Source of the DNA: Jaapia argillacea MUCL 33604
Lineage: Eukaryota; Basidiomycota; Agaricomycetes; Jaapiales; Jaapiaceae
Reading direction: 5' to 3'
Assembly: GCA_000697665.1 (NCBI GenBank)
Contig: KL197715.1
Span: 1,200,706 to 1,264,705, forward strand
DNA length: 64,000 nt
The notes below the pieces were generated by a model. It did not search any database and was not told the origin of the DNA. It worked only from the letters and a program-made list of their open reading frames with translations. How positions within the stretch are numbered: the first letter of the stretch is position 1; every line of letters starts with the position of its first letter. The position numbers and the translations under genes were made by a program. Shown one piece after another: positions 1-64,000 of this stretch.

Positions 1-162
1 GTCAAGTTTGTGGATGACTGAGTTCTCGTGCTCATGCCACCGCAGTTGTCTCCTTTCACTGAGGCCACCCCGGTGGACTGTGGCATATATTGACCGCCAT
101 GGCTCTAATCGTCCCAATGTCTCCTTATGCTGCATTCCCTCTATCTGCTGGATCTTTCCAGG

Positions 163-720
163 ATGTTTGTCAATACCTGGCCGAAAATCTCGTTGCCCCC
201 CCTCAACCCGGACGCCGCACAATCGGAAGGTGACGAGTCTCAACATGCATACATCGATCCCATAAAGACATCGAAAGACCCTGGGATCGCCTTCACACCC
301 GTGGTAAGTCGCGTTCACATCGATATACTCAGACTGCCTGACATAGCTAAATCGTGCAGGGGACATTCCCTCCGAGTCCTTATATTGCCAATCAGTTAAT
401 GAAGTGGGACTGTACGGTCCGTCATGACAAGTCACTGTTCAACTCAAAACATCGGGGTACCCTGTCTCCAACGAATATCAAGACACCTCGCGTTCCTTTG
501 CCGTATCGTGGTGGCTTTCTCAACGACGCCTCCGTACCGCCTATCGAATTCTTTGTAAACGGAGATATTCAGTGTATAGCATTCTATGATCGACCGCGGA
601 TCTGGATGGATCGCAGTGATGACCGCTCACCTTTCCCCAACGGAATGCTGCGATTGATGTCAGTGTGTTCCTACGCTCCCAAGCTGTACCCTACTAACAG
701 TATGTATCCAGTGGCCGGGT
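163..720 (+). pseudogene. Truncated WPGY-family gene, copy 1
   Basis: This is a broken paralog of the intact gene at 39012-39963. Exon 1 (163-303) has the same 141-nt length and the same phase-0 GTAAG donor. The intron ends at 359 and exon 2 starts at 360. Both copies encode the landmarks MDRSDDR and PFPNGML or a close variant. Copy 1 lacks 7 bases near 650 that copy 2 has, which breaks the frame just before the second intron (659-711). After the acceptor only TGG CCG GGT remains of the WPGY exon before the sequence switches at about 720 to the GH5 relic on the other strand. Homology to copy 2 continues upstream to the window edge, so the duplication starts outside. The family's function is unknown to me. 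Confidence 0.75.
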
Positions 721-1330
721 GGAGGATTGAGGATTGGGTTGGGGTGAAGGAGTGGGTGTTTAGGCCGCAGGCTGGAAGAGCCCAGTAGGGGGCACCTGAG
801 CCGCCGGAGAAGCGGGATCACTGGAAAGAGGTTAGATGGGGGAGAGGGAGGGGGGCGGGGGGAACATACGATGTCATGATGTGGATCCATGTACACTTTG
901 AAACCGAATTCTTTACATTTTTGGAGGAGGCGGACTGTGTGCTCCACAAAGTCGTAGTCGTACTTTCCGCTATATCCCAAGTATGCGTATTGCAAGACCA
1001 GAAGAAGAAAAAGACGACTGACGGTCCTTCGTGTTCCAAACTCCCAGGTAACGACGTTTCTCAACATGTTATACCCCTAGCCTCTCAGCCTCGCCAAAAG
1101 GATATCCGCACTGCCATCGTCGAGATTCAAGGGTCTCGCTTCAAAACTCTCGCCTCCTTCCTCTGCAGCCTCCCAAAAACCATCAAGGACTTGTGAGGGC
1201 TGACCGATGGGAGATTTGCAAAAGCCTGATAGGTTGACACCGCGTAATAACAGAGTCCTGCCGGTTGTCGACAGAGTGTTCGTGGGTGGTGTGGATGTAG
1301 TAGTCGGGTGTTGGCCGCGAGGTGGCGGGG
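721..1330 (-). pseudogene. 5' fragment of a GH5 steryl-beta-glucosidase-like (EGCrP2-type) gene
   Basis: Reading the minus strand gives the N-terminal part of the fungal GH5 glycosidases that act on sterylglucosides or glucosylceramides. Visible blocks are [61 protein letters not shown] and SRFSGGSGAPYW. Two introns are still readable: one from GTCAGT to ATATAG near 1014-970, one from GTATGT to TTCCAG near 870-822. Three lesions disable it: TAG replaces the Trp after LARLRG (about 1078), a 2-base loss sits in the WEALEHEGP block (about 1038), and TGA replaces the Trp before SRFSGG (about 820). The 3' catalytic part is missing. Homology stops after TPTQSSILHP, where the WPGY-family copy 1 begins. 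Confidence 0.8.
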
Positions 1331-1387
1331 GATGTTCGTGGGACTGGTGGTGCCGTGCCTCACAGCTTGAGCTTGGAGCAACAACAG

Positions 1388-1480
1388 ATCGTACCACATT
1401 ACTAATATGGAAATTTGTATTTCACGTGGTCGGCTTCCGATCGACGGGTTATTGTCGGTGCGTCATTGCACAGCCACTCC
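1388..1480. repeat. Dispersed ~90-bp repeat, copy A
   Basis: This stretch is shared with 31047-31139. Both contain ACCACATTACTAATATGG, then CACGTGGTCGGCTT, then GTCATTGCACAGCCACTCCA or a near match. Copy A sits directly upstream of the GH5 relic; copy B is 30 kb away with no GH5 homology. The start has a short inverted pair (ACCAC...GTGGT). Its nature is unknown; a decayed MITE end or a duplicated promoter piece are both possible. Confidence 0.6.
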
Positions 1481-1658
1481 ACTCTTCCCGCTGCTTCCTG
1501 TTTGCAATTGAATCTTGCACTCGACGGTTGAAACACACTTGCATCCTACTCCCTCTTTCCTCAGTCGTTTTCTTGCCACTATCGCATGTCGCCATAAACG
1601 TGGTGAATTGACCAATCTCACCGACTAGTACTACCACCACATCACACCCAGTGGCCCA
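1481..1658. other. Short spacer before the TIR element
   Basis: No gene is recognised here. Open frames in both directions are short and show no domain. Confidence 0.4.
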
Positions 1659-3595
1659 TGTCGGAAATTTCTAAACTGCCTTATCAGGCAAAGTCCTGAT
1701 AAGACCATGATCATGGACCTTATCACGGCAACCAGCGGTTGATAAGCCAATGACAAGATATCTTAAATTGCCGATGTAAATCTGATGACCGGATTTTCAG
1801 GACGTTCGGTACATCTCATGGGTTGTTTCTTGCTTTCACATTTGCAAACTGTATCTGGTGCACACTGGCTCTGTAAATACGGCTTTGCGAACCTTGTCGA
1901 ATCCTCAGATACAAGGGAGACTGGTTGTCTCCATCTTACTTTCCTTCCCTCGAGAATCTCAATCTCTCAAACAAAGTGTTGCCCGCCTCTTGTTGTAAAG
2001 ACTAAGATTCCCTGCTGACTCAAAATAGGTTCTCCAGGACGAAAATCAACTAGCTCAAATTTCCCCAGGTCTACCTGCCCATGACGACTGGATGCGAGCC
2101 TCTATCCCCATCACGTTCTCGTCTCCCACACCATCACGTCTTCAATTTGGTGGTACATCTCTACCCAACAGAAACTGAAGACTTCAGATCCCAAATCGTG
2201 TCCTCAGGCCATGGAAAACATCAGCACGAAGTTCAGAGAGGTGGGGCTGGAGTTAACAGCCTCCGTGCACCCGTTGTGTTTGCCAAGAGTTCTCGTGTGC
2301 CAACCACCTACTTCTGGCACCATTGGATGTAGATCTACCTCCCCTGCTCCCTGTGATATGTTGGGCTTGTATTCTCTCTGCAATACCCCCTCAGTCCGGC
2401 TGGTTAGAGCTTCTGATTGCACCACCCCCTCTCTCAGCAATGGTATCAAGTCGAAGAGGTGGGCGATGGTGTCACATACCATGTCCCTCCGCTTCGTGTA
2501 CTATCCACATTGACTCCTCGCGCCATTTGCAATTCTGGATCATTGGGATCTTGATTTCCTCACAATTGGTTTCCGACTGATCCATCGCCGAGGCTCGTTC
2601 ATTTAGTAGTAACCTGGGCTTTTCTCTGAACAAAACTGCCTCAACCCAGCACAACCCTTGATCCACCTTCGACATTTGCCTCACCTTTCCAGGCGTTCGA
2701 TCGCGTGAAGGAATAAGGAATTTGGTGAACAGCTGAGGCCCACTATGCCATGTTCTCACATGATGGCCAGTACGTGATCGTCGGTCGACTCGTTCACCAC
2801 AACCTCCAGCATTGGGATGCCTGCAAGAACGAAAATGCCACTTGTAGACACTGGCATTATGGTGTATGAACGGCCTTGTTCCAACAGATCCATCCCTGAG
2901 AGCCGCTTGCTTGGGGGCATCCCAATTTCTGATGTTATTGGGAGGTGACTCTGATACGAAGCCCCTCTCATGTGTGCTTTCGGTCAACTGCTCAAGGCAA
3001 CTCCAAATTCCTTGGCTCATGTATCTGGATTTGCTCGGTTTACCAACCACCACCCGCCCTCGTGCTCGATGAGTTGGCCGGGAGTGCAACAAGACCATGG
3101 CTTATACTCTCATGTGTATTTATATGATGTTTTACCAAATAATGGACTTGGCTGGTAGGTGGTACCATCCCTGAGAGGGGTCATGCTGCATATAATGAAT
3201 GGCCTTTCCTATATAATATATGGCTCCCTGGTGGAGTGGTTTTGTTGTACACTTCGTATTAACTATATCTATAATTGTACCTCTGTATTCACGAGTTTGA
3301 TTCCTGCTGTAAACACTGTGTCTGTTCTTCCTAATCAAGTTGTAACCCAGACTTCGTAGTAATAGTAATAACAGTAATTCCATTAGAAGTAATCGAATAA
3401 CAAAGTAAAGATACAATTACCAGTTGTGACTAACCATACCTTTTGCAAATAGCCCAGAAACCCCCTGATAAGGGCGCTGATCAGCTCGCTTACCAGGTTC
3501 CTGATATAGTTTGTGCTTCCTGATATTGATGATCGCTTCTGAATGCCTGACAACGCCTTATCAGGCCTGATAAGTCAATCTAGAAATTTCCGACA
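1659..3595. mobile_element. Non-autonomous DNA-transposon-like element with 31-bp TIRs
   Basis: The two ends are inverted repeats. Both begin TGTCGGAAATTTCTA, continue with six partly differing bases, then CTTATCAGGC, so 28 of 31 positions match. Inside the ends lie further CTTATCAGG/CCTGATAAG palindromes (near 1678-1705 and 3555-3575), which resemble subterminal transposase-binding motifs. The interior holds only disrupted frames; the longest (2472-3098, minus) matches nothing I recognise, so this is either a non-autonomous element or a decayed autonomous one. No convincing target-site duplication is visible beyond a possible 2-bp CA. The superfamily is unassigned; KDZ elements common in mushrooms are one candidate, but I cannot verify that. 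Confidence 0.6.
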
Positions 3596-3959
3596 CAGTC
3601 GTATGGTTTATCGTACTCATCCATGTGGTCGACTTGTCATCTCACACTCGCTGCGATCTCATCTTCTTGGACGACTTGACCTTCTCGCCATGCTGGACTT
3701 GGATCCTAACCCCAACCCTGCCTCTCAATGTCTTCAAGAAAACTTAGGCACGTCGAAGAACCTCGTGAACTCCACCCCAGGTCAACTCAGGTATCACGCA
3801 CTCGTCCCTCAAAACTTTGAAGAACTCACAACTTCAAGACGCTCGAATCCCCATACGTCCCAAGAATATATAGACCATACAACAAGTGGATGTGCACTGC
3901 ACAAATACCAGTACTACTTCCCCTTCCCTCCAATGCTCGCTCCCTATTCAACTTGAAAA
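3596..3959. other. Intergenic, nothing recognised
   Basis: An open frame from 3543 to 3956 crosses the transposon end, so it is unlikely to be a native gene. This is probably the 3' flank of the minus-strand gene that ends at 3960. Confidence 0.4.
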
Positions 3960-4793
3960 TCAGGAGGTGGTTGTAAGATCTTTCCATAGCTTACGGGCAT
4001 CGTTGTGAAGCTCCTTTGCACAATACTCTCGAATATCATTCGATGCATTACTGACACCTGCCACCTTGTCTGACCCCGGAAGGGCTCGAAGAGCAATTGT
4101 GACGTGCGCGTGGAGAAGTTTTCTAGGGAATATCATGGCCTCCCAGTTGAGTGGAGTTGTTTTGGTGTGTGATTTGGTCATCTCGTCTACCGTGCCTTCG
4201 CCATGAATGTTAGGGCACCCTGCATGCAGTTTGAACATGACCTTCGTCCTGCTCTGCCTCAGCCAGTAAGCGCCATTCTCCCAGATGCACCCGGCATACC
4301 ACCAACAGTTGAAGGTGATTAAATCGTACACGCAAGCCTTCTCGTTGAGCTTGTGCTGGAGGAGTGCAAGGTGCAGGAAATTGATGAAAGTTGGCTATTA
4401 GGACGGAAGTGTTAGATTAGATACGAAACTGTCAACAAGCCATGATTCACAAACATCGTTCTGGGACATGGAGGGTGAGATGGAGATTGAGGCCATGAGT
4501 TGATCGTCTGGCTTGATCAAATCCAACAAACAACCTCGTATTGTTAGTGTGTCCTTGCAGTTTCGCTTTGCATCCTCTTGCCAGCCTAAGCTAGCAAACC
4601 ATGACGTGCTATCCCGCTCTAGGCGAGCCCAAGTAGAAGAATGGGGTGAGTCGAATTTCAGGACAATGTACTCGTGGCCAAATATCTTGAATTCCTTGCA
4701 CCAATACATCTCCGAAAGCTTCGCGAGAGAGTTGTCGGGTTGGAGCGACCATTTCCACAAATCATCGAATCGGTCCTGAAGAGCGAACTCCAT
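3960..4793 (-). CDS. Hypothetical basidiomycete protein, two exons
   Basis: Exon 1 (4793-4455) and exon 2 (4394-3960) join in frame across a 60-base intron (GTTTGT...AATAG) and give 257 residues. I recognise no domain. The protein has a fungus-like block, IVLKFDSPHSSTWARLERDS, and a Trp/Cys-rich segment around TFNCWWYAGCIWE that resembles conserved motifs in uncharacterised mushroom proteins. The ATG at 4793 is the last Met before the well-formed coding stretch; in-frame Met codons further upstream are possible. The gene lies downstream of, and on the same strand as, the P-loop GTPase. In these fungi such pairs may be linked, but this is inference. Confidence 0.55.
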
Positions 4794-5185
4794 GTTTATA
4801 GGGTTCTGTTGCAAGGAAGAATTTCTGGAGATAAAGAATGGTGAGCCCCAAGACATAGCAACATCAGATGGAATCGTACAGGGGTTCAAGTAAAGATGTG
4901 TACTGGACTTTGGGAAGGGGAGCGAGTGCAGAACTGTGGAGATTCGGAGATGAGGTCTGCCAGAGGGCATATTAGACAGGCATCTCGTTACCTGAAAAAT
5001 GTCATCACTGTCACCCCACCAACGCCTGAAAACCAGCCTCCCTTGACGACTAGATCTCCTTCTTGTCCTACCGAATCCTGGGGAGCGTCATGGGTATCCT
5101 AAATTCATGGATATCACAGGTGTCTCACCTTTACCGCGAAGATCAGTTTGGTCTCAATCCTATTAGTCCTCTTCCTCACCGCATC
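4794..5185. other. Spacer between two minus-strand genes
   Basis: The spacer may hold an extra 5' exon of the gene at 3960-4793 or the 3' end of the GTPase gene. Splice-like signals occur, but I could not build a convincing extra exon. Confidence 0.35.
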
Positions 5186-6017
5186 TCACAATATCCATCC
5201 ATATTCCCATAATGTGCAGTACAGTGTTCTCCCCAGCACAACAGGTTTGATCCCTGGGATTATGGAGACAACGCCGTTGAAAATTCTCATAAGAACTGCC
5301 AAGGACTTCTCGACTCTCTCCATCTTGAATGGTACAGACGACCATTGAGATGTGATGAGTTTGACGACTTTGACTGAGTCGCGTTCCTTTTTATTAGCAG
5401 CGACGCAAACCTCGCCAGCATAGTCCATTCCATGGCCGCGGAAGGTACTGTAGTTACTGTACCACCAGTCTTCAGGATGTTCTTCATAGTCGAGGTGTGT
5501 GATGAGAACGACGGGGACCTTCTTTTCACAGAAGATCTTGTAGAACATGCGATATAGACGGGTATATTCCAAACCACCTGTGGGCTGGGGCCTGATGACG
5601 TGAATGAGGAGGTTCACTCCGTCCTTCATGTTATGCACGAGCTTGTACAAGGCTACAATCGTGTCAGTGTACCCAGAGATGTCTGGTGAGTCGTGCGATG
5701 GGCTGGGGGTGTTGAAAAGATTCAGAGTGACATCGGGAGTGTATACAACGTGTTGCTGAGGTTCGAGGGTACAGGGAAAGAATGAGTTGGAGGTTTCGGC
5801 AATGTGTCTACCTGCCACCATATTAATAACAGAGCTCTTCCCTACTCCCGTTTCGCCAAATACAATGATGTTCCCAGTGGGAATTCTAGAGGAGCTAGTC
5901 GCTCGTTAGTATAAACCGGTGCAGGTGGAACTGGGATTTGTACCTAGGAGAGGTCGAATGAATTGGTTCAACAGCCTCCTCAGTGCTCAAGGATCGCGGG
6001 GGAGGGTCCAATGACAT
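5186..6017 (-). CDS. P-loop GTPase (AIG1/G-domain family)
   Basis: Exon 1 (6017-5944) and exon 2 (5894-5186) join in frame across a 49-base intron with a CTAAC-type branch site, giving 260 residues. The Walker A/G1 motif GETGVGKSS lies near residues 35-43, right after IIVF. A THLD motif at about 144-147 fits G4. The expected G3 DTPG is degenerate (NTPS), so nucleotide hydrolysis may be altered. The family comprises small GTPases that mushrooms have in large numbers, mostly of unknown role. The 3' LTR of retrotransposon 1 begins only 151 bases upstream of the start codon, so the insertion probably sits in its promoter. A further 3' exon cannot be excluded. Confidence 0.7.
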
Positions 6018-6167
6018 TGAGGTCGATTCGCTATGGAGGCCAATGAGGGGGACAGCAACAAGTTGGGCTGAATGGGCGGATGCTGGGATGATCGTGAAGA
6101 TGTGCTAATAGGGAGAGGCCAACAGTAGAGAGGTTGTACAACAAGCATGAGACCTTAAGGAGCTCGC

Positions 6168-6655
6168 TGTTATGAGCGTCTTAGCATTTAGTGAAGACAG
6201 CGAGTAAGGCTTGTAAGTCTTTTGGGTACTTCGCTTACTGAGTACTCAGGCTACGATGAGTTGAGGCTGTAGAGGATGACGAACGAGAGCAAACCAGTTG
6301 AAGGGTACAGGCTAAGATGCTGTATTGTTCAAGTGGACAAGCTTAAGGAATACAGGAGGATGAGGGTGCCTTATATACTAGAGTCAGAGAGACAGAATGT
6401 GGTAGAAAGGTATAGAAGGGACTAAGAATAGTGCTTAAGGAAAAGGAGAGAACATCATGGAAACTTAGAGAACGAGGTGGAAAATCGGGGGAGTTGGTAA
6501 CCTGCCCGAGGAGGTGCGGATCGAGAAGCGAAGTTAATAATAGTATGACGCGATATAAATAGAACTGAGCTGAGATAAGACAAGAGCGAGGAAGATAAGA
6601 TGTCCGAGATAAGATAAGATAACAAAAAATGAAATGGGTATACAAAGTCATAACA
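6168..6655 (-). repeat. 3' LTR of retrotransposon 1
   Basis: It is bounded by TGTTA...TAACA and matches 14023-14510 with 20 substitutions and no gaps. Every substitution is C/T or G/A at a CpG site. It lies next to the target duplication CTCGC. Confidence 0.95.
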
Positions 6656-6669
6656 CCACCCCCTCTTCT
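6656..6669 (-). promoter_or_regulatory. Polypurine tract of retrotransposon 1
   Basis: On the minus strand AGAAGAGGGGGTGG directly abuts the 3' LTR. The identical 14-mer occupies the same place in retrotransposon 2. This is the usual plus-strand primer site. Confidence 0.85.
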
Positions 6670-6696
6670 AAGTCCGACATTGTCCCTAATGTCTAA

Positions 6697-7500
6697 CTAC
6701 GTCTGCTCATTTCCCCAGCCATAGTCAGGTCTGGGAGGTTGGAATGGGTTGGGCGAAGGAGGTGGAGGGATGTCCAGTGTATCAGATGGGTTGGGGTCAA
6801 AGACAAAGGGGGGCGAGGGTGTACCAGAGGTTTTGGGGGAGGCGTTTTTAGGGGGGTCAGCGCTCAGGGCGAGATTATTGATGAGTTCGAGGAGGGTGGT
6901 CATGCTGGTTGTGACAGGTGGAGGTGGGGGTGGGTTCTACTCGAATCTGTCAGCAGTCTCGAAGTTCTTGTAGTCGGGGGTATTACCGTGAGTAGAGGGG
7001 TGACTGGGGTTGTTAAGGTCTCGGAGTTGTTCGAGGCGTTCACGAAGGCAGTCAAGGGGGTCCCACCTGGTAGATGGAGTCAGTGATGGGGTTCGCTGAG
7101 TGGCATTTAGGGCAGGCGAGAGGGAGTGGGTTTCAACGAGGATAGGGGTGTGTGGACGAGGTGGTGAGGTGGGGAAATTGGGTGTTCCTGGTGAAGGCGC
7201 TGGTGGAGGAGTGGGTGCAGTCTGCCAGGGACGTAGGATGTCCTCCTCATTATATAGGTTGCTGAGGTGGTATCCCACGTTTCCCTCCGGATCGATGTGA
7301 AAATGGATCTCGTGTACTGCGATCGGTTGATACGTGGCGCGGGTGGTGCTGATTACTAATTGGAGTAATCGGCCATGGATGTGGATGAGGGCTCCGCGGG
7401 TGTAGGTGCAAAGGATGATGAGGAGGTGGACTCCTTCCATCAATACGAGGACGAGACGACAGATGAACTTGAGGATGGTGTCGATCTCGCAGGGTGGCAT
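6697..7500 (-). pseudogene. Third ORF of retrotransposon 1
   Basis: The ORF starts with an ATG at 7500, overlaps the open pol frame and ends with GWGNEQT before the polypurine tract. One internal TAG at 6939-6937 interrupts it after residue 187. The N-terminal 35 residues are hydrophobic (FICRLVLVL, HLLIILCTY), then the protein becomes very rich in Pro, Ser and Thr. No zinc knuckle is present. It occupies the env position but has no recognisable envelope features. It shares no clear similarity with the third ORF of retrotransposon 2, although the two pol genes are close relatives. Function unknown. Confidence 0.6.
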
Positions 7501-10500
7501 GTTGCATTTGGCAGGATGAGGGTGGTCGACTGGATGGTTGGTGGTGCTGCTGGAGTATTCTCTGGGGAATGGATTTTTCCAGTCTAGCCAGGTGTGCCTT
7601 TATTCGTTCCAGGTCTGGACATTTTGACATGTATTCTGGAAGGTCTGGGAGGCTTTCCATGGTGGCACGTCTAGCAGCGATGTCTATCCAGAGCCAGGTC
7701 CATTCTTCTTCAGGTATTTTGAGTAACGCGAAGGCCAGCTTGACTGGTTTGGGGGAATTTGGATGTTTCTGATGGAATGCCTCTACTAATTCCGAGGAGT
7801 TGCAGAGGTTTTTCATATCTTCCCATGGATTTTCTGAGTCTGGGTATCCTTTCCATCATACCAGATATTTGACGGCCTTCTTCCCTTTTCCGGCGTATTT
7901 TGATTTGACGACTTCTTCTACTTCGAATTCTTCTTCTCCAGCGATCAAGTCAGGTACGGGTTGTGGGTAGTTTAAGCTGTGTTCGGTGGTTTCTTTGTAG
8001 GGGGTTAGTAGCCCTGCGTGGAAGACTGGGTGTATTTTCCAGGTCCTGGGTAGTTTGAGACGGTAGGTTCCTGATCCAATTATGGTTTCTATTTCGAAGG
8101 GGCCGTGCCGTTTGGGGGAGAGTTTGGCACTGGGATATTCCGTTTTGACGTTTTTTCCTTCTAGCCAAACTGAATCTCTGACCTTGAAGTTGGGTCCTTT
8201 CGTTCCGTACTTGTCGTGTTGGTTCTTCATTGCTTCGGCTTCTTCCCTTGACTTCTTGAGTTCTTCCAATCGTTGTTCGGCTGCTGGGACATTGGGCGTG
8301 GGTCTAAACGATGGTTTTACTTTTGCTTGGTATCTGTGCATGAGTTTGAAGGGTGTTTTCTTGGTTGCAGAGTGTATGCGCGTATTGTGGAACAGTTTGG
8401 CAGCGAATAGGAGCGAGGGCCAGTTGTTTTGGGCTCGGTTACAATATGCTCAGAGAAATATTTCCAATTCCTGGTTGACTCTCTCTGTGGCTCCGTCGGT
8501 TTCTGGATGGTATCCCGTGCTTAGGGCTGATTTGATGTCTAGTCAGTTGAATATGGTGCAGAGTACTTGGGATGTGAATTGGGGTCCTCAGTCTGATATC
8601 ATTTTGTCTGGCAATCCATACCATCTGAAGGCGCCTTTGATGAGAATCTCTGCTGTTCCATCGGCATCTATGGTTTTGTTGCAGGGCGTAAATATCACTG
8701 TCTTGGTAAAACAGTTGGTGAGGACGTGGATGGTGTCGAAACCGTCTACTTCTGGGATGCCTGTGATGAAATCTTGTGTCACGATCTTGAAAGGTCGTGT
8801 GGGGATTTCCGTTGGGTGTAGTGGTTCTTGCGTTGGATTGTTGTTTGGTTTGATGGATTGGCACGTTGCGCATCCTTCGACGTATTTCTTGACGAATATT
8901 GACATACCAGGCCACCAGTAATCTCGTTGTACAATTTCCAGGGTTTTGTATCTTCCCAGATGTCCCATCAGGGTGGGGTCGTGGCACGATTTTACGACTT
9001 TTCGTCATAGGTCCGTGTTTCTGGGGACGTATATCTTCCCTTGGTAGAGGATCAATCCGTCTTCTAGGTTCCATTCTTCTAATCCTTTAGTGAGCGATCG
9101 TGGTCCTTGTGTGTGGATGGAGTCTAGTGCGGCTGCTACCGATTCGTCCAACTCGTTGTTTCTTTTGATTTCCTTCCTTAGGTCTAAGTCTCCCATTATT
9201 TGTACTTGTTCCTTGGGGTTTGCCATTATTATGTTTCGTATTGCTAGTCGAATGCGTCATGCAACGATGGGGGAGTGTGTTGAGGCAGTCCCCCTTCTGG
9301 TGATGTTGATTCGTTTGGCGAAAAGTTGGGGGGTAAGTAGGATTCTATCCTGATTGTTGGTATCCACCCCCTCCTTATGGTCTTGTTGTCTCGAAAGACC
9401 ATCGGATTTGTTAGATTTTCCTGGTTTATGCACTAATTTGAGATCGAAGCGTGTAAGGAATTGGGCCCATTGTGCTTGGTGGCGACTCAGCTTCTGGGCG
9501 CTCCAAAAGTATTCCAAATTTTGTGGTCCGTATAGATCTTAATCTGGTGGGTGCATCCTTCCAAGTAATGTCGCCATGCTTCTAATGCGCGTATGATCGC
9601 GAGTAGTTCCTTGTTGTAGATGTCGTAATTTCGTTCTGCTTCTGATAGTGACTTTGACAGGTATGCCACAGGGTGCCATTTCCCGTCACCTTCCAGCTGG
9701 GTCAGGACGGCGCCCGTGGCATAATTGGATGCATTGCATTCGATTTGGAACAGTTTTGTTGTGTCTGGAGTTACCAGTGTTGGGGATGATGTGAAGGACA
9801 TTTTTAGTTTGTCGAAGGCATCTTGGCATCCAATGGTCCATTCCCATTCATGTTCTTTTCTGGTTAGTTCGAATAGGGGTTTGGCGATCTTTGAGAAGTT
9901 GCGGATGAATTGTCGGTAGAAATTGCAGAATCCCAAGAAGGACTGAACTTCCTTGACTTTCTTGGGTTCCAGCCATTCCATAATCCTGGCGACTTTAATT
10001 GGATCCATTTCTACCAGATTATGCAAGACCACTAGTCTGAGGTACTCGATTTTGGGTACTTCGAACGTGCATTTTTCCGGTTTTAGGAATAGGTCGTTCT
10101 CCTCCAGGATTCTCATTACTCGGTGGAGTATTCTGCGGTGTTCCGTCATGTCTTGCGTGAATATCAGGATGTCATCTAGGTAGACGATGACGTGTCCTTC
10201 ATCGATTAATTCCTTGAATAGTTCGTTCATCATTGTCTGAAAGGTTGCTGGCGAATTGGTGAGTCCGAAGAACATTACTCGTGGTTTGTACAATCCGCGA
10301 TTGGTCTTGAAGGCTGCCTTCCACTCGTCTCCCTCCTTGATTCATACGTTGTTATACCCCCATCTAGATCCAGTTTTGAGTAGATCTTGGCCCCTTTTAG
10401 TTTGTCGATGAGTTCAGAGATGAGTGGTATCGGGTAGGTGTTCTTGATGGTCATTGAATTCAAGTATCGATAATCCTGTGTTGGTCGGAGCTTTCTGTCC

Positions 10501-11623
10501 TTCTTCTTTACAAAGAAGAAGGGGGAGGATAATTGGGATTTCGACGGTTGGATGTACTTCTTCTCCAATTGCTCTTCTAGGAAGGCATCGAGTTCCTTCT
10601 GTTCGGTTGGTGACAGGGGGTACGTTTTGCAGTTGATGGGTTTCCATCCTTCTTTTAGTTCTATAGCGTGATCCCATGGACATTTTATTGGGAAGCGTTC
10701 TGATGCCTTTTTCTCGAAGACCTTCTTGTATTTCCAGTATTCCATTGGTACCATCTCTTCTAGAGTTTTTTCTTTTTGCCCCTGGGCAGCTCTCTCTGCT
10801 AGTTCGATGGATTTGTTTCTGTGGGCCCTTGCCACAATGATAGTGGAGTGTTTGTCTTCTTCCCAGTCTTTGTCGTCTTTGGGTAATGGGTCTCCCATCA
10901 GGGCCTGGTGTACTTTGATTCCTTGGTAAGTCCATGGTCGTATTTCCTGATCTGGATCTGTAGTCTCGTCTTTGGTCCATAATTTGATCGGAAGTTTTCC
11001 TATTTTCCATGAGTTACGTTTCTTGTCTTTGCTTCCTTTGATCTCGACGGGTTCTGTTTCGTGATTCAGATCTTTCGGAGCTGGTTTGGCTTGTGCGGTG
11101 ATAGGCCCTTCTTGAATCTGGCATGTGTTGGGGCAGCGGCTGAGATTAATCATGTAGGATTGCCAATCTATCTTGGGGTTGTGTTCTAGTAACCAGTCGC
11201 TTCCTAGGATGACGTTTTCTTTCCCTATATTCGTTATGTAGAATCAATTGTTTTCCGTGTGGGTTCCTTCTTCTTGTCTGTGAATTCGGACTCCTAGTTC
11301 GACGTAGTAGCGGATTTCTCCATTTGCGTTTTCAGAATCGTTGATGTTGTGAACTGGGATTCAGGTTGGTAACTTCTGAAGGTTTATTTGTTTTTTGACA
11401 GCGTACTCATAGCTGATTAAGTTCCTGGTGGCCCTGCTGTCGATCAGGGCTTCGGTGGTGGCGGTTTGATTCTTTCCGATGAGTTCGATCTGGATACGTA
11501 GGGACAGGGTCCCCGAATTCTTTAGAGTGGAAATAGATAGTAGTTTGGGGGTATCCAAGACTTGGTATCAATTAAATGAATCTCGTTTAACCTTCTCATT
11601 TGCCACAGGCGGAAGGTGGTTTA
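7250..11623 (-). pseudogene. pol of retrotransposon 1 (PR-RT-RH-IN-chromodomain)
   Basis: The polyprotein is reached by a -1 shift at the gag stop. The retropepsin block reads DSRATRNLIS near 11425, so the active-site Gly is replaced by Arg. RT motifs are RPTQDYRYLN, FFGLTNSPATF and YLDD (near 10180). RNase H has ECNASNYATGAVLTQ and YTDHK. Integrase has an HHCC finger ending GCATCQ, the catalytic stretch TQDFITGI, then ISD followed by a stop where Arg is expected, and NQELEIFL. The chromodomain is near 7930-7800 (YAGKGKKAVKYLV, WKGYPDSE). Frame breaks occur near 10355 (one base lost after SKLDL) and 9515 (in YTDHKN). In-frame TGA codons stand where retrotransposon 2 has Arg, Gln or Trp, for example YLV*WKGYP. 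Confidence 0.9.
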
Positions 11624-13990
11624 AAAACCCAATTTAGCAAACTCTTCTTTCACTGTTTGTACCACTTCCCATCTGTTATCCTCCACCGTGTCTTGTAAGA
11701 GATTCCTGATCTCTTTTCCCACATCCCTTGGTTCTTCTTCCTTTTCTTCCCCTACTTCAACAACTCTTGCTTGGAAGTGCCTTTTGAAGGGTTTCTTTTG
11801 TTTGTCCGGGCAGTCGTGGGAGAAGTGTCCAGGCTTCCTGCAGTAGAAACATGCATTAGTGTCCCTTAACTTCTTGCGTTCTTGATCGTCTAGTCGTCTA
11901 AACTGTCCAGTGCGTCGATTCCTTCCAAAGCGGGCAGCATCTATGTCCATGGGGACGCCTTCCAATTGGTAGGGGCATTGATAGTGGGGGGTGGGGTCAT
12001 CAGGGTATATAGGTTTGGCCAATCGGAATCTCCAGGATTTTTCGGCTGCAGCTTGTTGTCGTAAGAGGTCTTCCTGAATAGTGGTGGTTTTGAAATTGGC
12101 GTAGTTAGAAGGCGGAGTGGGGAGATGAATGATGGTGTGAAGGATATCCCAATTGAGTCCCTTTTTGAAGTATTCAAGTAGGGCCGCGTCGTTAAACTCA
12201 GTGTAGTGGGCTAGGTCCTCAAATTTGGCGACGTAGTCATCAACGGAGGATCTACCTTGTTGTAAATTCTGAATCTGCATCCTTGCGGTTCCTCCTTTGT
12301 CTAACTCTTTGAACGCGTCTTTGACGCGAGTGATAAATTCGTTCCAGGAATCTTTGCTTCCGTCTGCCTTGGTATAGGGGCTGGTGGGTTTTTCATAATC
12401 TTCGATATATTTCATTGCCCAAGAACCGGCGGTACCTTCCTTCATGAAGGAGAGGGTGTAGGCGATTTTGGCCAATTCATTTTTGAAGTCGTCTGGATTG
12501 GCTCTGATGTTAAGTTTAACTTCTTGAACGAATTTGTCAGTCCGTCGGTGATCGCCAGTGAAGACTGATAGTGGGGCGAGTTTGGGTCCCTTGTTGGTAG
12601 CGCCAGACATGACGTTGACAGGGGGTCCGGGTGGTGGCGGTGGTGGAGGAGGTGGAGGTGGTGGTGGAACAGAAGGGATCTGGGGTTGGGGATTTGGGGG
12701 ATATATGGGGTAATTAGGTGGGTCGGGGGGAGGTGCGTTGTAGTTGGGGGCTGTTTCTTCAGAATAGGTTTGTTGGGTAGGAGGGTCCTGTGTTGGGGAA
12801 TGTGAACCCTCGGGTTCCTCAGTGATCAGGGTGTTGGTGGGTTGAGTTTCCACTTCTTCCTCGGTGGTTGAGTGGTCATCGTCTGATGTTTCTGGGGCTT
12901 GGTAAGATGCTCTAGAAGCAGTTCTAGACACAGCCTCTCGTAATTCCTGTAGTCCTCGATTGCTGCCAACAGATTGTCTGCTGGGTTGTCACGATGGTGG
13001 TCTGGGTCGAGGGGTTCCTCCTCTGGAGACTCTTTGATAGGGGTTAGACCACAGGGGTGAAGTGGATGATGATGCGACGAGTGGGGCCAGGGAGGCGATC
13101 AGGGGTGATACTGGGCTGGTCGGGGTTTGGACGACTGTGGGAGGGTTTGGTAATAGTTCTGGGTGTACTTGAAGGTATTCATCGAGGGAGGGAAGGTTGG
13201 GGTTAAAGGGGAACTTGGTGGGTGTTTCGAAGAGGTTGAACTTGCCGTTTTTGTCAAGGACGAAGGGTTGTCAGTTGTAGTAGAAGAGACTGGTGGTTTG
13301 GTCAAAACAGATTTTCGATTTGACGTTGTTGGTGTATCTGCCGTATTTGAGTTCCGCAAAGGTAGGTGCGTGTGTTTTTTCTGGAAGGTGGTGTCGATTG
13401 TACTGGGAGATGAAATTGGGATCAATTTTGGCGAGTGTGTGAAGGCAGAGGGACTAATTCGATGTGTTGCTGGTGGAGTAGTTCCACTTCTTCCACTTGT
13501 CGACGTATTCTTTTGATGATGTTATTGATTCATGCGTGGAGGGCAACGAGGTCGTTGGAAACAATGTTGAGTTGGTGGTATAGTTGATCGAGTTCTTGGG
13601 TAACGAGCAGGAACACACTTAGAAAGGTGTTGATGTGGATCCTGACTTCTGCCAGCTCTGGGATCTGCTGATGGCCTGAAGTAGGGTTAAGATACATGCG
13701 AGTTTGGAGTGTTTTCGGACTCGTCATTTCTTGGGGGCTGGTGCATGGTATTGGGTGGCAACGGGGGATAGTGCTGTGGGGGTTTCTAGTTGCGGTCTAT
13801 CGATGGGGTAAAGGGCGTGTGTGGTTCGTCGTTTGACGAATACAAGCTGTTTATTGTCGGAACGTTGTACTAGGAACAGGGGTTGAATGTCAATGGTGTT
13901 GACGATGTTAGGGCGGGGTTCGTTGGTTATGACAACGTGGTATGGTTCCAGGGTGGAGGGGATCGCAGATCCTGACTGCATCGGTGTCAT
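11621..13990 (-). pseudogene. gag of retrotransposon 1
   Basis: The ATG at 13990 lies 20 bases after the primer-binding site and opens a frame that begins MTPMQSGSAI. Homology with retrotransposon 2 shows that the N-terminal region, including a coiled-coil-like stretch (TQELDQLYHQL), is split over frames by small indels. The C-terminal 436 codons (12931-11621) are open: an acidic and Pro-rich linker with a poly-Pro run, a capsid-like domain (APLSVFTGDHRRTDKFVQEV, GWA-type MKYIEDYEKP), and one CCHC knuckle, CFYCRKPGHFSHDC. A TGA lies just upstream of 12931, at about 12989. Gag packages the genomic RNA. Confidence 0.8.
11624..11630 (-). promoter_or_regulatory. Candidate -1 frameshift heptamer, gag/pol of retrotransposon 1
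   Basis: The gag frame ends TTG GGT TTT TAA. G GGT TTT fits the X XXY YYZ slippery pattern and stands immediately before the stop. Slipping back one base opens the pol frame. The site is identical in retrotransposon 2. Confidence 0.5.
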
Positions 13991-14009
13991 AGGGTGAGTG
14001 GGGTGTAGA

Positions 14010-14020
14010 AAGCTTGTCCA
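14010..14020 (-). promoter_or_regulatory. Self-priming PBS of retrotransposon 1
   Basis: TGGACAAGCTT lies 2 bases inside the 5' LTR. It is the exact 11-nt reverse complement of AAGCTTGTCCA in the LTR (14199-14189), which starts 33 bases downstream of the TATA box, where the transcript should begin. Confidence 0.7.
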
Positions 14021-14022
14021 AG

Positions 14023-14510
14023 TGTTACGAGCGTCTTAGCGTTTAGCGAAGACAGTGAGTAAGGCTTGTAAGTCTTTTGGGTACTTCGCTTACTGAGTAC
14101 TCAGGCTACAACGAGTTGAGGCTGTAGAGGATGACGAATGAGAGCAAACCAGTTGAAGGGTACAGGCTAAGATGCTGTATTGTTCAAGTGGACAAGCTTA
14201 AGGAATACAGGAGGATGAGGGTGCCTTATATACTAGAGTCAGAGAGACAGAATGTGGTAGAAAGGTATAGAAGGGACTAAGAATAGTGCTTAAGGAAAAG
14301 GAGAGAACATCATGGAAACTTAGAGAACAAGGTGGAAAATCGGGGGAGTCAGTAACCTGCCTGAGGAGGTGCAGATTGAGAAGCGAAGTTAATAATAGTA
14401 TGATGTGATATAAATAGAACTGAGCCGAGATAAGACAAGAGCGAGGAAGATAAGATGTCTGAGATAAGATAAGATAACAAAAAATGAAACAGGTATACGA
14501 AGTCATAACA
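14023..14510 (-). repeat. 5' LTR of retrotransposon 1
   Basis: The LTR carries a TATATAA box (14232-14226) and the predicted transcript start around 14199. It differs from the 3' LTR only by CpG-site transitions. It is followed by the target duplication CTCGC at 14511-14515. Confidence 0.95.
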
Positions 14511-14515
14511 CTCGC

Positions 14516-14807
14516 TACCTGAGCCGTGTTGGCTAATTCAGAACCTTAGAGGGTGTGGACTCAGCAAAGTGGAGGTCTGTTCACCCAAAGTTAGACCATC
14601 ATAATCCTCGTGTTGGGAATGAGATATCATTTCATTGCCTGTCTCTTGATGCGTGAAGCTTGCATCGTGGCCAGCACGATGGAGGCAGAGTTGTTTGTCC
14701 TATGTCAAATTGGGTAGGCAGATTTAGCGCGCGCACGATACGTAATGCATGGCCATTGCACCAACTTAGAGTTGGAGACTTACCAGAACTATCGTTTGAA
14801 GCTTTCA
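14516..14807. other. Spacer between retrotransposon 1 and the palindrome
   Basis: No gene, repeat or RNA was recognised in this stretch. Confidence 0.4.
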
Positions 14808-15678
14808 CTGCAGACGGGGGTTGATAAAGGGCTATGCCATATCACTCCCATATCAATTCCCTGATGTAACATATTCAAGGTCCCATTGGAGACCGTTGTA
14901 GCCAAATCCGTAGTTAAATTTTGTGATTTCGTACAGGTCCCTGCCATATCTGTAAGACAAAAATTTAAATAAGTTGAAAACTATGTCGTTTGACTGCAGG
15001 GTCGGCCTGTACTGATGGACAAAAGGTAAAATACAGGAGGGCATACAGCCAGGCTACATCTTTTAGAAATGTCCCATCACCTTACGCGGAAGCATTTTTT
15101 GTACATGTTGGGTCACCATATTCGGGTTTTGTTGTAAGAAAAACATGGGGAACTACTTAAAATACAGCTTGTAAATACGACTGTCAGCCATAATAACATG
15201 CCAAATTTTGAAAATGACTACGTGACATATGCTTGGGATGAGTCAGGTGGGATTATATGTCACATGGACATTTCCATAATATGGTGCATGATTATGTCAG
15301 ATGGTCGTATTCATAAGCTGTATTTTAAGTAGTTCCCCATGTTTTTCTTACGACAAAACCCGAATATGGTGACCCAACATGTACAAAAAATGCTTCTGCG
15401 TAAGGTGATGGGACATTTCTAAAAGATGTAGCCCGGCTGTATGCCCTCCTGTATTTTACCTTTTGTCCATCAGTACAGGCCAACCCCACAGTCAAATGAC
15501 ATAGTTTTTGACTTATTTAAATTTTTGTCTTACAGATATGGCAGGGACCTGTACGAAATCACAAAATTTAACTACAGATTTGGCTATGACGGTCTCCCAA
15601 TGGGACCCTGAATATGTTACATCAGGGAATTGATATGGGAGCAATATGGCGTGGCCCTTTATTGACCCCTGTCTGCAG
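14808..15678. repeat. 871-bp near-perfect palindrome (foldback element)
   Basis: Two arms of about 423 bp are inverted copies. CTGCAG bounds both outer ends. The arms meet at GTGACATAT (15222-15230) and ATATGTCAC (15255-15263), leaving a 24-base loop. The arms differ at scattered sites, mostly single substitutions and short gaps. The flanks carry a 13-base imperfect direct repeat (TTTGAAGCTTTCA / TTTGAGGCATTCA), which could be an old target duplication. No convincing coding content was found. The type fits a foldback element or inverted duplication. Confidence 0.85.
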
Positions 15679-15846
15679 TATTTGAGGCATTCATGTTCGA
15701 GTTTGAGTGCGATCCTCCAGATCAATAAGGCTCTGTTGTTAATGACTGTGCCAATAGAAGAGTGAATGAGACCTAACGACTCACAGATCGATGGCCAGGA
15801 TTCAATTCAATCCTGCGGCAGCCACGAGCCATAACCACAGTTTCCG

Positions 15847-16504
15847 GATAATGCTATTGGGAAAACCCAGTTGCTGCTGAAAACCCGAGAAACCGCTAAG
15901 TTGATGAAACCTGACGAAAGTCAGGGAGGGTTGTTGATCCCCGAGTCCAGGGATTTCAGACAGCGTCAAGCCCAAGGGTGCCTTGGTTCTAGTTGGCGAA
16001 GATTGATGCCAGGATTTCCTGAGAAGCGCCAACCACATGAGCTCGATCACAACGACGCAAACATCAGTGAGCACAGTGGCAAAGTAGGTGTGCTCATTGT
16101 CATCGATGACAGCAGCAGTTTCTTTGCTGAAAGTTGATAAATCAGAAATCTGATTCACTATTTGATAACTAAATGCACACATATGTCACTTTATCACTAG
16201 TGTACAATTTTTTTAAGTCAATTTGTCTTTGATTTTTAATGTCGTTGATAACGACGAGCATGCCTACTTTGCTGCTGTGCTCACTGACGTTCACGTTGTT
16301 GTGATCGAGCTCATGTGGTTGGCGCTTCTCGGGAAATCCTGGCATCAATCTTCGCCAACTAGAACCAAGGCACCCTCAGGCTTGACACTGTCCGAAATCC
16401 CTGGACTCAGGGATCAACAACCCTCCCTGACTTTCATCAGGTTTCGTCAACTTAGTGGTTTCTCGGGTTTTCAGCAACAACTGGGGTTTCCCAATAGCAT
16501 TATC
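15847..16504. mobile_element. MITE-like element A with long inverted arms
   Basis: The element starts GATAATGCTATTGGG and ends CCCAATAGCATTATC. The arms, about 290 and 255 bases, stay recognisably inverted (for example CAGGGAGGGTTGTTGATC and its complement). It belongs to the same family as element B. A weak 9-bp direct repeat flanks it (CAGTTTCCG / CAGTTTTCA). Confidence 0.75.
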
Positions 16505-16579
16505 TGCAGTTTTCATAACCGATACTCAACTTACTGAAATAAGGTTTTGATGTTCATGGTACAAGACACAGGCTCATGT

Positions 16580-17420
16580 ATTATGTCTGGAGGTCTGGCA
16601 AAAAATTCAAGTTTTTCAAGTTGAGAGTGGGATTTGAACTCTCAACATCAGATAATGCTATTGAGAAACCCCCCTTTCTGCTGAAAACCCGGGTTTAGTG
16701 AGAAACCATCAAGTTGACAAAAGCTGGCGAAAGTTAGGGAGGGTTGTTGATCCCTGAGTCCAGGGATTTTCGGGTGGCATCAAGCCCGAGGGTGCCTGGT
16801 ACTAGCTGAGGAAGATTGATATCAGGATTGGCTGAGAAGTGCCATCGGTGTGAGCTTGATGGTAACGTCCCAAATGTTGGTTGGTGTGGTGGTGAAATAG
16901 TCACGCCCGTCGTTGTAGACAGCGGTGGTGACTTATTTGCCGAAAATCGAGAAATTGGAAAAAAAAATCCTGAAATGCCATAAATAAAATGACTCATATG
17001 TCAATTTATCACTCATTGTATAATTGTTGAATGAATTTGTTCAATTTTCGATGTTATTGACAATGACAAGCGCGACCATTTTACCATTGCACCAGCAGGT
17101 GTTCACACTGTTCCCACCAGGTTTGTGTGGTTGGCGCTTCTCAGCCAATCCCGCCATCAATCTTCCTCAGTTAGAACCAGGCACCCTTAGGCTTGATGCT
17201 GCCTGAAAATCCCTGGACTTGGGGATCAACAACCCTCCCTAACTTTCGCCAGCTTTTGTCAACTTGACGGTTTCTCGCTAAACCTGGGTTTTCAGCAGAA
17301 AGGGGGGTTTCCCAATAGCATTATCCCTCAACATCATGAGGACTTCATGGTTGAAAACTCGAACACAGGCATAACCCATTCAGCCATTCTGACTTATTTG
17401 AGTCAGCCCTCTGTGTTATA
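16580..17420 (-). repeat. tRNA-derived SINE-like relic split by MITE B
   Basis: On the minus strand a box A-like TGGCTGAATGG (17386-17376) and a box B-like GTTCAAATCCC (16639-16629) are in tRNA order once the MITE is removed. The spacing and an extra arm between them resemble a Ser/Leu-type tRNA. The downstream sequence is AT-rich. It could be a SINE or a tRNA pseudogene. The MITE target duplication falls between the anticodon-like arm and the T-arm. Confidence 0.5.
16651..17326. mobile_element. MITE-like element B with long inverted arms and 10-bp TSD
   Basis: The ends are GATAATGCTATTG and CAATAGCATTATCC. The arms continue as an imperfect inverted repeat around a central region near 16980-17060. 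A perfect 10-bp duplication, CTCAACATCA, flanks it at 16641-16650 and 17327-17336. Long TIRs with 9-10-bp duplications are typical of Mutator-like MITEs, so this is the favoured class. There is no coding content. Confidence 0.8.
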
Positions 17421-17783
17421 GGATGTGAATTGACTCCACATGACCACTCCCAACTCCTCCACCCCAATATCCCCTCTTCCTCAGTTATGTATATCTCAGA
17501 TTTTATCATAGCTCACCCATCCTGAATAGAACCCCCTATTTCTATCCACCTTTTGTGTGAAATTAGACTCCATTTCTCCACCCTCCTCACTTTTCCCTCT
17601 CCACCTCAGAATCTCCCTCTTCCCCCTTCTCTGAAATATTATATTCCTGTCTCCTCTAGTCCATATTCTACAATAGTTAACCTTCCCAGATTTTGCCTAC
17701 CCTTTTTCCTACCCTTCAATCTCCCTCTCTCTGTCTACCTGAACCTCTCTCCCATACCCTCTTCCATCTCTCCTCCATCCCTC
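17421..17783. other. Pyrimidine-rich spacer, target of retrotransposon 2
   Basis: The spacer is CT-rich without a recognisable gene. The same CT-rich character resumes after the retrotransposon at 26776, consistent with one interrupted tract. Confidence 0.5.
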
Positions 17784-17788
17784 ATTTC

Positions 17789-18275
17789 TGTTACGACTTT
17801 GCGTGTCCGTTTCATTTTTTGTTATCTTATCTTATCTTGGACATCTTATCTCATCTTATCGCGTTCTCTCTTGGACCCGTTCTATTTATACCCCATTGTA
17901 CTATTATTAACTCGACCATTCCATTTATACCCCATTTGGCAGGCTACCGATTCTATGGACGTTCCACCTCCTTCCCTACCTTTCCATTATGTTCTCTTAC
18001 ATTCCCTGGACACTATTATTAGCACCTTCGATACCATTCTACTACGTTCTCCCTTCCTGGCCCTAGTATATAAGGCGCCCTCGCCCTCCTGTACCCCTTA
18101 AGCTTGTCCACTTGAACAATACAGCATCTTAGCCTGTACCCTTCAACTGGTTCACTCTCGTTCGTCATCCTCTACAGCCTCAACTCGTTGTAGCCTGAGT
18201 ACTCGGTAAGCAAAGTATCCAAAGGACTTACGAGTCTGACTCGCTACCTTTGCTAACGCTAAGGCGCTCGTAACA
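17789..18275 (+). repeat. 5' LTR of retrotransposon 2
   Basis: Ends are TGTTA...TAACA. It carries the TATA box and predicted transcript start, and differs from 26284-26770 only by CpG transitions. The target duplication ATTTC abuts it. Confidence 0.95.
18067..18110 (+). promoter_or_regulatory. LTR promoter: TATA box and predicted transcript 5' end
   Basis: TATATAA occupies 18067-18073. The 11-mer AAGCTTGTCCA at 18100-18110 begins 33 bases downstream, the usual TATA-to-start distance. The same spacing holds in retrotransposon 1. The start is inferred from spacing and from complementarity to the PBS. Confidence 0.65.
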
Positions 18276-18277
18276 CT

Positions 18278-18288
18278 TGGACAAGCTT
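18278..18288 (+). promoter_or_regulatory. Self-priming PBS of retrotransposon 2
   Basis: TGGACAAGCTT begins 2 bases after the LTR. It pairs perfectly with AAGCTTGTCCA at the predicted RNA 5' end; pairing ends on both sides after exactly 11 bases. Tf1 of fission yeast is known to self-prime with an 11-nt 5' end in this way. Confidence 0.7.
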
Positions 18289-18304
18289 TCTACACCCTAC
18301 TCAC

Positions 18305-20678
18305 CCTACAACACCAACACAGTCAGGATCTGCGACCTTCCCCACCCTGGAACCATATCGCGTTGTCATAACCAACGAACCCCGCCCCAGCATCATCGAC
18401 ACCATCGACATTTGACCCCTGTTCCTAGTACAACACTCCAACAATAAACAGCTTGCATTCGTCAAGCGACGAGCCACACACACCCTTTACCCTGTCGGTA
18501 GACCACAACTAGAAACCCCTGCAGCATTATCCCCCGTTGCCACCCAAAACTATGCACCACCCTCCGAGAAACGACGAGTCAGAAAACACTCCAAGCTCGC
18601 ACATATCTTAGCCATACTTCAGGCCATTAACGGATCACAAAACTGGCAGAAGTCAGGATCCACATCGACGCCTTTCTAAACGTGTTTTTGCTTGTCACCC
18701 AAGAACTCGATCAATTATACCACCAACTCAACGTCGTTTCCAACGACCTGATTGCCCTCCGCGCACGAATCAATAACATCATCGAAAGAATATGTCGACA
18801 AGCAGAAGAAGTGGAACTACTCTGTCGACAACACATCGAATTGGTCCCTCCGCCTTCACACATGCGTCAAAATTGATCCCAACTTCGCCTCCCAGTACGA
18901 TCGACACCACCTTCCAAAAGGTATGCACGCACCTACCTTTGCGGAACTCAAATATGGCAGATACACCAACAACGTCAAATCGAAAATCTGTTTCGACCAG
19001 ACCACCAGTCTCTTCTACTACAACCGACAACCCTTCGTCCTTGACGAAAACGGCAAATTCAACCTCTTCAAGACACCTACCAAATTCCCCTTTAACCCCG
19101 ACCTCCCCTCCCTCAACGAATACCTTCGGATACACCCAGAATTATTACCAAACCCCCCCCACAGTCACTCAAACCCCAACCAGCCCAGTATCACCTCCGA
19201 TCGCCTCCCCCACCCCGCTTGTTGTGTCATCATCCACTCAACCCCCGTGGTATAACCCCTATCAAAGAGTCTCCGGAGGAGGAACCCCTCGACCCAAACC
19301 CCCATTGCGGCAACCAAGCAGACAATCTGTTGGCAGCAATCGAGGGCTACAAGAATTACGAGAAGCTGTGTCTAGAACTGCTTCTAGAACATCTTATCGA
19401 GCCCCAGAAGCATCAGACGACGACCACCCCACCACTGAAGAAGAAGCAGAAACTCGACCCGCCAACACCCCCATCACCGAAGAACCCGAGGATTCACACT
19501 CCCCAACACAGAACCCTCCTACCCAGCAAACCGATCCTGAAGAAGCAGCTCCCATCCACAACGCACCTGCCCCCGACCCACCTAGCTACCCCGTATACAC
19601 CCCAAATCCCCAACCCCAGATCTCTTCTGTTCCACCACCACATCCACCACCTCCACCACCCCCACCCAGACCCCCCGCTATCAACGTCATGTCTGGCACT
19701 AACAGCAAGGGACCCAAACTCGCCCCGCCATTGGTCTTCACCAGCAATCGCCGACAAACTGATAAATTCGTTCAAGAAGTTAAACTTAACATCGGAGCCA
19801 ATCCAGACGACTTTAAAAACGAATGGGCTAAGATCACCTACACCCTCTCCTTCATGAAGGAAGGCACCGCTGGGTCCTGGGCAATGAAATATATCGAAGA
19901 TTACGAAAAACCCGCCGGCCCCTATACCAAAGCAGACGGAAGCAAGGACTCGTGGGATGAATTTATCACTCGCGTCAAGGACGTGTTCAAGGAGCTAGAC
20001 AAAGGAGGAACCGCAAGGATGCAGATTCAGAATTTACAACAACGAAGATCCTCCGTCGACGACTATGTCGCCAAATTCGAGGACTTGGCCCGCTACACCA
20101 AGTTTAACGACGCCGCCCTACTCAAGTACTTCAAGAAAGGGCTCAATTGGGACATCCTATGTGCTATCATCCACCTTCCTACCCCGCCATCTAACTACAC
20201 CAACTTCAAAGCCGCCGCCATTCAGGAAGACCTTCTCCGACAACAAGCCGCAGCCGAGAAATCCTGGAGATTTCGATTGGCCAAACCTATATACCCCAAC
20301 GACCCCACTCCCTGCTACCAACGCCCCTACCAATCGGAAGGCATCCCCATGGACATAGACGCCGCCCGCTTCGGAAGGAACCGATGCACCGGACAGTTTA
20401 GACGACTGGACAATCAAGAACACAAGAAGTTAAGAGACACTAATGCATGCTTCTACTGCAGAAAGCCCAGACACTTCTCGTGGGACTGCCCAGACAAACG
20501 AAGGAAACCCTTCAAAAAGCGTTTCCACGCAAGAGTCGTTGAAGTAGGAGAAGAAAAGGAAGAGGAACCAAGGGACGTGGGAAAGGAGATCAGGAGTCTC
20601 CTACAAGACACAGCAGAGGATAACAGATGGGAAGTGGTACAGACAGTGAAAGAAGAGTTTGCTAAATTGGGTTTTTAA
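18305..20678 (+). pseudogene. gag of retrotransposon 2
   Basis: Alignment with retrotransposon 1 places the Gag start near 18305, but the ATG is lost there. The N-terminal third runs through different frames: LEPYRVVITNEPRP, then a coiled-coil-like ELDQLYHQL block (18682-18873), then a conserved block FAELKYGRY (about 18935-18961). A C-run near 19150 marks another frame break. From about 19160 to 20678 the frame is open: linker, poly-Pro, capsid-like region and one zinc knuckle, CFYCRKPRHFSWDC (Gly replaced by Arg). The frame open from 18792 is probably out of phase over its first ~120 codons. Confidence 0.75.
20669..20675 (+). promoter_or_regulatory. Candidate -1 frameshift heptamer, gag/pol of retrotransposon 2
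   Basis: G GGT TTT stands directly before the gag TAA (20676-20678) in gag phase. The pol frame is -1 relative to gag and is open across this point (GF then LNHLPPVV). The site is conserved in retrotransposon 1. Confidence 0.5.
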
Positions 20679-23600
20679 ATCACCTTCCGCCTGTGGTGAA
20701 CGAGAAGGTTAAACGAGATTCCTTTAATCGATACCAAGTCTTGGATACCCCTGAATCGTTATCTATTTCTACCTTAAAGAATTCAGGAACACCGTCCTTA
20801 CGTATCCAAATCAAACTTATTGGAAGGAATCGAACCGCCACCACTGAAGCCCTAGTCGACAGTGGGGCCACCAGAAATTTAATCAGTTATGAATACGCCG
20901 TCAAGAAACAAATGAACCTCCAGAAACTACCAACCCAAATCCCTGTCCATAACGTCGATGACTCAGAAAACGCGAACAGAGAGATTCGCTACTACGTCAA
21001 ATTAGGAGTCCGAATTCATGGGCAGGAAGAAGGAACCCATACGGAAAACAACTGATTCTATGTCACCAACATAGGAAAAGAGTACGTCATTCTTGGAAGC
21101 GATTGGTTACTGGAGCACAACCCCAAAATAGACTGGCAAACTTACACGCTCAATCTCAGTCGATGCCCAGACACGTGCCAGATTCAACAAGGACCCATCT
21201 CTGCACGAGCCAAACCAGTCCCAAAAGTCCAAACCCACAACACAGAACCTATCATAATCAAGAAAGCCAGAACCAAGATATGGAAGCCCAAGAAGCGAGG
21301 AATACTCCCCTCAGAATTGTGAACTGCAGACGAAACCACGAATCCAGATCAGGAAATACGACCCTGGACGTATCAAGGCATCAAGGTACACCGCGCCCTG
21401 ATGGGAAATCCACTACCTGAAGATGACGAAGAACCTAATGAAAGCGAGCATCCTATCGTCATTACAGCAAGGGCACACAGGAATAAATCCATCGAACTAG
21501 CGGAAAAAGCCGCCCAGGGGCAAAGGGAGAAGACATTGGAAGACATGGTACCGAGGGAATATTGGAGATACAAGAGTCTTCGAAAAGAAGGCATCGGAAT
21601 GCTTCCCGATAAAACGCCCCTGGGACCACGCAATAGAATTAAAAGAAGGATGGAAGCCAATCAACTGTAAAACCTACCCCCTATCCCCTACAGAACAAAA
21701 GGAACTCAACGCCTTCCTGGAGGAACAACTAGAAAAGAAGTACATCAGACCGTCGAAGTCTCAACTATCATCACCATTCTTCTTCATAAAAAAGAAGGAC
21801 GGTAAACTTCGCCCAACACAGGACTACCGGTATCTCAATTTGATGACGGTCAAAAACACCTACCCGATACCCCTCATTTTGGAACTTATTGACAAACTGA
21901 AAGGAGCCAAGATCTACTCCAAGTTGGACCTACGATGGGGATATAATAACGTGAGGATCAAAGAAGGGGATGAATGGAAAGCAGCCTTCAAAACCAACCA
22001 AGGACTGTACGAACCACGAGTTATGTTCTTCGGATTGACCAACTCACCAGCAACCTTCCAAACAATGATGAACGAACTGTTCAAGGATCTAATCGACGAA
22101 GGACATGTCATAGTATATTTGGACGACATCCTCATCTTCACCTGGGACATAACAAAACATCGACAGGTACTCCATCAAGTAATGAAGATTCTAGAAGAAA
22201 ACAACCTCTTCCTGAAACCAGAAAAATGCATGTTTGAAGTCCCCAAAATCGAATATCTAGGACTGATGGTCTCCCACAACCTGGTGGAAATGGACCCAGT
22301 CAAAGTCGCCAGGATTATGGAATGGCCCGAACCCAAAAGAGTCAAAGAAGTTCAGTCCTTCCTGGGGTTTTGCAACTTCTACAGGCAATTCATTCGCGAC
22401 TTCTCAAAAATAGCCAAACCGCTATTCAAGTTGACACAAAAGGAGCACGAATGGGATTGGACCACCAGGTGCCAGGAAGCATTTGACAGACTCAAAGCAG
22501 CCTTCACATCGTCCCCAACACTGGTAACACCGGATACCACGAAACCATTTCAGATCGAATGCAATGCATCTGACTACGCAACCGGCGCCGTCCTCACACA
22601 GTTGGAAGACGATGGGAAGTGGCACCCGGTAGCATATTTATCGAAATCCCTATCGGACGCAGAATGAAATTACGACATCTATGACAAGGAACTACTCGCG
22701 ATCATTCGCTGCTTGGAAGCATGGTGACACTATCTAGAAGGATGTACCCACCAAATCAAGATCTACACCGACCACAAGAATCTGGAGTACTTCTGAAGCG
22801 CCCAGAAACTAAGCCGACGACAGGCAAGATGGGCCCAGTTCCTAATGCAGTTCGACTTCAAACTAATACACAAACCGGGGAAAGCAAACAAGTCTGACAG
22901 TCTTTCGAGACGACAAGACCATAAGGAAGGGGTGGATACCGACAATCAGGACAGAATACTATTAGGACTGCAACTTTTCACTAAGCAGATCAATATCACA
23001 GGATGAGGAACTGCTTTGACACACTCCCCCATCATTGCACGACAAATTCGACTAGCAGTACAAAGTGCAATAACGACAAACCCCAAAGAGCACGTACAGA
23101 TAATAGGAGATTTGAATCTGAAAGAAGAAATCAAGAAGAATAACAAACTGGACAATTCAGTGGCAATGGCACTAGGCTCCATTCACACACAAGGACCACA
23201 ATCCCTTCCCAAAGGACTAGAAGAATGGAACCTAGAAGATGGATTAATACTTTACTGAGGAAAGATATACGTACCAAAAGACACAGACCTGTGAAGAAAG
23301 GTCCTAAAATCATGCCATGACCCCACCCTAATGGGACATCCCAGGAGATATAAAACCCTTGAGATCGTACAACGAGACTATTGGTGGCCCAGTATGTCGA
23401 TATTTGTCAAAAACTACGTCGAAGGATGTGCAACATGCCAATCCATCAAACCAAACAACAACCCGACACAAGAACCACTACACCCAACAGAAATCCCAAC
23501 ACGACCCTTTGAGATTGTAACTCAAGATTTTATTATGGGTATCCTGGAAGTAGACGGCTTCGATGCCATCCACGTCCTCACCGACCGATTCACCAAAACC

Positions 23601-24764
23601 GTAATCTTCACACCCTGCAGCAAGACCATAGACACCGATGGGACAGCAGAGATCCTCATCAAAGGGGCCTTCAGACAATATGGATTACCAGACAAAGTGA
23701 TATCAGATAGAGGACCCCAATTCACATCCCAAGTCCTTCGCGCCATATTTAACCAACTCAACATTAAATCAGCCCTAAGCACGGGATACCACCCAGAAAC
23801 CAATGGAGCCACGGAAAGAGTCAACCAGGAATTGGAAATATTCCTCCAGGCATATTGTAACCAAGCTCAAAACAATTGGCCCTCGCTCCTATTCGCCACC
23901 GAACTATCCCACAATACATGCATACACTCCGCAACCAAGAAAACACCCTTCAAACTCATGCACGGATACCAAGCAAAGGTAAAACCATCGTTTAGACCCA
24001 CGCCCAACATCTCAGCAGCTGAACAACAGCTGGAAGAACTCAAGAAGTCGAGAGAAGAAGCTGAAGCATGCCTTAAATTGGCAGCCGAAGCAATGAAGAA
24101 CCAACACGACAAGTACAGAATGAAAGGACCCAACTTCAAGGTTGGAGATTCAGTTTGGCTAGAAGGAAAAAACGTCAAAACAGAATATCCCAGTGCCAAA
24201 CTTTCTCCCAAACGACACAGCCCTTTCGAAATAGAAACCGTAATCGGATCTGGAACCTACCGACTCAAACTACCCAGGACCTGGAAAATACACCCAGTCT
24301 TCCATGTGGGACTACTAACTCCCTACAAAGAAACTACCAAACACGGCTTAAACTACCCCCGACCGGTACCTGACTTGATCACTGGAGAAGAAGAATTCAA
24401 AGTGGAGGAAGTCATCAAATCAAAATACGCTGGAAAAGGGAAAAAGGCCGTTAAATATCTGGTACGATGGAAGGGATACCCAGACTCAGAAAACACGTGG
24501 GAAGACATGAAAAACCTCCGCAACTCATCAGAGTTAGTAGAGGTGTTCCATCAGAAACATCCAAAATCCCCCAAACCAGTCAAACTGGCCTTCGCATTAC
24601 TCAAAATACCTGAGGAAGAGTGGACCCGACTCTGGATAGACATCGCAGCTAGACGCGCAGCAATGGAAAGTCTCCTGAATCTTCCAGAATATATGACAAA
24701 AAACCCCGACCCCACACGTATAAAGGCCCACCTTGCGAAACTACAAAGATCCATTCCTCAGTAA
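20676..24764 (+). pseudogene. pol of retrotransposon 2 (PR-RT-RH-IN-chromodomain)
   Basis: Retropepsin motifs are VDSGATRNLIS (about 20854) and ILGSDWL. RT motifs are RPTQDYRYLN, SKLDLRWGYNNV, FFGLTNSPATFQ and YLDD (about 22117). RNase H has ECNASDYATGAVLTQ. Integrase is in the open stretch 23331-24764: GCATCQ completes the HHCC finger, the DDE residues are in TQDFIMGI, SDRGPQFTSQ and NQELEIFL. The chromodomain VEEVIKSKYAGKGKKAVKYL plus RWKGYPDSENTWE lies near 24400-24520 and would steer integration to heterochromatin. Two bases are missing near 21573. TGA codons occur at ENN*FY, AE*NYD, AW*HYL, EYF*SAQ, ITG*GTA, LILY*GK and TDL*RK. Confidence 0.9.
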
Positions 24765-24831
24765 ATACTCCAGCAGCCTAAAACACCCCTCTCGCCTAAC
24801 AAGCACCCCCAACCTTCTCCATATCACCAAA

Positions 24832-26271
24832 ATGATCACCGCTGCCATCCTCCACACCCTCACCGTCGTCATCACCCCCAGCATCCACCTCCCCTCGCCC
24901 CCGACCTTCTACATCACTGCCAATCACAAAGTGATGATGCACGAACACATCGAGTACTGCGAGCACCGGCTCGTGTCTAACATACTCACCCAGGCCAAGT
25001 TGGTCAACACCAAGAACTGGATTCTCGAGTGGAAGCGTGACCAATCTGAGGAAATATGGGTGTGCATGGGACACCCTTGCGCCCTCGACTTTTTCGAACT
25101 CGACAACCCTGTCCAGAAACAAATCCGCCTGGTGCTCCCTGTTCCCATCATCACCATCAACCAACCCCCCATCCTCGCCCCTCTCGATTACACTGAAACC
25201 AACCCATATAGCCTAGGTGCAATCATCCCCCGCCTTCGTTCCAATGGGATGATATACAAAGTCCAGGACATGTTCGGCCTGATCCGTCCTCCGACAAACG
25301 CCACCCTGCGCAGCCCATCTTACCACCCCGAGACACCCAACCACTCCCCCCACCCATCCAATTACCAGTCACTCAACGCTATGGACGTTGATTGGGACCA
25401 TCATGCTGATCACGCATCCCCCCCACCAGTCCCCAGCAACGTCTCATCATCCAACGACTCCCTCCCCTCACTACAGCCTTTACCATCCGATACGTCATCT
25501 GAACCAATCAACGACGCCCCACCTCCTCCATCCCCGTCCTCCATGGGCGAATGCCCCTCCAATCGCATCCGCTACTCCACGCTGAGCCTAACCAGCAAAT
25601 GGAAACCTGAAGGAGGAGAACACAAATGGCCCCCCGCCGGCCTGGCCAACTCAGAGGAAGTCTGGCCCAACCCCGTCGATGCCATCGAACAATGGGGATC
25701 CGGCTCCAGGACCTCCTTCCCATCCCCCTCCCCCGTCGATCTCTGGGCCAACTTCCCCCCCCGCTACATCTCCACCGACGATGCGCAATACCACCACAAA
25801 ACCAAGTGCTGGAATTGTCACAAACAGGGACACCTCGCACATTCGTGCCCTGCCCCTCGCCAGCCTCGTAAGAAGCCATCCACTCCCCATCACTCCCCCC
25901 CCACTCATGATGTTCCCAGCCCTATACTCCCGACCCCTCAGCCAATACTCGCGATTTCACCCCTACAACGGCCAACCCCGATCGCAGAACGGGCCATCAA
26001 CAAGGAACTCCGACACTGTGCCTACGTCAAGGAGAACATACGGAAATACAAGCTCGAACTGGACAGCGCTCGGTGGGCCTGGATCCATTGGTTGGAACAA
26101 GGAAAATGTCTCACCATCGCTACAGATCCCACGTCCTCCCCCCTCGCACCACTTTACCCTGACGCCGCTTCATGGCAATGGTTTCTAGACCAACAAGTCT
26201 TCGAAACTAACTGGAGTCATGGTAGGATTGGATGGGGATCAGACGAAGGTTTGGGACAAACCTCGGCTTAG
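24832..26271 (+). CDS. Third ORF of retrotransposon 2, zinc-knuckle protein
   Basis: An intact 479-codon frame follows pol; the ATG at 24832 is the first Met after the pol stop. The first ~140 residues have regular secondary-structure-like composition (EYCEHRLVSNILTQAKLV, WILEWKRDQSEEIWVCMG). Then come a long Pro/Ser/Asp-rich stretch, a CCHC knuckle CWNCHKQGHLAHSC at about residue 326, and a basic/aromatic C-terminus (ENIRKYKLELDSARWAWIHW). It has neither a signal peptide nor transmembrane spans of envelope type. A second nucleic-acid-binding protein in the env position is unusual. It is the only major ORF of this element without a lesion. Function unknown. Confidence 0.7.
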   Translation: MITAAILHTLTVVITPSIHLPSPPTFYITANHKVMMHEHIEYCEHRLVSNILTQAKLVNTKNWILEWKRDQSEEIWVCMGHPCALDFFELDNPVQKQIRLVLPVPIITINQPPILAPLDYTETNPYSLGAIIPRLRSNGMIYKVQDMFGLIRPPTNATLRSPSYHPETPNHSPHPSNYQSLNAMDVDWDHHADHASPPPVPSNVSSSNDSLPSLQPLPSDTSSEPINDAPPPPSPSSMGECPSNRIRYSTLSLTSKWKPEGGEHKWPPAGLANSEEVWPNPVDAIEQWGSGSRTSFPSPSPVDLWANFPPRYISTDDAQYHHKTKCWNCHKQGHLAHSCPAPRQPRKKPSTPHHSPPTHDVPSPILPTPQPILAISPLQRPTPIAERAINKELRHCAYVKENIRKYKLELDSARWAWIHWLEQGKCLTIATDPTSSPLAPLYPDAASWQWFLDQQVFETNWSHGRIGWGSDEGLGQTSA

Positions 26272-26283
26272 AAGAGGGGGTGG
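26270..26283 (+). promoter_or_regulatory. Polypurine tract of retrotransposon 2
   Basis: AGAAGAGGGGGTGG abuts the 3' LTR and is identical to the tract of retrotransposon 1. Confidence 0.85.
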
Positions 26284-26770
26284 TGTTACAACTTTGCATG
26301 TCCGTTTCATTTTTTGTTATCTTATCTTATCTCGGACATCTTATCTCATCTTATTGTGTTCTCTCTCAGACCCGTTCTATTTATACCCTGTTGTACTATT
26401 ATTAACTTGACCATTCCATTTATACCCCATTTGGCAGGCTACCGATTCTATGGATGTTCCACCTCCTTCCCTACCTTTCCATTATGTTCTCTTACATTCC
26501 CTGGACACTATTATTAGCGCCTTCGATACCATTCTACTATGTTCTCCCTTCCTGGCCCTAGTATATAAGGCGCCCTCGCCCTCCTGTACCCCTTAAGCTT
26601 GTCCACTTGAACAATACAGCATCTTAGCCTGTACCCTTCAACTGGTTCGCTCTCGTTCGTCATCCTCTACAGCCTCAACTCGTTGTAGCCTGAGTACTCA
26701 GTAAGCAAAGTATCCAAAGGACTTACGAGTCTGACTCGCTACCTTCGCTAACACTAAGGTGCTCATAACA
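26284..26770 (+). repeat. 3' LTR of retrotransposon 2
   Basis: It is a 487-bp copy of 17789-18275 with 19 CpG transitions and no gaps. The target duplication ATTTC follows at 26771-26775. Confidence 0.95.
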
Positions 26771-26775
26771 ATTTC

Positions 26776-29260
26776 CCCCACGTTCTCCATCCTCCTTAGA
26801 CCTCCCCCTTCCTCTCCTCTCCCTTCCTCCCTCCATCAGTAATCCCAAAACGACTTGATGAGACCTTGAGGATGCTAGCAAGTGCCACAAGTGCGCCAAG
26901 CACAACTGGCAACCCCATTTGGCAAGCTGCCACCAAGTTTCAGAGTTTCTCACAAGTACTTGCCTAGCACTCTTAAGCAAACCTTGCATCTGTCAAGTAG
27001 ACCTAGCCACCTTGCAAGCATCTACCAAGTGCTGTCAATTTGGGCACTAGATACTCTAGATACATTAACTTTACCATTTCATTACATGAGTATCAGATGA
27101 GTTTCAAAGATAAACCAGCATGTATTCACGAAAATGACAAGACTAATACATGAAAGATAGACAGGGAAAAATGTGGTACAGTTTAGAACAACTGAAACCT
27201 GCATCAGTGAAGACAAACCGATGAAACTACAGTGGCTGCGAAACAAGGGTAGGCAGAAAACAGCTTTCGGTGCAGCTCACAAGCTTCTCAGAGATGGCCC
27301 AAGGGAGAACAGAGTTTGTGTGGTGTCTACCTTGGAAACAGACATGGTTGACGAAACAAGGGAGTGCTCCAGGTATCTTGAGGGAAAGGATGCAACTTGA
27401 CAACATGTCGTAGCTGGGTACCAGTGGGTAGTGAATGGTGGACAGCAGTGCCTACTGATATTGAGGACTTGGTGCAAAAGATGAAGAACATTGAGGAGCT
27501 TCGGGCGACGACAGCAGTGATATGACAGTTGACCGAATAATGAAACCCTATTGTTCACAACTGACAGAACACGGCTCTGAGGCAGAAGATTTAAGGCAAG
27601 GTCTGAAAGGGGGGGTTTGGTGGTGATTCGAAGTTTGAATGATGTGGGGAGATGGGAGAAGTGCGAAGAGCCAACGAGAAGGTATGATTTCTCCACAAGA
27701 GAGTGCTAGGTGCTGCATCCATAATTGTGATAAAGACTATGCTTGGTGGCGGCACTGTAGGAGATACTGCCCAAATCGACTACAGTGACGACCATTACGA
27801 GGGTGAGTGAGCTGTGTGTAATGGATCTTGGAGGAGATGCTGGGTTTGCCGTCAAAGCACCATCGAGATGAGCCATGAGCTCCAGTTGGTGGGGTGGCCA
27901 AGACATTGACCCTATACTTGTGTTCTTTGGGATATGTAGAGGATTCGAAAACTCGAGCAGCCAGGAAGTGAGGGTGATGCAACCAGGAACAAGATACATG
28001 GCAGAATGCAGGTACAGGTGGGTCATGAAAAGCAGAAGGCAGGCAAAAGACAGGGTTTGGAGACATAGCAGAAAGCACAGAAGATCAAATGGGAGCAGTA
28101 CCACCTGGAATGCAAAGGACAACCAAGAAACACCAGCAGCAACAGTGTGACACAAGCACAACTGTTCAAACTCCGCTGTTGTCGAACTTCAATCTGTTGC
28201 GTCTCGACTCTGCACTTGATCATCGTCTGCCACTCCGCTGTGCCCAGCGCCCAGCGCTGACAACACAACCACGTAGCCCTACTGCTTCTCTCCGGAGCGT
28301 CACCATTTCTCCAGCTTTTGATTGCTTAGCACGAGATGGAATAAGGACTACAGCACTGACATTGGCTGAACGACAATCCTCAGTTCTCACTACCCTGTCG
28401 TCGGCAGGCCATTGGTATAAGCATTATTAGGACTAAGAGTGATTCTCATCAAGCGAATTGTGGCATCAGAGTTGCTGAGCAACACAATAACTGAATGAGG
28501 TGAGTCCTGTCATCGATTGGCTGATCACTATTGTCAACTCCAGTTTCGTGTCTTCTATACAGCACCCGTGGAGCCTTCCATGGAAACACCTTTATACAGC
28601 CCTCAGCCCCCGCGATGACATTGCTTGTTGTATTGCCCTGCTCCGTTGTCACCTCAGTGGTGTCTCGTGGGTACAAACTCCCCTCGTCACTGCTGTCCTG
28701 AACCCTTCAATATGCACCTCTGTCAGGTTTGCTTGCCCACATCTTTCCTCATTGATTCAGGCCATGTATATGATGATACTGGTCACTTTCCCTTCTCCCT
28801 CACCCCCGCTCACTATCCCATCTCCTAATACCATACCACCAAGTAATATTTACGTGAGCCTTGTACTGTTTCTATCCCCAGAGTACCAGTGAAATAGTTG
28901 GAATATCATCAGTCGTCATCTCTTGTTTTTTATCTTGAAGTCATTCTCAAACCCATACCGAACACAAAATTTTGCAAACCCCCTCTCTTATAATTACAAC
29001 GGTTTTCAGCAAGCGATATCTAGGTTCACTGGGGCCAGAGATTACTGCCAAGTTGGCTGGATTCTCGATGGATAACGACAAGATGAGGGTATTCTTTTGA
29101 GTACTTGATAGGACCACATCTTGCTTGAGAGAGCTAGTGTTGCTAGGCGAGAGCTTGGACACACTTGGGAATTTCTTGGGCTGCTTCGATCGCTTGGGCG
29201 AAAATGTGGTTTTGCTGATGTCCCTATCTCCTGGCTCTCAAATTTCCATCCCTCCTACTC
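26776..29260. other. Gene-poor stretch, nothing recognised
   Basis: The longest frames (27277-27696, 27706-28161 and overlapping ones on both strands) look like low-complexity shadows: they overlap each other in several frames and show no domain or splice structure. No RNA gene was recognised. Confidence 0.4.
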
Positions 29261-29500
29261 CTTTTTCTATTCTCTCTTATCCCCCTCCCTCCTCCTCCTC
29301 CTCCTCCTCCTCCTCCCTTCTTTCTCTCCCCTACCTCCCTGTCCCCTTACCTCCCTGCCCCCCTTTATGGTTCTCCATTTTCCTCCTTCTCTTCTCCTTT
29401 GCCTTCCTCCTCTCATCTCCTCCTCCTCTCCAGCCCCTTCTCCCATCCCCCATTCCTTCCCCATGCCCTCATTGCCTTATTTTCTCATTTCCATATAACT
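29261..29500. repeat. Polypyrimidine tract with (CTC)n microsatellite
   Basis: About 240 bases are almost pure C/T on the plus strand. About ten CTC units run from 29288 to 29317. Two overlapping Ser/Pro/Leu-rich frames here are compositional artefacts. Confidence 0.85.
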
Positions 29501-30332
29501 TCTCCTTGTATCTCACCTCATTGGTACCATAGATACTGCTCTAGGATATAAAAACAGAATAAAATTCGCTTTTTCTACTCAAAAATCGATTTATTAGCGA
29601 TTTATCCGCTATTAAATTCCAATTTTCTGCCCAGTCACTCTGAAAGAAAATACAGGCTCCATTTACAATTTTTTTCCCTAGAGATACCTACAGAAATGCG
29701 ATGAAACCACCTACTTTCCAAGGAGTTCTCATGTTTGTTTTTCTGCACAGCCACGCCCCGGACACATCCGGAGGTCCAGAGAACGGGCCCATATTATGTC
29801 ATAACATGACATAACTTGAATTCTGATTGGTCGGTGTTATGTCCACATAACACCTCCAGCCATACGATCTGAGCCAAGACATGAGATGCGTCGTGTATCC
29901 CATGATTGAACAAGATAGCCGGAAGCAGCCATCTCAAGCGGTCCGACGGCCCCACGAACTTTGCCCACAAGTCGCACCCTCCTCCTCAAAGTACTGCCAC
30001 CAACAGCGCACGCTCAAGACCCCGACAGGCCCTCCCGATAGCCACAACCACCTTCTCCTCGTTCTCTTTTCCAAGTGCATAATAACACAACGTTAACGCA
30101 AACAAGCGTAATGACGTGAACCAAGTCAAACTTTTTGGGAGGTTTGCCTTCAGAAGGAATACAAATGAGTTATCGTAAACGATGAACGATGCGGTAGAGA
30201 AGCGCGAGGGGAAGTACCAATGGAGATGCGGGTATGGATTGAACGGTGTCCAATACATCTAATTGGATAACCTGTATACAATCTCGCGAACGCCTGCCAT
30301 CCTCGGTTCCTCGCGCAGCCCAATCTTCGTCA
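29501..30332. other. Intergenic stretch with paired palindromes
   Basis: AT-rich sequence at 29560-29720, then two short palindromes at 29794-29853. No gene is supported. Confidence 0.4.
29794..29853. repeat. Two perfect short inverted repeats
   Basis: TTATGTCA-TAACA-TGACATAA (29794-29814) and GTGTTATGT-CC-ACATAACAC (29834-29853) share the TTATGT core and lie 19 bases apart, with a GATTGG (inverted CCAAT) between. They may be binding sites or the end of a small element. Confidence 0.45.
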
Positions 30333-30899
30333 TCATGACCCGTCACCCGCCACAATCAACGAAATGTGTATTCCTTCATCAATTCGTGTGCCAACCTTGG
30401 TTAGAGCAGTCGACATATAAGCGACCCATGTAGCTGGTGAGGCATATTTCAGTGGAAAATCTTCGACCATCGGGTGAATATGGAAAGTCAGGAACATCAA
30501 TGCTGGTAACGGTGGTTCTGTGTCAGAATACGGAGTTGAGAGCATGTGCTTGACGAAGATGGGGTGAGCTTGTCGTGTTCTCAAACGTCCCAAGCAACCA
30601 CTTGGAAAATCCCCAAAACCTTCACCTCCAAGATGGAGGGCGTCGTCGACGGAGAATAAATCACATTTGCATAACGTCAAGGAAATGATGGCTGGGTGCG
30701 TTTCGAGTAATTGGATGAGATCTCGGCGGTGGATATTGGAGAAGAGAGAGTTAGGTTCTCGAGATGCGCAGTTGAGATTTCGGTGTGGGGTAATCATTTG
30801 GGACGGTTCGATTGGGAAGGAGAATGGATCTCGATTAAGTCCAGTAATTGTGAAGCGAGTGAGATTCTTGATTCGGAAAGCGTTCACATAAGAATGCAA
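30333..30899 (-). pseudogene. LRR/F-box-like protein fragment
   Basis: An open frame of about 188 codons contains an LRR-like stretch (LIQLLETHPAIISLTLCKCD) of the kind seen in the C-terminal half of mushroom F-box proteins. There is no F-box, no clear start Met and no partner exon upstream, so it is probably a remnant. It could also be the last exon of a decayed gene. Assignment is weak. Confidence 0.35.
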
Positions 30900-31046
30900 G
30901 GAAATGAAGGGCGGATGATAAGTAAGTTGAACAAAGCAGGGTCGTTTGGTCTCGATCGTCGTGGGACGGGTTGTAACACTACTTATGCAGAGCGTATGGA
31001 TGGAACTCGAAGGAAGTCCATGGTGTTTTGATCGAAAGCGCCTTCA

Positions 31047-31139
31047 CCCGGGACCACATTACTAATATGGTAATTATTCCACGTGGTCGGCTTGCGATCA
31101 GCAGGTCATTATCGGAGCGTCACTGCACAGCCACTCCAC
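31047..31139. repeat. Dispersed ~90-bp repeat, copy B
   Basis: It matches 1388-1480 (see copy A). The match is co-oriented and ends at the CACAGCCACTCCA block in both. Confidence 0.6.
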
Positions 31140-31449
31140 CTCCTCCTGGCCTCTTCTCCAAGTCAAGCTTCCCTTCCACCCCTTACCGCCTCCTCCCTGA
31201 AAAACTCTGTGCCTGAAGAACCCAACTTTAAGACACCCTAACCCCATCCATCCTAACTTCGATCCTAACGTTCTCGTTCGATCCTCCGCACTCGTAATGT
31301 CTCCAAGCATGCTAAAACAAATGTCTCCTCCTCGATCTTTGTTTCGACATCAACGATAGTGGTATGCTCCTCGTCTCCCAATCACCAATTTACCCAAAAT
31401 TCATGGAACAGCCATATATTCGCACCAGAAATCGGCGGCAGTCACACCC

Positions 31450-33110
31450 TCACCACTTCTCAAATCCATTCCAAGACGAGCACATCGATCAAATCGACCC
31501 TCTTCCGATTCCTATCGCGTCATTTACGATCTTTGCCTTCACTTTGCAGGTTCAACGGAGGTTCCATAACCGAATCAGTCGACTGATGCTGGTCGATGAA
31601 ACAAGTCCCCATCGCTACTACATACATGTCTCCCTCACACCAGTGGATTTCAGCTTCGGTGAGCAACACTCATTGAATTCACTATTCGCTCCACGCGGAA
31701 CGCGGAATTCTGGGGGTGCGACTTTCGATAATCGGGTCGTCCCACACGCGGTCTATATGCTACTACTACCTCCAAAATCCCACGCCGGCGGTGTCTCTCC
31801 AAGCTAACCATGGGTCTCTGGATTCGATACCATTCCAGATGGTCGTGACATACCGTCTGCCACCCCCCCTGAAAATTTCCCTCGAAATTCCTGAAAGCGT
31901 CCTTCGTTCCCAAAATGTCGTCAGGGCTTCTCACTCCTTCCCAATCTCCACGCTTCACACCGCTTCCAAACCTATGTTTTCACTTCCTACATGTCTCCCT
32001 ATGCTTGTCGGTACGGCTCCCACTACGCTGTTGGACAAGTCAACTTCAACTTCGAAACGTTTACTTGGTTTACTGATCAGTTTGGCGAAATCTTGCTAGG
32101 GTGCAATACCCGCTACGAAACGATCAGACGGTCTACGCACTGCAAACTCCAAGTTGACCACCGATATTCGGTTCGTACTGTTCCAGATTACTGGGGAAGA
32201 CTGGTGTTCGCCTCCGATCCCTCAATTCACTCCAAGTCCTCCGAACTTTCTCAAATCGTCCCCCTCTTTCCACCGCATCTATCAGAATACTCCACCACCC
32301 CATCGATTCTAGTTGAACAAAGTCCCGTGTGGTCACTGTTACATATTTGTACGCCGCTTAAATCCATCAATCCACCTTCTTCCGATTCGTATCTCGTCAT
32401 GGACGATCTTTACCTTCACGTATCACGACTCCCGACTTTCAGGTTCAACGGAGGCGCCATAACCCGATACTGGTTGCAGATAAACCCAAGTCCCCCAGTC
32501 ATTACTACTCTCTCACACCGCTGGACCTCATCGAGGTTCGGCTTCGGTGGACAACGCGCTTCGTGACGTGGGACGCAAAATCTGGGGGCGCAGCTTTCGA
32601 TTCATACGGGTCGTCCCGCGGGGTCTGTATGCTACTACGTACTCCAATCTCCGAAATCTCATGCTGGTGGTGTCTCTCCAAGTTGACCAACGATCTCCGG
32701 ATTTGGTACCATTCTAGATGGTCGTGGCATATTCTTGCCAATCCGGCCATCGATTCCCGTTCATCGTGCCCTCCAAGACTCCAAGCCAACCATAGATTTC
32801 CGGTTTTGGCACCCCATTTCAGATGGCCGTGGAAATATTGTTCGCCTCCGAGTGAAGTCCCTCAAAACGCCCCCCTCTACCAGCATATTCAACCGTTCCG
32901 CCTCTTCTAGTTGGAACTCGTCGTTCCTGAATGTATACACGAAAAGTCTACCTACTGTAACATCCGATTACGAAGCGGCGACCTCAGGGCGTAAGTATTT
33001 AAATCCCAAAATTCATCTTGCGCCCTTAAAGGCTCTAAGCAGACCGTCGGTTTCCGGTTTTTGCACCCCTTTTTGGAGGGCCGTGGAACACTGCTCGCCT
33101 CCGGTCCCAA
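31450..33110 (+). repeat. Field of decayed direct repeats
   Basis: A unit of roughly 65-80 bases (CTCCAAG, then TGACCA, then TCCGGATT, then ACCATTCCAGATGGTCGTG) recurs at about 31795-31861, 32145-32215, 32674-32745, 32777-32852 and 33032-33110. A longer block around the first and third copies (31500-31860 and 32370-32745) is also duplicated, including TTCAACGGAGG and GGTCGTCCC motifs. Divergence is high. Open frames across it look like shadows of the repeats. The origin is unknown. Confidence 0.6.
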
Positions 33111-33494
33111 AGTTCGTCCAGAGTTAGGTCCTCAATGCGTCGTCCGTTTCCTGAATACGTTGCCCGTTTCCTCAATATGTCGTCCGTTTCCTCAATTTAT
33201 CTTCCGACTTTCTCGATACGTCCCTCTCCTTCCCTCTGCCTATCGCCGCCTATCAACATTCCACCGATTCCAAGTCCCTTGTCAATCCTGAAGCATCCCC
33301 CTCATTCCTGAGTTATCTTTTGTCAATAGGAGCTCGTTATCGACCCACCTCTTGCAACGTCCATTCAAGATGCCATCAGCATTCAAGCAACACGCGTCTA
33401 CCTCTGGAGTTCAAAGTGTATAAAACCCTACAGTATCTTGCACCTATTCCCCATCCTCTCGAACCTGCCTTCCAACCCAATATCGTCAACTAAG

Positions 33495-34440
33495 ATGTCC
33501 GCTGCACTCTCCGCCTACGTTGTCGGCTGCGCCGTCTTTACCTTCCCAGAAGGATTCACCGAACAGAACCGAGTCAGTTCAATTCCCCTTCATCTAGTTC
33601 GCTATTGCTCGTCCTGACTCCTGATTGATCGGCAGCAGGATGACGTGACGAACTCGATCATATTTGCAGACTCGCGTCGAACAAGCGGTATAACAGGCTC
33701 ATAGAACGTTCCGAATGGTATGCTAGCTTCTTAGCTGTCCTCGAGCAAATTGGTTGGACCAACGATGGCTCCGTTAAGTTCGTCTAACCCTTCACGCTTT
33801 CATCCAATATTGACTTTTAACGCCCCAACTTATCCGACAGATTCGACTTCAAGTCCTTCCCAGACGGACGATCCGCAACGGTGGAGGATCTCGTCGTTGA
33901 CACCTTGCAACGAAGTCACTCTGATTCCGACCTCGGCTCCGTCAAGGATACCATTCAGGCACTTCAAGTTCAGGGCCGCAATGGCGCCCAAGCGAAATTG
34001 TTCAATGAGCAAGCTACGAAGGGAGGCTGGCAAGCAGGCTAATTTTGGTATTGGGTCGTTCCGGTTAGTACCAGCCTTTGAAACGCTTTCCTTTGTTTAA
34101 TCTCGAGTTATCGATTTTCGTAGGATGAACGGTGTCAACCCCTCGTGCATTCTCGACGCTTTCGACTTTGAATTCTCCGAATTCACTTCCTTTAGCATCT
34201 TCTTTCAAGGATTAGTGAAAACGATACCAGCTTCGGTCAGTGGTCAAGCCGTTGAGCAACTTGACGATGGACTGATCACCTCTATTTTTTTTGGCTTCTT
34301 GTCGTGATATGTGGGTTATATAGGAGGTCAGGTGCAGATGAAACTCAACGCTCCTATCTACAACATGATTCGCAATCAGACTGTCCAGAAACTAGGAAGT
34401 TACCAAATCGGAGATTTGGTCAAGGAGATCAGGTTGTGGT
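33495..34440 (+). pseudogene. Decayed hypothetical fungal gene
   Basis: It starts at ATG 33495 (MSAALSAYVVGCAVFTFPEG) with exons separated by plausible GT-AG introns. Recognisable blocks are QDDVTNSIIFA, WYASFLAVLEQIGWTNDG, FKSFPDGRSATVEDLVVDTL, CILDAFDFEFSEF and MKLNAPIYNMIRNQTVQKLG. They fit a family of uncharacterised ~180-residue proteins known to me from fungi and bacteria, without an agreed function. One-base frame breaks appear near 33675 and 34020, and the join near 34290 (T-run) does not resolve. It is therefore called a pseudogene; sequencing error or unusual splicing is possible. Confidence 0.45.
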
Positions 34441-34445
34441 GAGTA

Positions 34446-35626
34446 CCTAGTTTTACCAGACTCCTGGGTGATTGGGCTGACGGATTTTATGCAGAGGTGT
34501 CATTATGCCCGACCGATGATCCATCAGTTTGAATGCAGAATGTTGTAGTCACTTTGAGAATTAGTTATCTTGGCAATCATTGGCTCCGGCATTCAACCAA
34601 GACTCGCCCCCAACCAACGTAGGCCCCCATACTAACTGCCACGACGAACGGAAGCAAATTAACCTTCATGATCGTCCTTTTCTTTCTTGTCGTCCGGTCA
34701 CAGGAATCGATATTGCGGTGGGGTCTACAGTGTTGAAGCCTTTCAGAACCATCCGACAACGCGTTCTCGGCATCGCTGTCGGTGGTTGCGGTGGTGGTCG
34801 TTTGAGACTCCTCGTCACTCTGAGGAAAACTTCAGGATCGGATTCAAAACCTACAATCAGAGGGGGGGTTCAAGGGTAAACCTTCTGTCATAGCCTCTGG
34901 CCTGATACCGTTATGAAGGTCGCTCTCGGTCTCAAAATGTGACCTGAGCTGGTACGATTACAAGGGCACCACTGTGCTAATGACATTATGAAATGTTTGT
35001 CGGAGGGGAGAACCGAAAAATAATCAGTGGGTAGCATAAGAATAAGGGCTTATTGTACAGTAATCGAGGGGCAGAAACATATATGGGGCTACGCATTCGA
35101 ACTTGGCAAGTCCTGCTGCTACTTAACTTGTTGAGCCCGCTATGGAGTTCGGGGCCAGAGGACTTGGGTGATCAGAACTCAGATGGCGGCAGCCGGGGGC
35201 ATGTTTCTGACATAGTGGATCAAACATATAATCTCGGTTCGTATGACCATGTGACACTACACACCTTCAATTGATCTGAGTCTCGAGACTTGTACTTGCA
35301 ACTGCTACACGCAAAGTACAGGTCCGGACCTCGCTGGACGACTCGCGAAACTAAGCGACCGTCGGGATTGATGAATTTCACCAAGCAAGATTGTTGGTGA
35401 GTTGTCCTCTGGTGGTAGCATTGAGATACATCGAAGTGGCTATTGCACCTTACACAGAAAATGGCTGGGCGACCATTGGCGCTGAGGAGGGTCGGAACAG
35501 GAGCCTGAGCTTGACTGAGTTGCGTAGGCCCAACGAGATGTGGGTCTTGCGGTACGCCTAGGGTATTCGCTGTCGGGGGTTGTGTATCAAGACCGGTCCG
35601 AAGGTTGCACTAGCAATGAGGTACAG
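34446..35626. other. Intergenic, nothing recognised
   Basis: Short frames on both strands lack domains and splice partners. Confidence 0.4.
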
Positions 35627-38338
35627 TTAGACTCCGAAGTTTATCAGCAGAAAGGAAACTACGCAGGCTTCGCAATCATTGTTATGACAGCTACGGCATG
35701 GCCCACGGAAGGTGGCAGGTTGGTCATGCTTGAATCGCTTGACCTCCGACTCTAACGTGATGTCCAACGGCTCTTCAAGTGCCCGTTTCGCGCAAAGCGG
35801 ACTCGACGCTACAGAGATGGGGCCTGAAGAGTTCGATTGTCCAGGCGCTCCGTCAGGTGCTACGAACTGCTCAGGTCCGGGTGTCATCTCTCTTTCCTGC
35901 GTCTGTGGCATCTCGTCGATTGTCCGTAAGTTTTGCCAAAAGGTTAAGAATCGACGCCAAGAAATAAGATCGGTGATGATAGAATGCATACCGGTACACC
36001 TTTTCCTTCCTTCACGCTGACGGTCTGAGCCCGCAGGGTAAGCTTCCAACGAGTTTCGAATATTTATAAGCTGATTGAAAGACACAACAAGCAGTAGAAG
36101 ACACACCTCCAATTGTTGTTGGAATCTCGAGATAATCTCCGGCAAAGACATTTTGCTTTCACTTTCGGCCTGCGATAATTTTAGCGCCAATTCTAAATTC
36201 TAAAGCAAGTCATCGTCCGTTCATAAAACCTTCATTAATGCAACAATACCGAAATTTTTGTGGCTTGCTCCAAGGAAACGCGGTGAGCCAAGGCCGAAGC
36301 CTCCTTCAAGCTTACCGATGAGATAGTGGTCTAGACAAGGGGAGAATAACCGCTGTGCAATGACCCACCTGCATATCAGCTTTTTGCTTCACCAAGGCAT
36401 GACTCGCCACGGACAAGTCTTGGGACACCTTAACTTTATCTGATTGAGAGGTGAAAAGCTCTTTCTGTAAGGCCTGAGGGGAGGCAGTGGCCCACAAGGC
36501 ATGAGTGGGAATGCCAAAATGTCGGTACAGTTCACGTACCTCTACGGTCTGCCTGCTCACGACCAACAAGTCGGTCGTGGCCTGCAGATCTTCATCCATT
36601 CGGGTATGTACTGCTTTCGCAACTGTCAAATCTCTTTGCAAACTCTTTATAGCAGGTTCAGCAGGAGGAAACCAGGCGGTATGAGGTTCGAAGACTCACT
36701 TGGAGGGCATTCCTCTCGAAAGACAGTGAGATGTTTGTGACGTAAAGCTGATGCGAAAGACGGCCTTGGTCTGAACGAGAAGCTGAGAGTTCGTTACGCA
36801 GTGTCTGAAAGTGATTGTACATGAGAGAGTGGTCCGGGAGTGCCATTGTTCAAGTGTTGGTTCAATACCTGGATCTGAGTTTCTTGATCAGCAGAAAGGG
36901 CCTGACAAGTGGTCAACTCTTCCTAAGAGAACCGGTGGAATGAATACACTCTGAATCCACGAGAGCATTGATTACGAACCTCCAGTACTTCACGTTCTGC
37001 ATCGACCTCGAAAAACTCTTGTTCTCGGTGAACTTGTTCGGTCTTAAGCGCTTCAACGGCGTGTTTCAGGGTCTAGAGCCCAAAACGAGAGGTCGGGGTG
37101 AAAGGTATGTGTGACGTGAGGTATGAATACACTTACGTCGATTTCCTTCGCCCGCGCCTGAACGGTGTTTTCGCCCTGTTGTAATGCCTGGGCACCAATC
37201 TGCGAAGCTCAGATCAGAAATTCAGAAACGGGGGTTACAGGGGGCAAAACGAACTTCTTGCTCTTCAGCTCGTTTCGCAAGCACCTGGCACAATTCCTGT
37301 AATGCGATGTCTCGTTCCGAGCGAACCACACCCAAGGTCGCTTGTAGGCTCTGATCGAGAATGGCCAAGAGTTACTAACAGAAGCTGGGGAGATGATGCC
37401 CCGGACGTACTTGGATCTGCTGTTCTTGTGCCGTTCTGACAGCATAGGCCTCCGTGAGTCGATCCTACCAGCATGTCAGCGATCCAATTTATGAAGGGGA
37501 AAATCGGAGACAGACATCTGATTCACGTTTGTATTTTCCGATGGCTTCCTGGTGTTCACGTGACAGCTTGGTTTGGTCTTCGCGAGCAGATTCCAACGTA
37601 GCCCGCAGCCCCTGCAAATGCCATATCATTTAGTCAGAGCAATGAGGTAGTGAAATCCATCATGATGAACCATTACCTGGATTATCTCAACTTGCTCTTC
37701 CCGAGAAAGCTCCGACTCGACTAGAGCGTCCTACAAGGATCGAAATATTAGTCAGTGGAGACGAGTGGGTGGATGCTATCCCTAGTACCTCTAAGTGTTG
37801 GATCTCCATACCCAAGTCCATGCGGACGGAGAGTGCCTCATGTAAATTGTGATCATCCTGGGATATATGCATAAATAATCATCGACTCCGAAGTAAGATT
37901 ACAGCGGAGTCGAGAACTTACAGCTATTTGTTTCGCTTGGGCTGATTGGGCCTCGTTAAGAGCACGCTGAAAGAGCAAAGCCGTCTTGTCAGACGAGTAG
38001 CTAGGAGATGTAAACACGTCCGAACCTGCAGCGCATGAGACTTCTCCTTCGATTCCTCAAGGTCCTGTTTCAAGCTCTGGAAACGGATAAAGAAATTGTT
38101 GAGAGAACTTCAGATTCGCCAACCTGAATGTATCCCAGGACACTTTTCAGACGTCTCTTGAGGGCATCCTCCCTGCTCTAAAAAAAGAAATCAGGGAGAT
38201 AGAAGCAAAGGATACGGGCAGGCACACCTCGCATCTGTTCAGCTCCTCTCGAAGCATTGCGGCTTCCGAGTCGCCGGCGTGCATCGTTCCATTGAAGACG
38301 AGCGGGTTGCTCGCGATCTCTTGGAGAGGTTTTCCCAT
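35627..38338 (-). CDS. Multi-exon coiled-coil protein with C-terminal Cys4 motif
   Basis: The ATG at 38338 opens MGKPLQEIASNPLVF. Exon 1 is 38338-38228 and exon 2 is 38177-38124 (18 codons, SREDALKRRLKSVLGYIQ). At least a dozen further small exons follow, many ending CAG|GT, for example SLKQDLEESKEKSHALQ, ALVESELSREEQVEIIQ and SLQATLGVVRSERDIALQ. Most are in phase 0 with heptad-like Leu/Ala spacing, so the protein is a long parallel coiled coil. The last exon carries KRALEEPLDITLESEVKRF (nuclear-signal-like) and a Cys4 motif CRSCHNNDCEAC (C-x2-C-x4-C-x2-C). Exact borders between 38030 and 35950 were not all resolved. Function is unknown; a scaffold or structural role is plausible. Confidence 0.6.
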
Positions 38339-39011
38339 CGTGACGAGGGCCACCTGTCTGTCCGATCTTGTTATATTGGAGTCTTGGTTACAGTCTCGAA
38401 TTTGAAAAGTGCCACGCTATGGCCCTTAGCGAACCCTTAGTAAGGGTTCGATTCAGAAGACGTAGCTGACTCCACGTTCGTGAGTGATCGTCTGGAAGAA
38501 GTGGCAGAAAGTTGGTGGACCTCGATTTGAAGGGGAGAGAGAACGCTCGATTCTAGATAAAGAAAACCCGTAGCCAGTGGCTCGTTTGAAGGACGAGAAG
38601 TGGATAAATAAGTACTGGAATCTTCGCGGTCGACTCCGCGTTATGGGCGCTTGCTTGTTGGTGTAACTGTCACATGACTACAATGTCACACTGTAGTCAC
38701 GTCCTTTATTTGCCTCTTGGGGAGTCGACCATCCTCTGGAGCGCCGATATTATACTGTACGATCTCTGCTCTGATGCCACCCTCACTACAAGCAACCTCT
38801 TATTATGTGCGCACTGGTCCGGAGAAGGGTAAAGTCGAATTTGTGGGTGACAAGTACTGATTCAGAGTCCTCAAGTTCATGCCACCACAGTTGTCCTCTT
38901 TGGCTGAGGCCACCCCGGTGGACTGTGGCTTCCGTTCGCCACCAGTGCTCCACTTAATAGTCCTCATGTCTCGTTTTGCTACGTTCTCTCTATCTGCTAG
39001 TTCTTGCCAGG
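38339..39011. other. Divergent promoter region
   Basis: It separates the minus-strand coiled-coil gene from WPGY copy 2. An inverted pair TGACTACA...TGTAGTCA lies near 38675-38698. From about 38840 the sequence is homologous to the 5' flank of copy 1 at the window start, for example a shared GAGGCCACCCCGGTGGACTG. Confidence 0.5.
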
Positions 39012-39963
39012 ATGTCTGCCAATACCTGGCCGAATATCTCGCTCCCCCCTCTCGACCCCGAAGTCGCGCAGTTGCAAGCTGATGAGTCTCAACTTGAATA
39101 CATCGATCCCATAAAGACATTGAAAGACCCTGGGACGGTCTTCACTCCTGTGGTAAGTTGCGTTCACATCGATATTCTCAGGCTACCTCACGAAGCCAAA
39201 CCATCCAGAAGGCATTCCCTCCCTATATCTCCACTCAGTTAATGAACTGGGACTGTACGGTCCGTCGTAACAAGCCACTGCTCGACTCAAAGCATCAGGG
39301 TACCCCATCTCCAACGAATATTGAAACACCTCGTGTGCCTTTGCCGCATCGTGGTGGCTTTCTCAGAGCAACATCCGTACCGCCTATCGAATTCCTTGTA
39401 AATGGAGGCATCCAACGCATAGCATTCTATGATCGACCGCGGTTCTGGATGGATCGCAGTGACGATCGTGCAACCTTCCCGAATGGAATGCTCACTCTTG
39501 CGATTGATGTCGGTTGACTCGTACTCTCCCAAGTTGGACCCTACTAACACTTGATTGTATATCCAGTGGCCGGGCTACCCCGTTATGAAACAACTAGAGA
39601 AGATTTCGCCAGTTGTAACCCGCCGCGAGCTCGCCGCCATTGCAGGGAAGTTCGTCAAGGGTGCATTCAACCAGATGCAGGTGCGTGCATTCATACTGAC
39701 TGATTTCGTCCACCATCTATGAAGCTACAAGCTAATCCACCGATTAGAAATTTCCCGCCGAACTTGGGCAAGAGAGGTGGGCAGTTGGATACTACGGTAT
39801 AGATTGGGATCAAATTTGGATCAAATCCATCACCCTATCCATCTCTGGCGCGTGGTTAGTCGACCTGGAGGTCAACGTGCCCGGCAGCAGACTCTCACTT
39901 GTCCCTTCGCCTCTCGAGGTATCTACCTTGCTGTATTGGGCTTCACGACCAGAGCTTAGATAG
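39012..39963 (+). CDS. WPGY-family hypothetical protein, copy 2
   Basis: Four exons join in frame: 39012-39152, 39209-39508, 39567-39680 and 39748-39963, giving 256 residues. All introns are phase 0. Landmarks are PPIEFLVNG, FYDRPRFWMDRSDDRATFPN, the exon start WPGYPVMKQLEKISP, and the last exon with ERWAVGYYGIDWDQIWIKSI. I know no name or function for this family. Four relatives in the window (1, 41.5, 43.4 and 49.8 kb) share an intron exactly before WP(G/C)Y and another before the W-x-(I/V)-G exon. No signal peptide or membrane span is visible, so it is probably cytoplasmic. The start at 39012 is the first ATG in frame; copy 1 has an ATG at the same place. Confidence 0.7.
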
Positions 39964-40348
39964 GATGCGTACGATTAACATATTTTGTCTAAAGGTCATG
40001 AACCGGCGCCGTCGCGACATGACATGTGCACCAGAAACTTGAATACGCAAGTTTTGGACAAACGCCGAAGATCGATGATCCACGCTCTCCCATATTTGGC
40101 GTCCTTGCTCAGAGTCGGGCGATCCTCAGAACGCGCCGGAACACAAGTCCTGAAGGCTACATAAGGATATTCTACAACGAAGCGAAATATCAGCTATGGA
40201 CGGTGCGAGATGCCACAACAAACTTTCTGAAACTTAAAACACCCTTCATAGATCGAAACTTCGACCATTGTCAACAAGTTCCGACCATCCCTTTAGTCTG
40301 GGTGCCCGTTATCAGGAGGGACCGAAGGTGGGTACATTCGGTTTGGGT
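39964..40348. other. Intergenic, nothing firm
   Basis: A plus-strand frame from 40026 to 40397 begins at a non-ATG codon and shows no domain; it overlaps the end of a possible minus-strand gene. Confidence 0.35.
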
Positions 40349-40916
40349 TCATCGTCTGAGTCGGAGGGGGGTTGGGATTGATTTCAGAAGGAGGTGAAGG
40401 AACAGTAGGAGAGGGGAGATATCAAATCCGGTGTGTTCTTCGAGATTCCAACCTTGGCCGCGAATGACAGCAAGCCATCTCCAGTCCGACTCGTCCATCC
40501 ACTGCAATAGAGCGGCAAGTGAGCCGGCCTCGGGTGGATACCCTACAAACCGGGACCTTACGTCTCCTGTAAACCGCAAAAGCCAGGCTCAAGTTCGTAA
40601 CGAGATTGAACTGCGAGTGAGGGTTGGCAGGGTCGACAATGGGAGGGTGTTAAACTTCCGTCGAGTCGGAATCGGTGAGTCACTATCTGAAACAGAAGAA
40701 GGCAAAAACGTACCGTTTCCTGAACACACGAGTGATGACAAGGAATCGTTCGTCGAGGTTATCGACCAGTCAGCGTTCTTGAGACGGAGAAAGCGGATAG
40801 CGTATATGATGGTGTGTACTCACTCCCGACAGTTTCGACGAAAGTACTTCAGTGCTGGGTGTCCGAGGTGGTGCGGAAGCCAGGTCTGCAATTTCATCGA
40901 CAAGTCCACATGGCAT
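40349..40916 (-). CDS. Possible small hypothetical gene
   Basis: An ATG at 40916 opens 31 codons (MPCGLVDEIADLASAPPRTP...) ending at a GTGAGT donor (40823). Exon-like pieces follow (NADWSITSTNDSLSSLVCSG, then SPIPTRRKFNTLPLSTLP), and a last open stretch reads LQWMDESDWRWLAVIRGQGW to a stop at 40349. The join between the third and last piece does not resolve in frame. There is no recognised domain; it could be a pseudogene. Confidence 0.3.
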
Positions 40917-41469
40917 TTTGTCGTTGTCTGGTCGTTGTGCCACTAGTGGCTTTACATGTTACATACAGTATTGCGAGCTGCTTTCATTCTTCTCCAGATA
41001 CATATCACCAAGATATCACGGGCCATCCGATCCTTTTGTCGAGGGTTTTGTGCCGTCGCAGGACACAATAGAAAGGCAGAAACAAAAATCACACTCCATT
41101 CTGTGACCTCAGCGACTGTTGATGGCGAATTCTCTCTTCTTTGTCTACCGTCCATCCATCTTTTGTTAACCTTCACAATCTGACCGTAGAGGTCTGCTCT
41201 CCATTGCCTGAACCCTTGGGAAGATCGCGCTCTGGAGGTGCGATGGGCTTGATGTGACTTGAAATGCAGGGGCACGATAAATGAACAAAGCACTTCCATG
41301 CTAGCTTTGTTGTTCAAAGCCCGACCACTTGGGCCATTTCACCTTGCTGTGTAGGGGTTGTATCCTCCTTCTGGTATATGCAAGTGCCACTCCGCTCACC
41401 TATAAAGCCTCATGTGGGTCCGTTCTCCAGCGCTAAACCCCTCATCCCTTGGTTTTTCGTGTCGCTACA
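40917..41469. other. Upstream region of WPGY copy 3
   Basis: No gene was recognised. CACTCCGCTCACCTATAAAG at 41390-41409 contains a TATAAA-like box about 65 bases before the ATG of copy 3. Confidence 0.4.
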
Positions 41470-42483
41470 ATGAACAATACAATCCCCTCGACCCCGATGA
41501 GATCTGGGAGTAACGTGCGTTCCGTCCCTAATTATCATGTCTTGTATCTAACCTTATCTGCTTCCCGCCCGCGTCGACAGAAGAAGGTGGCGCGTCCGCC
41601 ACCCATCACTCCCATTTCTCACTCAAATCATGACGACTACTCCTTCCGACATGAGCGTACTTGCGAACTCCATCCCGAAAACGGGTTTCCCTGGGACCGC
41701 ATGAACGACGAGAACCCAACTCGTGCCATTACTCCAGTTGGTTGCTCATGTTCATTCGAACACTGGGAGCAAGAAAGCGGCCGACTTCTACAACGCAACC
41801 GTATCCATTCCCTTCCGCCCACCCCATCATCACTCACCGGCTCTTACTCCGATGAGCGGTGTCCTCGAACGCCACGATTCTGGCCAAGAGACCATTGGGA
41901 CTTGCCCCGAGTACGGGTACCACAAGTTCGGCTGGGGAACCCGGACGCAGATGTATCTTCCATACCATTCACCCTCAATGATGAACCTGGGGTGAACCTA
42001 TCTGACGTGATTGACAACGAATGTCATCTGGATTATCGAGATGTTCAAGACTTTGCGGGCCGTGATTGTAAACGTATTCGCTTCATTGTGGAGGTAGATA
42101 CTCATCTGCTTTCGTGTATTCCGTTGCTGATCTACGAGTGATTTAGTGGCCCTGCTACTCCTCAGTTACGAAGTACATCTGGGTTGAGAGAAACAACCGC
42201 CCCTTGACTCGTCTCGAAATTGTCCGGAGCATTGGCTCCATCCTCTCCGGGTTCTGCAAGGATGCATCCGTGAGTGGCGCGAGGTCATGTCCCGCTGCAG
42301 CTTAGGCTAACCGATAGCTTTCAGAATGTGAAGCCGACGCCAGGATGGGCAAACTGGAGAATCGGTGCTACGGGAATCAAGTTTGAGGATATCTGGATCT
42401 CATCTCTTCACTGTATCGAGAAGAGCATATGGGTCGCTCAGTGGCAGGTTGTGTTACCCCAGGTGTCTGCCATGACGTTGTAG
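41470..42483 (+). CDS. WPGY-family hypothetical protein, copy 3
   Basis: Four exons join in frame: 41470-41514, 41581-42093, 42147-42269 and 42325-42483, giving 279 residues. Introns are phase 0, with GTGCGT, GTAGAT and GTGAGT donors. The N-terminal exon is short and Ser/Thr-rich (MNNTIPSTPMRSGSN). The middle exon ends DCKRIRFIVE, the third starts WPCYSSVTKYIWVERN, and the fourth carries ANWRIGATGIKFEDIWISSL. The last two exons align with copies 2, 4 and 5; the N-terminal half is poorly conserved. Function unknown. Confidence 0.75.
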
Positions 42484-43407
42484 CTTGGAGGTTGGGACAA
42501 AGTTCGCTTTGAAGCACGAAGTGTGTTGACCCCTTCGATCTGTGAGATGGTGAACCTCTTAACCCGCAATTCCTTTTCCACATTCTCGGATGTTATACTC
42601 TATCTATGCGTATTTACATTGTTCTTACTGATTATATGATAGTCGACATCGTTTAAACCTGAGTGTCGACAACGAGGGGATCAGGCGCAGATGGGGATCT
42701 CAGGTTGTGAATGTGTGAATCAGTGCTCACGCGCCAGACTTTGCCACCCACGCCTATTGTTGAACTCCAACTACCATCACCGGTCCTTGTCCGAAATCGT
42801 GCCTCTTCTTTTGCTTGCTATTGTGACTTGACAGACTTCTCGTCCTCCGAATGACAGAATGTCTGAGTCTGGGAATAAAGCCTACACATTTAGCCAAGGG
42901 AACGCAAGGAACTTCCTAGATGCTGATTGACGCCTCACCCTGGAAGCCTCAAAATCAAGGCCTATTGTCAGTAGCGCTCGGGAATCAACTTAGGCCATGT
43001 CAAAGGTGAATAATTGACGCCCTAGGGTACCCCGGAAGTCGACGTCCTGTAGCCTGCAAGGACAAAAGGTGATATTCTAACGACGCCCACAATCTCATTC
43101 TTGTAATGCGTCTATTCCGCCGACTCCTGTTGCTTTTGTGAATGCTATTCTTTCAACTCTTCTATTATGGCTCTTGTCCAGGCTCGCTAGACGGTTGACA
43201 ATGATCTCATGATCATTTTTGTGATGCTGCTGCCTACAAAAACCCAAGTCACAGCGACATGAAATCTTCACCCACGTCTGGATACGTTGGCTGGCACTTA
43301 CACGACATCTCAAGAACACCTCTACGCTACTTCTCACATAGACTCCACCTAATTCTCGTCCAGAAAACCTCACCTAGACAAAATATCATTATCTTCACGA
43401 TTACGCC
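42484..43407. other. Intergenic between WPGY copies 3 and 4
   Basis: No gene was recognised on either strand. Short repeated words (ATTGACGCC near 42927 and 43013) are the only structure noticed. Confidence 0.4.
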
Positions 43408-44247
43408 ATGTCCATGTTCAACTTCGCCGCTCAGCAAAACGCCCAACAACAGGGTACATATAGCCAACAACAGGGCCTCCCTTTTGACGTCCAAGCTCTT
43501 CGCGTACGTTGGCGCCCGTCCATCCTTGAAATTTGTACTCACTTCCACGACCCTGTCCACCAGCACATTCACAACCCCTCCTTCGGTTACAACCTCTCTC
43601 CCCGTTCTTCCGCACCATCTGCGAACAGCGTTCCCCGAAGTCAGAGATGCTTAATGGATGCTTTCTATGTGCCTCCAGTGGCTGGTACATTGACCTATCA
43701 AGAGAATGTCCCTCGACTTCCCCTGACATTCCAAATGGGGACCGAGGAGATCACTTTCCACCATAACGGTACTCTTGGGATCAACTTGTACAGATTCCTC
43801 TCGGAAGGGTCATATGTAGTAGACGGAGCTCGTGATCCAGTTATGGCTGGCATGCACCTCTCAAGCACGCCACTCGCGATACAGGTCGGCATTGCCCCTT
43901 TCCCTCTTCTACCACCACTAACTCACGGCACCTCCAGTGGCCCGGATACGACTTTGTGAAACAGGCCTTCTTTACCGAGACTTCGCGGAGGCACATTGCC
44001 AAAATAGTTGCTCATGGCATCCAACGATACTTTGCCGAGCATGTAGTTAGTGTTTCAAATCTCTTCTAACATCCCTGTCCACTGAACTTTGACCCCTTAA
44101 CAGCGCTTCCGTCCCTCGGCGGGGAATGAAAAATGGACGATTGGCAATGTACCAAATGCGGTCCACTTTAAAGACGTTTACCTCACCTCTGTGGTGCTCG
44201 TTGGGCGTACTTGGCTTGCGCAGTTCACGGTTCTTCGACGGCGTTAA
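43408..44247 (+). CDS. WPGY-family hypothetical protein, copy 4
   Basis: Exons 43408-43503, 43564-43884, 43938-44045 and 44104-44247 give 222 residues. The first intron (GTACGT...CACCAG, 60 bases) is a multiple of three without a stop, so it may also be retained as coding. The N-terminus is Gln-rich (NFAAQQNAQQQGTYSQQQG). Exon 3 starts WPGYDFVKQAFFTETSRRHI and exon 4 carries EKWTIGNVPNAVHFKDVYL, ending LRRR. The same intron positions as in copies 2, 3 and 5 show common descent. Function unknown. Confidence 0.75.
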
Positions 44248-44574
44248 ACGACACATTATCACGATTCACGACCAGCATCCCCTAACAGCCACATTCGTTT
44301 TCAATCACCACGCGCTCATTTCATCGCCACGACTGACGTATATCTATAACAGACTCTACATTTACGCTCTAATAATACTTATAGTAGTTACATTGGTTTC
44401 AAATGGTTCTATGGTTGTCGGAAAATTGGAGATAATACAATCTGGATTGGAAGTGTCGTTCTATCTGGGGCGCCAGAGAAGAAAGTCAAAGACTACAGGC
44501 CACACCCACCAGTCGACGAGAGGTTTTTAAAGTCCCCGAATTCCCAGTCAAAGCATTCCTATTTCATTTTCCTG
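44248..44574. other. Convergent 3' region
   Basis: This spacer lies between the ends of WPGY copy 4 and ATG15. It is AT-rich near 44340-44400; nothing else was seen. Confidence 0.5.
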
Positions 44575-46160
44575 TCAAAACTTCCCTAAAAATGTCGCCA
44601 AACTATGACTTACAATACAATCGTCCTCAAAGACAGGCTCTGGTACCTGTCTTCCCTCTTTCCCATCAACGCCAGGCTCCCAATCCTCCGCCAAAATCGT
44701 ATCGATGACCACTTTAATGGAATGGGTGCGAAGGTCAACAGTCCAATTCAGTTTCGACACCGTATCGTATGAAATGACTTGGCCGAGATGACATCTATAG
44801 CGACTAAGTAAGAAGGTAGCGTGCATCTGAAGAGGGAGCTCAACCAACTTAGATTCAAAAGCAAACCCTGCGATTGCACAGACAGATGCTACGCCATTAC
44901 AAGTTCCCATGGCGATAGGATCGGCTGTATGGAAGACGTGGGTGATGTGCTGAGTAGAGGGCTATCGGAAGCTAAGAATTAACGTGATAAACGACAACTG
45001 TTTTGAAGGGAAACAAACTGGAGAGGGGAGGTGCAATCGTTTGGCGGCCAACTTCTCGGCAGGAGCTTCGAATGCGACGACTGGTGCTCCAAATGTCGAA
45101 CCTACCAGTGACGCAAGTGCGCCTCCCAGAGAATGTCCTGAGCAAGGTCAGCGACTCTCATAAGGGAATTATAAGTACAGTTGAATAGAGAAGAACTGAC
45201 CTGTGAGCCATATGGTTGCTTCGGGGTACATATAAGATATGTTGTTGTACAAGTTCTGTGGTTGTAACCGTCAACGATACATCACAAGTGTCAAAGGGAT
45301 AACCGCACAGTGCCGATAGGATAAAACAAACTATCTTCAACGAGCGATCTCTCGACACAGTTCTGGTCGCACTTGTATCCTCCAGAGTAACAGTCGCAGA
45401 CAGGTCTCCAAGTCGGGCCCACGCGAGCGCAACAGCAGGAGAACAAGAGGTTATCGTTGAGTTTGTCCTTCCGGGTAGTCGGGCCTCCTCCTCCCACCAT
45501 CCATCCAGCGGAAGTACCCTTGATGGAGAGGACGACGGTGGAGTTGTCCTCCGAGACGAACACGTAGCCTCGGAAGCCATCCTGGTCGGGCTCCCATCCA
45601 AATGGATAGCTCTGAAGTCCTAACGTCAGCAACGGTCCGTCCACTGAGAATAATAACAAAAATGATGACAGCACAACGTCTGTTCCCCACCGCGATAAGC
45701 AAAACGAACCAGGCTGACTCACAGCATTCCAATCTGACCCCAAGTCGTACCAGTCTTTGGGAATGGGCTCAGCAGACTCATAATAAGCGTTGTTGGTCAT
45801 CTTCGCTAAGACCGACAACGTCTCTCTCTCTCCAACCTCAGGACCCAGGACTTCGATGTCCTCCCACAAGACACGCTCCGGCTGCATGTCACTCCCAGTT
45901 CGAAGCATAGAGCTCATCCGGGCATTATGGAAGGTCGTTTGTGATACAGGACGGTGGGCCCGGAGAGGTCTGGTGGATATTCGCAATGACTCTTGAGTAA
46001 AATTCGGTGGAACATCAGAGAAGATTGTCTTGGAGTTGTTGGTGACTGCGTGCTCATGCCGGAGCTGAAATCGCAAGGAAGTGTCTTTGATCGCGGATTT
46101 GGGTGTCCACAATAGCGACGAGAGCAACAAATGCAACGCAGATGGTAGCCATTGAACCAT
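44575..46160 (-). CDS. ATG15: Autophagy-related lipase ATG15
   Basis: ATG15 is the vacuolar phospholipase/lipase that breaks down autophagic bodies after delivery by the MVB route. The ATG at 46160 is followed by a hydrophobic stretch ([14 protein letters not shown]) fitting a signal anchor. Family blocks follow in order: [62 protein letters not shown] with the Cys-rich segment up to KCDQNC, the lipase serine motif GHSLGGAL (near 45140, split by an intron), [39 protein letters not shown] and [11 protein letters not shown]. At least five introns are seen; the last clear one leaves FESK|CHLG. The C-terminus (EDDCI...) lacks the usual aromatic tail, so a 3' exon may be missed. Confidence 0.9.
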
Positions 46161-46564
46161 GGTAATCAAAAACTGGGGAGTTTGAACAGATCTTGGAGGT
46201 CAGGAGGCGAAGGCAGGGACTGGCTTGGGTTGACACATGGAAGCCACGAGGGGACGGACTTCGGAGACGCAGATGTCCGAGTTGGATGCAGACCTCAGCC
46301 CGGCGTTCAACGTTCGACGGTTGCGATGTGCCCCAAAACACCAACGTTTCGAGCTCGCTAATGGGATCGAAGGCCACATATCCATCCGTGTAGTCTTCCG
46401 TGGAAGTCAAGTTACTCCTCAAAATATCCTAGTGTCCCAGAGCTTCAACAGGTCACGATGGAACCTCAACCTATTATTATCGATGCGATTACTCATTCTT
46501 AGGATGGCTCTCATGCTGTCCACTTCGTCTTAGAGGTCATCAGCACAACCTACTGTCCAACGAT
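46161..46564. other. Divergent promoter of ATG15 and the DUF1349 gene
   Basis: About 400 bases separate two divergently transcribed genes. Overlapping frames here have no domain. Confidence 0.5.
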
Positions 46565-47211
46565 ATGACCCACTCAACGTAAGTCGTCGATTAATGGCAC
46601 CGGTACATCGCTTTAAACCCTTTTACAGGAAAACACAGACCATCGAATGGTCGACTGGTAGTTGGACGCATCCACCCGCCGCCGAACGCACAGACGGCAC
46701 AACTCTCATCGTCTCTGCTATCGAAGGCAGTGACGCATGGCGTCACACGTCCTACGGTTTTGTTCACGACAGCGAGCACGCTCTCGTCGCCCCTCTCAAA
46801 CCTGGATCAGCCATCGAGGTCTCATTCATCGCATCGTTCGATCAACAATTCGACCAAGCAGGTGCCTTTCTACGGATCGACGAAACCAAATGGATCAAAG
46901 CAGGTGTAGAGTTTGCCGACGGTCAGCTTCAGTTGGGAGCCGTTGTCACCAATGGAAAGTCGGATTGGTCTGTTGCGCCGGTACCAGAGTGGTCGGGCAG
47001 AAAGGTCACTGTTCGGGCGAGCCTCGCGAGTGAATCGGTTACTATACGAGCTCGAGTTGACGACGAGCCGTTTCGTCTCGTCCGGGTTGCGCCGTTTGGC
47101 CCCGATGAAGATATTAAAGCGGGACCTTTCTGTTGTGCCCCCACCCGTAGCGGCTTGGAAGTACAATTCTTGTCTTGGATTGTCACCGATGCAGATGGCT
47201 CTCTTCATTGA
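46565..47211 (+). CDS. DUF1349-family protein (concanavalin A-like fold)
   Basis: A five-codon first exon (46565-46578, MTHST with a split codon) joins across a 50-base intron (GTAAGT...TTACAG) to 46629-47211, giving 198 residues. The intron model keeps frame and yields MTHSTKTQTIEWSTGSW. Family blocks are LIVSAIEGSDAWRHTSYGFV, FDQQFDQAGAFLRIDETKWI, KAGVEFADGQ, GKSDWSVAPVPE and GPFCCAPTRSGLEVQFLSW. DUF1349 proteins are small beta-sandwich proteins of mostly unknown function, probably sugar-binding and cytosolic. An unspliced start at 46594 is less likely. Confidence 0.85.
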
Positions 47212-47591
47212 ACGCAAGTCCTTGAAGTTCCAGTTGTAAGTTCAATATGCTGCCTATTTTCCCGCTCATATACGAACTAGATTTTCTTGATTCTCTAGAT
47301 CCCATCAGGTGGTTCCGGACACGACGATTCATTAGTGATTATTGCCCTCTTTGTCGCTGCGGCCCTATAGTCCATTCATGATCGCGAGCCTGAATCAATT
47401 GAACTTTCACCATCACGGTTCCCTGCTACAAGGTAGTCCTCTATGTCGCTATTTTCCGAATTCAATTCCAGACTTGTATATAGCTTTGATGTAAAACGGA
47501 CTGTCGATCCAGAGTGTGCGCGGGTGTTCGAAATCATATACATACTTACGACTATCCATTTCATGCAAGTTTATGAAGTTATGGAACGGAC
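47212..47591. other. Intergenic, nothing recognised
   Basis: This is the 3' flank of the DUF1349 gene running to the Pol III terminator of the tRNA. AT-rich; no gene. Confidence 0.5.
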
Positions 47592-47596
47592 AAAAA
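47592..47596 (-). terminator. Pol III terminator of tRNA-Glu
   Basis: TTTTT on the minus strand lies 23 bases after the tRNA 3' end, within the usual range. Confidence 0.7.
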
Positions 47597-47618
47597 GCGT
47601 TCTCGGGAACTACCCAAT

Positions 47619-47719
47619 TCCGAAACGGGGAATCGAACCCCGGGCTATCGCGTTCACTAGCAACTACACCATTTCTGATCGCTGAGAGGCGATAATGTTA
47701 GCCACTACACCATTTCGGA
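47619..47719 (-). tRNA. tRNA-Glu(CTC) with a 30-nt intron
   Basis: Acceptor strands TCCGAAA and TTTCGGA pair perfectly. The D-arm is GTGT-AGTGGCTA-ACAT. The anticodon stem ATCGC/GCGAT encloses CTCTCA and C, so the anticodon is CTC (reads GAG, Glu). The T-arm is CGGGG-TTCGATT-CCCCG. A 30-nt intron (47682-47653) sits after position 37, the standard place for nuclear tRNA introns. The spliced RNA has 71 nt before CCA addition. The intron contains AGAAATGGTGTAGTTGCTAG, nearly the same as the tRNA's own CGAAATGGTGTAGTGGCTAA, suggesting internal duplication. Confidence 0.85.
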
Positions 47720-48413
47720 TACGAGAACAGCACCAGGACGCTCGCTACCGATAGTAAAGATATTCAACGTATATACACACTGTATGCGCAGACGGTTGGT
47801 CCGGAATCGTTGCTTGTCGCGCCAGATAAAGCCGATGATGATATCGCCGTCGACAACATTTGCATATATCTTCTTCGCAGGTGAGTTGGTGAGGTTAATG
47901 AAAGACATGAACTCTTCAGAGACAGAATAGGCCAGAGTACTGAGGCGAAGCTCGGAGGGAACGTAGACGAGGGCGTAGCGGGGGATCAGAGCAAAGAAGG
48001 TCCGGAAATAAAACTGGAGGTTGTTGTAGGTGATATTTTTCCGCAGTCGACCCTTGAGCGTCGTAGCAAGCCATTGGATGAATCCTTTGACAGTCTCTGT
48101 GGGCTAGTCAGATGGGGGGTCACGCAGGCACGTCAGATGGGGACGTACTCTGATCGGGAAGCCTCATCCCTCTCTTGAATTCCGCGTCGAGGGTGACTCC
48201 AGGGTTGAGCTTTGGCGTGGCATATTCCACGTATTCTGCCCAGAGTGTTTTGATCCGACCGTGGCACGCAACCGTGGGAGGCATAAGATGTTTCTTATGT
48301 TGCATATCAAGTTCGTCCCAGTTAAGGAGCGAGAGCCGGAGGGCGGGATCTTGCGAGGTCCGCTCCTCGAGTATTTCGGCGCGGGTTTATTTGTTGGCAG
48401 TAAGGAGAGGCAT
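47720..48413 (-). pseudogene. Tyrosine-recombinase-like (FluG-domain/DUF3435 type) fragment
   Basis: On the minus strand from an ATG at 48413, the blocks TRAEILEERTSQDPALRLSL, LWAEYVEYATPKLNPGVTLD, FIQWLATTLKGRLRKNITYN, FRTFFALIPRYALVYVPSEL and LRIQCVYTLNIFTIGSERPG appear. The last carries the Arg of the first catalytic motif of the tyrosine-recombinase fold. One intron (GTACGT...ACTAG, near 48148-48104) is readable. A TAA interrupts the start (TANK*TRAEI). The gene stops right after ERPGAVLVS, where the tRNA-Glu sequence begins, so the catalytic C-terminal half is missing. Such genes are repeated in mushrooms and behave like mobile elements. Confidence 0.6.
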
Positions 48414-48828
48414 GGCAGTGGGCAGTGATTACGAGAGTCAGAGAGTGTTGGACAGTGTTGTCTTGCAAAAGGACGAGAGCGACGTGAAAAAAGACAGGAT
48501 GAAAAGCCGTGAGAGCAACGCGAGAACTACAGCTTCAAAGCTTTGAGAACAAGAGTAGGAAGACAAGAAGGAAAACTAAAGAATCGCATCGCTGTTGGTT
48601 TATATATGTACGCTCTCGAGGAGGTCAACGAGGCAATGGGGTTGAACAAAGTGTGCACCGCCACCGAATAACCTTTACAGTTGTCCCCACGCCCCAGGGT
48701 TTCGGCATTGTCCGTTTGCCTGCCCAGCTCCAATGGGTCATGCCCCAAAGAGTCGCCCCAACACGTCGCCCCAACGGGTCACCCTCACCGCCCTCGTCGG
48801 CGACCTACGTCCCCGGGGCATATAGCCG

Positions 48829-48876
48829 CAGGCTATATGCAAGATATACGATAATTTTGGCCACTACACCACTTCG
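48829..48876 (-). pseudogene. tRNA-Glu-like fossil
   Basis: TCCGAAGTGGTGTAGTGGCC then AAAATTATCG matches the 5' half of the tRNA-Glu gene at 47719 (26 of 30 positions). After that it diverges into a perfect hairpin, CATATAGCC-TGC-GGCTATATG, followed by GCCCCGGGGACG, which weakly recalls the T-arm. It lies upstream of the recombinase fragment in the same orientation as the tRNA. Confidence 0.55.
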
Positions 48877-49030
48877 GATTGATATGAAAGATGTCAGAAT
48901 GGAGAGTTCAGCATTGAATTAACTATGAACGGTCGGTTGTTAAGCAGAATTACTAGTTCCATAATGCAGCCACTCCGACGGAGGAATTCCCAGCTAGCCA
49001 TCACCTTCGCAAAGAAGAAGTGACCCCGTT

Positions 49031-49802
49031 CTATCTCCTCCTCGTCAACGCCTCCGCCAAGACGTCAAGTTGGGCAATCCAAATTCCCCCTTGTGTATAC
49101 TCTACCGACATCAGCCAGACGTCTTCGAAACGGATTCCTCTTTCACCGACAGACCATTGGCGCAACACCTTGGGCATCTGCTTGTCCTATCAACAGATAA
49201 AAGGATGGTTAGCGCATCTCGTACGGCTCGAAAGAGTCGTTTGTTACTCACGGCGACGTCATTGAAAAATCGTGAGATGGATGCCGCCACCGCTCGGGCA
49301 AGTTGAAGACGATTGATGGTACCCTGTGGCGTCCTCACAGTTATGGGGTCGCAGAAGGGCTCGTATCCAGGCCACTATGAACCAAAATATTAGACCGTAA
49401 CGTCGGAGAGTGGAAAGGACAACGTACATATATGCCGAACATAATGTCGGTCGCGTTCGTGTCCACCAGTGGCTGATCTCGGGCGTTGTCAATGACCAGA
49501 TTCCGAGTCGTCATATCGTGCAAATTGATGCCCTGCATCTCTCGGAAGCTGAAATAAATGGGCGGGATAGTCTGTTGCCCTCCGGTACATCGTGACTGGG
49601 GAACTCGCTCTCTGCGCAGCAGGTTGCGAGCTCCTGGAAGGTTGGGGATGTCAGATGGGTCGTTCTCTTTGCCGCAAGGAGGTGAGAGACGGATGCCGGG
49701 ATGACGTCTCTGCGACAAGAAGAAGGATGTAGTGGGACCTGGAGCCGAGGGAGGGGGCCCGTATGAGTTACCCGGCATGTGGTCGAAATCATCACCCGAC
49801 AT
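49031..49802 (-). CDS. WPGY-family hypothetical protein, copy 5
   Basis: Exons 49802-49428, 49374-49252 and 49186-49031 join in frame for 217 residues. Exon 1 ends YFSFREMQGINLHDM ... NATDIMFGIY, exon 2 starts WPGYEPFCDPITVRTPQGTI, and exon 3 carries RQWSVGERGIRFEDVWLMSV and IWIAQLDVL before TRRR. Exon 2 has 41 codons as in copy 3, and both introns are phase 0 at the family positions. It is on the opposite strand and 5 kb away from the other copies, with ATG15, the DUF1349 gene and the tRNA between. Function unknown. Confidence 0.75.
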
Positions 49803-50847
49803 ATTTCGACAATAGGGAGGTATCACTGGGCGAGTGTCTCAGGTTCAGCTGGGGAGGAACGGGGCTGCCCGGTTGGCACACTGCAACGACATGGCTGGAG
49901 ATTTATTGATACGACGAGAGGGTCTTGGGCCTTCAGTATCCCATTGTCTCAAGAAGGCGTGAGTCGTCGTCGCCGATTTCATTCCCAGTTTCGTAGTCCG
50001 TGAACTTGATTCTGGCGACGCAGGGTTGCCAAAAAAGTCATCGGGACAAAGTTGCAACAAAAAGAGGAAGGATACATTCTACCGAGAAGGTCAACCGTCG
50101 CTGGAAGAGTCCGTTGAATTACCATATGACCATTTCAACAGATATCCCATAGCCAGAAAGACAACAAAGTCGGCAACCTATTTGTAGCTGCAATGTCGCA
50201 AACCAACCCACCCCCCGAATTGGTATTGTCCTGTGATTCGGGCAAAGTTCATTTGGCAGGGTTCTATCAAGGTTCTATTGTCGTAACGTTGTGGAATTGA
50301 CGCAGCATTGTTTCAGGAATGCAGACGTTCGGAGGAAGAAGGGTCATGATGGAAAGGAGTCCCACGATTGTATAGCTCGAGTCATTATCGCGGAGACCAT
50401 ATGCCTTGCTTATATCTGGGTCGTGTCCCCATAGGGTTAAAGGACATGGAGGAAAAGCAGAGGCTGCCAGTGACAAAACGAATGAAGCCAAGGCAATATT
50501 CGAGGCCAACCCTCGAAGCTTGAAGCCCACGTGGACTATGTAAGCTGGCGCGTCCCTTATCCGTAAGTGTCGTTCCTTCGACGATATCCTCTCACATCCA
50601 GGACGTCTCCGTTACTCCTGTTGTGAACTCAAGTCCATGATGAACATGCCTGAATCATGATACGCGCTTACTATCGACTCGGATCACATCCCTGCCAGGT
50701 GCGCCGGCTACCAATCCGACTTCGTCCTAGAATCCCCATCCGCAGCAGCAAGTTTGAGCTTCTGGCGAGATGAACTTGTGATCCCACTGCTTTTATATTC
50801 GTTTGAAGGCCCTCTCAGCTGCTGCACACCCCGTCTCAACCATTATC
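49803..50847. other. Intergenic, no firm gene
   Basis: A minus-strand frame 50530-50267 contains a hydrophobic stretch (IALASFVLSLAASAF) but starts with GTG and has no convincing exon partner, so it is not called. Nothing else was recognised. Confidence 0.4.
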
Positions 50848-51493
50848 ATGGAAACAGTTTTCACTTTCACTCGAGGATCCCCTCTTCGAACTGTTCTCCT
50901 GGACAGTCAGGAGCAGCCCGTCTACAAGATCGAGACACCATTCAAGTGGCATGGTCCCACTACCACCATCTCCCGCTACTCCGGGTCGTATGCTGACCAG
51001 TACGACGAAGAGATTGCTAGGATCCACTGGCACTGTTTCACTACATCGTTCTTGGTATTCGATGGCAGGATCGTCAGCATCAGTAAATTCCTGAAAAGGG
51101 CGGGTTTGCTGTGAGTGAATATTCCCCACCTTTACATTCCTATCTAAGAGGATTCTGGGTACTTCAGGAATCGAAAGTTTCAAGCCCCAGACGGTCGCGA
51201 GTTCAAGTGGATTGCGACCGGTCTTCGGAGTATGAAGGTGAGGATTGTGGTAGTTCCAGGTTTCACTCCATCTATATTATCTTTTCTTCTAACAGTTGGT
51301 ATTGAATGACGGAACCAAGACCCTCGTTGCGAAAATGACTGACGGATGGTTATTCACTTCCAATCGGAAATCTCGTATCGAGATTTTCCCTGCCGGTCAA
51401 AGCATCATCGACCTCATCATCATAACCTATGTCTATGTGAACAAAATCCGTCGAGATGTGCAGCACAAACCAAATATCCCCATAGTATTCTAA
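50848..51493 (+). CDS. DUF6593-family protein 1
   Basis: Exons 50848-51110, 51168-51237 and 51296-51493 give 176 residues in frame. Family-like blocks are FTRGSPLRTVLLDSQEQPVY, KIETPFKW, EEIARIHWHCF, FQAPDGREFKWIA, LVLNDGTKTLVAKM and IEIFPAGQSIIDLIIITYVY. DUF6593 proteins are abundant small cytosolic proteins of Agaricomycetes without known function. The DNA between first ATG and family start leaves 50848 as the natural start. A paralog follows 414 bases downstream on the same strand. Confidence 0.8.
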
Positions 51494-51906
51494 GTTCCGT
51501 TAGAATCGCCCTAATGGTGAGCGAATTTTCCCAGAAACATACAGATGGGCTTGACATCTCCGCGAAGGCTTTGCTCGTCTTTCATCGTCTTGGCTTTTGG
51601 GACGGCGATATCATTCTGTTTCAAAGTGTTCCTATTCCGCTAGTCTTCGGGCACCACCAATCAGCTTGGCGGCCAAGGGCGGATCTCAGTCGTGTGTCCC
51701 ACATGTTTAGCACACGACCACTCCGGATTGGACACGTTACCCCTAGTCTCGTCATGAACCGGAGTGTGGACGCTATGTCATACCCTTCCCGTTGCCTAGT
51801 TGCGTCTAGATCCCTATAGGTCCATCCGAGAATTCTTGCATGTACAACGTATTATGTTCCTCGAATTTGTATATATAGGATGCGTCTCCGACGAGCTATT
51901 CCCGTC

Positions 51907-52592
51907 ATGGAACTTATACTCACCAAGAACGATCCTACTCAAACCATTCTGCTGGATTCCGCTGGGATGCCCGCATACAAAGTCGATACTCCCTGGACAC
52001 ACTCTAGGATGACTACCACCATAACTCATCATCATCCTTCACCGGAGCATCACCATCATAAAGGAGGCGAGGACGAGGACGATTATCTGAATTGGGAAGA
52101 AATTGCTCGGATAGAGTGGCATCCGCTGCGACCTTCCGACTTTGTGGTTGACGGAAAGAAGACGAAGAGTAAAGAAATGTTGAAGAAGGAGCGAGCGTTC
52201 TTGAAAACGTGAGTCGAACATTTTGGTGAGTCAGGTCTCGATGGTAAAGTAACGGCGAGTAGGACTCGAGTGTTTGTAGGGAAGGACCGACAATCGTACA
52301 GATGGGTGGTACCTTGCATGAAGATGGGTCATCTAAAGGTGAGGATTGGATGGGGTATTCGCAGAGTGGTGATATCTCACATGGTTTTGTCTAGCTCCAG
52401 AGCTGTGATAGTCCCCACACTGAGATAGCCCGTTTCAATCATCCTTCATGGGGCATCTTGTCCCAACAACGAAAGGCATATTTGGAGATACATCCGCCAG
52501 GGATGCATATGGTGGACGAGATTGTTTCGACGTTTGTTTATGTCGAGAAGAGGCTGAGAGATGGCGACAGAGGAGGTGGGGATGAATTATGA
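51907..52592 (+). CDS. DUF6593-family protein 2
   Basis: The exons are about 51907-52208, 52280-52338 and 52395-52592. Blocks parallel paralog 1: NDPTQTILLDSAGMPAYKVD, EEIARIEWHPL, SYRWVVPCMKMGHLK and LEIHPPGMHMVDEIVSTFVY. A His-rich insert (THHHPSPEHHHHKGGED) distinguishes it. With the visible splice sites exon 1 ends in phase 2, but the family frame of exon 2 needs phase 1, so the gene either uses a splice site I did not find or carries a one-base frameshift. The upstream ATG at 51880 is also in frame. Confidence 0.6.
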
Positions 52593-52903
52593 TTCAATTA
52601 CGAGCGGATTCGTAGAATACACACCCTGATAATGGTCTAATAAGTATAGGACTCTGCGCGGATCATCACCTGACAAACCCATTGCAACTTACATGATAGA
52701 CATGCCAACTAGGGGGGCCAACGACCAATACTAGTCGTTATCGATACTCAGCTCGTTCGAAGCGGTTGGGAGGGGTTTGGAGCTGTAGCAGCGTGGGCTG
52801 CAGACCACGGCCAAGACTCCAGTGGGTTCGTAAAACAAGCGCAGATGGTTGTTGCGAAGCGCGCTCAGTTCAAACATGTCGTATGAATTTTGGAGCATCC
52901 CGT

Positions 52904-54267
52904 CTATTTGAATGGTATTAGAAGGTTAGCGTAGCGGTCGGATACGAAGTGATCTGGGGACTGACAGAAGGGCACAAATTTTATCTCCATGTTTCGCATC
53001 GAACCCAAATCGTGTAGTTCAGGTAGAACTGTGTGCCATACGGACGCTTCGCCCTCGAGGTATAGGTGGCGAAGAGGAGGCAGAGTGGAGTTCGGTTGGC
53101 ATGCTCGAAGGAGGGCATCCCTCCAGAGCTCCTGCGTGGATACCAACGCCGCCATATTGTGTGCATATCCAGGGGAGAAGATACCAAGCGTGCGAAGATT
53201 GGGTGGGAGTCGGCGGAGAGCGAGTATATAGTCGGGTAAGTGTGATTGTGGCGACTGAATCGAACGAGAATCGACCACAAGGTGCTTCAGCTCGATGAAT
53301 TGGCTAAACGCAAAGCTGGGGAAATCACTCGTGATGTTCCCCGTGATGACGAGTGATTCGAGAGTGTTGGCGTACGGGTATAGCGATTTGATTGATTCAA
53401 TTGTCAATAAATTACAAGCCAATTCCACGACGCGAAGTTCGGGGAACGTGGCTGGGATCGTGACGCCTCCATGATCAGCAGAACAGCCAGACAACCGAAG
53501 AGCGCGCAATGCGGGGAAAAGGGGCCATTGGAAGTGTGCATCCCACTTGAAAGATTCGAGCGAGAGTTCCTCTGTGACTGGAAAGCTACGAGGGGAATTG
53601 GCGGTCGAAAAAATGAATTTGAGGGGCAATAAGCCACCGGTAAGTGATATGATTCGAAGTTTGGTAAAGGAATGACAGTCGGGAAGAAGTGCTGGTAGGT
53701 TTGGGGTACTTCGCGACGCCCATGCATAGCTCAAACCGACGGAGACGAGGTTTGGGCAGGAGCTGACGACAGATGTCCAGTGGTCTCGGAAATAGCGACG
53801 ACGAGTAAATATACCCGACAGCCGCTGCGACCATTGAGGACTCTCTGACGGTGTGGTGACATCCAAAACGGCTAGGCATTGGACAAGGTCGCCCAAAGCG
53901 GGGTTCTTGGTCACCGTACGCGCAAAAAGGGCAAATTTGTCGTGGCCAACAGTTAAGGCTCTCCGGTAGAGCAAATTCACCCCGCATGAGTACCATAACT
54001 TGTCGATTAAAATGGCAGCCAGCAAGCTGGATGAGCTAAGGATGTGCCTCTCTATCCATTGTGAATAGGCCGAGCGGTCTTCGAGTTGGAAAACGAGAGT
54101 AGCAATGGGTTGCTCTTCCAATGCCAAATGACTCAAGATATGTGTGACGATCTCAGGAGGAAACCGAGACGTGGCAGTAGGTTGTGGCACCTTGGTTACT
54201 TTCTGCAAGATGGTCCGTTTTGTGAGCGGTAACGACGATGGAATGAGAAAACACTTACTCGGGCCAT
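52904..54267 (-). CDS. F-box/LRR protein A
   Basis: A three-codon first exon (54267-54259, MAR) splices over a 56-base intron to 54202-52904; the model gives 435 residues in frame. RFPPEIVTHILSHLAL near residue 15 is an F-box, the SKP1-binding motif of SCF ubiquitin ligases. Leu-rich repeats fill the rest (LRALRLSGCS, LESLVITGNI, LKHLVVDSRSI, LRHLYLEGEASVWH). It probably selects substrates for ubiquitination; targets are unknown. It is the most divergent member of the local F-box group and is divergently oriented to the GH31 gene. Confidence 0.8.
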
Positions 54268-54632
54268 CTTATTCCGTCAGTCCGAAAATGATAACCGGGT
54301 ACTGGGCACCTTGAGGACAGAATTAGAAAGTGGATAGTGGTCAACGACAAGGTGACCTGAACAGCTTCGTCGGACCGGGAGCAATCACAACTGTAGCCGA
54401 CCACGACATCGTCCGGAATTCTTCCTCTCCTCTTACCTCCATCGCTGCCGTCGGCGACCCTCTAAAAGCTCTGTAGCTGCATCGAAGACTACACGCAAGG
54501 CAGTCATGGGGTGAAATGTCGAAAATACCGACGTCAGCAGGTTGGCTTCCCCGACTTCTGTGACAATGACGAAACATAAGAATGGGGGTTCATTCGATTC
54601 TGCACCATCCTCCTCTTCGGTTTACCACCACC
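54268..54632. other. Divergent promoter of F-box A and GH31 gene
   Basis: A 365-base intergenic region shared by two divergent genes. No specific motif is claimed. Confidence 0.5.
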
Positions 54633-57600
54633 ATGTTACGCTTACGAGGCCCCATTTTTGGGTCGGTTCTGGTTGCTCTGTGGGCTTTGGCTGTTCAAGC
54701 TGAGTGGGTGGACCCTACAGTACTTGACGCCTGCCCAGGCTACAATGCTACAAACGTCCAAACCACTGGCTCAACCCTCACAGCTGACTTGGTACTTGCC
54801 GGCGCGCCATGCAATGTATTTGGGAACGACACCCGACAATTATCTTTAGAAGTTGTGTATGAGACGAGTGCGTACGGTTTCGCTCATGTTTCTCGATGCG
54901 TTGGGAGGGTTTGACGAAGAGGGGTCTGAAAGACTCCAGAGTCCAGAGGAAGGATGGAATATGCCAACCCTTTTCGTGACGTTTATAGAGTAATCCATTT
55001 CTGCTTGCTGATGCTTCCTCCCCACCAGCCACTCGCATCCACGTCAAAATAATCGATCCTTCGACGATCCGATATGAAGTACCGGCCTCAGTTTTTCCCA
55101 GACCAATATCTAGCTCTGCATCACCGGATTCGGCCGCCATAGGTTTCAACTACACTGAAGCTCCATTCTCCTTCACCATCTACAGGACCAGCACTTCCGA
55201 AATATTGTTCTCTACCGCCACCCATCCTATTATCTTCGAACCACAGTACCTTCGCGTCAAAACCGACTTGCCAGTCAATGCGAATTTGTACGGGCTGGGA
55301 GAGAACACGGACTCGTTCCATCTCCCAACCTACAACTACACCCGAACCCTGTGGTCTCGAGACGCGTATGGAGTTCCTCCTGGTACCAATCTTTACGGGA
55401 ACCATCCCATCTATTTTGAGCATCGGACCACGGGAACCCATGGAGTCTTTCTCCTGAGCTCCAATGGGATGGATATCAAGATCAACAACACCGAAGCTGG
55501 GAAGGGTACTACATTGGAATACAATGTCATCGGCGGTGTTCTCGACTTCTACTTCCTCGCTGGAAGTGAGACCGACCCAACTGAGGTGACGAGGCAGTAC
55601 GCTGAGGTCGTTGGCACGCCAGCTGAGGTTCCATATTGGTCTTTCGGACTCCACCAATGCAGATTCGGGTATCAAAGTCGGTGATTCGTCTACGTTCCCG
55701 TCAAGTTCAGGCTAATCATGGCACCAGACTACATCGAAGTATCGGAAGTTATTACAAACTATTCCGCCGCCGACATTCCTTTGGAGACCATGTGGACTGA
55801 TATTGGTAGGTATTGTAATTTCGTTACCAAATCCAACCGTCTCACCACTTCGCCACCAGATTACATGAATCAACGACGTATCTTCACAACCGATCCCAAC
55901 TACTTCCCGCTTTCGCGGATGCGCGAGATCGTTGACTACTTGCATTCGCATGACCAAAGATATGGTACGCCATCCATTTGGCTTTGCGAGTGATGTACCT
56001 TTCCTCACCCTTCATAGTGTTGATGACGGACCCTGCCGTCGCTTATGCACCTGGACAAGGCTACGGACCATTCGATCGCGGTACCGCGTTGGATGTCTGG
56101 CTCAAAGCTCCGAACGGGACCAGCCCTCATCTAGGACTTGTTTGGCCTGGCGTCACCGTCTTCCCTGGTACGATTCTTTCCCTCACAAACCATTGGGTTT
56201 TTTCTCACTGGTTTTTCTGTAGATTGGTTCCACCCCAGCATTCAAGCGTAGGTTTCTCCCCGCCCCACTTTGAAGTCTTTTTCTGATAGGATTTCAACTA
56301 GCTATTGGTCCAATGAATTTGCCCTGTTTTACAACCCAGAAACAGGAATTGATATCGATGGAGCTTGGATTGACATGAATGAGCCTTCCAGTGTGAGCCT
56401 CTCTCTCAACTACCCAGTCGTGGATTTCCTTACCCCATAATACAGTTCTGCCTCTTCCCCTGCGATGACCCTTTCACCCAAGCTATTCAACAAGACTTAC
56501 CTCCGGCGCGCACGACTCCACCCCCTGACCCAAATGCCCCGATCTTCACGAACAGTACCTCCATGAAGAAGAGGCAAGCCTTGAGTGATCAAGATATCCT
56601 TTATCCGCCTTATGCCATCGAGAATGCTGCTGGAGGACTATCAAACAATACCGCTCACGTTAGAGTTTTACTTCCTTGCGATAATCAGCCCGACTAACGT
56701 TAATGTCACCAGAGCGATGCATTACATGCAAATGGGCAGATTGAGTATAACACTCGTGAGTAGAAGATGTCTACAACATCTATACGAGTGCTGATATTCA
56801 TTTTACAGATAACCTTTATGGTACCATGATGTCAATGGCAACACAAAACGCGATGCTCGCTCGTAGACCTGGCTTGCGCACTCTGGTCATCACCCGATCG
56901 ACCTTCGCCGGTGCGGGAAGTCACGTTGGCAAGTGGCTTGGTGATAATATGGCGGATTGGGAACATTATCGGTTCTCTATTGCTGGTTCGTTGATTCATG
57001 CTTGTTCCAACGAAAAAGTTTAATAGGTGATCTATGATCTCGTTGACAGGCATGTTGGGAATGGCTAGTGTCTATCAAATACCTATGGTTGGAAGTGATA
57101 TCTGTGGATATGGTGAGACTAATCCCGAACGTGATCCTGAGTCAGAACGAAGAGCTTATCTCCTTTTGTAGCTTTAAACACCACCGAGACTCTATGTGCG
57201 AGATGGGCCATGTTAGGGGCATTTTCTCCCTTCATGCGTAACGTGCGACATTTTGCTATCGATCTTGCCCTTAATCGCTGACTGTCGCATTTAGCACAAC
57301 GATGACACTTCACTTCCCCATGAGTTCTATCGTTGGCCTACTGTGGCTCAAGCTGCTCGGAACGTTCTCGATATTCGGTAAGCTGATCTTATTCCGGACA
57401 TAAGCCGTTCTCATCCTCGAACAGATATCGTTTGATGGACTACCTCTACACCGCCTTCCACCTCGCCCACACAGACGGAACTCCCATCGTCAATCCGTTG
57501 TGGTACATGTACCCTCAAGACGCCAACACTTTCCCAATTGACCTCCAGTTCTTCTTTGGCGATTCTATCCTCGTATCCCCTGTTACTGAAGAAAACTCGA

Positions 57601-58127
57601 CCTCCGTCACGATCTATCTCCCGAATGATACCTTTTACGACTGGGCCACGCTGTCCCCCATTCAGGGCGAGGCCAGCAACATCACCCTTACAAATATCGA
57701 CTTCACCACCATCCCACTCTACATCCGCGGAGGCGTCGTCTTGCCGCTCCGTGCTCAGGGCGCCATGACGACCACTGTTTTACGACAAACAGACTTCGAG
57801 TTGGTCGTTGCACCTGGGGTTGGTGGCGAAGCGTCCGGCTCCCTATATGTCGACGATGGTATTTCCATTACTCCCCCCTTGACCACGGAGGTCCAGATGG
57901 GGTACAGCCAAGGAAAACTGTGCGTCAACGGCTGGTACGATTACCCAACTGGTGTCAACGTCGCGAGGGTCCTTTTCCTTGGTGTGGACACGGAGCCAGG
58001 GAGTGTTGTAGTGGGATGCGGAAGCAGTACGAACAACGCCACCTTCTCGTACGATGCAGCGTCCAAGGTAGTCAACGCGACCCTCGACATTCCATTCAAT
58101 GGGGACTTCTGGGTCCAAATGTCCTGA
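54633..58127 (+). CDS. Secreted GH31 alpha-glucosidase
   Basis: Releases glucose from the non-reducing end of alpha-glucans (maltose/starch type). The ATG at 54633 starts a signal peptide ([15 protein letters not shown], then EWVDP). I count 13 introns, all resolvable in frame, for example FGYQ|NYIEVSEV with a GTCGGT donor and DI|DYMNQRR. Family landmarks are [47 protein letters not shown], the nucleophile in [10 protein letters not shown], the acid/base Asp in HVGKWLGDN after [36 protein letters not shown] and [14 protein letters not shown]-glycosylation sequons are frequent. The protein ends [10 protein letters not shown]. No lesion was seen; the gene looks functional. It is convergent with F-box B. 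Confidence 0.92.
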
Positions 58128-58390
58128 AAAATACTGTGTTCCGTGCCATCTTTTTGTCTCTCCCCCCTCTCGTTCAAGTTTTGTAGCATTTTCTTGAGGT
58201 TAGATCACAGTGAACGTCCTTCTCTCGAAACGCTTCACCGCACACTTGAGAGACTCCGATATTCTAATCGATGTGTTCATTCTTTGCAGTTTTTTCGTAT
58301 AGGACAGGTTGAGCAGAAGGCACTGGCTCGCATTGTTGAAGGATTGCAGATGAACTCAGTTTCGGGCGCTGGCTGTTCCAAAACCAAGAA

Positions 58391-60037
58391 TCAGGAGGGT
58401 ACGGTATCTATAAGTGGATTCGACCCAAGCGACCGAGTCGGTACCGGTTCTATGAGACAAGAAACTTAGTACCGCCTGAGCGGTTGGGCGATGGGAGGAG
58501 AACGTACGCCACGGCTGCCCGAGCGAAATCAAGCTTCCATGATAGTCCTCGGATCGCAAATGAGAAAATCTCAAAGATACCAACCGGTGGAGGTCATCCA
58601 TCGTATCATCTTCGCGATGTATAAGTAAAATAGAATTAATTCGAGTGCGAAGAAGGGACTTGCTAGCAAGAGCAAAAGTTGCTTTGATGCCTTTCGATCC
58701 GAGCAAGGTGGTGAGTTCCTCTGCCGTTGAGCCCCAAATCGATGTGGAGCCCTCGATATAAATACTCTTCAAAGAAGGGATGGGAGGGATGCCCAATCGT
58801 AAGGCGTGCCTTAACGCCTGGAGGATTGACTTTTGAAGGTCTTTCGCCTCTTCAGAATTCACCGCATCAAAATCTTCAAGGAAGGGCATCAAAATTGTCA
58901 AAGTCACCAGTTTAGGTGGGAGTTGGTCGAACAATAGAGTCGGTTCTAGAAATGAGGTGGTGTAGGAATTCGGTATGAAAGCCATGAGATCCAATGTCAA
59001 GTGTTGCATTTTTTCGAATTTGGATGGATCGAGTGTGGTTGGGGTGTTCACGTTGCACCGGCGAAGGATGATGAGTGAGGTTAATGTACGAGTGAGTTGA
59101 TTGAGACTGTCGAGGTGGTTCAGGCCATAGTGGTATGTTGAAGTATCGACGAGTTCCAGATGTTGAATACCGGTTAAATGTGAAGGGAGTAGTGAGCCCT
59201 GATGAATAGCTCCGCAACCAGACAGGCTGAGGGTATGAAGGGAGGGGAGAGAAGGGTACGGCTCCGACCAAGCGAGAGTGTACTCGACATAGAGTTCTTC
59301 TAGGCATGGAAGGGAACTATAAGGGACGAGGAGGCTATGGGCTGTGGCTAAGTGTAGCCCACTGAGGCAAAGTCGCTTCAGGCCAGTGAGGTTGGGGAGG
59401 TCGAATATAATACGAAAGGGTTGTTGGGCGTCGAATGTTTCGGAGGTGTGGGAGGAGAGGTTGATAGAATGGAGATTGGTGCACGTATTCATAATTGTGT
59501 TTAGGTTCGTGTCGGATAATAGGGTAGGAGGATGAAAGAAACGGCGAAAACGCCAAAATCCATAATGACGGGGGAAATCGAGGATGACGATAGATTTGAT
59601 GATGGTGGACAGCCCAGGATTAGCCATCATGGCATCCTTGAGTGAGCGAATACCACGCGTAGAGGCAATACAAGGGCTCTGGTATAGTAACTCAAACCCA
59701 CTTGCATACCAAGCTCTGCACACCAAAATAGCAGACTTGAGGTCTCGGAGGGGTGGCTGGTTGGCGCGACGAGCATATACACTAGTGCAGTGCGAGGTCG
59801 GTTGCAGACATCTGAAAATCTCCACGAGGATCTGCGGGGGGATATGCCTGTGGGCTGGGGCCTTTAACGTTCGATTGGCGTCTTTCGGAGGTTGCTGCAT
59901 GCCATGATGAAAATGTCTGCCAACTGCGAGGAAACAGACTACCAACTCACTCGCCGAAATAGCCGCAAACTCTTGACCGGAAGAACTTTCCAGGGGATAT
60001 TGGGCCACTTCACGATGACATCTCTGTCGCCCGCCAT
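58391..60037 (-). CDS. F-box/LRR protein B
   Basis: Exons 60037-59951, 59894-58664, 58609-58508 and 58449-58391 total 1479 bases (492 residues) in frame. The F-box is HIPPQILVEIFRCL, followed by ILVCRAWYASGFELLYQSP and LRRs (LKRLCLSGL, LEELYVEY, LHTLSLSGC, LKSIYIEGSTSIWGS). The second intron starts GCAAGT, a GC-AG intron, where paralog D has GTGAGG. The last exon encodes QPVPTRSLGSNPLIDTVPS. The first exon was chosen because paralog C has the same FRR|QP splice junction. Likely an SCF substrate receptor; target unknown. Confidence 0.8.
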
Positions 60038-60621
60038 TATCAAAGGGTGTAAGATTGGGACTTGGGCTTTGGACCCTTCGACGGAGAGATAGGATTCGTA
60101 GGACGTCCACAATCGCCTCTAGCACAACTGAGTCACAAAGGAACTGAGAGTCGACCTTGAACACCCTCCGCAGCACTGACTAAGTTTGTCACATCGTTAT
60201 AAAGGAGAAGAGATGCTGTGCGTATGGCAAACTGGGTGCTTGACTGTTGAATGTACTCAGGCCAAGTCAAAATTCTCACGGTGATGGCTCAGCTCACGCC
60301 GCTCGGGTAAGGGCGTTAAGTGCTACAAGCCTTGAAATATTAATGTCCGAAAGTAATATGATTCAGCTTCTGATACTGCGTTCCCTACTGGGTCCGTTTT
60401 ATGACCATTCCTCCCAGCCTACGAGCACTGTCCCAGCTGGTTCACAACCAGCACCTGCTGCCTTAGAGGATCCATTCCCAGGCAATTCCACCCCGCCTCC
60501 AAGACGTCGAAGGTAGTTGACCACCGCTGGGCCAAGTGGGCTGAGGGCTGCCTCGCCAGTAGAGGGATAATAGGTGGGTATAGATCCAGGATCGAAGCAT
60601 CCAAGATAAGTAGAGGCACGT
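60038..60621. other. Intergenic between F-box B and C
   Basis: It contains TTCCACCCCGCCTCCAAGA near 60486, repeated at 62759 between C and D, so the duplication unit included intergenic DNA. No gene. Confidence 0.5.
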
Positions 60622-62231
60622 TCAGGTGTGACGATCGGGAGAGCCGGCTTCAGCGGAAGAGACGGCGGATCGAGTCGGTTCTGTGAGTGGGATATCCTTT
60701 AGCGTCCCACCAGAAAACTGAATTTTAAGATCATATGACTGAAACTTACGCCAATCCTCCCCAAACACGACCGAGGTTAAGCCATGAGCCTGAGATCGCA
60801 AATGAGAGTACCTCGACCTTCCCAAACCAATGAAATCATTTATGGATGCCATGTCTTCGCGAAGTGAGGACGAACTAGGGTCAATTCGAGAAACGAAGGG
60901 ACGTACCCTCAAGACAAAAGGTGGTTTTGATACCTCTCGATTCAGCCAAAATGGTAAGCTCCTCTTCCGTTGAGCCCCAAACCGATGTCGAGCCCTCGAT
61001 GTAAATATTCTTCAAGAAAGGAATGGGAGCCGTGCCTGGTCGTAAAGTATGTCTTAATGTGCGACGGATTGACTCCTGGAGGTGTACGACCTCTGCATTT
61101 GCATCAAGGAGGTTACTGAGGGGTACTAGGATGGTTAAAGTTACCAACTCCGGTGGGAGTTGGTTGAACACTAGAGTCGGGTGTTGCCCGATCGACCAAG
61201 GGTTCGGCATGAAAGCGGAGAGATCCAAGGTCAGGTGTTGCAGTTTATCGAAATTCGACGGATCCAATATAGTTGGGGCGCTCACGGTGCACCATTCGTA
61301 AAGGGTGAGTGAGATTAGAGTATGAGCGAGCCGGTTGAGACCATCGATGTGGCTCTGGCCATCGCTGTGACCAAGTATTGAAGTACCGGCGAGTGTCACG
61401 TGTTGAATACTGGTCAAATGTGGAGGAATTGGCGAATCTTGGAGAAATTGGCAACGGGATAGGCTGAGTGTATGGAGGGAGGGAAGAGAAGGGTACGGAG
61501 CCAACCAATCGTGCATGTGCCCGATATGGAGTTCTTCGAGCAGTGGAAGGGAACTATCAGGGTCGAAGGAGAGGCTACGGGGTGTGCTCGAGGGGTCTCC
61601 ACTGAGGCAAAGTCGCCTTATGCCAGTAAGGTTGGGCAAGTGGAGTACAACATGAGAGCGTTGTCGCAGGGGGAATGTGTCTGAATGGTGGTACGAGATG
61701 CTGACTGAATGGAGATGGGTACATGCATTCATAATGCTGCTGAGGTTGTTGTCGAGTGATAGTATCCAGGGATGAAAGAAACGGTCAGAACGCGAACGGG
61801 ATAATGCGGGTATGATGATAGATCGGATGAGGGTGGCCAGCCGAGGATTGGCCATCAGTGTATCTTTGAGTGAACGAATACTGCGCGCGGAGGCGATACA
61901 GGGGTTCCTGTATAGGAACTCAAGGCCACTTGCATACCAAGCTCTGCACACCAAAAGCACAGACCTGAGGTCTCCAGCTGGTTGGTCCCAGGGAGACAAT
62001 ACTCCATAGGTGTACCGTGCGGGCAGCTGCAGGTACGTGAAGATCTCCGAGAGTAGATCTGAAGGGATGTGCCCGTTGGCTGATCCATTTATTGCAAGCG
62101 CTCTGTTTGCAGGTTGCTATACGTCATAACTAACATGGGCAGTTGCGAGGATGAGGGTAAGAACTCACTCTACGAAAAGATGGCAAACCGTTGGCTAAAG
62201 GAAGGCTCCATCGACCTTTGCCGCCCGACAT
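60622..62231 (-). CDS. F-box/LRR protein C
   Basis: Exons 62231-62169, 62116-60907, 60854-60750 and 60680-60622 total 1437 bases (478 residues). The first exon reads MSGGKGRWSLPLANGLPSFR and splices (GTGAGT...TATAG) to QPANRALAING; without this exon an in-frame TAG at the acceptor would suggest a pseudogene. The F-box is HIPSDLLSEIFTYLQL. Paralog features are VLLVCRAWYASGLEFLYRNP, LTGIRRLCLSG and LKNIYIEGSTSVWGSTEEEL. The C-terminal exons read SRYSHLRSQAHGLTS and QPTRSAVSSAEAGSPDRHT. Likely an SCF receptor. Confidence 0.8.
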
Positions 62232-62939
62232 TGTCCAACGTATAGGATCGATGCTACTAGTAGGATCTTGGACTTTCGACTGAGAGATAAGCTGGCTAAG
62301 ATAAGCTCTTGTGGTCGAACGACACCTGCGCTCGTCTGAATCCGCTTTATAATAAAGTGACACCGAGTCGACAGGAGTGCTGAGAATCGAGTTTTAGGAA
62401 ACAACAGGGCTGAGCACTCAAGACAGCACCCCGTTTCAGAATGAAGATGCTGTGGCAAGATTGCCACTGTTGTCCTGATAGGCTATAGACAAACGTGATA
62501 GTTCTCACATCCGGCGTTCATTCTCCTAAATTTCGGGAACGGTGTTCGCGGCGACTGACTTCCGCTACGGGAAACAACGAACGGATGCGGGACGTAGTGG
62601 CCTCGGATGGTGTGCTCGTTGCATCTTATTGAAGGGGTAAACATAGGCACGGAATCAAGTGCCCTGACGTAACATCGTCATCCCCATCGCCATCTTTGCC
62701 CTAGTCGGATCACCCCAAGTCAACACAACTGGCGTCTAATTTGAGGAAAGAACCCAGTTCCACCCCGCCTCCAAGATGGGCCCGAACATAGTTGACGATT
62801 AACTCAGCCGAGTGAAAAGATTGTCATCTTTGCGATGGAAGAATAGTCGACGGGCCAATGAGATTCAAGATCTGGTCATTCCAAAGACTAATCAGATGTG
62901 ACTATTGAGAGCACTGGCTTCAACTAAAGAGACAACTCG
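62232..62939. other. Intergenic between F-box C and D
   Basis: No gene was recognised. It carries the duplicated motif near 62759 noted for the B-C spacer. Confidence 0.5.
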
Positions 62940-64000
62940 TCAGCTCGGTTCTGTAAGCAGGATATCCGTGAGCATAGTGCCAAAAAACGGGGTAGTATGA
63001 CCGGAACTTACGCCAAGGCTGCCCAAACGGGATCAACCTTCCACCGAAATCCTGAGATCGCAGATGAGAACGCCGAAGGAGTAGCAACTCAAAGAGGTCT
63101 TCCCGAGACGCCGTAGCGTCTTTGCATTGTGTAAGCAAACAGAAATCAATTCGCATTCAAAAGGACCTCACCTGCAAGAACAAAGGTTGCTTTGATGCCT
63201 TTCGATTCGAGTAAGATGGCGAACTCTTCTTCCGTCGAGCCCCAAATCGCCGTCGAGCCTTCGATATAGATACTCTTCAAGGAAGGGATTGAACCTGATC
63301 GGAAGGCCTGTGTCAACAACTGACAGATCGACCTCTGAAGGTCTTCCGCATAAGCCGAAGTCGCCCCACTAAAGTCTTCATAGAAGGGCACCATAATCGT
63401 CAAAGTCACCAAGCCGGGTGGGAGTTGATCAAATTGTAAATTCGGTACGATGGCATAGTCCAACAGATTGCTCAACCGACTCCGAATGAAAGCTCGCAAA
63501 TCTAAAGTCAGATGTTGCAGTTTCTCGAACTTGGAGGGATCGAATATGGTACGAATGATCACGGCACAGGATTGAAGGATGGCGAGGGAGGTCAATGTAT
63601 GAGTAAATTGATACAGTTGCTCGATGTGATTCCTGCCTCGATAGTATGAGAATGTGTTCTCGAGTATGACGTTCTGGAGGTTCGTTGAATTCGACGGGAA
63701 CATCGAAGCGTGGCGGTTGCATCGAGAGCTGGAGAGGTGGAAGGTACGAAGGGAAGGGAGAGAAGGGTACGGCGCCTTCCAATCAATAATAGTCCTTTCG
63801 ATGTAGAGTTCCTCAAGGTTTGGAAGTGATCCATAAGGAATGAGGGAGGAATGATGAACATCGAGTGTGTACGATCCACTCAAACAAAGTCGTTTCAGGC
63901 CAGACAAGTGTGGCAGGCCCGATAACAGGCGGTAGGGCGCTGGGGATGTGCGGGGAGCGTTAGACGCATAGCCTATGCTGATTGAATGAAGATTCGGGCA
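62940..64000 (-). CDS. F-box/LRR protein D, partial
   Basis: Only the 3' part is in the window: exon from the edge to 63172, then 63119-63012 and 62950-62940. LRR landmarks are LSGLKRLCLSG, LEELYIERTI, FEKLQHLTLDLRAF, LKSIYIEGSTAIWGSTEEEF and IKATFVLAG. Splice positions equal those of B and C, including the phase-1 intron after the ALA/LEG/LAG block and the CGTGGC|GT-type donor. The last exon is very short (QPS then stop), because TGA occurs early. The F-box itself lies beyond the window. Confidence 0.8.

Follow-up and report, generated by a model that had tools for sequence, protein, structure and literature searches.

Divergence between the LTRs of two Ty3/gypsy retrotransposons of Jaapia argillacea is confined to CpG sites

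The two elements and their surroundings

The window, i.e., the whole stretch of 64,000 nucleotides of Jaapia argillacea DNA that was analysed, contains two LTR pairs as detected by BLAST self-comparison (Table 1), both starting with TGTTA, ending with TAACA and flanked by 5-bp target duplications. Since these duplications match on the two sides, being CTCGC for element 1 and ATTTC for element 2, each element represents a single insertion. Judging from their profile matches both belong to the Ty3/gypsy group, and element 2 at least to its chromodomain-bearing members; the predicted frames of element 2 follow the gypsy order gag, reverse transcriptase, RNase H, integrase and chromodomain. Gag and reverse transcriptase are present also in element 1, and no integrase frame was found among the frames scanned in it; its reverse-transcriptase match (9634-10401), which overlaps the corresponding frame of Table 1, is interrupted by one in-frame TGA. 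Copia matches also turned up.

Table 1. Parts of the two elements, in coordinates of the window
Feature	Position	Strand	Remarks
Element 1 target-site duplication, left	6163..6167		CTCGC
Element 1 3' LTR	6168..6655	minus	488 bp, TGTTA...TAACA, differs from partner at 20; element on minus strand
Element 1 partial reverse transcriptase/RNase H frame	9490..10341	minus	PF00078, PF17919
Element 1 gag frame with zinc knuckle	11624..12988	minus	PF03732, PF00098
Element 1 5' LTR	14023..14510	minus	partner of 6168..6655
Element 1 target-site duplication, right	14511..14515		CTCGC
Element 2 target-site duplication, left	17784..17788		ATTTC
Element 2 5' LTR	17789..18275	plus	487 bp, differs from partner at 19
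Element 2 gag frame	18777..20675	plus	PF03732
Element 2 reverse transcriptase/RNase H frame	21501..22664	plus	PF00078, PF17919
Element 2 integrase and chromodomain frame	23295..24761	plus	PF17921, PF00665, PF24626, PF00385
Element 2 3' LTR	26284..26770	plus	partner of 17789..18275
Element 2 target-site duplication, right	26771..26775		ATTTC

The CpG content changes along the window; the elements have an observed/expected ratio (o/e) of 0.73 and 0.78, compared with ~0.5-0.7 for the adjoining old repeats and ~0.95 for the part from 30 to 64 kb. The flanks at 2000-6000 and 26900-29600 are CpG-poor and match many diverged copies in the genome with 66-93% identity; a leakage of mutation from the elements into these flanks is not supported, the flanks being old dispersed repeats themselves. 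Diverged direct and inverted repeats (CpG o/e ~0.5) occupy positions 15846-17326 between the elements. Elsewhere the window holds a tRNA gene (47618-47719, minus strand), which is its sole Rfam match at gathering score, and a cluster of diverged paralogues (58356-63845) in which two frames are F-box-like, one with a score short of the curated cut-off.

Differences between the LTRs of the window elements

A base-by-base listing showed that the LTRs of element 1 differ at 20 of 488 bases and those of element 2 at 19 of 487, a 20th BLAST mismatch of element 2 being located one base beyond the LTR. All 39 differences are of the CpG type, that is, either a C/T or G/A exchange where one of the two copies still has the CpG, or TG in one copy opposite CA in the other, the latter accounting for four columns (two sites) in element 1 and likewise in element 2; neither transversions nor gaps occur in either pair, all differences being listed. 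Since CpGs, whether present or lost, contribute ~25% of those G+C positions that are at risk, the probability of obtaining 39 of 39 by chance is ~7e-24. The original prediction, that every LTR difference is C/T or G/A at a CpG site (20/488 and 19/487), is thus confirmed for all 39, and the alignment and dinucleotide tabulation of the LTR pairs that had been proposed as its check gave zero non-CpG differences in both elements. Indeed, no non-CpG change is found at the 871 comparable sites of the two elements, 46% and 38% of whose LTR CpGs, respectively, have been lost, values that are middling to high within the range of 18-57% seen over the 12 insertions described below.

Paralogues within the window were used as controls; CpG-type changes represent 37/199 and 39/270 of the differences in the F-box region and 31/119 of those between 20-719 and 38865-39574, fractions that constitute weak controls insofar as these paralogues are old and partly under selection.

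Related insertions in the genome

A search of the genome (43.7 Mb, 95 contigs) with the reverse transcriptase of element 2 yielded 106 matches, two of which are the window's own; from the 104 others the 20 regions nearest to element 2 were sampled, and self-comparison gave a usable LTR pair in 16 of them. Three regions (L020, L024 and L027) have no LTR pair, and L034 has an unclassified match of 140 bases with 79% identity and 28 mismatches. The main count comprises 12 insertions, namely the two of the window and ten among L016-L033 that are near kin of element 2, and omits L017, L021, L022, L028, L029 and L035, in which the pair is partial, rearranged or lacks a matching target duplication. 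The target duplications were read by eye and are perfect in 11 of the 12 insertions, L032 being kept with four bases out of five.

These 12 insertions display 199 LTR differences, subdivided into 180 of the CpG type, 15 other transitions and four transversions. When all 19 rows are considered (the two window elements and 16 loci, L022 counting twice), 260 of 303 differences are of the CpG type, along with 24 other transitions and 19 transversions, L028 and L029 alone holding 16 of the 43 non-CpG changes. The decay of LTRs by CpG-type changes is thus not peculiar to the window elements. After correction for CpGs that both copies have lost, a CpG site changes at ~125 times the rate of a non-CpG site (91-213 by bootstrap over elements), the ratio being 99 without the window pair and 76 without the correction.

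The premise that no mutational force other than deamination at CpG has acted since insertion applies to the two window elements but not generally, 19 of the 160 differences in the ten other insertions being non-CpG, as is most of the divergence between elements (see below). The window pair is poorer in such changes (0/39 vs 19/160, Fisher P 0.028), a difference that carries little weight, the pair having been chosen for precisely this property. Over the 12 insertions the non-CpG share is homogeneous (permutation P 0.52), this being a weak test with only 19 non-CpG changes, and CpG loss correlates weakly with non-CpG divergence (rho 0.49, P 0.10), a correlation too weak to tell a steady decay from bursts.

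The mean CpG o/e of the 20 sampled element regions is 0.70 (0.48-1.11). Two Ty3/gypsy elements of other families (L036 and L037), picked for their long open frames and hence biased towards intact copies, have a CpG o/e of 1.36, higher than elsewhere in the window, as if not decayed so far; neither gave an LTR pair.

Strand, context and double hits

In the 12 insertions the two strands are equally affected (88 vs 92 changes) and no per-copy heterogeneity of strand is apparent (chi2 24.5, 24 df). Neighbouring changes fall on the same strand in 68 of 156 cases compared with 78 in shuffles, so that there is no excess of same-strand neighbours; 98% of the shuffles equal or exceed the observed number, so that any tendency of neighbours is a slight one towards opposite strands. 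RIP typically leaves strand-biased runs within a copy, and a strand-wise hypermutation is rejected in view of the lack of both strand runs and per-copy bias. The bases at positions -1 and +1 with respect to the CpG have no measurable effect (P 0.32 and 0.53), and a TpCpG preference is likewise rejected. Finally, CpA is rejected as the target; the transitions comprise 180 at CpG, nine at CpA and two at CpT, the CpA rate being 0.8% as opposed to 18% at CpG. Within the non-CpG cytosines of the 12 LTR pairs, changes are more frequent at CpA (9/1086 copy-sites) than at CpC and CpT together (6/3021, P 0.006), an excess attributable either to second hits at TpG/CpA or to weak CpA methylation.

CpG sites that are intact, lost in one copy or represented by TG facing CA number 125, 132 and 23, respectively, close to the 120, 141 and 21 predicted by independent loss in the two LTRs. 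On the other hand, CG facing TA occurs only once, whereas independent mutation of the two Cs would give 16 cases (Poisson P 1.5e-6). On balance this one-hit pattern fits a methylation-dependent decay, because neither TpG nor CpA is any longer a CpG. TA facing TG or CA, found nine times as against 8.4 expected under the same assumption, is indistinguishable from ordinary CpA/TpG changes and gives no support to the one-hit rule.

Coding regions and divergence between elements

The 106 reverse-transcriptase matches contain 132 TGA, 12 TAA and eight TAG in-frame stops, a predominance of TGA that fits the CpG route because CGA is thereby converted to TGA; in the reverse transcriptase of element 2 there are only four CGA codons compared with eight CAA, six CAG and 11 TGG. 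Codon positions were compared in 14 equally long reverse-transcriptase stretches, one from element 2 and the others from 13 of the 20 loci. Three close pairs that have no stretch in common show non-CpG differences distributed 16/7/92 over codon positions 1/2/3 and CpG differences distributed 37/33/50 (chi2 37.6, P 7e-9), the latter resembling the spread of the CpG bases of element 2 (30/20/36). The non-CpG pattern represents a trace of selection from the time when the lineages were still active, and the CpG pattern is as decay after insertion would give.

A full-length alignment of elements 1 and 2 shows 1618 differences in 8311 aligned sites, with 442 transversions, 309 direct CpG changes and 148 TG/CA changes, so that the divergence between the elements is mostly non-CpG.

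Methylation and repair genes of the host

A PF00145 profile search of the genome gave five matches at three loci, all of them partial reading frames of putative activity. One is DNMT5-like, its nearest structure (E 2e-85) being 7r76, an entry deposited as Rad8 that we take to be DNMT5 of Cryptococcus neoformans; the other two are DNMT1-like. No RID/Masc1-like gene is present among these three loci, although an exon-by-exon search can miss genes, as was the case with PF03167. The methyltransferase set appears to fit a basidiomycete; PMC12210899 reports both DNMT1 and DNMT5 from each of its 12 Pucciniomycotina genomes.

As to repair, the genome search for a uracil/thymine glycosylase with PF03167 gave no match, and TIGR00628 detected two loci resembling family-1 uracil-DNA glycosylase (C7:518119-518885 and C12:844698-845558), below the curated threshold when taken exon by exon. 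Glycosylase loss is rejected as the cause of the high rate ratio insofar as, with these two UNG-like loci, an absence of TDG cannot be claimed. HhH-GPD was found at three loci, and the one that was compared with solved structures is closest to endonuclease III.

Mechanism of the CpG decay

The changes described above arose, very probably, by deamination at CpGs that had been methylated symmetrically in the transposons, and not by RIP proper. After insertion, the Ty3/gypsy elements would be methylated symmetrically at CpG by a host system of the DNMT1/DNMT5 type, and the methylated C would deaminate to T with high chance on either strand, yielding TpG or CpA; as these products would no longer be CpG targets, the decay would mostly end after one hit per site and, other mutations being rarer by about a hundredfold per site, LTRs that were identical at the outset would diverge almost only at former CpGs. 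The spectrum of the changes, their strand symmetry, the scarcity of double hits, the CpG gradient and the existence of methyltransferase genes are observed, whereas the methylation of the elements and the passive nature of the deamination are inferred. The original prediction of CpG methylation and deamination is supported by the mutational spectrum and by its symmetry insofar as it does not imply strict RIP, with which neither the equivalence of the strands nor the near absence of CpA changes agrees. Some findings are to be counted against this explanation. The CpG mutation excess in mammals is about tenfold, and a ratio near 125 exceeds it; furthermore, the CpA excess, the near-expected frequency of TA facing TG or CA and the weak correlation of CpG loss with non-CpG divergence weigh on the same side.

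A rather unlikely alternative to passive decay is a RID-independent basidiomycete genome defence by which methylated CpGs of repeated DNA are mutated on either strand, for instance through T:G mismatches that stay unrepaired in silenced transposons; the ~100-fold CpG excess would then be due to this defence. An active, repeat-triggered CpG mutator, i.e., a basidiomycete counterpart of RIP acting on duplicated DNA in the sexual cycle, is unlikely; it would have CpG in repeats as its target and the window elements, having lost 38-46% of their CpGs without any other change, look as if hit by a burst, but neither strand runs nor a per-copy strand bias is seen (a bias that many rounds could blur), a RID/Masc1-like gene is absent among the three methyltransferase loci found, and the CpG/non-CpG share is homogeneous as if produced by two steady clocks, within the power of that weak test. 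Such a mutator could also appeal to the CpG hypermutation likened to RIP in the accounts of Rhizoctonia solani AG8 (PMC4014442) and Tricholoma matsutake (PMC6980582).

That the differences are artefacts of the assembly, methylated CpG being rendered as TpG or CpA, is very unlikely. Some long-read base callers err at methylated sites, and this known weakness is what speaks for the artefact; the occurrence of a single gap run in the 12 LTR pairs, the span of CpG o/e from 1.36 to 0.48 over 22 element regions and the near absence of CG facing TA speak against it, none of the three being conclusive. A RIP of the Neurospora type or an APOBEC-like deaminase acting on single strands would also cause C to T changes in repeats but is scarcely credible in the face of a CpA rate so far below that of CpG (0.8% vs 18%), of the absence of strand runs and of stops that are mainly TGA rather than TAA or TAG. 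Symmetric methylation followed by deamination thus remains the preferred reading.

Relation to known systems

Transposon decay at CpG has been described in basidiomycetes before, and the value added here is its measurement within single elements. In Amselem et al. 2015 (PMC4352252), a CpG-only signature is described in three basidiomycetes, being very weak in two, along with one Masc2-like gene per basidiomycete and no RID/Masc1, and a deamination of methyl-cytosine following a MIP-similar methylation is proposed. The present case shares with theirs the CpG-only decay of transposons, and of the three methyltransferase loci found here none is RID/Masc1-like. Their reference for each copy is a family consensus or else the copy richest in GC, whereas the comparison of the two LTRs of one insertion removes ancestry and yields a per-site rate ratio. 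The term "MIP-like", used in the original prediction, matches the phrasing of these authors, although the same paper describes known MIP as methylating without mutating.

CpG-biased C to T changes have been reported in other Agaricomycotina, namely Rhizoctonia solani AG8 (PMC4014442) and Heterobasidion parviporum (PMC5870257), where, in the figures given in these reports, ~40% of the C/T changes (SNPs between nuclei or isolates) are at CpG, as compared with 90% of all LTR-pair differences here; CpG-biased changes are mentioned also for Tricholoma matsutake (PMC6980582). The RIP-like TpCpG changes described for gypsy elements of the basidiomycete Microbotryum (PMC5381629) have in common with ours a target containing CpG, but the preference for a 5' T is absent here. 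Neurospora RIP also inactivates repeats by C to T changes; its target is CpA and it depends on RID, whereas here the target is CpG and no RID is seen among the three methyltransferase loci found.

Consequences for LTR dating

The insertion of a retrotransposon is commonly dated by the divergence of its LTRs. With the Kimura distance and 1.05e-9 changes per site per year, a rate borrowed from the LTR dating of Pleurotus (PMC4905642), in the main text of which "CpG" does not appear, the raw ages are 20.4 My for element 1 and 19.3 My for element 2. After masking of CpG no change remains, the 95% upper limits being 3.2 and 3.3 My, respectively, or 1.6 My if both elements are assigned one age. Over the 12 insertions masking lowers the age from 16.7 to 1.8 My, i.e., by a factor of 9.4; the absolute years depend on the borrowed rate, the factor of ~9 does not. 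The contention that LTR dating overestimates the age is borne out by this factor, and that of recent insertions is supported as an upper bound only, with zero non-CpG changes at 871 sites and a middling to high CpG loss. The literature searches aimed at LTR dating with CpG set aside yielded one match, which concerns Citrus, and the dating point is not claimed to be unpublished.

The window elements and their relatives thus offer a clean, quantified instance of a known process, in which raw use of the LTR clock overestimates age ~9-fold over the 12 insertions. Should the same apply to other mushroom-forming fungi, the insertion ages published for them would have to be recalculated with CpG masked; furthermore, LTR pairs allow the mutation driven by methylation to be measured directly in fungi, no crosses being required.
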